A stretch of 37,689 nt of DNA, from contig VGWF01000033.1 of the NCBI GenBank assembly GCA_016873715.1, positions 1-37,689 of the forward strand, in the 5' to 3' direction. The notes beneath the pieces were generated by a model, which was given only the letters and a program-made list of their open reading frames with translations, ran no database searches and was not told the origin of the DNA. Shown in pieces: positions 1 through 37,689 of the stretch. Every line of letters begins with the position of its first letter. The stretch's first letter is position 1. A program made the translations under genes and the position numbers. This DNA is from Lentisphaerota bacterium. Its GTDB lineage: Bacteria; Verrucomicrobiota; Kiritimatiellia; PWTM01.

Positions 1-664
1 TGTGCATCCTCATGCCGGCCGCGCCCTGGCACAGCGGCTCGACGATCAGCGCCGCGACGCGCCCGCCGTGCGCGGCGAAGACGCCGCGCGCGGCCTCGAT
101 GCACGCGGCCTCGTCCGCAGGGGACGCGGGGACGGGCACCTGGGCCGCGGGCCGCAGCACGTGGCGGAACGGCGCGTGGAAGGCGTCGAGGAAGCCGACC
201 GACACCGCGCCGAGCGTGTCGCCGTGGTAGGCGCCCTGCATCGCGAGGAGGTCCGTCCGCTCCGGCCGCCCCGTGTTGTGCGCGTACTGGAGCGCGATCT
301 TGAGCGCGGCCTCGACCGCGCTGGCGCCGTCGGACGCGAAATGGACGTGCACGCGCGGATCCGGCATCCGCCCGGCCAGCCGGGCGGCGAGCCGGGCGGC
401 GGCGGGATGCGCGAGGTTGCCGAGGATGCTGTGCTGGAGGTCGCCGGCCTGGCGGCGGATCGCCTCGACGACGCGCGGATGGCCATGGCCGAGCGCGCAG
501 CACCACCAGGACGAGATCGCGTCGACCCAGCGGTTTCCGCGATCGTCGACGAGGTGGATGCCCTCCCCCCGCACGATGACCGGCAGAGGCTCGTCGTCCA
601 TCGCCGAGAACCGCGTGTAGGGATGCCACACGTGGTCCCGGTCCATCCGTCCGATCTCGTCCAT
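1..664 (-). CDS. bioA: BioA, adenosylmethionine-8-amino-7-oxononanoate aminotransferase (3' end beyond window)
   Basis: PLP-dependent class III aminotransferase that makes 7,8-diaminopelargonate from KAPA using SAM in cytoplasmic biotin synthesis. About 221 N-terminal codons are visible; the rest lies beyond base 1. The start at 664 gives MDEIGRMDRDHVWHPYTRFS, the usual BioA N-terminus, and GGGGGAC lies 4-10 nt upstream. The motif DRGNRWVDAISSWWC, the block GHGHPRV, the YHGDTLGAVSVG loop and VEPLCQGAAGM at the cut end all fit BioA better than other class III transaminases. The PLP lysine is beyond the window. The gene follows lipA on the same strand after about 340 bp of palindrome-rich DNA, so it probably has its own promoter. 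Other biotin genes are not visible. Confidence 0.93.
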   Translation of the reverse strand, partial: MDEIGRMDRDHVWHPYTRFSAMDDEPLPVIVRGEGIHLVDDRGNRWVDAISSWWCCALGHGHPRVVEAIRRQAGDLQHSILGNLAHPAAARLAARLAGRMPDPRVHVHFASDGASAVEAALKIALQYAHNTGRPERTDLLAMQGAYHGDTLGAVSVGFLDAFHAPFRHVLRPAAQVPVPASPADEAACIEAARGVFAAHGGRVAALIVEPLCQGAAGMRMH

Positions 665-694
665 GCCGTCCCCCGCCCCGCGCGCCCGCGATCG

Positions 695-739
695 TCCAAC
701 CCTTGGAAACCCGGCGGCGGCAGTCGTCCAACGGTTGGA
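695..739. promoter_or_regulatory. Pair of TCCAA-N3-TTGGA palindromes upstream of bioA
   Basis: Two 13-bp inverted repeats, TCCAACCCTTGGA (695-707) and TCCAACGGTTGGA (727-739), have the same arms, the same preceding bases CG (CGTCCAAC) and a 32-bp centre spacing, close to three helical turns. They lie 31 and 63 bp before the bioA start codon. Sequence, duplication and position suggest paired operator sites for a dimeric regulator. A -10-like TATTCT (minus strand, 746-741) directly upstream of the distal site would put the start of transcription over that site. The regulator is not known. Confidence 0.5.
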
Positions 740-780
740 AGAATAGCCTGCCCCGCGCTTGCGCGCACGCCCGGGATCGC

Positions 781-832
781 CCGCCGCGTTGCATGAAATG
801 TAACGATCGTTACATTTCATGCAACGTGGCGG
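781..832. repeat. 52-bp near-perfect palindrome between lipA and bioA
   Basis: Positions 787-826 are a perfect 40-bp palindrome; its left arm is CGTTGCATGAAATGTAACGA and its right arm the exact reverse complement. One mismatched pair (786/827) is followed by five more matched pairs (CCGCC/GGCGG), so the symmetry spans 781-832. It is the most AT-rich stretch in its neighbourhood. It could be an operator, a cruciform or a hairpin between the two genes. There is no T tract, so an ordinary intrinsic terminator is not well supported. Confidence 0.8.
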
Positions 833-1006
833 AGGGGCGGAACAGGGCTGAAGCCTCTGGCTTCCGTCGAAACCGAGCCGTTGGAGAGGGAGTTTCTCCG
901 CCCCATCGAGAAGGGGAGACCGGCGGGGAGGCGATCCTCGAATCGAGGCCCGGTCGTCGCGCGCACCCGGGGGCCCCGAGTCCGCGCAGGGCCCGGCCGG
1001 GCCGCG
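833..1006. other. Gene-free stretch downstream of lipA, with small inverted repeats
   Basis: I see no coding potential here. A short hairpin GAAGCC-TCT-GGCTTC lies at 850-864. A 14-bp perfect palindrome, GGCCCGGCCGGGCC, lies at 990-1003, 3 bp beyond the lipA stop codon, and could act as its terminator stem, although no T run follows. Confidence 0.4.
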
Positions 1007-1924
1007 TCATGCGGGGCGGGCGGCGCGCGCGGCGACGGCGGAGGCGTACATCGCGTCGGCCTTGTAGCTCGACCGGACCCACGGTCCGGCCTCGCAGTGG
1101 GCGAAGCCGCGGCGCAGGGCCTCCCCGCGCAGGACGTCGAACTCGTCCGGCGTCCAGTATCGCTGGACGGACAGGTTGGCGCGGGTCGGCTGGAGATACT
1201 GGCCGATGGCCAGCACATCGACATCGGCCGCGCGCAGATCGTCCATGGCCCCCCGGAGATCGTCGAGGGTCTCGCCCAGCCCGACCATCATCGCCGACTT
1301 CGTCACGCCGCGCGGGGCGATCTCCCGCGCACGGCGGAGGAACTCGAGCGACCGGTCGTAGGACGCCCCGGATCGCACGCGCGGCGTCAGGCCGCGCACG
1401 GTCTCGAGGTTGTGCCCCAGCACGTCCGGCGCGGCCGCCAGGAGGACCTCGAGGTTCGCTCGGACGCCGCCCAGGTCCGACGGCAGCACCTCGACCCGGC
1501 AGCCCGGCACGCGCGAGCGGACGGCCCGTACGGTCTCCGCCATCGCCCCCGCCCCGCCGTCACCGAGATCGTCGCGCGTGACCATCGTCACGACGGCGAA
1601 GGAGAGTTCCATCGCCGCCACCGCCTCCGCCACCCGCTCCGGCTCGGCCGGATCCGCCGCGCAGGGACGCCCCGTCGCCACGCTGCAGAACCCGCAGCGC
1701 CGCGTGCAGGTTCCGCCCAGGATCATGAACGTCGCGGTGCGCCCGGCGCTCCAGCACTCGTTCCGGTTCGGACAGCGCGCCTCCTCGCAGACCGTATGCA
1801 GGCTCAGCCCCTTCACCACGCGCCGCACCGGGCTGTCGCCATGGACGAGCGGCTTCCGCAGCCACCCCGGCTTCCCGCGCGGCGCCCGGGCGGCGCCCCC
1901 GATCGTCTCGGACCGTGTTGTCAT
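1007..1924 (-). CDS. lipA: LipA, lipoyl synthase (radical SAM)
   Basis: Inserts two sulfurs into octanoyl groups on lipoyl-domain proteins (pyruvate dehydrogenase E2, GcvH) in the cytoplasm. The ATG at 1924 gives 305 residues, the family norm (about 290-320). An upstream extension reads through heptamer-repeat DNA and is rejected. The auxiliary cluster cysteines are Cys46, Cys51 and Cys57 (CEEARCPNRNEC). The radical-SAM CxxxCxxC is Cys73, Cys77, Cys80 (CTRRCGFC). The LipA-specific C-terminal serine lies in RSSYKAD. No clear ribosome binding site precedes this ATG, so a downstream start is possible but would cut the conserved N-terminal region. No lipB is visible. The gene is divergent from the FAD oxidoreductase. 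Confidence 0.95.
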   Translation of the reverse strand: MTTRSETIGGAARAPRGKPGWLRKPLVHGDSPVRRVVKGLSLHTVCEEARCPNRNECWSAGRTATFMILGGTCTRRCGFCSVATGRPCAADPAEPERVAEAVAAMELSFAVVTMVTRDDLGDGGAGAMAETVRAVRSRVPGCRVEVLPSDLGGVRANLEVLLAAAPDVLGHNLETVRGLTPRVRSGASYDRSLEFLRRAREIAPRGVTKSAMMVGLGETLDDLRGAMDDLRAADVDVLAIGQYLQPTRANLSVQRYWTPDEFDVLRGEALRRGFAHCEAGPWVRSSYKADAMYASAVAARAARPA

Positions 1925-1975
1925 CCGCGGCAACGTACGGGAACCGGACGCGGACGGCAACTGCCGCGGACGGAC

Positions 1976-2011
1976 AGGAGGCGGGGGTTCAAATCGCCTC
2001 CGACCTCCACC
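1976..2011 (+). other. tRNA/tmRNA 3'-end-like fragment
   Basis: A 7-bp stem, GGAGGCG (1977-1983) with CGCCTCC (1995-2001), encloses a T-loop-like GGTTCAAAT and is followed by ACCTCCACC. It resembles the 3' end of a tRNA or tmRNA. The stem is too long and the loop too large for a real T arm, and no upstream half is visible. It may be a decayed remnant or a coincidence. Confidence 0.2.
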
Positions 2012-2050
2012 TTCGGCTCCCGGTTCTCGGATCCCGGTCCTTCGTCCTTC
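1995..2050. repeat. Degenerate heptamer array between lipA and the FAD oxidoreductase
   Basis: About eight consecutive 7-bp units: CGCCTCC, GACCTCC, ACCTTCG, GCTCCCG, GTTCTCG, GATCCCG, GTCCTTC, GTCCTTC. Every unit differs but the 7-bp phase holds. It lies in the gap between two divergent genes. See the other heptamer arrays at 11980, 14026, 17103, 29075 and 37606. Confidence 0.6.
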
Positions 2051-2109
2051 TCTCCATCGGGCTTGCAAACCTCCGCATCTGCGGCATTCTCGGGCAGGGT
2101 GGCGAGACG

Positions 2110-4368
2110 ATGAACGGAAAGGGATTGCGTATGACGATCGGACGGGCGATGGCGGGCATCCTGGCGGCGGCCTGCGCGACGGGCTTCGCGCAGCAGGGCA
2201 TCCTGGTCGAGGCCGAGGGTTTCGCCGACAAGGGCGGGTGGAGCGTCGATCAGCAGTTCGTCGAGCAGATGGGCTCGCCCTACCTGATCGCGCACGGCCT
2301 CGGAAAGCCGGTCGACAACGCCTCGACCTCCGTGAACATCCCGACGGCCGGTTCCCACCGCGTGTGGGTCCGCACGCGCAACTGGGCGCCCGGCGACTGG
2401 GAGGCGCCCGGCCGCTTCAAGGTCCTCCTCGACGGCCGCGCCCTCGCGCCGGAGTTCGGCGTCCACGCCGGGTGGACGTGGCAGGACGGCGGCGCCGTCA
2501 ACCTGAAGGCCGGCGCCCTCCGGATCGATCTGCAGGACCTCACCGGCTTCGACGGCCGCTGCGATGCGATCTTCCTCGCCCCCGATGGCGCCTCGCGTCC
2601 GCCGGACGATCCGAAGGCGATGGGCGCGTGGCGCAACCGGCTCCTCGGCATCCCGGAGATCCCGCCGTCCGCCGGGGCCTTCGACGTCGTCATCGTCGGT
2701 GGAGGCATCTCCGGCTGCGCCGCCGCACTCGCCGCCGCCGAGCAGGGCCTGACCGTCGCCCTCATCCACGACCGCCCCATTCTCGGCGGCAACGCGAGCG
2801 GCGAGGTCCGCGTGCACACCATCGGCATCACCGGCTTCTCCGACCGCATCCTGAAGCGGATCAACTCCGAGCACTGGCCCAACGGATCCGCCGAGGCGCT
2901 CGCCGACGACCGCAAGCGCCACGCGACCATGGACGCGGAGCCGCGCGTGAAGCAGTTCCTCTGCTGGCGCGCGTACGGGGTCGCCACGGAGGGCGGGCGG
3001 ATCGTCCGCGTCAACGCCCGCCACATCGAGACGGGCGAGGTGAAGTCGTTCGCGGCGCCGTGCTTCATCGACGCCACCGGCGACGGCTGGATCGGCGCGT
3101 GGGCCGGCGCGAAGTTCCGCTACGGCCGCGAGTCGCGCAACGAGTTCGGCGAGGGCTGGGACCAGCACGGGGACCTCTGGTCGCCCGGGACGCCCGACAA
3201 GCGGATGATGGGCGTCTCGCTCCTGTGGAACTCGGAGATCGCGGCGGCCCCGTCGGACTTCCCGGATGTGCCGTGGGCCGTTGCGGTCTCGGGCACCAAC
3301 GTCTCCGTCAAGGGCGAGTGGTTCTGGGAGTTCTCCAGCGACCGCTACGACGCGCTCGACGACGCCGAGGAGATCCGCGACCACGTGCTGCGCGCGATCT
3401 ACGGATCGTTCGCCAACGCGAAGAAGCTGTCGCAGTTCGCCTCGCACTCGCTGAAGTTCGTCGGCTACATCAGCGGGAAGCGGGAGTCGCGACGGCTGGT
3501 CGGCGACTACCTCTACACCCTCTCCGACATGACCGAGGGGCGGACCTTCCCCGACGCCGTCGTGACCGAGACGCGCGACGTCGACCTCCACTTCCAGCGC
3601 CAGGTGAAGGACCCGGCCTATCCCTTCGACTACCTCTCCACCGCCCTCTTCAAGAAGGTGCCGCGCTACTACATCCCCTTCCGCGCGCTCTACTCGACCA
3701 ACGTCGTGAACCTGATGATGGCCGGCCGCTGCTTCAGCTGTTCCCACGTCGGTCTCGGCGGCCCGCGCGTGATGAACACCTGCGGCCAGATGGGCGCGGC
3801 CACCGGCTACGCGGCCTCGCTGATCAAGAAGCACGGCACCACGCCGCGCGGCGTCTACGAGAAGCACCTGGACGAACTCAAGGCGCTCGTCCGGCCCGGC
3901 CCCGAGAGCGAGAACCTGATGAGCCCCGAGCACGGCGGCGGACGAAAGGTCGAGGCAGTCGACGCCGCGACGCCCGCGCAGCGGATCCGCGGCAGCTTCG
4001 AGATCGCCTCGCTGCCGGATGCGCTCCGGTCCGCCACGCGCGTCGTCGCCGAGCGCGGCGACTCGGGCAAGCCCGCCCGGGCCTACCGCTTCACCGTCAA
4101 CGCGCCGGTCGACGTCTTCATCGCCGTGCATTCGCGCGGCGATGCGAAGCTGCCGGAGGGCTGGACGAAGACCGACATGGTCGTCGCGTGGAAGCTCGGC
4201 CAGGACCCGGTCTACAAGCGCCCGTTCCCCGCCGGCGTCGTGGCGATCCCCGGCCATCCGGGAAAGGAAGGCGCCCACTACGGGCTGCCGCACCTGGCGT
4301 TCGTGCTGCCCTCGGGCCCGGCGCGCTCCGGCGGCCTGACCATCACCGGCGTGGCGTTCGCGGAATGA
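2110..4368 (+). CDS. Exported FAD-dependent oxidoreductase with N-terminal beta-rich, CBM-like domain
   Basis: A 752-residue protein. A Sec-type signal peptide (roughly residues 8-30, ending near GFAQQ) is followed by a beta-rich region (about 30-185, VEAEGF...DGRCDAIFLAPDG) like the carbohydrate-binding modules fused to PVC enzymes. A Rossmann FAD-binding motif starts near residue 192 (DVVIVGGGISG), with LGGNASGEVRVH after it; this matches the FAD_oxidored family (PF12831). The C-terminal 120 residues look like a second small beta domain. The substrate is unknown; an exported or periplasmic sugar or polysaccharide derivative is inferred. ATG 2110 has a weak AGGGTGG upstream. ATG 2131, with AAGGGA 7 nt before it, is an equal alternative and also keeps the signal peptide. 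Confidence 0.8.
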   Translation: MNGKGLRMTIGRAMAGILAAACATGFAQQGILVEAEGFADKGGWSVDQQFVEQMGSPYLIAHGLGKPVDNASTSVNIPTAGSHRVWVRTRNWAPGDWEAPGRFKVLLDGRALAPEFGVHAGWTWQDGGAVNLKAGALRIDLQDLTGFDGRCDAIFLAPDGASRPPDDPKAMGAWRNRLLGIPEIPPSAGAFDVVIVGGGISGCAAALAAAEQGLTVALIHDRPILGGNASGEVRVHTIGITGFSDRILKRINSEHWPNGSAEALADDRKRHATMDAEPRVKQFLCWRAYGVATEGGRIVRVNARHIETGEVKSFAAPCFIDATGDGWIGAWAGAKFRYGRESRNEFGEGWDQHGDLWSPGTPDKRMMGVSLLWNSEIAAAPSDFPDVPWAVAVSGTNVSVKGEWFWEFSSDRYDALDDAEEIRDHVLRAIYGSFANAKKLSQFASHSLKFVGYISGKRESRRLVGDYLYTLSDMTEGRTFPDAVVTETRDVDLHFQRQVKDPAYPFDYLSTALFKKVPRYYIPFRALYSTNVVNLMMAGRCFSCSHVGLGGPRVMNTCGQMGAATGYAASLIKKHGTTPRGVYEKHLDELKALVRPGPESENLMSPEHGGGRKVEAVDAATPAQRIRGSFEIASLPDALRSATRVVAERGDSGKPARAYRFTVNAPVDVFIAVHSRGDAKLPEGWTKTDMVVAWKLGQDPVYKRPFPAGVVAIPGHPGKEGAHYGLPHLAFVLPSGPARSGGLTITGVAFAE

Positions 4369-4388
4369 TCCGGCCGGCCGGGATGCAC

Positions 4389-4415
4389 CACGGATTGCAC
4401 GGATGACACGGATCC
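4389..4415. repeat. Three 9-bp CACGGATNN repeats overlapping a start codon
   Basis: CACGGATTG, CACGGATGA and CACGGATCC follow one another without a gap. The start codon of the next gene (4403) is inside the second unit. This word is a low-complexity intergenic type, unlike coding sequence. Confidence 0.6.
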
Positions 4416-5584
4416 GGGAACGGACATCGTCCCCCGCCCGCGGGCGCCGTTCGCCGAGGGGCCGCCTCCTGCGCGGATGCGCGGCGTCGCTGCTGCTCGC
4501 GACGGGCGGATGCATCGTCGCGTCGGGACCGCGCCCTCGCCCCGCGGTCTTCGACTCAACCCCGGACCTCGGTGCGTCGGACCTCGTGGAATCCCGCGCG
4601 TGGACGCCCCCCGGCGGCACCGAGCAGACCCTGGAACTGCGGCGCGCCGCGGACGGACGCCGGCACTACGTGTGCCGCGCATGGCTCGATGTCTGCGGCT
4701 GGGCCGAGGCCGTCTGCAAGCCGCACAAGTTCGATGCCTTCTTCGCCGAGGACGGCTCGTTCCTCGGCTACCGCGTCGAGACCGGGCACCCGTTCACCAA
4801 GGCGGAGCACGATCCGTTCCTGCCCCGGGACTACCGGCATCTGGACCGCATCCTCCGCGACCCCGGCCATGCCCTCGGCGACCTCCCGGCGCCGCGCGCC
4901 GCGACGAAGCGGGGCGAGGGCACGGCCGGACCGATCGACGGCGTCACCGGCGCCACCGTCGCGCACTACGCCGAGCGCGCCGTGCCGAAGGCGTTCTACA
5001 CGACCCACGCCGTGTGGCACTTGGTGAACGTCGCCCTTCCGCCCGTGCTCCAGAAGTGGACCCTCGCGTGGGTCGGTCCCGGCGACGTGCGCGACTGGCT
5101 GCGGCGCGACGAACCGCTGAAGGCCTGGTGGCTCGTGGACCGGATGGAAGCGAGCCGCATCCCGCATGCCGAGGCGGCGGACCTCGCCTACGAACTGATC
5201 GGCGCGACCAACCGGCAGGTCCGGACCGCCGCCCTCCGCTACCTGCGCCGCGCCTCGCACCCCTTCCGCCCGCAAGCCTGCCTCGCCGGCGACTACGGAA
5301 CGCTCCCGGACGACACGAGGTCCGCCTTCCTGGACTGGTGGGCGGACGCCGGCTTCACGTCGCCCGCCCTCGACGCCGCCCTGCGGGCCGACCTCGCCGC
5401 GCGGGCGTCCGCGCGCTCCCCCGTCTCCACCGCCATCCTGGGCTATCTCCAGCGCACCGGTCTCCGCACCGGGGCCCCGGAGGCCTGGCGCGCCGCGCTG
5501 CAGGCCTTCGCGCGCGACACGCCGTCCACGTTCCTCCGCACGAAGGCGGGTCTGCTGCTGGACATGCTTCCCGCGGCGCCGTGA
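4403..5584 (+). CDS. Putative lipoprotein of unknown function with FMN-binding-like DGVTGAT motif
   Basis: A 393-residue protein. A long Arg-rich n-region, a hydrophobic core (ASLLLATGG) and Cys37 suggest lipoprotein processing, although ATGGC is not a perfect lipobox. Residues 179-185 (DGVTGAT) resemble the D/S-GxTGAT motif of FMN-binding domains (NqrC/RnfG type), where the threonine carries FMN; TGAT is followed by VAHYAERAVPKAFYTTHAVWH. Residues 85-140 hold several Cys and aromatic residues (YVCRAWLDVCGW, CKPHKF). The C-terminal third has helical, HEAT-like stretches. ATG 4403 is the only ATG, GTG or TTG in this frame before the signal sequence; it lies in a 9-bp repeat with no ribosome binding site, so the start is weakly supported. 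Function is not recognised. It follows the FAD oxidoreductase by 34 bp and may be co-transcribed. Confidence 0.7.
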   Translation: MTRIRERTSSPARGRRSPRGRLLRGCAASLLLATGGCIVASGPRPRPAVFDSTPDLGASDLVESRAWTPPGGTEQTLELRRAADGRRHYVCRAWLDVCGWAEAVCKPHKFDAFFAEDGSFLGYRVETGHPFTKAEHDPFLPRDYRHLDRILRDPGHALGDLPAPRAATKRGEGTAGPIDGVTGATVAHYAERAVPKAFYTTHAVWHLVNVALPPVLQKWTLAWVGPGDVRDWLRRDEPLKAWWLVDRMEASRIPHAEAADLAYELIGATNRQVRTAALRYLRRASHPFRPQACLAGDYGTLPDDTRSAFLDWWADAGFTSPALDAALRADLAARASARSPVSTAILGYLQRTGLRTGAPEAWRAALQAFARDTPSTFLRTKAGLLLDMLPAAP

Positions 5585-5593
5585 GGCCCGCGC

Positions 5594-6571
5594 TCAGGCA
5601 TCCTCGGGGATCCCGAGCTCCTTCAGCGTGCGACGCAGCCACGCAAGCGACTGCTCGATCATCGGGCCGCCCTGCCCCTCGCACTCCATGCTCAGGACGC
5701 CCGTATACCCGCTGTCGCGAAGCACCGCGAGGCACTGCTTGATGTTGTCCGCGTTCACGCCGTCGCCCAGCGCGCAATGGCTCACGGCGATCCCGGTCAT
5801 GCCGCCGCGGACGGCCTTCGCCAGCGACTCGGAGACGTCCTTGATGTGGACATGGCTCACCTTGCCGATGAACCGCTTCAGGAAGGCGACGGGATCCTGC
5901 CCGGCGATGAAGGTGTTGCCGGTGTCCATGTTCATGCGAAGGTACGGGCTGTCGCAGAACGCCAGCATCCGCTCCATCATGTCCGGCCGCGTCGTGAAGT
6001 AGCCGTGCGGCTCGATGTTGACGACCACCTTGTGGGCGGCGGCGACCTCGATGATCTGCTCGTACTCCGACTTCATCAGGTCCATCGCCTGCGGGTCCTT
6101 CAACCCTTCCGGCGCGTGCAGGCCGTCGGTCGTGTCGACCCGGTCGCAGCCGGCCAGCTTCGCCCACGCGATCGACTTCATGACGTACGGCACGCCGCGC
6201 AGCGGCCCGTCCTTGCCGGACAGCGGGAAGGCCGCATCCACCTGCGAGAACCGCACGCCGTACCCCGCCATCTTCTGCCGCAGCAGCTCCGGATCCTCGT
6301 AGAGCGCGACGTGCGGCTGGTAGCCGAGCCCGTGGATCCAGCTCACGCCGTCGATCAGGCCGCACTCGATGAAATGCACGCCGTTCTTCTGCGCCCATTT
6401 CAGGCAGTCCTCGAAGCTCTTGTAGGTCGAGTTGAACGCGTCCGTGTGGAATCCGATCTTCATCGCTCCCGCTCCCTTCCCTGCGGCTCTTGCCGCACCC
6501 GTCGCCGCCAGAACCGCACCCGCAGCCGCCCCCGCGGCCACGAACTCACGCCGGGTCATACCCGCCGTCAT
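5594..6571 (-). CDS. Tat-exported sugar phosphate isomerase/epimerase-like TIM-barrel protein
   Basis: A 325-residue AP-endonuclease-2-like TIM barrel (xylose isomerase-like, PF01261). The twin-arginine motif TRREF (residues 6-10), a hydrophobic stretch and an ARA cleavage site near residue 29 predict Tat export. Metal-site candidates of the fold are visible: Glu187 (NIEPHG), Asp216 (MDTGN), His240/His242 (HVHIKD) and Glu296 or Glu298 (MECEG). Family members include epimerases, 3-keto sugar lyases and DgpC/CarB-type deglycosidases; the exact reaction cannot be read from sequence. The start at 6571 overlaps the Gfo/Idh stop as ATGA, which implies translational coupling. The gene ends 9 bp from the convergent lipoprotein gene with no visible terminator. 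It is the last gene of the TetR-led operon. Confidence 0.85.
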   Translation of the reverse strand: MTAGMTRREFVAAGAAAGAVLAATGAARAAGKGAGAMKIGFHTDAFNSTYKSFEDCLKWAQKNGVHFIECGLIDGVSWIHGLGYQPHVALYEDPELLRQKMAGYGVRFSQVDAAFPLSGKDGPLRGVPYVMKSIAWAKLAGCDRVDTTDGLHAPEGLKDPQAMDLMKSEYEQIIEVAAAHKVVVNIEPHGYFTTRPDMMERMLAFCDSPYLRMNMDTGNTFIAGQDPVAFLKRFIGKVSHVHIKDVSESLAKAVRGGMTGIAVSHCALGDGVNADNIKQCLAVLRDSGYTGVLSMECEGQGGPMIEQSLAWLRRTLKELGIPEDA

Positions 6572-7839
6572 GACTTCAGTCCCTTCAGGTCCGCCTCGAT
6601 CGCCCGGTTCTCCCGGATCAGCTCGTCCATCGTCACGCAGCCCCGCCGGGCCGCGGCCTCGCGCCCGAGGATCGCCGTCAGCGTGCCGTCCACGGCGCGC
6701 TGCGCCGACACCGTGTCGTACGGCCCCTCGCAGATGCGGCGGTGGAACTCGGCGATGTTGCGGACCACGCCATCCTTGAAGACGCCGCCGATCTCGCCGG
6801 CGTAGGTCTTCGGCCCGCCGCGGAGGTACGCCTTCCCGCCCTTGTACTGCAGCGACACGGTGGCGACCGTGCCGAAGACCTTCGCGGAGAGCGTCACGAG
6901 ATCGTCCCAGTGGTTGTCCAGCGCCTGCGTGACGTGCGTCCAGCAGGCGCCCCCGGCGAACTCGTAGATCGCCGAGAGCGTGTCGGTGCGGTCGCCGTGC
7001 GGTTCGGTGCGCCACGTGCGCGAGTGGCCGCACGCGCGCACCGGTCGCTCGCCGAGCAGCCAGACCAGCGCGTCGAGGATGTGGATGTCGTACGAGACGA
7101 CGGTATCGCCGCTGAGCGCCGTGTCGGAGAGCCAGACCTGGTCCCGCAGGCGGCTCTCGATCGTCGGGCCGACCGGCGGGTCGGGCCACGCGTGCCAGCC
7201 GAAGCCGAACGACAGGACGTGCGTCAGCGCCCCGAGCCCGCCGTCGCGCACGCGCGCCGCCAGCTCGATCATCACCGGGTCGGTCGGAAGCTGGTAGTCG
7301 ACCAGCAGGCAGCGCCGCTTCGACGCGCACACCCGCCCGGCCTCGCCAACCGCGAGGCAGCCGGGCACGTCGACGGCGACCGGCTTGGCCATGTAGATGT
7401 GCAGGCCCGCCTCCGACGCCGCCTTCGCCTGCTCGGGGTAGAAGTACGGCACATCCTCGATCGCGACGGCCTCGACGCCGCTCTCGATCAGCCGCTTGTA
7501 GCCGGAAAGCCCGCTGAAGCAGCGGGACGGGTCGACGCCCAGCTTCGCCCCCGCGGCGCGCGCGACATCCTCGAAGTAGTCCGCGACGGCATGGAACACG
7601 AAGCCGCCGTGCTCCTGCATCAGCTGCGCGATCCACTTCCCGCGCCCGCCGCAGCCGACGAGGCCGATCCGGACCTTGCGGTCGTGCACCGGCGGCTTCA
7701 CGGGCGGCGCATTCGTTTCCGCCGCCGGCGCGGCGATCGCGGCGAGCGGAAGGGCCGCTCCCAGCGTGCCGCCCAGGAACCCGCGGCGGCTGATCCCGCC
7801 CGCGGCGCCGTTCATTCCCTCGATCCGGTTCGCACCCAT
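6568..7839 (-). CDS. Tat-exported Gfo/Idh/MocA family oxidoreductase (second copy in operon)
   Basis: A 423-residue NAD(P)-dependent sugar oxidoreductase. The Tat signal SRRGFLGG (residues 17-24) precedes a hydrophobic stretch. The Rossmann fold is RIGLVGCGGRG (58-68). The family's EKP motif is AKP here (151-153), so the Glu is replaced but the lysine is kept. The active-site block SYDIHILDALVW (249-260) carries Asp251, His253 and Asp256. ATG 7839 has TAGGAGG ending 7 nt upstream, and this site overlaps the stop of the preceding gene, 10 nt away. The coupled downstream gene is the TIM-barrel isomerase. Exported Gfo/Idh enzymes normally carry tightly bound NADP and travel folded by Tat (glucose-fructose oxidoreductase is the classic case). 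The substrate is unknown. Confidence 0.88.
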   Translation of the reverse strand: MGANRIEGMNGAAGGISRRGFLGGTLGAALPLAAIAAPAAETNAPPVKPPVHDRKVRIGLVGCGGRGKWIAQLMQEHGGFVFHAVADYFEDVARAAGAKLGVDPSRCFSGLSGYKRLIESGVEAVAIEDVPYFYPEQAKAASEAGLHIYMAKPVAVDVPGCLAVGEAGRVCASKRRCLLVDYQLPTDPVMIELAARVRDGGLGALTHVLSFGFGWHAWPDPPVGPTIESRLRDQVWLSDTALSGDTVVSYDIHILDALVWLLGERPVRACGHSRTWRTEPHGDRTDTLSAIYEFAGGACWTHVTQALDNHWDDLVTLSAKVFGTVATVSLQYKGGKAYLRGGPKTYAGEIGGVFKDGVVRNIAEFHRRICEGPYDTVSAQRAVDGTLTAILGREAAARRGCVTMDELIRENRAIEADLKGLKS

Positions 7840-7849
7840 GGCCGTCCTC

Positions 7850-8755
7850 CTACGGTTTGCGGAACTCCTCCCACGCCGACACGGCCGCCGCATCGGTCAT
7901 GCCGCGACCGACCGCCAGCCGCACCACGGCGGAGGCCGACTCGCCCGGGCCGAGGTCGCGCCCGAAGAGCGAGAGGTACAGCGAGCGGTGCGCCTCCGCC
8001 CCGTGCGGCGTCAGCACCGCGAAACAGTCGTCCGGCCGGGCCATCACGAGGACCGTCCGTCCCGTCGGCCCATCGCGCCGCAGTCCGAGCGGCGCGGCGA
8101 ACGGCGGACGGATCGCCCACTCGACCGGGTGCGGCGGACGCGCCCACCGGCCGTCGCGCACGGTCGCGACCGCAGCCTCGTCGCGCGGAAACGCCTGCCA
8201 GACCCCCGAGGCCTCGTCCGCCGCCACGAAGGCCGCGCCGCCGGCGGTCTTCGCGAGAACGCGCGAGTCGGCGAAGCCGTTGAAGTACGATGCGACGAAG
8301 ACCTCCATCCGCCGCAGCGCCTTCCGCGCGGTCAGCGTCGTCTCGAGGTCCAGCGTCGACGGCGTCCGCCAGCGGTAGACCGCGCGCAGCTCGAAGGGAT
8401 GGGCCGCGTCCGCCGGCCAGGTCGCCTCGACGGCGCCGTCGGAGAGCACCCGCGCCGCGCCGCCGGTCCAGCCCCACCCGTCGGGGTGGCGGGTGTCGGC
8501 GTCCAGCAGGCGGTAGAATCCGAGAACCCCGTTGCGACCTGCGAGATTCGTGCCGGTGGCGGCATCGACCAGCTCCGTCAGCCCCGCCGGCCGCCCCCCG
8601 CCCCGCAGCACGCCGCGCAGTTCCCCGGTGTCGAACCGGAACCCGGCGCCGGCCGGCTCGAAGCGCAACCCGGTCGGCCCGCCGGCGGTGCAGGTCGGCA
8701 CCCATCCCATCCCGGCGAGAACGCCGATCACCGCCGGACGAATCCAGCGTTTCAT
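7850..8755 (-). CDS. Exported beta-sandwich protein, possibly mutarotase-like, unknown function
   Basis: A 301-residue protein with an N-terminal signal peptide (MKRWIRPAVIGVLAGMG, cleaved near CTAG). The rest is beta-strand-rich, with phrases such as GFRFDTGELRGVL, LTELVDAATGTNL, RAVYRWRTPSTLDLETTLTA and GRTVLVMARPDDCF. The pattern (normalising sugar side, strand-dense, large C-terminal sheet) recalls galactose-mutarotase-like superdomains, but I cannot name a family with confidence. It starts 2 nt after the stop of HEAT-ThuA and ends 10 nt before the Gfo/Idh start, so it is in the operon. A supporting role in handling the anomer of an exported sugar derivative is inference only. Confidence 0.6.
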   Translation of the reverse strand: MKRWIRPAVIGVLAGMGWVPTCTAGGPTGLRFEPAGAGFRFDTGELRGVLRGGGRPAGLTELVDAATGTNLAGRNGVLGFYRLLDADTRHPDGWGWTGGAARVLSDGAVEATWPADAAHPFELRAVYRWRTPSTLDLETTLTARKALRRMEVFVASYFNGFADSRVLAKTAGGAAFVAADEASGVWQAFPRDEAAVATVRDGRWARPPHPVEWAIRPPFAAPLGLRRDGPTGRTVLVMARPDDCFAVLTPHGAEAHRSLYLSLFGRDLGPGESASAVVRLAVGRGMTDAAAVSAWEEFRKP

Positions 8756-8757
8756 GC

Positions 8758-11700
8758 CTATTCCACCTTCAGTCCCGCCGCCCAGGCCGTGCCGCGGCGG
8801 TAGAGGTCGCCGACCGTCTTCGCCTCGAAGGCCTTCGCATCGTGGCCCAGCACGCAGTGGAAGACCCGCCCCTTGCCGTACTCGAGGACCAGGGCCATCG
8901 GGTAGACCTTCGAGTCGACCTTCGACGTCGCCGTCGCGATCACGCGGATCGGGGTGTCGCCGTCGAGACAGGTGTAGAGCTCGTCCTCCGTCTCGAAGTC
9001 CGCCAGACCGGCTGTGACCGGATGGTCGCGGTCGGCGATGACCACGCGGAACGGTCCGCGCGGATCGTGGCCCCGCAGCTTCGGATTCCACACGCGGCCC
9101 GCGATCCTCACGAACTCGGGCCAGCCCTGGAACGCGCCGCAGGCGAAGTGCACCAGCACGAGGCCGGTCCCGTTCGACACCGCGGCCCGGAGGTTCTCCT
9201 GCGCCGCGGCGCCGGGCCCGGGATCCTCCCAGTTCATGTAGTTGAGCACGATGGCATCGAAGGTCTTCAGGTCCGCGGCGCCCCACGCCTTGGGATCCTC
9301 GGACACCTCCACCGCGAGACGGGCGTCGGCCGCGATGGCGTCGCGCAGCAGCGGAGCCGTGATCTTCCACTTGTGGCCGGGATACTCGAGCCCCGTCGCC
9401 AGCAGCACGCGCTTGCGCGGCCCGGCCGGCACCGCGCTCGCGGCCGGGGCAACGGCGGCCGTCGCGGCGCCTGCCGGACCGGCATCGATCAACCACGCCT
9501 CGCCGACGACGACATTGCCGCTGCCCTCGCGCCGCACGCCGATGCGCAAATCGCCGTCGGCGCCCGGCAGGTCGACCGCGATCCGGGCGGGGCCCTTGCC
9601 CTCGCGGCCGGACGGCAGGTCGGTCGGCGGCAGCGCACGGCCGCGCATCACCCACACCGACTGCTTCCGCCCGTTGCCGTCGAAGTCCCACCACGCCACC
9701 ACCAGCCGGTAGGCCCGCTTCGCGTCGAGGCCCGTCACCTGGATCGCGACCTCGGCGTCGGAGAACGCGACCGAGGCCGACGGCACGTCCGCCGCGGCCA
9801 CCGCCCCATCCCAGAAGTAGGGCCGGGAGCCGCCGATCCTGAGCCGCTGCGGCGCCTCGGGCGACTCGGATTCGGGGCCGCAATCGAGATAGGCCGCAAG
9901 CGTCTGCCCGGCCGGCAGCGCCTTCGCGATCTCCGCCACGCGCGCGGCACGGTCGGCGGGCGACATCGTCTTCGCGGAGGTCTGCCCCTTCGCCTCGCGG
10001 ATCAGCGCGTGCGCCTGCGGCTCCGCGGGCGGGCCGGGCTTCAGCGCGACCAGTTCCGCCATGGCCGCCTCGACGGCCGGCGCGTCCTGACGGATGAGCT
10101 TCCTCGCAACGGCGACGGCGGCCAAGGCGGCCTCGGACGCGACCTCCCGGTCCTTCGCCAGGTCGAGCGCCATCCGCAGCGCGGCCGGCCCCGACGTCTC
10201 GCCCAGCGCCGAACAGATCGCGCGCCGGCTTTCCGCGTCCGTCGCAAGCGGCACGGCCTTCGCCAGCCATTCAAGGGGCTTCGGCGCGGCCGGCGCAAGT
10301 CGCAGGGCGCCGCGCAGCGCCAGCGCCCGGTGCACCGGCGACGGGGCCTCCTTCGCCAGCGCCAGCAGATCCGGCAGCGCGTCCGCGTCCGCCCAGTCCG
10401 ACAGCGCGCGGATCGCGGTATCGCGCACCGCCTCGGTCTGGCTGCCGGCGCGCTCGCGCACGGCGGCCAGCGCCCCGGGACCGCCCAGGCCCGCGAGCAC
10501 GCGCAGCAAGGCGGCGGCTGCCCCGGCCGGCAGGTCCGGGGCCGCCAGTGCCGCGGTCACGACCGATGCCGTACCCGCATCCGCACCCGCGCGCCGGCCG
10601 ATGCCGATCACCGCCAGTTCCATCTCGCGGCCCGCCGCCCCGGTCGCGGTGCGCAGCGACGAAAGCAGCGCCTTCAACTCCGACGACGTGCCGATCGCCG
10701 CCAGACCGCGGGCCACCGCGACCTGCACCGCGGACTCCGCCGCGCCAAGCTGTCCAGCCAGCATCGCCGCCGCCCCGGCGCTCCGGCGCGCCACGGCCGC
10801 CCCGACCAGGACCACGCAGGTGCCCGGCTCGGACCGGCCCGTCAGCGACACGATGGCCTCGTCGGCCTTGGGATCCCGGATTGCGGCCAGCGCCTCGCCG
10901 GCCGCCTGGCTCCCACCCGCCGCGGACGCGGCCAGGCATTGGACATCCTCCGCCGTGCCCATCGCGCCCAACGCGCGGGCGGCGGCCTCGCGGACCCCGC
11001 CGTCCGTATCGCGCAGCAGCGGCCGCACGGACGGCAGCACCGATGCGTCGCCCCGCAGCGCGAGGGCGTCGAGCACCAGCGCCTTTCGGACCGGCGCAAG
11101 CGTGGCCAGTTTCGCCGCCATGCCCCGGGTGGCCGCGCCGTCGGCGGTCTGCGACAGGATCCCGATCGCCGACTCCGCCACGAAGTCGTCCGGCCCGGCC
11201 GCGGCCGCAAGCAGGTCCGCTGCGGCGGCCCCGGCGTCGATCCGCGCCAGCGTTGAAAGCGCCGCGACCTGGTCCGCGGGCGCCCCCCCCGCCTTGACCA
11301 CCGGCTGCGCCAGCGACAGGGCCGTCGCGCGATCCCCGCCGGCCGCGAGGCGCAGGGCGCACTCCAGCTTCGCGGCGCGCGCGGCCGGACCGGCCGCTCC
11401 GGCCAACGCCTCCGCCGAGGCCTTCGTGCCGTGCGCGCCGAGCGCACGGACCGCCGCCTCCGCCGTCGGTCCATCGGGATCACGCGCCAGCTTCGCCAGC
11501 GCCGGAACGGCCGCGGCCTCGTGGCGCGCCGCCAGCGAGTGCATCACGCCGATCCGCGCCTTGCCGGACAGCCGCGGCAGGGCCTCGAGCAGGGCCCGCC
11601 CGGCTTCCGGAGCGGGAATCATCTCCAGCGCCAGCCGCGCCGCATCCGAGTGGCGGTCCTCGGCCAGCCGCCGCGCGAGCGACGGCACTTCGGCGGCGCC

Positions 11701-12012
11701 TCCGACGCGGCCGAGTTCGCGACAGAGATAGGCCACCGCGTCCGGCTTCGTCGCGGCATCGTCCAACGCCGCCGCCAGCGCGGCCGCCAGGTCCGTACGC
11801 GCGGCACGATCGTTCATCGAGCGGATCGCGTACGCCTCGACCGCCTTGACCGGCTTCAACGACGCGCCCGTCTCGTAGGCCTGCAGCGCCTTCAGCGACT
11901 CCGCCACATCCGGCGCCATCGACGCCAGACCCATGTGCGACGACGCCCATGCCAGCGCCACCGCCACATGCAGCATCCCCCGACATCCGACACCCGACAC
12001 GTGACACTTCAT
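8758..12012 (-). CDS. HEAT-repeat protein fused to a C-terminal ThuA domain
   Basis: A 1084-residue exported protein. A signal-like N-terminus is followed by many alpha-helical HEAT-type repeats (about residues 60-690; units such as AVPALAKLARDPDGPTAEAAVRALGAHG). A beta-rich linking domain follows (about 695-850: AAYLDCGPES, VAIQVTGLDAKRAYRLVVAWWDFDGNG). A ThuA-like class-I-glutamine-amidotransferase fold fills about 866-1075 (RVLLATGLEYPGHKWKITAP, AIVLNYMNWEDPG, GLVLVHFACGAF, FHCVLGHDAKAF). ThuA is a partner of the 3-keto-disaccharide oxidase ThuB in rhizobia. ATG 12012 follows GAGGG with a 4-nt gap and starts 7 nt after the upstream stop. ATG 11976 gives a cleaner signal peptide and skips a heptamer array; it may be the true start. 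Confidence 0.8.
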   Translation of the reverse strand: MKCHVSGVGCRGMLHVAVALAWASSHMGLASMAPDVAESLKALQAYETGASLKPVKAVEAYAIRSMNDRAARTDLAAALAAALDDAATKPDAVAYLCRELGRVGGAAEVPSLARRLAEDRHSDAARLALEMIPAPEAGRALLEALPRLSGKARIGVMHSLAARHEAAAVPALAKLARDPDGPTAEAAVRALGAHGTKASAEALAGAAGPAARAAKLECALRLAAGGDRATALSLAQPVVKAGGAPADQVAALSTLARIDAGAAAADLLAAAAGPDDFVAESAIGILSQTADGAATRGMAAKLATLAPVRKALVLDALALRGDASVLPSVRPLLRDTDGGVREAAARALGAMGTAEDVQCLAASAAGGSQAAGEALAAIRDPKADEAIVSLTGRSEPGTCVVLVGAAVARRSAGAAAMLAGQLGAAESAVQVAVARGLAAIGTSSELKALLSSLRTATGAAGREMELAVIGIGRRAGADAGTASVVTAALAAPDLPAGAAAALLRVLAGLGGPGALAAVRERAGSQTEAVRDTAIRALSDWADADALPDLLALAKEAPSPVHRALALRGALRLAPAAPKPLEWLAKAVPLATDAESRRAICSALGETSGPAALRMALDLAKDREVASEAALAAVAVARKLIRQDAPAVEAAMAELVALKPGPPAEPQAHALIREAKGQTSAKTMSPADRAARVAEIAKALPAGQTLAAYLDCGPESESPEAPQRLRIGGSRPYFWDGAVAAADVPSASVAFSDAEVAIQVTGLDAKRAYRLVVAWWDFDGNGRKQSVWVMRGRALPPTDLPSGREGKGPARIAVDLPGADGDLRIGVRREGSGNVVVGEAWLIDAGPAGAATAAVAPAASAVPAGPRKRVLLATGLEYPGHKWKITAPLLRDAIAADARLAVEVSEDPKAWGAADLKTFDAIVLNYMNWEDPGPGAAAQENLRAAVSNGTGLVLVHFACGAFQGWPEFVRIAGRVWNPKLRGHDPRGPFRVVIADRDHPVTAGLADFETEDELYTCLDGDTPIRVIATATSKVDSKVYPMALVLEYGKGRVFHCVLGHDAKAFEAKTVGDLYRRGTAWAAGLKVE
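11980..12007. repeat. Heptamer array (CCGACAN) at the operon junction
   Basis: Four 7-bp units, CCGACAT, CCGACAC, CCGACAC and GTGACAC, lie between the upstream Gfo/Idh stop (12020) and the alternative ATG 11976 of HEAT-ThuA. If the long start is right, this array is translated; the other arrays in the window are outside genes. Confidence 0.65.
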
Positions 12013-12019
12013 GGCACCC

Positions 12020-13336
12020 TCACAACGTCCACGGGCTGCGATAGCCGCGCGACAGCATCCGGTTGGCCGCATCGTCGTTCTCGAACCGCTCCGCCGCCCA
12101 GTTCCAGACCATGGGCCGCCCGGTCCGCGTCGCGATGTCCGCGACCAGCGTCGCGGTCGTCGCGAGGTGGCACGCCCCGGCCGGGGCCACCGGCTCGCGG
12201 CGCGTTCGGATGCACTCCAGGAAGTTGAGCTGGTGTTCCTTCGAGACGTACAGGTGCTCGTCGGAGGGCCTCAGCACCGTCTCCAGCAGCGAGGCCGGCT
12301 CCGCCCGGATCCCGCCGCGCACGACGTGGACCCAGCCCTTGTCGCCCTCGAACCTCACGCCGTGGCCGTGCCTCGCCTCGCCGTCGGAGCAGAAGTCCAG
12401 CAGCACGCCGCCCGGCTCGCGCAAGCGCGTGTGCCAGGCGTACGAGACGTCGCCGTCGCCCTCGTCGGGGAACGTCGCCGTGCCTTCCACCTCCAGCTTC
12501 GACGCCGCCAGCGCGGGCGCGCCCCACAGCGCGATGTCCACGTGATGCACGCCCCAACTCTGGATCCAGCCCGCGCAGTAATCGCTCGCGAAGTACCAGT
12601 TGTACGTGCAGAGCCCGTCGCGGTACGGCTTGAACACCGCCGGACCGAGCCACAGGTCGTACTGGAGATCGTCCGGCACCGGCGCCGCCGGCAGCACGCC
12701 GAGCGCGCGGCCCCCGGGCACCCCGACCCACGCGGTGTGGACCTTCCCGAGATAGCCGTTGCGCGCGAGTTCGCAGGCGAAGCGGAAGTTGCGGTCCGAC
12801 CTCTGCTGCGTGCCCGCCTGGAACACGCGCCCGGTGCGCTTGACCGCGTCGCACACGGCCCGCCCCTCGGCCACGGTCAGTGTCAGCGCCTTCTCGCAGT
12901 AGACGTCGCGTCCGGCGCGCATCGCGTCGATCGACATCTTCGCGTGCCAGTTCTCCGGCGCGGTGATGATGACCGCGTCGACGTCGTCGCGCGCCAGCAC
13001 CTCGCGGTAGTCCTGGACCGCGGCGCAGCCCGCGCCGGCCGCCGCCCCGTAGTGACCGTCGACCAGCCCCTTGATCTTCTCGGCCTTCGACCGGAACACG
13101 TCGCACACCGCCGTGATGCGGACCGGGTCCACCGGCAGCAGGCCGCGGATATGCGCCGGCCCGCGGTCGCCCAGCCCGATCACGCCGATGCCGATGCGGT
13201 CGTTCGGCGCCACGATCCCGCCGCGGCCCAGCACGCGCGACGGCAGCACCAGCGGCGCCGCCATCGCCACCGCCGCCGATCCCAGGAACCGGCGCCGCCC
13301 CATGCGCGCGCCGCCCGACATCCGGATTCCGCTCAC
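12020..13336 (-). CDS. Tat-exported Gfo/Idh/MocA family oxidoreductase (first copy in operon)
   Basis: A 438-residue NAD(P)-dependent oxidoreductase. GTG 13336 is chosen because it overlaps the tetR stop by 4 nt (GTGA) and has AAGGGAGG 6 nt upstream; ATG 13321 and 13303 are alternatives. Tat motif GRRRFLGSA (residues 13-21). Rossmann motif GIGVIGLGDRG (49-59). The canonical EKP is EKA (148-150), with the catalytic-type lysine kept. The His-His-x-Asp of the substrate site is WGVHHVDIALW (261-271). It differs from the second operon copy in the EKP position and in most active-site surroundings, so the two may act on different steps or substrates. A candidate TetR operator lies 46-63 bp upstream, inside tetR. 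Confidence 0.88.
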   Translation of the reverse strand: MSGIRMSGGARMGRRRFLGSAAVAMAAPLVLPSRVLGRGGIVAPNDRIGIGVIGLGDRGPAHIRGLLPVDPVRITAVCDVFRSKAEKIKGLVDGHYGAAAGAGCAAVQDYREVLARDDVDAVIITAPENWHAKMSIDAMRAGRDVYCEKALTLTVAEGRAVCDAVKRTGRVFQAGTQQRSDRNFRFACELARNGYLGKVHTAWVGVPGGRALGVLPAAPVPDDLQYDLWLGPAVFKPYRDGLCTYNWYFASDYCAGWIQSWGVHHVDIALWGAPALAASKLEVEGTATFPDEGDGDVSYAWHTRLREPGGVLLDFCSDGEARHGHGVRFEGDKGWVHVVRGGIRAEPASLLETVLRPSDEHLYVSKEHQLNFLECIRTRREPVAPAGACHLATTATLVADIATRTGRPMVWNWAAERFENDDAANRMLSRGYRSPWTL

Positions 13337-14004
13337 GCTCCGCCTCCCTTCGCGCCGCGGCGCGACGCCGCGGGCTTCCCACCATACTGAACGGTATGGC
13401 TCCCTGGCCTCCCGACCACCACCTCGAGGAGCCCCGCGGCCACCGCCGCCTGCTCGTCCGGATCCGCGATGTGCGGCTCGAAGGCCGCGCGGAGCTTGAG
13501 CCCCTCCATCGCCTCCAGCATGAGATCCACGCGCGGACGCGCATCGCCCGGCGGAAAGACCCCGGCCGCCTTCGCCGCCGCCACGAGGCCGAGGTAGAAC
13601 TCGCGCACGGTGTCGTAGAACTGGAACCAGCTCGACCGCACGGCGGCGTCGGACTGCATCAGCGCGAAGAGGCCGGTCGTGAAGCGGCGGTTGGCCGGAT
13701 CGGCCACGCAGGAGCGTACGCTGAAGTCCAGCGCGCGCCGCAGCCGGGCCATGGGGTCCGTCAGTGGGGCGAGGACCGCGTGGACCTGCCGCTGCCAGCG
13801 GCGGTAGTAGTGGTTGCAGGCGGCGAGGACCAGCTCCTGGCGCGAGCCGTAGTGCCAGTAGAGGCTGCCCTTCGTGACGCCGGCATGCGCGGCGATCTCG
13901 TCGAGGTTCGCGCCCTCAAGCCCCTCGCGCGCGAAGAGCTCGAACGCGCTCCTCCCCAGCCGATCCGCCATGTCCGCACGCCGGGCAGCCATGTTCTGGA
14001 CCAT
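13333..14004 (-). CDS. TetR/AcrR-family transcriptional regulator of the downstream operon
   Basis: Residues about 18-62 form the TetR N-terminal helix-turn-helix (FELFAREGLEGANLDEIAAHAGVTKGSLYWHYGSRQEL), with the YxHYxSK-like block. The rest (about 80-200) is the helical ligand and dimer domain; 223 residues is normal. ATG 14004 gives the longest form, but a promoter-like TTGACT-N18-TATGGT would put the first transcribed base near 13992, where an in-frame ATG (MAARRADMADRLG) could be read from a leaderless message. Two copies of the same 18-bp palindromic site flank this gene, so self-repression and control of the operon are inferred. The stop overlaps the next start by 4 nt. The inducer is unknown. 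Confidence 0.88.
   Translation of the reverse strand: MVQNMAARRADMADRLGRSAFELFAREGLEGANLDEIAAHAGVTKGSLYWHYGSRQELVLAACNHYYRRWQRQVHAVLAPLTDPMARLRRALDFSVRSCVADPANRRFTTGLFALMQSDAAVRSSWFQFYDTVREFYLGLVAAAKAAGVFPPGDARPRVDLMLEAMEGLKLRAAFEPHIADPDEQAAVAAGLLEVVVGRPGSHTVQYGGKPAASRRGAKGGGA
13382..13399. promoter_or_regulatory. Second TetR operator candidate, inside tetR and upstream of Gfo/Idh
   Basis: Read on the minus strand, CCATACCGTTCAGTATGG. It matches the tetR promoter site GCGTACCGATCGGTATGG at 14 of 18 positions and has CCATAC/GTATGG ends. It lies in the 3' end of tetR, 46 bp before the Gfo/Idh start. It could control an internal start of the operon. Confidence 0.6.
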
Positions 14005-14029
14005 ACCGATCGGTACGCGGGGGAGTCAA
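14000..14029 (-). promoter_or_regulatory. tetR promoter with overlapping TetR operator
   Basis: A -35-like TTGACT (14029-14024) and -10-like TATGGT (14005-14000) are 18 bp apart. Between and over the -10 lies the palindrome TACCGATCGGTA (14004-14015), the usual position for a TetR repressor site. The -35 falls in the first unit of the heptamer array at 14026. The predicted start of transcription is close to the ATG at 13992. Confidence 0.5.
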
Positions 14030-14074
14030 CAACCAACAGCCAACAACCGACACCCAACAACCAACATCCAAGCC
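14026..14074. repeat. Heptamer array CCAACAN upstream of tetR
   Basis: Seven 7-bp units: TCAACAA, CCAACAG, CCAACAA, CCGACAC, CCAACAA, CCAACAT and CCAAGCC. The same word family returns at 37606-37647, where the array also starts with TCAACAG. The array leads directly into the 35-bp-period array. Confidence 0.75.
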
Positions 14075-14311
14075 GGTCCCACCGGGCTTGTCCTCGCACC
14101 CGTGCAAACGGTCCCACCGGGCCTGCCCCAGCAAGCGTGCAAACGGTCCCACCGGGCTTGTCCATCCACCCGCGATCCCGGTCCCATCTTGCGCCCGTGC
14201 TAGCGGTCCCACCGGGCTTGTCCTCGCACCCGTGCAGCCGGTCCCACCGGGCCTGCGAACCGTCCCACCGGGCTTGCCCTCCCACCTGCGCAATCGGTCC
14301 CACCGGGCTTG
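14074..14311. repeat. 35-bp-period direct repeat array (core CGGTCCCACCGGGCTTG)
   Basis: A 17-bp core recurs eight times, starting at 14074, 14109, 14144, 14179 (decayed), 14204, 14239, 14260 and 14295. Spacings are 35, 35, 35, 25, 35, 21 and 35 bp. The bases between cores are also alike (TCCTCGCACCCGTGCAAA type). The core holds the inverted repeat CCCACCGGG. Together with the neighbouring heptamers it fills the gene-free stretch 14005-14407. Confidence 0.85.
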
Positions 14312-14407
14312 TCCCGGTGGGCCGGAAATTCGTTCCGAGTTGCGGAGATAGCGGCCGCGCAGCGATCGCACGACGCGCCACACGACCGAACCGCGGACGG
14401 CCCGGGC
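14312..14407. other. Gene-free stretch before the flavodoxin-like gene
   Basis: Non-coding sequence between the 35-bp-period array and the end of the flavodoxin-like gene. It includes CCCGGTGGGCCGG at 14313-14325, a partial inverted copy of the array core. I see no gene, promoter or terminator. Confidence 0.4.
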
Positions 14408-15067
14408 TCAGCGCAGCGCCAGCTCCGCGAGCCTCGCGCCCAGCTTCCTCGCCGTATCGAGCCCCGCCTCGTCCTTCGAGATGTCGTCCTTCTCCGAGAG
14501 CAGCGTCGCACCGGGCGTGGCCGGCGACAGCCCGCCGACCGGGATCATCCCGAAGCAGAGCATCGCCGCCTGGATCGAGGCGATGACGAGTTCGTGTCCG
14601 CCGCTGCGGGTGCCGCCGACGGCCACGCACCCGAGGAGCTTGCCCGCGAGAACCGGCTTCGGATCGCGCAACGGCGAACACCGCTCGATGAAGGCGCGGC
14701 ACAGCGAACTCGGCCCGCGGTAGTAGGAGGGGGAGCCGATCACGAGCGCTGCGAGGGCCGGATCCTGCAGCTTCGCCAGCAGCGGCGTGAAGTCGTCCTC
14801 CGGCGGCGGCTTCGCGTAGCCCGCCACCTTGAGACCGCCCAAGTCGACCAGTTCCACTTCGATCCGCGCATCCACGGCCTTCGCCGCGTCGAGAACGGCC
14901 TGCACGGCCTTCGATGTCGTCATGCCCTTCCGCGGGCTGCACGACACGCCCAGGATCCTCACCGTCTTTGCCGCGCCTGCCGCCTGCGCCGCCGCGCCCG
15001 TCGCCGACAGGGCCGCCATCGCACCGGCCAGCCCCAGGAATTTCCTCCGGTCCACCCGTTCGCTCAT
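14408..15067 (-). CDS. Tat-exported flavodoxin-like / NADPH-dependent FMN reductase family protein
   Basis: A 219-residue protein. The Tat signal DRRKFLGLAG (residues 6-15) and an alanine-rich hydrophobic stretch end near AQAAG. The flavodoxin-like fold follows: VRILGVSCSPRKGMTTSKA (phosphate-binding loop), ALVIGSPSYYRGPSSLCRAFIERC (the flavin loop of the family) and VAVGGTRSGGHE. The family comprises FMN-dependent NAD(P)H oxidoreductases and iron-sulfur flavoproteins. The partner is unknown. The start at 15067 has AAAGGGGAG ending 5 nt upstream. It is divergent from pabB-pabC and separated from tetR by repeats, so it is probably its own unit. Confidence 0.85.
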   Translation of the reverse strand: MSERVDRRKFLGLAGAMAALSATGAAAQAAGAAKTVRILGVSCSPRKGMTTSKAVQAVLDAAKAVDARIEVELVDLGGLKVAGYAKPPPEDDFTPLLAKLQDPALAALVIGSPSYYRGPSSLCRAFIERCSPLRDPKPVLAGKLLGCVAVGGTRSGGHELVIASIQAAMLCFGMIPVGGLSPATPGATLLSEKDDISKDEAGLDTARKLGARLAELALR

Positions 15068-15169
15068 GTCACTCCCCTTTCACCTTGAGCCTACCCCGCG
15101 GTGCCCGCCGGACTCAACCGCCGAATGGGCGCGCTTGAAACGTCGGGGTCGCGCGCGGATGATCCGGCC

Positions 15170-16960
15170 GTGACCAAGACCGCCGACGTTCCGGTCCGCC
15201 GTGAGCCGCCGCCCATCGCGCTGATGCAGGCCGGCGACGGCTCCGCGTGGCTCCGGTTTGCGGAGCCCCGGCGGATCGTCCGCGCCGATGCGATCGCCGA
15301 TGTCCTCCCCGCCCTGGCGGAGGTCGAGGCGGCGAATGCGGCGGGGCTGTGGGCCGCCGGTTTCGTGGCCTACGACGCCGCGCCGGCCTTCGACTCGGCC
15401 CTCGCGGTGCATCCGTCCGCCGCCGGCCCCCTGCTCTGGTTCGGCCTCTTCGACGAGCCCGCACGGCTCCCCGCGTCGTGGCGGCCCCCGGCCGGCCTGC
15501 CGCCCCGGATCGACTGGCGCCCCTCGGTGTCGGCCGCGGCCCACGCCTGCGCGGTGGAGGACATCCGCGCCTGCATCGCCCGCGGCGAGACCTACCAGGT
15601 GAACCTCACCCACCGACTGCGCGCCGCGGCCCCGGACGACCCCTTCGCCCTCTTCACCGCGATGATCCGCGCGCAACGCGGCCGCCATGCCGCGTGGATC
15701 GACACCGGCGATCTCGCCCTGGCCTCCGCATCGCCGGAGCTCTTCTTCGCGCTCGACGGCACGCGGATCGTCTCGCGCCCGATGAAGGGCACCGCGCCGC
15801 GCGGGCCGGACACCGCGTCGGACCGGCGCATCGCCGCCACCCTGGCCGCCTCGCCCAAGGACCGCGCCGAGAACCTGATGATCGTCGACATGGTCCGCAA
15901 CGACCTCGGCCGCATCGCCGCCCCCGGCTCCGTGCACGTGCCGCGGCTGTACGAGGTCGAGCGCTACCCGACCGTCTGGCAGATGACCTCGACGGTCGCG
16001 GCGGCGACCCGCGCCCCGCTGACGGACATCCTTCGCGCCCTCTTCCCGGCCGCCTCGATCACCGGCGCGCCGAAGGTGCAGGCGACGCGCATCATCGCGC
16101 GGCTGGAGGACTCGCCGCGCGGCGTCTACACCGGCTGCATCGGCTGGTCCGCCCCGGGCCGGCGCGCGGAGTTCAACGTCGCGATCCGCACCGCCTGCAT
16201 CGACCGCCGCGCCGGCTCGGCGGTCTACGGCACCGGCGGCGGCATCGTGTGGGACTCCTCCCCGGACGCCGAATTCGAGGAATGCCGCACGAAAGCGCAG
16301 GTGCTCTTCGAAACCGATCCGCCCTTCTCGCTCCTGGAGACGATGCTCTGGCGACCACGCCGCGGCTTCCGGCTCCTCGCCCTGCACCTCGCCCGTCTCG
16401 CGGATTCGGCGGACCACTTCGACGTCCCCCTCGACCCCGCCGCCGTGCGCCGCGCGCTCGACGCCGCGGCGGCGGGATGGCCGCCCCGCCCGCACCGCGT
16501 GCGGCTGCTGGTCGATGCGGACGGGACGCCGTCGGTCGAGGCCGCGCCGTTCGATCCGCGCGCGGAGCGGCGGACGTGGCGCATCGCGCTCGCGGCCGGC
16601 CCGGCGGACTCCGCCGACCGGTTCCTGCGGCACAAGACGACCCGGCGCGCCGCCTACGACCACGCCCGCGCCGCGCGGCCGGGATTCGACGACATCCTTC
16701 TCTGGAACGAACGCGGCGAGATCACGGAATCGACGCTTGCGAACGTCGCCGTGCGCATCGACGGCGCATGGATCACGCCCGCCGCTTCCTGCGGCCTGCT
16801 CCGCGGCACGATGCGCGAACGGCTCCTCCGCCGCGGAACGATCCGAGAAGGTATCGTGCTCCGCGACGAGCTTTCGCGAGCCGGGGACATCCTGCTGTTC
16901 AACTCCCTGCGCGGGCTGATCCGTACCGCTCTCCCGGCGGCCGACGGCCGGGACGGATGA
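15170..16960 (+). CDS. pabB: Fused PabB-PabC: aminodeoxychorismate synthase component I and 4-amino-4-deoxychorismate lyase
   Basis: Makes p-aminobenzoate for folate. Residues about 1-380 are the chorismate-binding PabB domain, with GETYQVNLTHRL, SPELFF, the lysine-containing SRPMKGTAPRG, ENLMIVDMVRNDLGRI, SITGAPK and GGGIVWDS. Residues about 390-590 are the PabC PLP fold-type IV domain, with SLLETMLW, the HKTTRR lysine and ERGEITESTLANVAV. The product needs a separate PabA/TrpG glutaminase, which is not visible here. The start is uncertain: GTG 15170 (596 residues, MTKTADVPVRREPPP) is preferred; ATG 15125 and GTG 15101 are in frame but overlap the opposite promoter zone and add an unusual N-terminus. 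Such PabB-PabC fusions are known. Confidence 0.92.
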   Translation: MTKTADVPVRREPPPIALMQAGDGSAWLRFAEPRRIVRADAIADVLPALAEVEAANAAGLWAAGFVAYDAAPAFDSALAVHPSAAGPLLWFGLFDEPARLPASWRPPAGLPPRIDWRPSVSAAAHACAVEDIRACIARGETYQVNLTHRLRAAAPDDPFALFTAMIRAQRGRHAAWIDTGDLALASASPELFFALDGTRIVSRPMKGTAPRGPDTASDRRIAATLAASPKDRAENLMIVDMVRNDLGRIAAPGSVHVPRLYEVERYPTVWQMTSTVAAATRAPLTDILRALFPAASITGAPKVQATRIIARLEDSPRGVYTGCIGWSAPGRRAEFNVAIRTACIDRRAGSAVYGTGGGIVWDSSPDAEFEECRTKAQVLFETDPPFSLLETMLWRPRRGFRLLALHLARLADSADHFDVPLDPAAVRRALDAAAAGWPPRPHRVRLLVDADGTPSVEAAPFDPRAERRTWRIALAAGPADSADRFLRHKTTRRAAYDHARAARPGFDDILLWNERGEITESTLANVAVRIDGAWITPAASCGLLRGTMRERLLRRGTIREGIVLRDELSRAGDILLFNSLRGLIRTALPAADGRDG

Positions 16961-17058
16961 CCCACCAGAGGGGCGTCTGAGGTTCGGGCTTCGCGTCGGC
17001 CGGACAGCCGGGGGTCAGGTTTCAGGCGAAAGAAGAGCCGGGTTTCAGGTTGCGGGGT

Positions 17059-18747
17059 TCAGGGTCCAAGTTCCGACCTCCTCCCTCCGAATTCCGACCT
17101 CCGCTCTCTGCTCTGCGCTCTCCGCTCTTCGCTCTCTGCTCTCCGCTCTTTGCTCTGCGCTCTCTGCTCTCCGCTCTTTGCTCTGCGCTCTCTGCTCTCC
17201 GCTCTTTGCTCTGCGCTCTTCGCTCTGCTCAAAGCACGGGCGAGAGCAACGCGCAGGCGTTCTCGGCGAAGCGGTGGAGCGTGGAGCGAGGCGTTCTCGG
17301 CGAAGCGGTGGAGCGTCGAGCGGCGGCGCCAGTCGGCCGGGTTGATCTCGGCGGCGCGGGCGAAATCGTCGAGGACGGCGCGCTTGAGCCGGCCGGCGAA
17401 CCCGGCATCGTGGACGAGCAGGTTCGTCTCGTAGTTGAGCCGCAGGCTGCGCGAGTCGAGGTTCGCGGAGCCGACGAGCGCAACCTCGTCGTCGACGATC
17501 AGCGCCTTGGCGTGCATGAACGGCGGTTCCCGTTCGGCGATGCGCACGCCCGCGTCGAGGAGGGGCTCGTAAAACGAGCGGCCGGCCCATCCGGCGTAGA
17601 CGTGGTTGTTGTCGCGCGGAACCAGCAGCTTGACCTCCACGCCCCGCATCGCGGCGGCGCGGAAGGCGCGGACGAGGTCGGCGGTGGGCACGAAATAGGG
17701 CGTCACGGCGAGGATCTGCCGCCGCGCGGCGACGAGCATCGCGAAGATGACGTCGGGCAGCGTCTCGGCGTCCAGCGACGGCGCCCCGTTGACGACGCGG
17801 ACGCGCTCGTCGCCGGCGGCGCGGATCTCGGGGAAGAAGTCCCGCGCGAGGAGGTCCTCCACGGGTTCCTCGGTCATGAAGTGCCAGTCGCTCAGGAACG
17901 AGAACTGCAGTTCCTGAACCGCCGGGCCGTCCACGCGGAAATGGTAGTCGCGGTGGGCCGGCGCGCCGGGGCGCGTGACGTTGATGCCGGCGAGGTTGAT
18001 CCCGCCGGTGAAGGCGGTCGCGCCGTCGACGACGAGGATCTTCCGGTGGTTGCGCAGGTTGAGCTGGAACTGGCGCCGCAGCGGCATGGCCTGCGTCCAG
18101 CCCGCGAGGCGGAAGGCCGGCGCGGCGCGGCGGTAGCGGCGCAGGAAGCCCGCGAGCACGGCGGGGGTCGATCCGAAACGGTCGAACAGCACGCGCACCT
18201 CGACGCCGGCGAGCGCGCGTTCGACGAGCGCGTCGAGGAACTCGCGGCCGACGGCGTCGTTGGCGAGGATGAAGGTCTGGAGGTTGATGTGCCGCCGCGC
18301 GCCGCGGATGGCGTCGAGCATGGGGCGGTAGGCCTCGTCGCCGGTGACGAGCACCTCGACGCGGTTCCCGCCGACGAGGGGGAAGTCCGGCAGCAGCGGA
18401 TCGATCGCGCGGTGCAGCGCGCGTCCCTGATCCGTGGCGGGCTCCGCAACGCCGGCATCCCGGATGCCGCGCCAGTAGTCCATCGGCAGCGAGTCCGGCT
18501 CCCGCGCGCGGTGGCGGTCGCGGAACGCCCGGTGGGCGTTCACGCGCAGCGCGGTCTTCGCGGCGATGCGGTCGACGCCGAGCACCAGGTAGAGCGCGAT
18601 GCCGGCGAAGGGGAACGACCAGATCACGACCAGCCACAGCAGGGCCGAACTGGCCTCGCGCTTGATGCGGATGGCGTGCAGCGAGGCGGCGGTCGACGCG
18701 GCCAGGTGGGCGGCGGAGACCAGCGAGACGAGCACGCCCTCGGTCAT
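17059..18747 (-). CDS. cls: Cardiolipin synthase, C-terminus altered by a 34-bp tandem duplication
   Basis: Phospholipase-D superfamily enzyme that joins two phosphatidylglycerols to cardiolipin at the inner membrane. N-terminal membrane segments at about 35-60 (LLWLVVIWSFPFAGIALYLVLG) are followed by two HKD motifs: His234, Lys236, Asp241 (NHRKILVVDG) and His412, Lys414, Asp419 (MHAKALIVDD). The open frame gives 562 residues, but after residue 486 it reads a duplicated 34 bp out of frame, then about 56 residues of heptamer repeat (EQRAESRERR type). Removing one copy gives 494 residues ending CALLSPVL, like the SPLL ends of the family. The start at 18747 is 15 nt after the pyrF stop. Confidence 0.9.
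   Translation of the reverse strand: MTEGVLVSLVSAAHLAASTAASLHAIRIKREASSALLWLVVIWSFPFAGIALYLVLGVDRIAAKTALRVNAHRAFRDRHRAREPDSLPMDYWRGIRDAGVAEPATDQGRALHRAIDPLLPDFPLVGGNRVEVLVTGDEAYRPMLDAIRGARRHINLQTFILANDAVGREFLDALVERALAGVEVRVLFDRFGSTPAVLAGFLRRYRRAAPAFRLAGWTQAMPLRRQFQLNLRNHRKILVVDGATAFTGGINLAGINVTRPGAPAHRDYHFRVDGPAVQELQFSFLSDWHFMTEEPVEDLLARDFFPEIRAAGDERVRVVNGAPSLDAETLPDVIFAMLVAARRQILAVTPYFVPTADLVRAFRAAAMRGVEVKLLVPRDNNHVYAGWAGRSFYEPLLDAGVRIAEREPPFMHAKALIVDDEVALVGSANLDSRSLRLNYETNLLVHDAGFAGRLKRAVLDDFARAAEINPADWRRRSTLHRFAENASLHAPPLRRERLRVALARALSRAKSAEQRAESRERRAKSGEQRAQSKERRAESEERRAQSRERRSEFGGRRSELGP
17103..17228. repeat. Eighteen-unit heptamer array GCTCTNN downstream of cls
   Basis: Eighteen 7-bp units in perfect phase, all beginning GCTCT, with a higher-order 28-bp pattern (CT, CC, TT, GC endings). 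The array begins at the TGA of the ancestral cls frame (17229-17231). A weaker heptamer-phased stretch (GGTTTCA, GGTTGCG, GGGTTCA, GGGTCCA at 17041-17068, then TTCCGAC words 21 bp apart) lies on its other side. Confidence 0.9.
17255..17322. repeat. 34-bp tandem duplication in the 3' end of cls
   Basis: Copies at 17255-17288 and 17289-17322 differ at one base (17283 G, 17317 C). The length is not a multiple of three, so the cls frame changes after the first copy read. Confidence 0.9.
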
Positions 18748-18762
18748 GCGGATCGTCCGGCC

Positions 18763-19473
18763 TCAGCCGGCCTCTCCGGCGGCCATGTCCGCCAGGACGC
18801 GCCGCGCGGCGGCGGCGGGATCGGCGGCCTCGAGGATCGGCCGGCCGACGACCAGGTGCGTGGCGCCGTCGCGCACCGCGCCCGCGGGCGTCGCGACGCG
18901 CTTCTGGTCGCCGACGGCGTCGGACGGCAGGCGGATCCCGGGCGTCACGAGCAGCGGTCCCGCGCCGAAGCGCTTGCGCATGGCGGCGGCCTCCTGCGGG
19001 GAGCAGACGACCCCGTCCGCCCCGGCCGACAGGGCCACCTCGGCCAGCGCGAGGACCTGGTCGGCCGGCGCGCGCCCGACGCCGATCGCGGCGAGATCCG
19101 CCGCGTCGAGGCTGGTGAGGACCGTCACGGCGAGGATCTTCGGCGCCGCGGGCCCGGCCCCGCGCGCGGCCTCGGCGGCGGCCTCGATCATCGCGCGCCC
19201 GCCCGACGCGTGGAGCGTGAGCAGGCCGACGCCGTGGCGCGCCGCGGCGCGGACCGCCCGCTCGACGGTGCGGGGGATGTCGTGCAGCTTGAGGTCGAGA
19301 AAGACGTGCCGGCCGCGCGCGGCCAGCGGTTCGAGCGCCTTCGGTCCCTCGGCCGCGAAGAGTTCGAGGCCGACCTTGTACCAGCGGACCTCGTCGGGCA
19401 GGCGGTCGACGATGCCGCCGATGGCGGACGAATCCGCGACGTCCAGCGCGACGATGAGTTCGGACCTGTTCAT
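18763..19473 (-). CDS. pyrF: PyrF, orotidine 5'-phosphate decarboxylase
   Basis: Decarboxylates OMP to UMP, the last step of de novo pyrimidine synthesis, in the cytoplasm. The 236-residue TIM barrel begins LIVALDV, has the catalytic FLDLKLHDIP block (Asp-x-Lys-x-x-Asp) and ends with the phosphate-binding VVGRPI segment. The ATG at 19473 overlaps the M48 stop by 4 nt (ATGA); an upstream in-frame ATG at 19491 is less likely. The coupled downstream gene is cls, 15 nt away. Confidence 0.95.
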   Translation of the reverse strand: MNRSELIVALDVADSSAIGGIVDRLPDEVRWYKVGLELFAAEGPKALEPLAARGRHVFLDLKLHDIPRTVERAVRAAARHGVGLLTLHASGGRAMIEAAAEAARGAGPAAPKILAVTVLTSLDAADLAAIGVGRAPADQVLALAEVALSAGADGVVCSPQEAAAMRKRFGAGPLLVTPGIRLPSDAVGDQKRVATPAGAVRDGATHLVVGRPILEAADPAAAARRVLADMAAGEAG

Positions 19474-20810
19474 GGTTTCGCAAAGCCCCATTCGGTGAGC
19501 CGCTGGGCGGCGTGTTCCGCTTCCCGTCCCTCCCCGACCGCCTGCAGGTACGCGGCGTACCGCTCCGCCGCCTGGCGTTTCCGCCCCATGGCCTCCAGCG
19601 CGAGGCCGTCGAGGAAGAGCGTCGTCGGATTCCCCGGCAGCCGCTTCGCGTATTCGGCGAACGACTGGTGCGCGGCGTCGGCACGCCCGGCGGACAGGGC
19701 GGCGAAGCCCTCGGCGTGGAGGGCCTGCGGTTCGCCCGGATTGGCCTGCTTCGCGCGGCTGGCGAAGGCCTGCGCCTCGGCGGCCCGGTTCTGCTTGAGG
19801 AGGCAGCCGGACATCTTCAGCAGCGCCTCGTAGTCGTCCGGCGTCTTCCGCAGGGCCGCGGCGTAGTGGCCCTCGGCCTCCTTCGGCTTCTTCGCGGCCA
19901 TCGCGGTGTCGCCCCGCTGCACGGCCTGGATCGTGTCCGCCAGCGCGCGGACGGGCGCGGTCGAATCCATGTAGCGTTCGCGGTGGACCGGCAGCCCCGC
20001 CCCGGCGGCGTGGGTCGAGCGGACCGCGGCGAGGGCCGTGGCGTGGCGCTCCTGGCTCATCGGGTGGGTCGCGAACATCATCTCGAGCGCGCCGGGCTTG
20101 TTCCTCTCCTGCCGGAGCAGCACCTCCATCAGGCCGGCCATGCCCTGCGGGTTGTACCCGGCCTTGGTCATGTACTCCATGCCGAGCGCGTCGGCCTGCC
20201 GCTCGTCGGCGCGGCTGTAGCGGGCCAGCAGCATGCCCGCCCCCACGCCGCCGAGGCCGGCGACGACCGCGGCCGCCTCGCCCTTGTCCGACTGCTCCAG
20301 CGCGATCGCGGCGCCCGCGACGACGAGTTGCGCCAGCATCCCGGTCGTCATCCGCGACGCGGTGTGCCGCGCGCAGACGTGCCCGACCTCGTGGCCGAGC
20401 AGCCCGGCGAGCTGCGCCTCGTCGCCGAGTTCGAGCAGGATCCCGCGCGTCGCCGCGATGCTCCCGCCGGGAAACGCGTAGGCGTTGATGTAGGACGCAT
20501 TGACCGCGCGGAACGAGTACGGCATCGACGGCCGGTGGCTGACGCCGGTCAGCGCGGTGCCGACGGATCCCACGTAGCGGTTGACGGCGTCACTACGGAC
20601 CGCGCCGTAATCGGCGGACACCTGGTGCGGCGCGTTCTCGCGGTCCATCGCGATCTCCTGGTCCTCGGAGACGAGGGAGAACTGCGACTTCCCCGTGACG
20701 GGGTTCGTCACGCAGCCGGCCAGCGCGGCGGCGGACGAGGTCGCAGCCATCGCGAGGAAATCGCGGCGGCCCATGAAGCGGGCGGGATCCCGGACAGGGC
20801 ATGTGTTCAT
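19470..20810 (-). CDS. M48-family zinc metalloprotease lipoprotein with TPR C-terminus
   Basis: A 446-residue envelope protease like BepA/LoiP. The N-terminus MGRRDFLAMAATSSAAALAGC joins a twin-arginine motif to a lipobox at Cys33, suggesting an exported lipoprotein. The zinc site is HEVGH (140-144), with the third ligand Glu203 in ADERQADALG. Three to four TPR helices (about 305-440) follow, as in BepA, where they contact BAM/LptD. ATG 20810 is preceded by AGAGGG, 7 nt away, and a TTGGCG-N17-TATCGT promoter. The stop overlaps pyrF by 4 nt. The window also holds lptD about 3.4 kb away, so an outer-membrane quality-control role is plausible but inferred. Confidence 0.88.
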   Translation of the reverse strand: MNTCPVRDPARFMGRRDFLAMAATSSAAALAGCVTNPVTGKSQFSLVSEDQEIAMDRENAPHQVSADYGAVRSDAVNRYVGSVGTALTGVSHRPSMPYSFRAVNASYINAYAFPGGSIAATRGILLELGDEAQLAGLLGHEVGHVCARHTASRMTTGMLAQLVVAGAAIALEQSDKGEAAAVVAGLGGVGAGMLLARYSRADERQADALGMEYMTKAGYNPQGMAGLMEVLLRQERNKPGALEMMFATHPMSQERHATALAAVRSTHAAGAGLPVHRERYMDSTAPVRALADTIQAVQRGDTAMAAKKPKEAEGHYAAALRKTPDDYEALLKMSGCLLKQNRAAEAQAFASRAKQANPGEPQALHAEGFAALSAGRADAAHQSFAEYAKRLPGNPTTLFLDGLALEAMGRKRQAAERYAAYLQAVGEGREAEHAAQRLTEWGFAKP

Positions 20811-20841
20811 CGGTGGCCCTCTGCGTCGCTGCCTCGCGGGA

Positions 20842-20870
20842 ACGATAGCGGAACGGGGCACCCCCGCCAA
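20842..20870 (-). promoter_or_regulatory. Promoter candidate for the M48-pyrF-cls unit
   Basis: Minus-strand TTGGCG (20870-20865), a 17-bp spacer and TATCGT (20847-20842). The expected start of transcription near 20835 leaves a short leader with AGAGGG before ATG 20810. Confidence 0.4.
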
Positions 20871-20880
20871 GTCCCGGTGT

Positions 20881-21117
20881 CCCTACGGCTCCGGGGCGGG
20901 CGCGTCTCCGATTCACTGACCCGATCCTGCGGGCGCCTCTTGGAACCTGCATGGCTACCGGGATCCATCGAACGGCCGGGCCGGCGGCCCGGCCCTACCA
21001 CGGACGTCTCGGGAACGACGGGTAGGGCCGGGCGGCTCGCCCGGCCGAACGGAAAGCCCGTGCGAGCGTCTTCGTCAGCGCTGCACCCGACCGGAGATGC
21101 GCCCCTACGGCTCCGGG
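20881..21117. repeat. REP/BIME-like palindromic element between M48 and pseudopilin genes
   Basis: Two 27-bp arms (20973-20999 and 21021-21047) are inverted repeats of each other with three mismatches, separated by 21 bp; each arm is itself palindromic. The block is bounded by direct repeats CCCTACGGCTCCGGG at 20881-20895 and 21103-21117. Just inside them lie GCGCGTCTCCG (20900-20910) and its near-inverse CGGAGATGCGC (21092-21102). No gene is seen in 20811-21104. The right direct repeat holds the stop codon of the pseudopilin (21105-21107). Confidence 0.7.
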
Positions 21118-21494
21118 ACACCGTTCGTGGGGAACAGGAGCCGCAGGCGCCGCGAGGGCCGGTCGGGGCGGTAGACGGACCACTGGTCCCAGGCGTCCTT
21201 GTCGTCGCCCGTCCCCACCTCGATGCGGGCGCGCTCGGCGGACAGTCCACCCAGCGGGGGCGCCGACGCGGCGGCGGGGTCGAGGGTGCGCGCGGCCGAC
21301 ACGGTCCGGATGGCCAGCGACATCTCCTGCGCGTCGGCCGATTCCCGTTCCTCGCGGATCACGAGCGCCAGGCCCGCCGCGATGGCGCCGCACAACATCA
21401 CGGCGACGACCAGCGCGACGAGGATCTCGACGAGCGTGAACCCGGCCGCCCGGCCGGCGCGCCTACAGGTCCGCGGTGGAGATATCCGCCGCAT
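21105..21494 (-). CDS. Pseudopilin-like protein with prepilin cleavage/methylation motif (GspI/GspH type)
   Basis: A 129-residue protein. The prepilin motif GFTLVEILVAL (residues 18-28) includes the Glu at position 5 of the mature protein, followed by one hydrophobic helix (to about 47). The leader is Arg-rich. The remaining 80 residues have no family signature that I recognise; a minor type II secretion or type IV pilin is most likely. The start at 21494 overlaps the 3' end of gspG by 32 nt and no shorter start exists before the motif. The last residues and the stop codon fall in a copy of the CCCTACGGCTCCGGG repeat, so the C-terminus may have been altered by that element. Confidence 0.75.
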   Translation of the reverse strand: MRRISPPRTCRRAGRAAGFTLVEILVALVVAVMLCGAIAAGLALVIREERESADAQEMSLAIRTVSAARTLDPAAASAPPLGGLSAERARIEVGTGDDKDAWDQWSVYRPDRPSRRLRLLFPTNGVPEP

Positions 21495-21930
21495 CGCCGT
21501 CGCCCCCCGGCTCGCCGTCGGATCCGTAGCAGACGATCTCGAACGGCAGCCCCTCGCGTCCGGGCACGAGGTAGATGAACTCGCGGCCCCACGGGTCGCG
21601 CGGCAGCCGCCGGCTGGCCAGGTAGCCGCCGTCGGGATAGGTCTCCGGCACGGGCGAGGACGCCGGCTTGCGCACCAGCGAGTCGAGCCCCTGCTCCATC
21701 GTCGGGATGCGCCCCTGCTCCACCTGGTAGTGTCCGACGGCGTTCTGCAGTTCGCGGACCTGGATCTTCGCGGTGTCGACCCGCGCCTTCTGCTGCTTCT
21801 GGAGGACGTTGACGGTGACCACCGTCACGAGGCCCATGATGATCGCCATCACGACCAGGATCTCGATCAGGGTGAAACCGCCGCGCCGCCCGCACCGGCG
21901 CGCGTGCGTCGGTTCCTTCGTGTTTCTCAT
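21463..21930 (-). CDS. gspG: GspG, major pseudopilin of a type II secretion system
   Basis: A 155-residue protein. The prepilin site GFTLIEILVV (residues 18-27) precedes a hydrophobic helix. A GspG core follows: KAKIQ-type helix (ARVDTAKIQVRELQNAVGHYQVEQGRIPT), EQGLDSLV, the DPWGREFIYLVPG strand and the Ca-binding end YGSDGEPGGDGDAADIS. GspG forms the pseudopilus shaft after cleavage and methylation by the prepilin peptidase. The ATG at 21930 overlaps the DNA polymerase stop as ATGA. No other T2SS gene except the adjacent pseudopilin is in view. Confidence 0.9.
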   Translation of the reverse strand: MRNTKEPTHARRCGRRGGFTLIEILVVMAIIMGLVTVVTVNVLQKQQKARVDTAKIQVRELQNAVGHYQVEQGRIPTMEQGLDSLVRKPASSPVPETYPDGGYLASRRLPRDPWGREFIYLVPGREGLPFEIVCYGSDGEPGGDGDAADISTADL

Positions 21931-24206
21931 GTCGGTTCCGCCTTCCTTCGCCGGGCCGGCCGCGCCGCGGACATCGCCCCATCCCCGTCCCCATCCCCGT
22001 CTCCGCCGCCGGCCGCCAGCCGGTCCGCCAGGTCCTCGAGCTTCGCCACGTAGTACGGCACGTTCTCGTCGCGCCGGTCCGGGTTCCAGGCCGACACGGG
22101 GCGGGCCGCCGCGTGCACCGCGACGCTCTTGCGCTCGCCGGTGACATAGTACGATATCGCATCCCCCGCCCGATAGGTCTTTCCGGAGGCCAGCGCAAGC
22201 TCGTAGGCGGCGTTGCGGCCCCGTCCGCCCGCCTTCTGCTTCGCGGCGTAGGTCTCGGGCGCGTCCTGCAGGCGCTCGGTCCTCGCCAGCCGGCGAACGT
22301 CCCATTCGCGGTTGACGATCGCGCGCCGGGTGCGGGCGGTCAGTTCCTCGATCTCCGCGTCGCGTCCGCGCAGCCGCAGGTCGAGGTACGCGCGGATGTA
22401 GTCGCGCAGGAACGGCTCGAGGCCGCGCGAGCGCAGCGCGGCGCCGGTGATCAGGATCTCCCCGTCGCGGGCGAGCAGCGCGTAGTTCTTGCGGCGGTAG
22501 CTGAACATCGCCTCGTACTCGTCGTCGAACTCGAGCTCGATGCCCGCGGGCAGGGTCGCGCGCACCGCGGCGCGGAACGCCTCGAGGCCCGAGGCGTCCC
22601 CCGCCGGCGGCACGAAGTAGACGCCGTCGGTGTCGATCTCGACCGGCCGGCCGCCGGCGGCGCGGATGGCCTCCACCATGCCCGAGAGGACCTCGCGTCC
22701 GCGCGCGGTGACGCGCTCGGCGGCGTCGAAGTCGTTGAACCGCGCCATCTCGAAGCCGAGGTAGCCGTAGAAGGAGTTGATCAGGATCTTGAACGTGCCC
22801 TGCAACGCATCCTCGGACGCCCGCGCGTCGTCGTCCGCCGCCGCGCGCATGCGGTCCTTCGCCGCCAGCCGGAACGCGCGGAGATGACCGAGCAGGCGGA
22901 GGAACACGCCGAGCCGGTCGGAGGCCGGGCCGAGCCCCTCGGCGAGCATGAGCGAGGGATAGAGCGAGCGGACGTCGCAGTGGTGCACGGTCCGGATGAC
23001 GCCCGTCTCGAAGAGGTCCGTCAGCCCGCCCTCGAAGGCGCGGCCGGCGCCGGGGCGCGGCACGGCGGCGCGCCCCGCGAGGTACTCGCGGAGCATCAGC
23101 GCGTCGATCTTCGCCGCGCTGCCGCGAAGCGCGGCGTTCTGCAGGCCCATCGGGACGATCCGCGCCTGCGCGACGTGGACCGGCGCCAGGCGCGCCGCGA
23201 GGGCGGCGGTCTCCCGCACGTCGTCGGCCAGGTAGCGCAGCACGCGCGCGGGATCGGTCCGGAACACGCGGCCGATCTCGCCGCCCTCGATCGTCTCGCG
23301 CCCCTGCGGCGAGAAGCCGAAGTGGCGCGCGACCTCCTTGAGGCCGAACCCCGGCAGCGAGCGGTGCCCCACGTCGTAGATCTGCACGAGGAAGTAGGTG
23401 TCGAGGATCGTGCGGCCGAAGACGTCGGCCCGCGGGTACTGGATCGTGCGGTCGGCGGAGACGAACCGCCCGGAGCGGATCCGCGGCGCCGAGCCGTCGC
23501 GGCCGATGCCGAGCGTCACGCCGTGCCGGCGCGCGCGGCGGACGAGGTAGTCGAGGTCGAACGCGAAGACGTTGTGTCCCTCGATCACGTCGGGATCCCG
23601 TTCGCGGACGGCCTCGACGAAGCGGCGCAGCATCGCGGGCTCGTCGAGGCGCGATCCGTCGATCGTCCCGCTCCATCCCGTGCTGTCCGCGAGCCCGATG
23701 GCGAGGATGCGGTCGCCCTCGCGGTCGGGATTGGAGAACTCGTAGCCCTCCTCGGTCTGCGTCTCGATGTCGAGCTGCATCCGGCGAAGGCCGCCGAAGG
23801 TCAGCCCCTGGAACAGGGTGCGGCCGGAGTCCATCAGGAACTGCTGGACCGGGTCCTGGAGGACGAAGTACGGGGCGCGGGCGTCGCCGGCGCCGAGGCC
23901 GGTGGTCTTCCGGAGCCACGCGAGGGCCTGGTCGAGCGCCTTCCACGTCGGGACCCGCGCCAGCGCGCGCAGGGCGCCGTCTCCCGCGAGCGGCTCCGTC
24001 TCGTGCGGCCCGGCGAAGCCGTCGAGCGTCGCGGCGGATTCGAGCCACAGGAACGGGCGGAACGGGACCTCCTCCGACGTCACGCGGTCGCCGGAGCGGC
24101 GGAAGAGGACCATGCGGTCGCCGCCGGCGGCGGGGGCGTGCTCGACGGCGACCAGCCCGGGGTCGGGATGCCGCCCGAAGACGAGGGCCTGGTCCGACGC
24201 GTTCAC
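21927..24206 (-). CDS. Family B DNA polymerase with 3'-5' exonuclease
   Basis: A 759-residue polymerase, near the length of E. coli Pol II (783). Exonuclease motifs: LDIET (145-149), a FDLDYL block (N-x2-x-FD type) and YLADDVRET. Polymerase motifs: A is DVRSLYPSLML (about 408-418), B is KILINSFYGYLG (about 474-485) and C is EIDTDGVYF (about 520-528), where the usual DTDS is DTDG. The catalytic Asp residues are kept. GTG 24206 is chosen because it lies 17 nt after the lptD stop and precedes ALVFGRHPD; the first ATG is 31 residues in. The C-terminus ends in a GD repeat from a 12-bp tandem. Role: replication restart or translesion synthesis by homology; unproven. Confidence 0.9.
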   Translation of the reverse strand: MNASDQALVFGRHPDPGLVAVEHAPAAGGDRMVLFRRSGDRVTSEEVPFRPFLWLESAATLDGFAGPHETEPLAGDGALRALARVPTWKALDQALAWLRKTTGLGAGDARAPYFVLQDPVQQFLMDSGRTLFQGLTFGGLRRMQLDIETQTEEGYEFSNPDREGDRILAIGLADSTGWSGTIDGSRLDEPAMLRRFVEAVRERDPDVIEGHNVFAFDLDYLVRRARRHGVTLGIGRDGSAPRIRSGRFVSADRTIQYPRADVFGRTILDTYFLVQIYDVGHRSLPGFGLKEVARHFGFSPQGRETIEGGEIGRVFRTDPARVLRYLADDVRETAALAARLAPVHVAQARIVPMGLQNAALRGSAAKIDALMLREYLAGRAAVPRPGAGRAFEGGLTDLFETGVIRTVHHCDVRSLYPSLMLAEGLGPASDRLGVFLRLLGHLRAFRLAAKDRMRAAADDDARASEDALQGTFKILINSFYGYLGFEMARFNDFDAAERVTARGREVLSGMVEAIRAAGGRPVEIDTDGVYFVPPAGDASGLEAFRAAVRATLPAGIELEFDDEYEAMFSYRRKNYALLARDGEILITGAALRSRGLEPFLRDYIRAYLDLRLRGRDAEIEELTARTRRAIVNREWDVRRLARTERLQDAPETYAAKQKAGGRGRNAAYELALASGKTYRAGDAISYYVTGERKSVAVHAAARPVSAWNPDRRDENVPYYVAKLEDLADRLAAGGGDGDGDGDGAMSAARPARRRKAEPT
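21977..22000. repeat. 12-bp tandem repeat CCCCATCCCCGT in the polymerase 3' end
   Basis: Two copies of CCCCATCCCCGT in a row, followed by a near copy of the first half. They encode a Gly-Asp run (GDGDGDG) at the C-terminus of the polymerase. Confidence 0.7.
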
Positions 24207-24223
24207 GGGCGGGGCGCTCCGGC

Positions 24224-26544
24224 TCAGCCGCCGAGGTTCGCGGTCAGGTACGGCATGGCCAGCAGCCAGAGCTGCGCCCAGGCGGTCACCTCGTCCTCGC
24301 GCCCGTCGTAGCCGGGCTCGTGCACGATGCCGATGCCCCAGCCGATGCAGTCCATCTTGCGGCGCAGGAAGTACGAGTGCTCCTCCAGGCGGCTGTCGAG
24401 CATGTCGTAGCGCGCGTAGGCCCCGAAGGACCACTTGCCGCGCGGGTTGAACTGGATCTGGCTCGCGATCAGGTCGCGGCGGTCGTTCTGGAAGAGGTAG
24501 TTGGCGTTGAACTGGAAGGCGCCGCCGCGCGGGCTGTAGGAGAGCTGCCCGTCGAAGAACGTCATCCCCTCCCCGTAGAGGTCGAAGCGCGACTTGAAGT
24601 CGAACCGGAAGGACCGCGAGGGCCAGAACCGGGCGTTCGCGTAGAGGGGGCCGAACTCCTCCTCGTCGACCTCGGGATCGAGCTGGAAGATCGTGCCGAT
24701 GTCGGCGTTGACGAGGTCGTGGACGCTCCACTGGTCGGCGGTCGCGATCTCGCCGAGCTCGGTCTGGTCCATGCCCTCGGCGTTCCGCGCGACCGGGTCG
24801 TCCGTGCGGTTGACGGAGTGGTCGACGAACAGCAACGTCGGCCGCCGCGTCTGGAACTTGTGACGGAAGCCGAACTGGACGGCGTTCTGGCCCGCGAGCC
24901 CGTCGACCGAGTCGAACTGCGGCAGGCTCTCGGCCAGCAGGTCGGGCTCGGGGATGTAGGAGTAGTTCGCGTAGGGCTCGACGACGTGCCGCAGGCCGCG
25001 CCCCCACACGGTCTCGCCCTCGTGGAGGACCTTGTACGCCTTGTAGGACGTCTCGAAGCCGATCTCGTAGAGGTTGCGGAAGTCGGCGCCGAGCTCATCG
25101 CGCGTCGTCGTGATCTCGTCGGTCACGGTCGACACGCCGTTCGAGTCGACGGTCGTCACCTGGTTCGTGACCGAGACGGCCGGCGCGTAGGTCGTCGAGT
25201 AATGCGTGCCGCGCCATCCCGCGCGCGGCGTCAGCGCGAGGAAGCCGAAGAACCGGCGGGGGAGGTAGACGGTGTGCAGCGTGTCGACGCGCGTCGCGTC
25301 GTACTCCTCGTCGTCCGACGTCTCGGGATAGACGCGCGTCAGGGCGGAGGCCGTGGTCCGGCTCTCGTAATAGAGCGGCGAGTTCCCGAGCCGGAGCGAC
25401 GGGATCGTCAGCGTCGCCTCCGGGAGGCGGTTGACGTTGCTGTAGAAGTCGTTCAGCCGTCCGTTGGCCTGGAGGGAGAAGATGTAGGCGTCGCCCCGGT
25501 GGGTCCACGAGGCCCGGTTCTCCGGCTGCACGCGGCGGCGGTTCTCGCGGCGGAAGAAGTCCTCCTGGACGTAGGGATCGCTCAGGTAGGTTCCGTCGGC
25601 GAAGAGGGCGTCGCGGGACGTGACGCTCGCCGTGTGGCGCAACCGGAGGCGGTACCGCTCGGACTCGGTCAGGGTGTCCTCGCGCTCGGCCTGCTCCTGC
25701 TCGCTGCGGTAGAGCTGGCTGTCGCTGATGAAGAAGCCGTCGAGGTTGCCGCGGAAGCCCTGCCCCTCGCGGCCGCCCCACAGGACGTTCTGTCCGACGC
25801 CGACGCCGCGCTTCGAGTACCCGTTGATCGATGTCTCGCCCTGCAGCAGCCCCGCGTCGTCGAACCAGTAGTGGTAGGTCGACACGACGAAGGCGCCGAG
25901 ACGCGAGCTGAAGCCCGGCATCACCGCCCACCCGCCTCCGCGGCCGCCGGTGAGGTTGCGGCGGTAGTACGGCGTCCAGAGGACCGGCACGGGGCCGAGG
26001 TAGGTGACGACGTTGTACATCGTCAGGTACTTCTGGTCGGTCAGGGTCGCGCGCTCGGCGACGACTTGGAACTCGCGAAAACGTCGCCCTCGCAGGTCGT
26101 CAGCACGACGTCGCGGATCTCGATCCGGTCGCGCGACACCATCGTGAAGCCGGCGCCGTGCAGGTAGTAGGGATCGCGGTAGAGGAGGAACTTCCCGAAA
26201 TCGCCGGCGCCGGTCTTGAAGTTGTACCGAAGCTCCGGGCCCTTCCAGACGGTCCCGTCCCACCGCACGAAGACGACCCGGTCGCGCGCGTAGAGCTCGT
26301 CCGTCTCCCGGTTCACCTCGACGTAGCCGGCCGTGATGACCTGGCGCCCCTGCCGGATGTAGACGTTGCCCTCGGCCGTGAGGAGATTGCCCCCGCGCGC
26401 GCTCCCAAGCTTCTCCGCGCGGATGTCGTAGGGCAACCCCGCGTCGGGATTGTCGTCGCCCCCCACGTCGAACACGGCGCCGCGGGCCGCGACCCACCCC
26501 GCCATCCACGCGAACGCCAACATCACGATCCGGAACCGCGCCAT
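24224..26544 (-). CDS. lptD: LptD (OstA/Imp), LPS-assembly outer-membrane protein, reading frame broken near 26080
   Basis: Outer-membrane barrel that inserts LPS. The N-terminal part (26544 to about 26080) gives MARFRIVMLAFAWMAGW (signal peptide) and the OstA jellyroll (RAEKLGSARGGNLLTAEGNV, RQGRQVITAGYVEVN, RDVVLTTCEGD). The main barrel (about 26080-24224) continues in another frame with FQVVAERATLTDQKYLTMYN, PVPVLWTPYYRR and the C-terminal strands (FDFKSRFDLYG, WSFGAYARYDMLD). The break falls at the AAAA run 26078-26081. Adding one base joins both parts into 773 residues, a normal LptD length. The broken frame may be a sequence error; an essential protein would be lost otherwise. ATG 26544 has AAAGGG 8 nt upstream. 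Confidence 0.85.
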
Positions 26545-26621
26545 GAAATCGCCCTTTCGGTTCACCCGCAGGCCGGCCGCACGCTACCACAGCCGCAACG
26601 GCCCCTCCAAGCGTTTACACC

Positions 26622-27533
26622 CTAGTTCCCGATCGGCGCGATCTGGTCGACGACCACGACGGGATGACGGTTGCCCTGCACCCAGAACTGGCGCCCCCGG
26701 ATCCGGAGCCTGCGGTCGACGAACGTCCGCAACTGCGCGTCGTTGCCGCGCAGGTAGCAGACCGTCTCGCCGCCGGCCTCGTCGACGAGGTGGTAGCGCG
26801 ACGGACGCCCCAGCACCAGCACCGTCGTGCGGACCCGCCCCTCGCGCATCACGACCGCCCCCTGGTTGTCCACCGGCGCCAGCCGGAGGTCGTCCGGCGT
26901 GTACGCCACCGCGGCCGCCGGCGCGACGGACGCGACCGCCGGCGGCGGCGCCACCGGCGCGGGCACCGCCGGGCGGACCGGCGCGGGCACGGCGGGCGGA
27001 ACGGACGGCGGCACCGCCACCGGCTTCGGCCCCGCCGCCACCACCACCGCCGACGTGGCGGCCGCCACGACCGCCGGCTTCGCCGCCACCACGGGCTTCG
27101 GCTCCGGCAGCTTCACCATCGAACGCGTGACCCACAGCGAGCAGCCCGGCGGCGGCGCGATCTTCAGCCACTCGCCGAACTCGCCGATCACCTTCACCGC
27201 GTCGCCCTTCACCATCATGCCGACCTTGCTGTAGTTGATCCCGGGCCCCGCCCGCACCTGCAGCTTCGACACCTGCACGCGGCCGTCCTTGACGAAATCG
27301 CGGTGCACGCAGAACTCGATGCCCGCCGGCGGCGCAACCTCGACCCATTCGTTGGAGAAGGAGCGGACGGCGATCCGGTCCCCGTCGTTCACCTGCCCGA
27401 CGACCTCGGCCTGCAGCGTCGGCCGCGCGCGCAGGTTGACGCGATCGCCCGCGATGGTGGCGGACACGTCGGCTGCGGGACCGCGGACGGCCCCCGCGGC
27501 CAGGAGGATTCCGATGGCGATGCGCGTTTTCAT
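26622..27533 (-). CDS. Exported SH3-domain protein with proline-rich linker
   Basis: A 303-residue protein with a signal peptide (MKTRIAIGILLAAGAVRGPA). Two bacterial SH3 domains (about 25-80 and 85-140; RVNLRARPTLQAEVVGQV, LQVRAGPGINYSKVGMMV) are followed by a Pro/Ala/Val-rich linker (about 150-215). A third beta-rich domain (about 218-300) ends VVVVDQIAPIGN. Bacterial SH3 domains bind peptidoglycan or peptides, so an envelope role is likely. ATG 27533 has AAGGGGA 5 nt upstream and a TTGAAT-N16-TATACT promoter (27601-27574). No catalytic motif is seen. Confidence 0.8.
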   Translation of the reverse strand: MKTRIAIGILLAAGAVRGPAADVSATIAGDRVNLRARPTLQAEVVGQVNDGDRIAVRSFSNEWVEVAPPAGIEFCVHRDFVKDGRVQVSKLQVRAGPGINYSKVGMMVKGDAVKVIGEFGEWLKIAPPPGCSLWVTRSMVKLPEPKPVVAAKPAVVAAATSAVVVAAGPKPVAVPPSVPPAVPAPVRPAVPAPVAPPPAVASVAPAAAVAYTPDDLRLAPVDNQGAVVMREGRVRTTVLVLGRPSRYHLVDEAGGETVCYLRGNDAQLRTFVDRRLRIRGRQFWVQGNRHPVVVVDQIAPIGN

Positions 27534-27573
27534 GATTCCCCTTGGGACCCGTCGGACGTCCCGGTTTTCGTGA

Positions 27574-27601
27574 AGTATAGGCCCCCGCCAGCCGGATTCA
27601 A
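27574..27601 (-). promoter_or_regulatory. Promoter candidate of the SH3-domain gene
   Basis: TTGAAT (27601-27596), 16-bp spacer, TATACT (27579-27574), all on the minus strand. The -35 overlaps the ancestral tilS stop codon. The expected start near 27567 leaves a 34-nt leader with AAGGGGA before ATG 27533. Confidence 0.45.
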
Positions 27602-29047
27602 TGCGCGACCGCCCCCCGCATCGTCATCCGCCAGCTCGCACCCGACCTCCCCCTCACCGCCCAGCCCTCCGCCACCCGGTGGCCGGGGAGCCAGACGATC
27701 CCGCCGCCGCACTCGACCACCGGAAGCCCGGCGCGACGGCCGCGCGGGACCTTCCGGTTGACGAGGATGTCGTGGATCTTCGCCTCGCCCGGCGCCCCGA
27801 GCGGGGCGGTAACGGTCCCCCGCCCGCCACGGCCGCGCCGTCAGCGGCCGGCCCGCCACGCGACCCGCGTCAAGCCACGCCGTCGTCGCCCCCGCCCCCG
27901 GCCCCGGCTCGCGCACGCGCCGGAATCCCCGGCCGCGCGTCACGGCGAAGACGAGGCCCGCCGCCCGGATCTCCGTGCGCCCGGGCACGCGGAGGTCCAC
28001 CGGCATCCACGGCTCCGCCCCACCGCGGCGCGCCCGCTCCAGCCGTACCTCGCCGCCCTCGCGGATCGCCGTCCACCCGCGCCCCAGCGTCGCCGACGCG
28101 CCCGCGCCCGCCGCCAGATCGCGGACGCGCCCGACCGCCGCGAAGCCCGCCGCATCCGCCGGCGCCCCGCGCGACAGGATCCACTCGCGGACCGCCCGGC
28201 GCTGGATCGCCACGGGCAACGCGCACAGCCGCGCCGCGTCGAGCCCGCCCGCGCCGGACCCCGGGCGCCGGAGCGCGCGCCGCGCCAGGCCCTCGAGGAC
28301 CGCGTCGTCGTCCCCCAGCAGCCGCGCCGCCGTGCACAACGCGTCGCGCACCGAAGGGTTGAGTTCGCGCTCGAGCACCGGGATCACCCGCCGGCGGACG
28401 CGATTGCGCAGGTGCGCGTCGCTGCGGTTCGTCGGGTCCGTCCGCCACCGCTCCCCCAGCCCCCGCAGGTGGGCCTCGATCGCGGCGCGCGACACGCCGA
28501 GCAGCGGACGGACCACCCGCAGGCCGCCGATCGTCGCATCGGACAGCATCGCCGACAGCCCCGTCGACCCGGCGCCCCGGCACAGCCGCAGCAGGACCGT
28601 CTCCGCCTGGTCGTCCGCCGTATGCGCCAGCGCCACGCGGTCCGCACCCGCCTCCTCCGCCACCCGGCGGAAGAAGCCGTGCCGCGCGGCGCGCGCCGCC
28701 ATCTCGATCGACTCCCGCCGCGCCCGCGCGAGCGCCGGGACGTCGGCATGGCCGACGACGCACCGGACGCCGAGCCGCTCCGCCAGCCGCCGCACGAACG
28801 CCGCATCCCGATCCGCCGAGGCGCCCCGGATCCCGTGGTGCAGGTGCGCGATCACAAGCCGCGGCCCGCGGGCGGGAACGATCGCGCGCACCAGGTGGGC
28901 CATCGCGACGGAATCGGCCCCGCCCGAGACGCCGAGCAGAAGGCACCGGCAGCCGTCCAGCAGACCGCCCTCGCGGATCGCGCGGCGGACGGCGTGCAGA
29001 CCCGGGCGCCGACGCGCCGCGTGGCCGGGGTCTACGCCGCCGGCCAC
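27598..29047 (-). CDS. tilS: TilS, tRNA(Ile)-lysidine synthase, reading frame broken near 27805
   Basis: Adds lysine to C34 of tRNA-Ile(CAU) so that AUA is read. PP-loop LLLGVSGGADSVAMAHL (near residue 28-45), with the HLHHGIRG and HTADDQAETVLLRLCRG blocks of TilS. The C-terminal domain is split. The main frame reads DRYRPARGAG, and the frame shifted by one base from the GGGG run (27803-27806) reads PLGAPGEAKIHDILVNRKVP ... GIVWLPGHRVAEGW, the TilS ending, to a TGA at 27598. Removing one base gives 482 residues. The unshifted frame would run to 27530 over the SH3 start. GTG 29047 has GGAGG 6 nt upstream; GTG 29110 is possible but lies in a repeat. Confidence 0.85.
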
Positions 29048-29074
29048 GGGGAACCTCCGGGTCTTCCTCCGTGG

Positions 29075-29109
29075 CTCCTTCCCCCTTCCCTGGAGTTTGG
29101 AGTTCGTCA
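29075..29109. repeat. Short heptamer-phased stretch upstream of tilS
   Basis: CTCCTTC, CCCCTTC, CCTGGAG, TTTGGAG, TTCGTCA, in 7-bp phase between tilS and serS. It is weaker than the other arrays. It contains the alternative GTG start of tilS. Confidence 0.4.
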
Positions 29110-29138
29110 CCGTGGAGCCCGACGCGGCGGCGACCGGT

Positions 29139-30413
29139 CTACGCCGGGGCCTCGAACCTCCGCAGGCCGTCCATGTAGGGCCACAGCGCCTCGGGCAGGT
29201 CGACGGAGCCGTCCGCCTGCTGGCCGTTCTCGAGCAGGGCGACGACGAGGCGCGGCAGCGCGACGCCCGAGCCGTTGAGGGTGTGGACGAACGCGGGACG
29301 GCCGTCCGCCCCGCGATGCCGTATACCCGCGCGCCGGGCCTGGAAGTCCTCGAAGTTGCTGCACGAGGAGACCTCGAGCCAGCCGTCCTGGCCCGGCGCC
29401 CACAGCTCCAGGTCATAGCACTTCGCCGCCGCGAAGCTGAGGTCGCCCGAGCAGAGCGCGAGCACGCGGTAGTGCAGGCCGAGGCGTTGCAGGACGTCCT
29501 CCGCGTGGCCGACGAGGAGTTCGAGCTGGTCGTACGACGTGGCGGGCTCGACGAAGCGGACCATCTCGACCTTGTCGAACTGGTGGACGCGGATCAGGCC
29601 GCGCGTGTCGCGTCCCGCCGCGCCGGCCTCGCGCCGGAAGCAAGGCGAGTAGGCGGTGAGGCCCACCGGCAGCGGCCCGGGCAGGATCTCCTCGCGGTAG
29701 ATGTTCGTCACCGGAACCTCGGCGGTCGGGATCAGGTACAGGTCGTCGGAGGCGATGTGGTACATGTCCTCCGCCAGCCTCGGGAGCTGCCCCGTGCCCG
29801 TCATCGCCGCGGTGTTGCAGAGGAACGGCGGCGCGACCTCGGTGTAGCCGTGCTCCTTCACGTGGAGGTCGAGCATGAACTGGATCAGCGCGCGCTGGAG
29901 CTTCGCGCCCGCGCCGCGGAAGAGCGGGAAGCCGGCGCCGGACATCCGCGCCGCGCGCGGCAGGTCGAAGAGGCCGAGCGTCTCGCCGATCTCCCAGTGC
30001 GGCTTCGGCGCGAAGGCGAACGCGCGGCGCGTCCCCCACGTGCGGGCGACCACGTTGCCGGAGGCGTCGGGGCCGACGGGGGTCGTCGAATGCGGCACGT
30101 TCGGCAGCAGCAGGAGCCGGTGGTCGCGGTCGGCCTCGACCTCCCGCACCTCGCGGTCCAGCGCCTCGATGCGCTCGCCGATCGCGCGGACCGCGGCCTG
30201 CATCGCGGCCGTGTCCCGGCCCTCCTTGCGGAGGCGGCCGATGTCCTTCGACTTGGAGTTGCGCTCGTTCTTCAGCGCCTCGACCTCCGTGAGCGCGGCG
30301 CGCCGCCGCTGGTCGAGCGCGAGCAGCGCGTCGAGGTCGTAGTCCGACCCGCGGTTCTTCAGCGCCTCGCGGACCTTCGCCTCGTTCTCCCGGATGAACT
30401 TCATGTCGAGCAT
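29139..30413 (-). CDS. serS: SerS, seryl-tRNA synthetase
   Basis: Class II aminoacyl-tRNA synthetase that charges tRNA-Ser (and tRNA-Sec) with serine in the cytoplasm. A long N-terminal coiled-coil arm (about 30-100; RRRAALTEVEALKNERNSKSKDIG) is followed by the catalytic core. Motif 1 region GAGAKLQRALIQFMLDLH, TAEVPVTNIYREEIL, motif 2 CFRREAGAAGRDTRGLIRVHQFDKVE and motif 3 TLNGSGVALPRLVVALLEN (usually LNGSG-A-x-R) are visible. 424 residues, normal. ATG 30413 (MLDMKFIRENEAKVREAL) matches the family; GAAGGGGA is 10 nt upstream. It precedes tilS by about 90 nt on the same strand and is divergent from the UroD-family gene. Confidence 0.97.
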   Translation of the reverse strand: MLDMKFIRENEAKVREALKNRGSDYDLDALLALDQRRRAALTEVEALKNERNSKSKDIGRLRKEGRDTAAMQAAVRAIGERIEALDREVREVEADRDHRLLLLPNVPHSTTPVGPDASGNVVARTWGTRRAFAFAPKPHWEIGETLGLFDLPRAARMSGAGFPLFRGAGAKLQRALIQFMLDLHVKEHGYTEVAPPFLCNTAAMTGTGQLPRLAEDMYHIASDDLYLIPTAEVPVTNIYREEILPGPLPVGLTAYSPCFRREAGAAGRDTRGLIRVHQFDKVEMVRFVEPATSYDQLELLVGHAEDVLQRLGLHYRVLALCSGDLSFAAAKCYDLELWAPGQDGWLEVSSCSNFEDFQARRAGIRHRGADGRPAFVHTLNGSGVALPRLVVALLENGQQADGSVDLPEALWPYMDGLRRFEAPA

Positions 30414-30636
30414 GGCCGTGGATCCCCTTCGCCCGCGTCAGCACGGGCGGCCGGTCATACTAGCCAGCCCCCGCACCGCAAACCAGCCCGGAGTGGCCGG
30501 GCGGACGCATCCCGCCCCCGCCCCGGACGACGCCCCCCGTCGGGACCGGCCGCGGGTGGGAGAGTCCGGGGCGGGCTGGTGCGGGCCCGGGGGAGCGGAT
30601 AGACTCCGGCGCGGATCCGGACCCGGGAGGTGCTGC

Positions 30637-31635
30637 ATGAACGGTCGCGAACGGTACAGGGCGGTGCTGGAGGGACGGCGGCCGGACGTGGTGCCGCGGA
30701 TCCCGATCCTGATGCAGTACGCCGCGGAGTTCATCGGGTCGAACTACGGCGAGTTCGCCGCCGACCACCGCGTGCTGGTGAAGTCCAACCTCGCCTGCGC
30801 CGAGGCGTTCGATTTCGACCAGGTCAGCTGCATCTCCGACCCCTACCGGGAGACGCAGGGCTTCGGGGGCGTCGTCGAGTACCAGCGCGACGGCGTGCCG
30901 CATTCGACGCATCCGCTGGCGGACGACCGCTCCCTCGACGCCCTCCCCCGCCCCGACCCGCTCGCCGCCACCCGCATGCGCGACCGCGTCGACGCCTGCG
31001 CCGCCTACCGGGCGCAGGACGGCGGCCGCCACTCCATCCTCGGCTGGATCGAGGGCCCCGCCGCCGAGGCCGCGGACCTGCGCGACGTGATGAACTTCCT
31101 GATCGACCTGATGGACGACCCCGCCTACTGCGGCGACCTGATGGACCGCTGCGCGCGGACGGGGATCGACTTCGCCCGCGCGCAGATCGACGCCGGCGCC
31201 GATACGATCGGCATCGGCGACGCCGTCGCCAGCCAGGTCTCGCCGGAGACCTACGAGACCCTGATCCTGCCGCGCGAGAAGCAGCTCGTCGACGCGGTCC
31301 GCGCCGCCGGCGCGCGCGTGCGCCTGCATATCTGCGGCGACATCACGCACCTGCTGGGCGGCATCGCTTCGCTGGGGGTCGACATCCTCGACGTGGACCA
31401 CATGGTCGACCTCGCCGTCGCGCGCGCGGCCGTCGGCCCGCACGTGACGCTCGCCGGCAACCTCGACCCGGCGTCGGCCGTGCTCCGCGGCACGCCCGCA
31501 TCGATCCGGGAGGGCATCCGCCGCTGTCTCGACGAGGCCGGCGCGCCGTTCATGGCCAATGCCGGCTGCGAAATCCCCTCGGGGACGCCCGCGGAGAACC
31601 TCCGGGCCCTCTGCGAGCCGATCCCCTGGCCGTGA
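30637..31635 (+). CDS. Uroporphyrinogen decarboxylase-family protein (MtaA/CmuA-like)
   Basis: A 332-residue TIM barrel of the URO-D family (PF01208). The pattern fits the corrinoid methyltransferase branch (MtaA/MtbA): His and Cys in RLHICGDITHLL (about 229-240) and Cys in NAGCEIPSGTP (about 309-318) form the zinc site that activates thiols for methyl transfer. The N-terminus MNGRERYRAVLEGRRPDVVPRIP is typical. It lacks evidence for heme synthesis and stands alone, with no corrinoid protein gene visible, so the methyl donor and acceptor are unknown. ATG 30637 has GGGAGG 6 nt upstream. It is convergent with the OmpW-like gene, with a strong hairpin between the stops. Confidence 0.88.
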   Translation: MNGRERYRAVLEGRRPDVVPRIPILMQYAAEFIGSNYGEFAADHRVLVKSNLACAEAFDFDQVSCISDPYRETQGFGGVVEYQRDGVPHSTHPLADDRSLDALPRPDPLAATRMRDRVDACAAYRAQDGGRHSILGWIEGPAAEAADLRDVMNFLIDLMDDPAYCGDLMDRCARTGIDFARAQIDAGADTIGIGDAVASQVSPETYETLILPREKQLVDAVRAAGARVRLHICGDITHLLGGIASLGVDILDVDHMVDLAVARAAVGPHVTLAGNLDPASAVLRGTPASIREGIRRCLDEAGAPFMANAGCEIPSGTPAENLRALCEPIPWP

Positions 31636-31641
31636 AACGAA

Positions 31642-31668
31642 GCGGGCGGCCGGAACCCGGCCGCCCGC
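31642..31668. terminator. Hairpin between convergent genes, candidate bidirectional terminator
   Basis: A perfect 12-bp stem (GCGGGCGGCCGG, 31642-31653, with its complement 31657-31668) closes on an AAC loop. It lies between the stop codons at 31635 and 31688. No T tract follows. A second small hairpin, GCAGGG-A-CCCTGC (31669-31681), follows it. Confidence 0.6.
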
Positions 31669-31687
31669 GCAGGGACCCTGCCCCCGG

Positions 31688-32197
31688 TCAGAACTGGAGC
31701 CGCAGGGCGGCGCCCAGGAAGATCGTGTCGGTGTCGATCTCCCCGACCTGCTCGTCGATCTCCGTGATCTCGTTGAACCGGTAGTTCGCGTTGATGTCGA
31801 GATACAAGCCCGAGACGACCTCGACGTTCAGGCCGACCCGGAGGTTGTAGAACGGCTCCTCGGCGAAGTCCCCGTCGACGTTGTTGATGCCGATGCCCGG
31901 CGCAACGTACAGCCCCTCGCCCAGGATGATGTAGGCCTGACCGGCATAGGCGTCCTCGCCGAACCGCTCGGGCATCATCTCCACGTCGAACCCGAGGCCC
32001 ACCATGTTGTTCCGCAACTGAAGGGTGACGAGGTAGCCGAAGCCCTCCTCGTCCACCTCATCGACGTCGATGTCGTCGAGCATCACCCAGTAGTTGGCGC
32101 CGACACCCACCTGGACCTCGTCCGCGGCATTCACCGCGCCGGCCGTCCCGAGAAGCAGGCCGGCCACCGCCGCCATCCACCATGCAGTTCTCTTCAT
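31688..32197 (-). CDS. Small outer-membrane beta-barrel protein
   Basis: A 169-residue protein with a signal peptide (MKRTAWWMAAVAGLLLGTAGAVNAAD). About eight amphipathic beta strands alternate with acidic loops (DIDVDEVDEEGF, EIDEQVGEIDTD). The last residues, FLGAALRLQF, end in Phe, the usual BAM recognition end. The pattern fits an OmpW/OmpX-like eight-strand barrel; I do not recognise the exact family. Its operon partner is the DUF481 gene upstream, 61 nt away. Confidence 0.75.
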   Translation of the reverse strand: MKRTAWWMAAVAGLLLGTAGAVNAADEVQVGVGANYWVMLDDIDVDEVDEEGFGYLVTLQLRNNMVGLGFDVEMMPERFGEDAYAGQAYIILGEGLYVAPGIGINNVDGDFAEEPFYNLRVGLNVEVVSGLYLDINANYRFNEITEIDEQVGEIDTDTIFLGAALRLQF

Positions 32198-32258
32198 CCG
32201 GATTCCCTCCGATCCCCGTTACGGTCCCGCGATCCCCGCCGGCACCCGTCCGGCGGTG

Positions 32259-33002
32259 TCAGAACTTCACGCCCAGCCCGCTCACCAGCGACAGGTCGTT
32301 CTTCTCGAGCCCGGTCGACGGCGTGCTGTCGTACTTGTTCTGGAGCACGAGCCTCAGGACGATACGCTCCGTCAGCGAGGCTTCAACCCCGAGCTCGGCG
32401 TTCACGAGGTAGCTGTCGAAATCCTCGACGTCGGGCACGTACTCGACCGATTCCCACAGCTTGGCGTTCGCGCTGAAGCGGACGTCCAGCCGTTGGGCGG
32501 CGCGCAGCGCGAGGTAGTCGTCCTTGATCGCGCCCACCGTCTCCCAGATGTACGAGGGGCCGACATCGAAGCTCAGGCCGACGCGGTCGTTCTTGACGAG
32601 GTAGACGCCGAGGCCGGGGCCGAGCGTGGTCCGGTACTTGATCTCGGCGATGTCGTCGTGGAGCGCCGTCGCATCGATGTTGGCGTAGAAACGGTCGCTG
32701 AGCGTCCGGCGAACCGATCCGAAGCCCTTCGCGTTGCCGACCGTCGTGCTCGTGATCTCGTCGACCGTGCTCTCGCCGTAGTTGCCCTCGAGGCCGATCC
32801 GGTAGGAACCCAGTCCCTGCTTCTCGCCTTCGGCGATGAGGCTCGCGTTCGCCGCCAGGGTCTCGCTGTTGCCGTCCGTCAGCGTCAGGCCCGCGTTGAA
32901 CGACCGCTCGTTCTTGGCCGCCGGGGCCGCCGGGGCCTGCGCCCACGCCGCGCCCGCCGTCACCGCCGCCGCGCACACCACCGCACCGATGTTCATCTTC
33001 AT
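32259..33002 (-). CDS. DUF481-family (YdiY-like) outer-membrane barrel protein
   Basis: A 247-residue protein. The signal peptide MKMNIGAVVCAAAVTAGAAWAQ precedes FNAGLTLTDGNSETLAANASLIAEG, the hallmark opening of DUF481 barrels. Strands continue to KNDLSLVSGLGVKF with C-terminal Phe. The family includes E. coli YdiY, a salt-stress-induced outer-membrane protein; substrate or function is not known. ATG 33002 has GGAGGGG 8 nt upstream. It is followed after 61 nt by the OmpW-like gene. Confidence 0.85.
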   Translation of the reverse strand: MKMNIGAVVCAAAVTAGAAWAQAPAAPAAKNERSFNAGLTLTDGNSETLAANASLIAEGEKQGLGSYRIGLEGNYGESTVDEITSTTVGNAKGFGSVRRTLSDRFYANIDATALHDDIAEIKYRTTLGPGLGVYLVKNDRVGLSFDVGPSYIWETVGAIKDDYLALRAAQRLDVRFSANAKLWESVEYVPDVEDFDSYLVNAELGVEASLTERIVLRLVLQNKYDSTPSTGLEKNDLSLVSGLGVKF

Positions 33003-33116
33003 CCGCTTTGCCCCTCCCGCCCCTCGCGGGGCTGCTGTCCCCTGATCACCGAGGTCCGCACCCGCGGGACCTCCCCGCTCTTCACATCCCGGCTCCAACG
33101 CCCCCCCCGCGCACGG

Positions 33117-35294
33117 TCACGGCGCCGGAGCGACGGCCGCGGCGGGCACCCGCTGCAGGGATCCCGGCAGGTACGGGTTGAGCCGCCCGATCCACCAGCA
33201 GTAGCCGAGGATCCCGATCGCCGCCAGCGCCAGGTAGAGCCTCCACGGGCGGCTCTTTTCGGCGAACGGATCCTCGGACGAACAATCGGCCCCCGCGGGG
33301 AGCCGGGCCAGCCGCGTCATCGTCGCGCCGAACGGAACATTCAGGCGGGCGCGCGCGTTCACCGCCCATCCGTTGGCGTCGAGGATCGGCCCGAGGTTCC
33401 TCAGCCGCAGCTTGAGCCACGCGAGCACCATGGACGGACCGGAGATCAGCATCACGACGCCGAGCAGCCCGAGCGGCAGCCAGATCCCGAGCCCGAAGAG
33501 GGCCTGCAGGAAGCCGCCGACCAGCGCGCTGATGCCCCCGATCGCGGTGCCGATCAGCGCGATCGAGCCGAGGTCCAGCTTCCTGGGCGGGGGCGGCGCG
33601 GCGGGCTTCGCCGCATCGGCGGTGGCCACGGCGGACGCGGCGTCCGACATCTTCGCGGTCGACGACGCCTCCGCGGCGGCCGCGCGCTTGGTCACCTGCT
33701 CCTCGATGAAACGGACCAGCTTGCGGTAGGGCATCCAGAACGCCTCGCGCACGCTGATGGGGTTCGAAACGACCTTCGCGACCGTCGCATCCCAGTCGAG
33801 CCCCTGCCGGTCGTAGAAGACGCCGTTGCGGCCCGCGGTCAGCGTCTCCGAGTCGCCGTCGGTGACGACGGCAACCACCTGCTTCTTCACGCCGCCCGGG
33901 CGGGAGAGGTCGCAGTAGGCCAGGAAGGCGCCGGACTGGCCCGCCAGCGCCGCGTGCTTTCCGGCGTCGGCCACCTCGATGCAGAGGCCGCACTCGCGGG
34001 CGTCGAGGTAGAGCGTGCCGGTTTGGAAGACCGCACCCTTGCGGCCGTAGAAGCTCGCGAAGCTGACGGTGTTGGTCAACACGCGGTACAGGTCCCGCTG
34101 GAAGAGGACCAGCTTCGCGACCGCCTCGATCTGCGCGTTCTCCGCGGCCATCGCGTTGTCGCGCGCGATGAGATCGGCGATGCGGGCGCGGGCCGGGCCG
34201 GCCAGCAACTCGCGCAACCGCGCCTCGCCGAGCGGCTCGACGGCCGTCGCGGGGCGGGCGGCGGTCCACGCGCCGAACGGGGCGAGCCGGGCCTGGATCG
34301 AGGCCCACTCCGCCTCGGCGAGCGAGGTCCGTCCGGCGCCCAGGAGCGGCGCGACGGCGTCGGCGGCCAGGGCCGAGACGGCGCCGGCCCACGCGGGATT
34401 CACGCCGCCGTCCAGCGGGAGCGGACGTCCGCCCTCGACGCGGGCGAGCGGGAAGCCGGCGACCTCGGAGGCGGAGATCGAGAGGTCCTTCGCTGCGAGC
34501 GCGAGGTACTCGCTCTCCTCGCGGTTCAGCGCGGCCTGGGCCCGCGGATCGAAGGCGGCGAGGCGGCACCGCGCGAAGTAGTCGTCCACCTTCGCCCGCA
34601 CGGCCTGGACGGCCGCAAGCGCCGCGGCCGTGCCGTCCGGCCCGGCGGGCAGGAAGGCGGGGTCGGCGCTGGCCGCGCCGGCCCACGCGGTGAAGGCCTC
34701 GGCTTGCGCGAAGAAGGCGTCGAGAGCCGCCTGGTTCACGCCCGGCTTGCCGCTGCGGTCGGCCGCGGGGCCGATCGTCGCGAGGATGTCGGCGATCGCC
34801 GCGCGGGTCGCGTCGTCCTCCGCGGAATCCGCGGGGACGATGCCGTCGCCGTTGAATGTCGTCCCGGCGAAGATCGTCTCCTGGCTCGAGACATCGTTGA
34901 GCGTCACGGCCGCCGCGTCCGGCCGGCCGAGGTTCGCCAGGATGCGCTTCGCGCCGGCCAGCAGGGCGGGGTCCCTGATGGCATCGAGCGGAACGGAGTC
35001 GCCGCCCTTGAGAAGGCCGCCGAGGTCCTTGAACGCGCCGCGCGCCCACGCGACGGCCGCCAGGATCTCCGGCGGGCGGATGCGGCCGTCCTTGTCGGTG
35101 TCCAGAATGGACAGGGTGCGAGGATCGAACTCCGCGACGCCGACGGGCATGCTGAGCGCGACCCAGAGCTTCTGGTCGAGTTGCTCGAGATGGGCGATGT
35201 CGGCGCCGTCCCGTAGGACGACCTGGTCCACCCCTCCCGCCCGGAAGAACTTCCACGAATGCTGCGAACCGCTCCTGGCTGCCGCCTCGCTCAT
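33117..35294 (-). CDS. Large EF-hand-containing membrane protein of unknown function
   Basis: A 725-residue protein. Residues 65-76 (DTDKDGRIRPPE) are a good EF-hand calcium loop, and about 142-155 (FNGDGIVPAD) is a second, weaker one. Residues 80-540 are mostly soluble with many Ala-rich helices and Cys residues in ARECGLCIEVADAG. A Pro-rich spacer near 555 precedes membrane segments at about 570-620 (IALIGTAIGGISALVGGFLQALF, IWLPLGLLGVVMLISG) and about 690-710 (LYLALAAIGILGYCWW). No signal peptide is seen. It has no family name that I recognise. ATG 35294 has GAGGAGGGGG 5 nt upstream. It is divergent from the lipase-like lipoprotein gene. Confidence 0.7.
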   Translation of the reverse strand: MSEAAARSGSQHSWKFFRAGGVDQVVLRDGADIAHLEQLDQKLWVALSMPVGVAEFDPRTLSILDTDKDGRIRPPEILAAVAWARGAFKDLGGLLKGGDSVPLDAIRDPALLAGAKRILANLGRPDAAAVTLNDVSSQETIFAGTTFNGDGIVPADSAEDDATRAAIADILATIGPAADRSGKPGVNQAALDAFFAQAEAFTAWAGAASADPAFLPAGPDGTAAALAAVQAVRAKVDDYFARCRLAAFDPRAQAALNREESEYLALAAKDLSISASEVAGFPLARVEGGRPLPLDGGVNPAWAGAVSALAADAVAPLLGAGRTSLAEAEWASIQARLAPFGAWTAARPATAVEPLGEARLRELLAGPARARIADLIARDNAMAAENAQIEAVAKLVLFQRDLYRVLTNTVSFASFYGRKGAVFQTGTLYLDARECGLCIEVADAGKHAALAGQSGAFLAYCDLSRPGGVKKQVVAVVTDGDSETLTAGRNGVFYDRQGLDWDATVAKVVSNPISVREAFWMPYRKLVRFIEEQVTKRAAAAEASSTAKMSDAASAVATADAAKPAAPPPPRKLDLGSIALIGTAIGGISALVGGFLQALFGLGIWLPLGLLGVVMLISGPSMVLAWLKLRLRNLGPILDANGWAVNARARLNVPFGATMTRLARLPAGADCSSEDPFAEKSRPWRLYLALAAIGILGYCWWIGRLNPYLPGSLQRVPAAAVAPAP

Positions 35295-35443
35295 GCCGTC
35301 CCCCTCCTCTTCGACACACCCGGACCGTCCCGCCGGCTTTCGTAACCATCGCCGATGCCCATCGCATTTGCAAGGCCATGGCGGAGGGATATCGGCCCCG
35401 GCGCTTGCGGCGGGACGGAGGGATCGCCATAGTTCCCGCCGTC

Positions 35444-37354
35444 ATGAGGAGGTCACGACCCAGATCGGCGCTCGCGCGGCGCGCGTCCGCCTTCGCGCTG
35501 GCCGGCATGCTGGGCTCGGGCTGCGCGACGAAGGCTCTCCGCGGCGCCGCCGCCCGGGAGTGGATCGAGGCCTCGCGTCCGGGCGTGCCCGCGGGACTCG
35601 GTCCCGGACTCGCCGCGCGGCAGTGGCTGCACCGCGCCGGGCTCGAGGATCTCTGGCGCCGCGACCCTGGCGCCACGGTCGACGCGATTCCCTCCCGGCT
35701 CTCCGCCGACGACGGTCCCGCGGCGCGGGTGGCGGCCGCCGAGCTGTGCCTCGAGGCCGGACGGCGCGCCGGGACGCCGGAGGAACGTCGGCGCCGGGCC
35801 ATGGCCGCCGCGGGCCATGCCTACGCCGGCCTCGCCGCCACCCGGCCCGGACCCGGCCTGCTCGCCCCGGACGTTCGCAACGCGGCGGAGGTCTACAACG
35901 CGGCCCTCGCGGACTACCTCCTCGCGCTCGAAAGCGGACTGCCGCGCCCCGAGACGCTCGGAACGAACGGGGCCGCGATCCGCGTCGACCCGGCTCCCGT
36001 CCTGGCCGCCGGCGTGACCAATCTCGATGTCGCGCGCCGCGAGGCGCCGCGCGCGGAGGAGCAGATCAACCGGCGCTACGGCGTCGGCGCCGCCGTCACG
36101 GCGTACCGCCCGGTCGAGGTCCTTGTCCCGGCCCGCGATCCGTGGCACCCGCAGGTCCGCGTGCTGCCCGTCCGCCCCGCGACGCTCCTCGCGCGGTTCG
36201 ACCGGGCCGGCGAGGGCGCCGCCACCGCCACGCTGACGCTCCACGACCCGATCGAGTCGGCCACCGCCCCCCTGGGGCCGGTCGAGGTCCCGCTCGAGGC
36301 CGACCTCGCGCTCCCGCTGGCGCGGGTGCTCGACGAGAACGCCGCCTACCGGGGCCTGGCGCGGATGCCGCTCTATCTCGACGGCAACTTCGCCGCCGAC
36401 CTCCGCGGGCTCCACATGCTCGGACCGTACCGACCGGGCCGCGTGCCGGTCGTCCTCGTGCACGGGCTCATGGATTCGCCCTTCACGTGGATGCCCCTCG
36501 CCAACGAGATCCTGCGCGATCCCGCCCTCGCCGCGCGCGTCCAGATCTGGGCCTTCTTCTACGCGACCGTGAACCCGATCGCACAATCCGCCTCCGAGCT
36601 GCGGCACTCGATCGAGGCGATGCGCGCGCGCGTCGATCCGGCCGGCGCCGACGCCGCGTGGGATCGCATGGTCCTCGTCGGCCACAGCATGGGCGGGCTG
36701 ATCTCGAGGATGCTCGTCTCCCGCGGCACCATCGCCCCCGCACCCGAACTTGCCGACGCCGGGGCCGCGCTTCCGGAGGACCGGCGCGCCTACCTGGAAT
36801 CGCTCGGCCGCCTCGAACCGCTCCCCTGCGTCCGCCGCACCATCCTGCTCGGCGCCCCGAACCGCGGCGCGGAGATGGCCTCCTCGATGGTGGGCCGGCT
36901 CGGCAACGCCTTGATCTCGCTGCCGACCGCGACGATCGACTTCCTCGGCCCGGGCCCGTCGTCCGGCGTGAAGCCCGTCGCCGCGCCGACCGGGATCCGG
37001 AACCTGCGCCCGGAAAGCGCGTTCATCCGGAGCCTCTCCGGCCTCCCCCTGCCCGACGGCGTGCCCGTGCACACCATCGCGGCGGACCTCGACGAGGCGG
37101 GGCGGACGGGCGGCACCGACGGCGTCGTGCCCTACGCAAGCGCCCACCTCGAGGGCGCGGCGTCGGAACGCGGGCGGACGGGCGGCACCGACGGCGTCGT
37201 GCCCTACGCAAGCGCCCACCTCGAGGGCGCGGCGTCGGAACGCGTCGTCCGCGGCGACCACCTGACCATGCACAAGGAGCCGCCCGCCATTCAGGAGGTT
37301 CTGCGGATCCTGCGGGAGCACGCCGGGCAGGACGGCGGAACCGCTCAGCGCTGA
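35444..37354 (+). CDS. Alpha/beta-hydrolase (lipase/esterase-like) lipoprotein with 72-bp tandem duplication
   Basis: A 636-residue protein. The N-terminus (RRASAFALAGMLGSGCATK) suggests lipoprotein processing at Cys, though with Leu at -4. The first 310 residues are helix-rich with no recognised domain. The hydrolase core starts at VPVVLVHGLMDSPFTW (oxyanion loop), with the nucleophile elbow LVGHSMGGLISR and a candidate His in RGDHLTMHK. The likely acid region TDGVVPYASAHL occurs twice because of an exact 72-bp duplication. ATG 35444 follows a CATAGT -10-like hexamer (TTGCGG-N17-CATAGT) and no ribosome binding site, so the message may be almost leaderless; ATG 35378 is an alternative. The substrate is unknown. 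Confidence 0.8.
   Translation: MRRSRPRSALARRASAFALAGMLGSGCATKALRGAAAREWIEASRPGVPAGLGPGLAARQWLHRAGLEDLWRRDPGATVDAIPSRLSADDGPAARVAAAELCLEAGRRAGTPEERRRRAMAAAGHAYAGLAATRPGPGLLAPDVRNAAEVYNAALADYLLALESGLPRPETLGTNGAAIRVDPAPVLAAGVTNLDVARREAPRAEEQINRRYGVGAAVTAYRPVEVLVPARDPWHPQVRVLPVRPATLLARFDRAGEGAATATLTLHDPIESATAPLGPVEVPLEADLALPLARVLDENAAYRGLARMPLYLDGNFAADLRGLHMLGPYRPGRVPVVLVHGLMDSPFTWMPLANEILRDPALAARVQIWAFFYATVNPIAQSASELRHSIEAMRARVDPAGADAAWDRMVLVGHSMGGLISRMLVSRGTIAPAPELADAGAALPEDRRAYLESLGRLEPLPCVRRTILLGAPNRGAEMASSMVGRLGNALISLPTATIDFLGPGPSSGVKPVAAPTGIRNLRPESAFIRSLSGLPLPDGVPVHTIAADLDEAGRTGGTDGVVPYASAHLEGAASERGRTGGTDGVVPYASAHLEGAASERVVRGDHLTMHKEPPAIQEVLRILREHAGQDGGTAQR
37100..37243. repeat. Perfect 72-bp tandem duplication in the lipase gene
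   Basis: 37100-37171 and 37172-37243 are identical base for base. The unit is 24 codons, so the frame is kept; it repeats GRTGGTDGVVPYASAHLEGA plus ASER. Confidence 0.95.
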
Positions 37355-37373
37355 GACGTCGGCCCGGCGGACC

Positions 37374-37541
37374 TCAATCGGCGCTCCAGGAAACGCCCTC
37401 CATTCGTTCGGCCCGGCTCATCATCCAGGCCTGGAAGAACCACCCTCCGCCCAGCAACACGATGGGCCAGGAAACAAGGGCGGCCACCCGCACCGCGCGA
37501 GGTCCGCCTGCGGAGCCAATCACGAAGGGCACCGCGAACAT
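37374..37541 (-). CDS. Small membrane ORF, hypothetical
   Basis: The frame from ATG 37541 gives 55 residues with two hydrophobic segments (MFAVPFVIGSAG, AALVSWPIVLLGGGWFFQAWMM). A longer reading from GTG 37661 (95 residues) passes through the CCAACAN heptamer array and is doubtful. No ribosome binding site is clear and I recognise no family. It may be a real small membrane protein or a chance ORF. Confidence 0.35.
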   Translation of the reverse strand: MFAVPFVIGSAGGPRAVRVAALVSWPIVLLGGGWFFQAWMMSRAERMEGVSWSAD

Positions 37542-37605
37542 GATTGCCGTGATGAGGGAGGAGGAGGTCCGAACTTCAAGTCCTGATGCGGAAGGACCGC
37601 CGAAC

Positions 37606-37647
37606 TCAACAGCCAACACCCAACAGCCAACATCCAACAACCAACGG
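37606..37647. repeat. Heptamer array CCAACAN at the right edge
   Basis: Six 7-bp units: TCAACAG, CCAACAC, CCAACAG, CCAACAT, CCAACAA, CCAACGG. It is the same word family as the array at 14026. The last seven bases of the window (37683-37689) are GCTCTCT, the first unit of the array at 17103; whether an array continues is not visible. Confidence 0.75.
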
Positions 37648-37689
37648 CGGACTTCGAACACCGGCGCCCGATCCTCGAACGCGCTCTCT

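Follow-up and report, generated by a model that had tools for sequence, protein, structure and literature searches.

The stretch of DNA analysed here (the window, 37,689 nucleotides) carries six closely packed genes that raise the question of whether a member of the Kiritimatiellia oxidises a sugar and then breaks or rearranges it outside the cytoplasm. The earlier note on this DNA had proposed a periplasmic version of 3-keto-sugar chemistry acting on a glycoside. The non-hydrolytic breakdown of glycans via 3-keto sugars has only recently entered carbohydrate biology, and dozens of uncharacterised Gfo/Idh, ThuA and TIM-barrel genes are present in genomes such as that of the window. Our preferred reading, to which we give a little less than even confidence, is that the operon could be under TetR control and serve to process a sugar or glycoside non-hydrolytically outside the cytoplasm, with mostly exported enzymes that probably oxidise carbon 3 of the sugar and subsequently break or rearrange the product.

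Gene organization and its conservation

The operon is read on the minus strand from 14004 to 5594, in the order tetR, gfo1, HEAT-ThuA, mut, gfo2 and tim:
13333..14004, minus strand: tetR, TetR-family regulator, first gene of the operon (Pfam TetR_N, 52.5 bits)
12020..13336, minus strand: gfo1, Tat-type Gfo/Idh/MocA oxidoreductase with a GTG start (GFO_IDH_MocA, 65.8 bits; C2 domain, 59.5 bits)
8758..12012, minus strand: HEAT-ThuA, HEAT repeats, a linker and a ThuA domain at residues 868-1078 (HEAT_2, 89.5 bits; ThuA, 102.8 bits)
7850..8755, minus strand: mut, galactose-mutarotase-like beta-sandwich fold according to its AlphaFold model, without a Pfam family
6568..7839, minus strand: gfo2, Tat-type Gfo/Idh/MocA oxidoreductase (GFO_IDH_MocA_C3, 37.9 bits)
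5594..6571, minus strand: tim, xylose-isomerase-like TIM barrel with a Tat leader (AP_endonuc_2, 101.1 bits)

The junctions in operon order (-4, +7, +2, +10 and -4 nt) bear out the earlier description of a six-gene set joined by 4-nt overlaps or gaps of at most 10 nt. The promoter scan returned a single weak sigma-70-like site (14029-14000), overlapping the tetR start, and no terminator-like site was found in the promoter and terminator scan. An FMN-reductase gene (14408-15067) was considered as a further member and discarded, as it lies 403 nt upstream with a repeat-rich stretch between, and no homologue was seen in those related clusters searched with it as query. According to Pfam, no glycosidase or transporter (ABC transporters included) is recognised among the six genes, which we counted against our preferred reading.

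The operon is conserved in other Kiritimatiellia. The related locus L038 contains all six genes, with two TIM barrels alongside two Gfo; L021 has the arrangement tetR-mut-gfo1-HEATThuA-tim-TIM2, shared by L020 with a partial tetR; and the L060 cluster reads tim-MFS-TIM2-gfo1-HEATThuA. Orthologues of tetR (39-64% identity) adjoin the cluster in L013, L015, L021, L037, L038, L061 and L062, and partial ones lie beside it in L020 and L082, while HEAT-ThuA orthologues were found in L013, L015, L020, L021, L038, L060, L083 and L084. Across 387 genomes, co-occurrence with a ThuA orthologue was 9/9 for gfo1, 8/8 for mut and 7/8 for tim, counts whose p-values ignore the shared ancestry of the genomes. 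As the genes are found together in other genomes, the operon is more than a chance arrangement. These data bear on the explanation that the locus is a loose assortment of exported proteins of generic types (Gfo/Idh, ThuA, TIM) common in the group and belonging to no single pathway. In fact, the genome of the window holds 85 Gfo/Idh, 29 3keto-disac_hyd (3-keto-disaccharide hydrolase) and 8 ThuA matches, so that such genes will often be neighbours and an exported sugar-oxidation theme is ordinary for this genome. However, the orthologues stay clustered across four families with their order changed, and in two genomes (L013 and L015) mut is fused C-terminally to ThuA in one polypeptide, and we consider this explanation very unlikely.

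Export and the two oxidoreductases

Returning to the reading of an exported sugar-oxidation pathway, the three twin-arginine motifs reported before (GRRRFLG, SRRGFLG and TRREF) are indeed present. The twin Arg is kept in all nine gfo1 orthologues and is invariant in the seven gfo2 sequences, with the twin-Arg plus hydrophobic pattern conserved for both, and judging from their sequences both oxidoreductases look exported. With the NCBI Tat model TIGR01409 (cut-off 16.7 bits), gfo2 scored 14.2 and tim 11.5 bits, and gfo1 was not among the matches. The HEAT-ThuA leader is Sec-type as judged by eye, and mut has a probable Sec leader in the window and a Tat leader in L037. We counted against our preferred reading that 18 of the best 30 Gfo/Idh proteins of the same genome carry Tat leaders; these being so common, two more say little. 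Furthermore, only 3/9 close orthologues of tim have the leader, and among relatives 7 loci contain an additional TIM2 that lacks a leader and 2 genomes an additional MFS transporter, so the export of Gfo/Idh, ThuA and isomerase-like barrel together, from which the earlier note argued, does not hold as a defining trait.

The gfo1 protein appears to be a distant relative of glycoside 3-dehydrogenases: its nearest solved relatives are 8tdf and 8tdh, and DgpA came fourth in the profile search. Its match to NF058561 (BT_2158_fam) reached 119.4 bits against a cut-off of 750 and covered only the N-terminal part (residues 14-273); this is a superfamily-level match, the 45th of 80 in its own genome, and gfo1 was rejected as a BT_2158 family member. 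No gene of the window genome passes this curated cut-off. The Rossmann domain of gfo2 scores 22, just below the 24-bit Pfam cut-off, and its nearest solved sequences are GFOR and inositol dehydrogenases. An Asp after strand 2 of the Rossmann fold usually indicates NAD, and because an invariant Asp occupies this place in both proteins (D79 in gfo1 and D87 in gfo2), NAD is the preferred reading over the NADP suggested earlier.

In its general form, 3-keto chemistry has been described in other bacteria, so the theme is not new. Its periplasmic version is not new either, since BT2158 is described as a periplasmic glycoside 3-dehydrogenase (PMC11300592) and periplasmic C3 oxidation of lactose is reported in Caulobacter (PMC9007349). 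In the open-access literature, which leaves most subscription journals outside, we found no paper on ThuA together with 3-keto chemistry in Kiritimatiellia or related phyla. Besides BT2158, the Bacteroides thetaiotaomicron locus BT2156-BT2160 encodes another Gfo/Idh and a TIM barrel resembling sugar isomerases. The window operon is like it in combining these two with an exported Gfo/Idh matched by the BT_2158 model, and unlike it in that gfo1 stays far under the cut-off and a 3-keto-disaccharide hydrolase is missing. Hydrolase genes of this type are present on the L037 and L017 contigs, which we counted in favour of our preferred reading. The part of the source available names no counterpart of HEAT-ThuA or of the mutarotase-fold protein in the Bacteroides locus.

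The TIM barrel

The sequence of tim contains a metal quartet (E187/D216/H242/E296) plus His189, and E-x-H followed by D, H and E is present in 12/12 aligned TIM1-type sequences, the window included. It thus seems to fit the residue pattern of eliminases, with predicted ligands on strands 5-8 and a His two residues past the strand-5 ligand; CGE and AtOGE are described with a metal ligand at the E-x-H place and a catalytic His (PMC10628242). AsbF has E-T-H at the same place. This signature, found in 3-keto-glycoside eliminases and one dehydratase, speaks for an oxidation with a subsequent elimination or hydration step, and given its presence in the non-sugar dehydratase AsbF it would back elimination chemistry, not a glycoside substrate.

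In sequence profile searches of the PDB tim matched Art22 (E 2e-13), on which we found no literature, MJ1311, AsbF, IolE and UlaE. No characterised glycoside eliminase fell below E 0.05, the best being DgpC1 (E 0.07), and the TIM barrels 8tcd, 8tcs and 8tct were insignificant (E 0.4-1.1). The structural model (pLDDT 81) reached Z 29.9 to the isomerase Art22; the hydratase AtHYD (8ro4; Z 25.2, rmsd 3.0, 261 aligned) and the C-deglycosidase 8qrz (Foldseek) are fold matches only, and epimerases also rank high. Both 8qrz and YcjR are in the Foldseek list and outside the 50 VIA-align matches listed, which is not evidence against either. As many isomerases lie within a few Z units, the fold does not decide the identity of tim, and with no eliminase match below E 0.05 we did not name it from its solved relatives.

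Stereochemical remodelling would assign different roles to these proteins: one Gfo would oxidise C3, tim would epimerise the neighbouring carbon and the other Gfo would reduce the product back, as in E. coli YcjQ-YcjR-YcjS, a set that works on 3-keto-glucosides with two dehydrogenases and one TIM-barrel epimerase (PMC11543891). The make-up of two Gfo/Idh and one TIM barrel is the same, and YcjR (6wn6) ranks among the top 50 structures that Foldseek returned for tim. The E. coli set differs in being accompanied by an ABC importer and phosphorylases (PMC11543891). Against remodelling, the signature read in tim is eliminase-like. Moreover, TIM2 adjoins tim or lies one gene apart in 7 loci; it shows E-x-x-N-R in 7/7 sequences and its best match is D-psicose 3-epimerase (3/3 tested, under the cut-off), so epimerisation would more naturally be its job, and we regard remodelling as unlikely. 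In the window genome only distant TIM2 paralogues were found (best 38% identity) and none was accepted as TIM2, in an assembly of 289 contigs where a gap is possible.

In a further explanation, inositol or polyol catabolism, tim would be an inosose dehydratase resembling IolE and the Gfo/Idh proteins would be inositol dehydrogenases. This would agree with the best NCBIfam matches (IolE for tim, 42.1 bits; IolG for gfo2, 37.5 bits) and with IolE structures at Z 25.6-26.6 to the tim model. Nevertheless, these scores are far under the cut-offs (290 for IolE TIGR04379 and 355 for IolG), and the known iol pathway includes neither ThuA nor a mutarotase-fold protein nor exported oxidoreductases, which makes this explanation quite improbable.

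Oxidation followed by elimination, the chemistry that we prefer, is known from operons with two oxidoreductases and two TIM barrels. LgdA-B1-B2-C (levoglucosan) and Agrobacterium GlycDH-AtOGE-AtHYD are described as performing oxidation, elimination, hydration and reduction (PMC7676230, PMC10628242), with GlycDH belonging to the GMC family, unlike the Gfo/Idh of the window (PMC11239390). Relatives of the window likewise carry two TIM barrels, and L038 has both pairs (two Gfo plus two TIM barrels in one cluster), whereas the window has a single TIM barrel, with a leader, plus ThuA and the mutarotase-fold protein. In the C-deglycosidase system, DgpA is a Gfo/Idh with bound NAD(H) and a ping-pong mechanism (PMC11239390) and DgpBC a TIM barrel with a Glu ligand and a catalytic His (PMC10628242). 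The window likewise has a Gfo/Idh as well as a TIM barrel containing a Glu ligand and a His; unlike DgpBC, no second eliminase subunit was recognised in it and the tim-CGE profile match is the insignificant one to DgpC1.

HEAT-ThuA, mut and a possible pathway

To the best of our knowledge, no reaction has been established for ThuA. The domain of the window belongs to PF06283 (102.8 bits against a gathering score of 33.4, full profile 1-209, E 4.1e-29; HEAT_2, E 1.8e-25), and its motifs DELYTCLD and GH are kept in 7/7 sequences. In the rhizobial ThuAB system (thuEFGKAB), a single operon encodes ThuA, ThuB and an ABC transporter. The window is similar in that its ThuA domain is encoded beside Gfo/Idh genes; it differs in that this ThuA forms part of an exported fusion with HEAT repeats, and with no ABC gene among the six we discarded this identity. 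In fact, neither ThuAB nor the Dgp system, the two comparisons drawn earlier, gave a match at family level. The AlphaFold model of mut (pLDDT 89.5) gave VIA-align Z values of about 15-19 to mutarotase-fold enzymes among the matches listed, while mut of the window and of L037 had no aldose-epimerase match at E<=1 and the mut profile no PDB sequence match at E<=1. Membership of the galactose mutarotase (aldose 1-epimerase) family is thus not supported by sequence, and only the modelled fold appears to match.

Of the proposal of periplasmic 3-keto chemistry on a glycoside, the conserved operon, the apparent export of both Gfo and the metal site of tim with its E-x-H stand, whereas joint export and novelty do not. 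In the pathway that we favour, gfo1 and gfo2 would fold in the cytoplasm with NAD(H) bound, exit via Tat and oxidise a hydroxyl group of the sugar, C3 being the most likely position, with the redox cycle closed by the second Gfo or by a 3-keto monosaccharide. At tim, a divalent metal and H189/E187 would take the proton next to the ketone, and the C1 group would be eliminated, or water added or removed. The exported ThuA and mutarotase-fold proteins might cooperate on the same substrate or on the keto-sugar anomer, with the HEAT repeats as a scaffold. In relatives, a leaderless TIM barrel, the psicose-epimerase-like TIM2 and the MFS importer would act in the cytoplasm or its membrane, so that the pathway would straddle the inner membrane, with one more step outside in the window species.

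A more specific proposal, which we hold to be doubtful, is that ThuA and the mutarotase-fold protein form an exported two-part catalyst acting on keto-sugars from the Tat-exported Gfo/Idh, and that the compartment boundary of the pathway is movable: some species would export the eliminase-type TIM barrel, while others would keep the same barrel in the cytoplasm, behind an MFS importer. If true, the two-part catalyst would give ThuA a defined reaction. The fusion of ThuA to the mutarotase-fold protein narrows the possible roles of ThuA, and the cassette, compact and conserved, with natural variants that seem to place one step inside or outside the cell, makes the role of ThuA directly testable. 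The conserved linker domain of HEAT-ThuA had no trustworthy family match in Pfam and PDB sequence searches, and the fused protein itself is an unusual part of the gene set.

Gene composition and recurrence of the operon

The six genes described in the earlier note, namely tetR, the Gfo/Idh/MocA oxidoreductase genes gfo1 and gfo2, HEAT-ThuA, mut (a mutarotase-fold protein) and tim (a xylose-isomerase-like TIM barrel), do form an operon on the minus strand of the window, with spacings of -4, 7, 2, 10 and -4 nt. Their proposed domain content was borne out by Pfam search with two refinements. The HEAT-ThuA protein has an extra conserved domain of ~150 residues between HEAT and ThuA, for which a Pfam match was looked for and not found. 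For mut no Pfam family was found either, and its predicted model (pLDDT 89.5; Foldseek) has a mutarotase-like fold, the best rows against mutarotase-fold structures having Z values of 15-19 and rmsd mostly of 3-4 Å over 200-250 residues. This likeness is one of predicted fold only, and a common fold demonstrates no function. We know of no established reaction for ThuA.

Across the phylum, 387 genomes were searched and 10 had mut, two of these matches being weak. A four-row mut profile run against named genomes gave 10 loci, around which the same gene set recurs in varying order. With strict thresholds, the ThuA orthologue was present in 10 of the 387 genomes, including all nine with a gfo1 orthologue (p = 2e-17), all eight with a strong mut (4e-15) and seven of the eight with tim (4e-12); these counts take in the window's own genome and the p values ignore kinship.

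Gene order at the loci (TIM2, a second, psicose-epimerase-like TIM barrel)
L038 (G229): tetR-mut-gfo1-HEATThuA-gfo2-tim-TIM2; the complete set of six, with TIM2 in addition
L020: tetR (partial)-mut-gfo1-HEATThuA-tim-TIM2; same contig as L039
L021: tetR-mut-gfo1-HEATThuA-tim-TIM2
L013 (G006): tetR-gfo1-(HEAT-ThuA-mut fused)-tim-TIM2
L015 (G002): tetR-gfo1-(HEAT-ThuA-mut fused), without tim or TIM2; same contig as L023
L060 (G013): tim-MFS-TIM2-gfo1-HEATThuA
L061 and L083 (G151): tetR-tim-MFS-TIM2-gfo1 at a contig end (L061); HEATThuA at another contig's start (L083)
L037 (G355): tetR-gfo2-...-mut-ThuA-tim-TIM2; ThuA without HEAT
L082 (G007:C53): tetR (partial), gfo1, HEAT and ThuA; HEAT-ThuA and gfo2 split over frames
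G304: ThuA gene (L084) and gfo1 match on different contigs
L016: gfo2-mut
L019, L022, L024, L025: mut alone, without the other queried genes
L062 (G253): contig end carrying tetR and tim

The broken frames of L082 appear to reflect either a decaying operon copy or assembly errors. The mut and gfo2 genes of G013 and G151 are paired at separate loci (L014 and L036), and at L014 the pair is flanked by a glucuronyl-esterase-family gene and a further TIM barrel. Immediately upstream of that pair (L014, 9096-11512) are the esterase-family gene (PF22244) and a gene for a twin-Arg-leader protein of 318 aa, for which a Pfam family was not found. This arrangement might point to one branch acting on esterified uronides.

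Predicted export and redox chemistry

All nine gfo1 orthologues (window, L013, L015, L020, L021, L038, L060, L061 and L082) and all seven aligned gfo2 sequences, one of them only 35% identical, show twin arginines ahead of a hydrophobic segment. For mut, the L037 protein bears a Tat leader, and leaders that look Sec-like by eye occur in others; TIM2, judged by its start, has no leader. Among nine close orthologues, tim has a leader in three (window, L037 and L038), and in L013, L020, L021, L060, L061 and L062 it appears to begin at the barrel. The suggestion that these enzymes are exported together thus holds for the window species, going by its leader sequences, but not as a conserved design, and tim appears to change compartment between relatives. 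As the NCBI Tat model scores the window leaders below its cut-off or not at all, export is still a prediction.

The nearest solved relatives of gfo1 are 8tdf and 8tdh, which the PDB names just "Dehydrogenase" and "Predicted dehydrogenases", and DgpA was its fourth match in the profile search. We also considered gfo1 as a member of the curated BT_2158 family (NF058561), but it scored far below the cut-off and ranked 45th of 80 rows in the genome. Both gfo1 and gfo2 have an Asp after strand 2, a residue associated with NAD rather than NADP, which argues for NAD in place of the NADP assumed initially. The ping-pong use of bound NAD(H) described for DgpA (PMC11239390) shows how, by analogy, an exported Gfo could work without a cytoplasmic cofactor pool.

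TIM barrel signature and published pathways

The tim protein retains E187, D216, H242 and E296, plus H189 two residues past E187. At strand 5, all 12 aligned TIM1-type sequences (the tim type) have E-x-H, whereas all seven TIM2 sequences have E-x-x-N-R. In the published eliminases AtOGE and PuCGE, strand 5 supplies a metal ligand, which is His132 in AtOGE and Glu in CGEs, and a catalytic His goes with it (His134 in AtOGE, His143 in PuCGE); the AtOGE H134A variant is inactive (PMC10628242). The E-x-H signature argues for abstraction of a proton next to a ketone, with a leaving group lost or gained, and would indicate no particular substrate, because the dehydratase AsbF, too, has E-T-H at the same position in the profile alignment. 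The top match of TIM2 was D-psicose 3-epimerase in the three sequences tested (132-166 bits; cut-off 300), and a search of the window's genome for a close TIM2 found none.

The order oxidation, elimination, hydration and reduction is established for levoglucosan and has been proposed for Agrobacterium glycosides (PMC7676230, PMC10628242). Periplasmic 3-oxidation of glycosides is already published: BT2158 is described as a periplasmic glycoside 3-dehydrogenase (PMC11300592), the operon BT2159-BT2156 works on glucosinolates (PMC12385236), and in Caulobacter C3 oxidation of lactose takes place in the periplasm, with a DUF1080 protein as the proposed hydrolase (PMC9007349). Deleting BT2157 or BT2158 caused no growth defect on raffinose-family sugars (PMC11501099). 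What is new, as far as the literature searched, is the gene composition, that is, HEAT-linker-ThuA, the ThuA-mut fusion and the seemingly compartment-switching tim.

Genomic setting

The window's genome (289 contigs) holds 85 Gfo/Idh rows, with Tat-type leaders, by leader pattern, in 18 of the 30 highest-scoring, 29 3-keto-disaccharide hydrolase rows (27 above cut-off) and eight ThuA rows (seven above cut-off), a richness unusual for 5.1 Mb. These numbers make the theme ordinary in this organism and count against the proposed 3-keto pathway. The contigs that carry L037 and L017 each have a 3-keto-disaccharide-hydrolase gene. Elsewhere in the genome (L005, G000:C6, around 24199-24903), one open frame holds both a ThuA domain and a match to a xylose-isomerase-like TIM barrel, possibly a second kind of ThuA-sugar enzyme fusion.

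Other features were seen in the window:
14027-14306: region rich in repeats, lying upstream of tetR
14027-14071 and 37607-37645: a pair of short tandem arrays of CAAC type that resemble each other (CAACAACCAACACC and CAACAGCCAACACC)
14408-15067, minus strand: FMN-reductase-family flavoprotein with a twin-Arg leader, 403 nt upstream of the operon
37100-37244: tandem duplication of 72 bases near the contig end, the two copies being identical (100% match)

The 17-mer GTCCCACCGGGCTTGTC is a dispersed repeat, with 20 copies in the genome, four of them within 14027-14306, and none for the reversed control.
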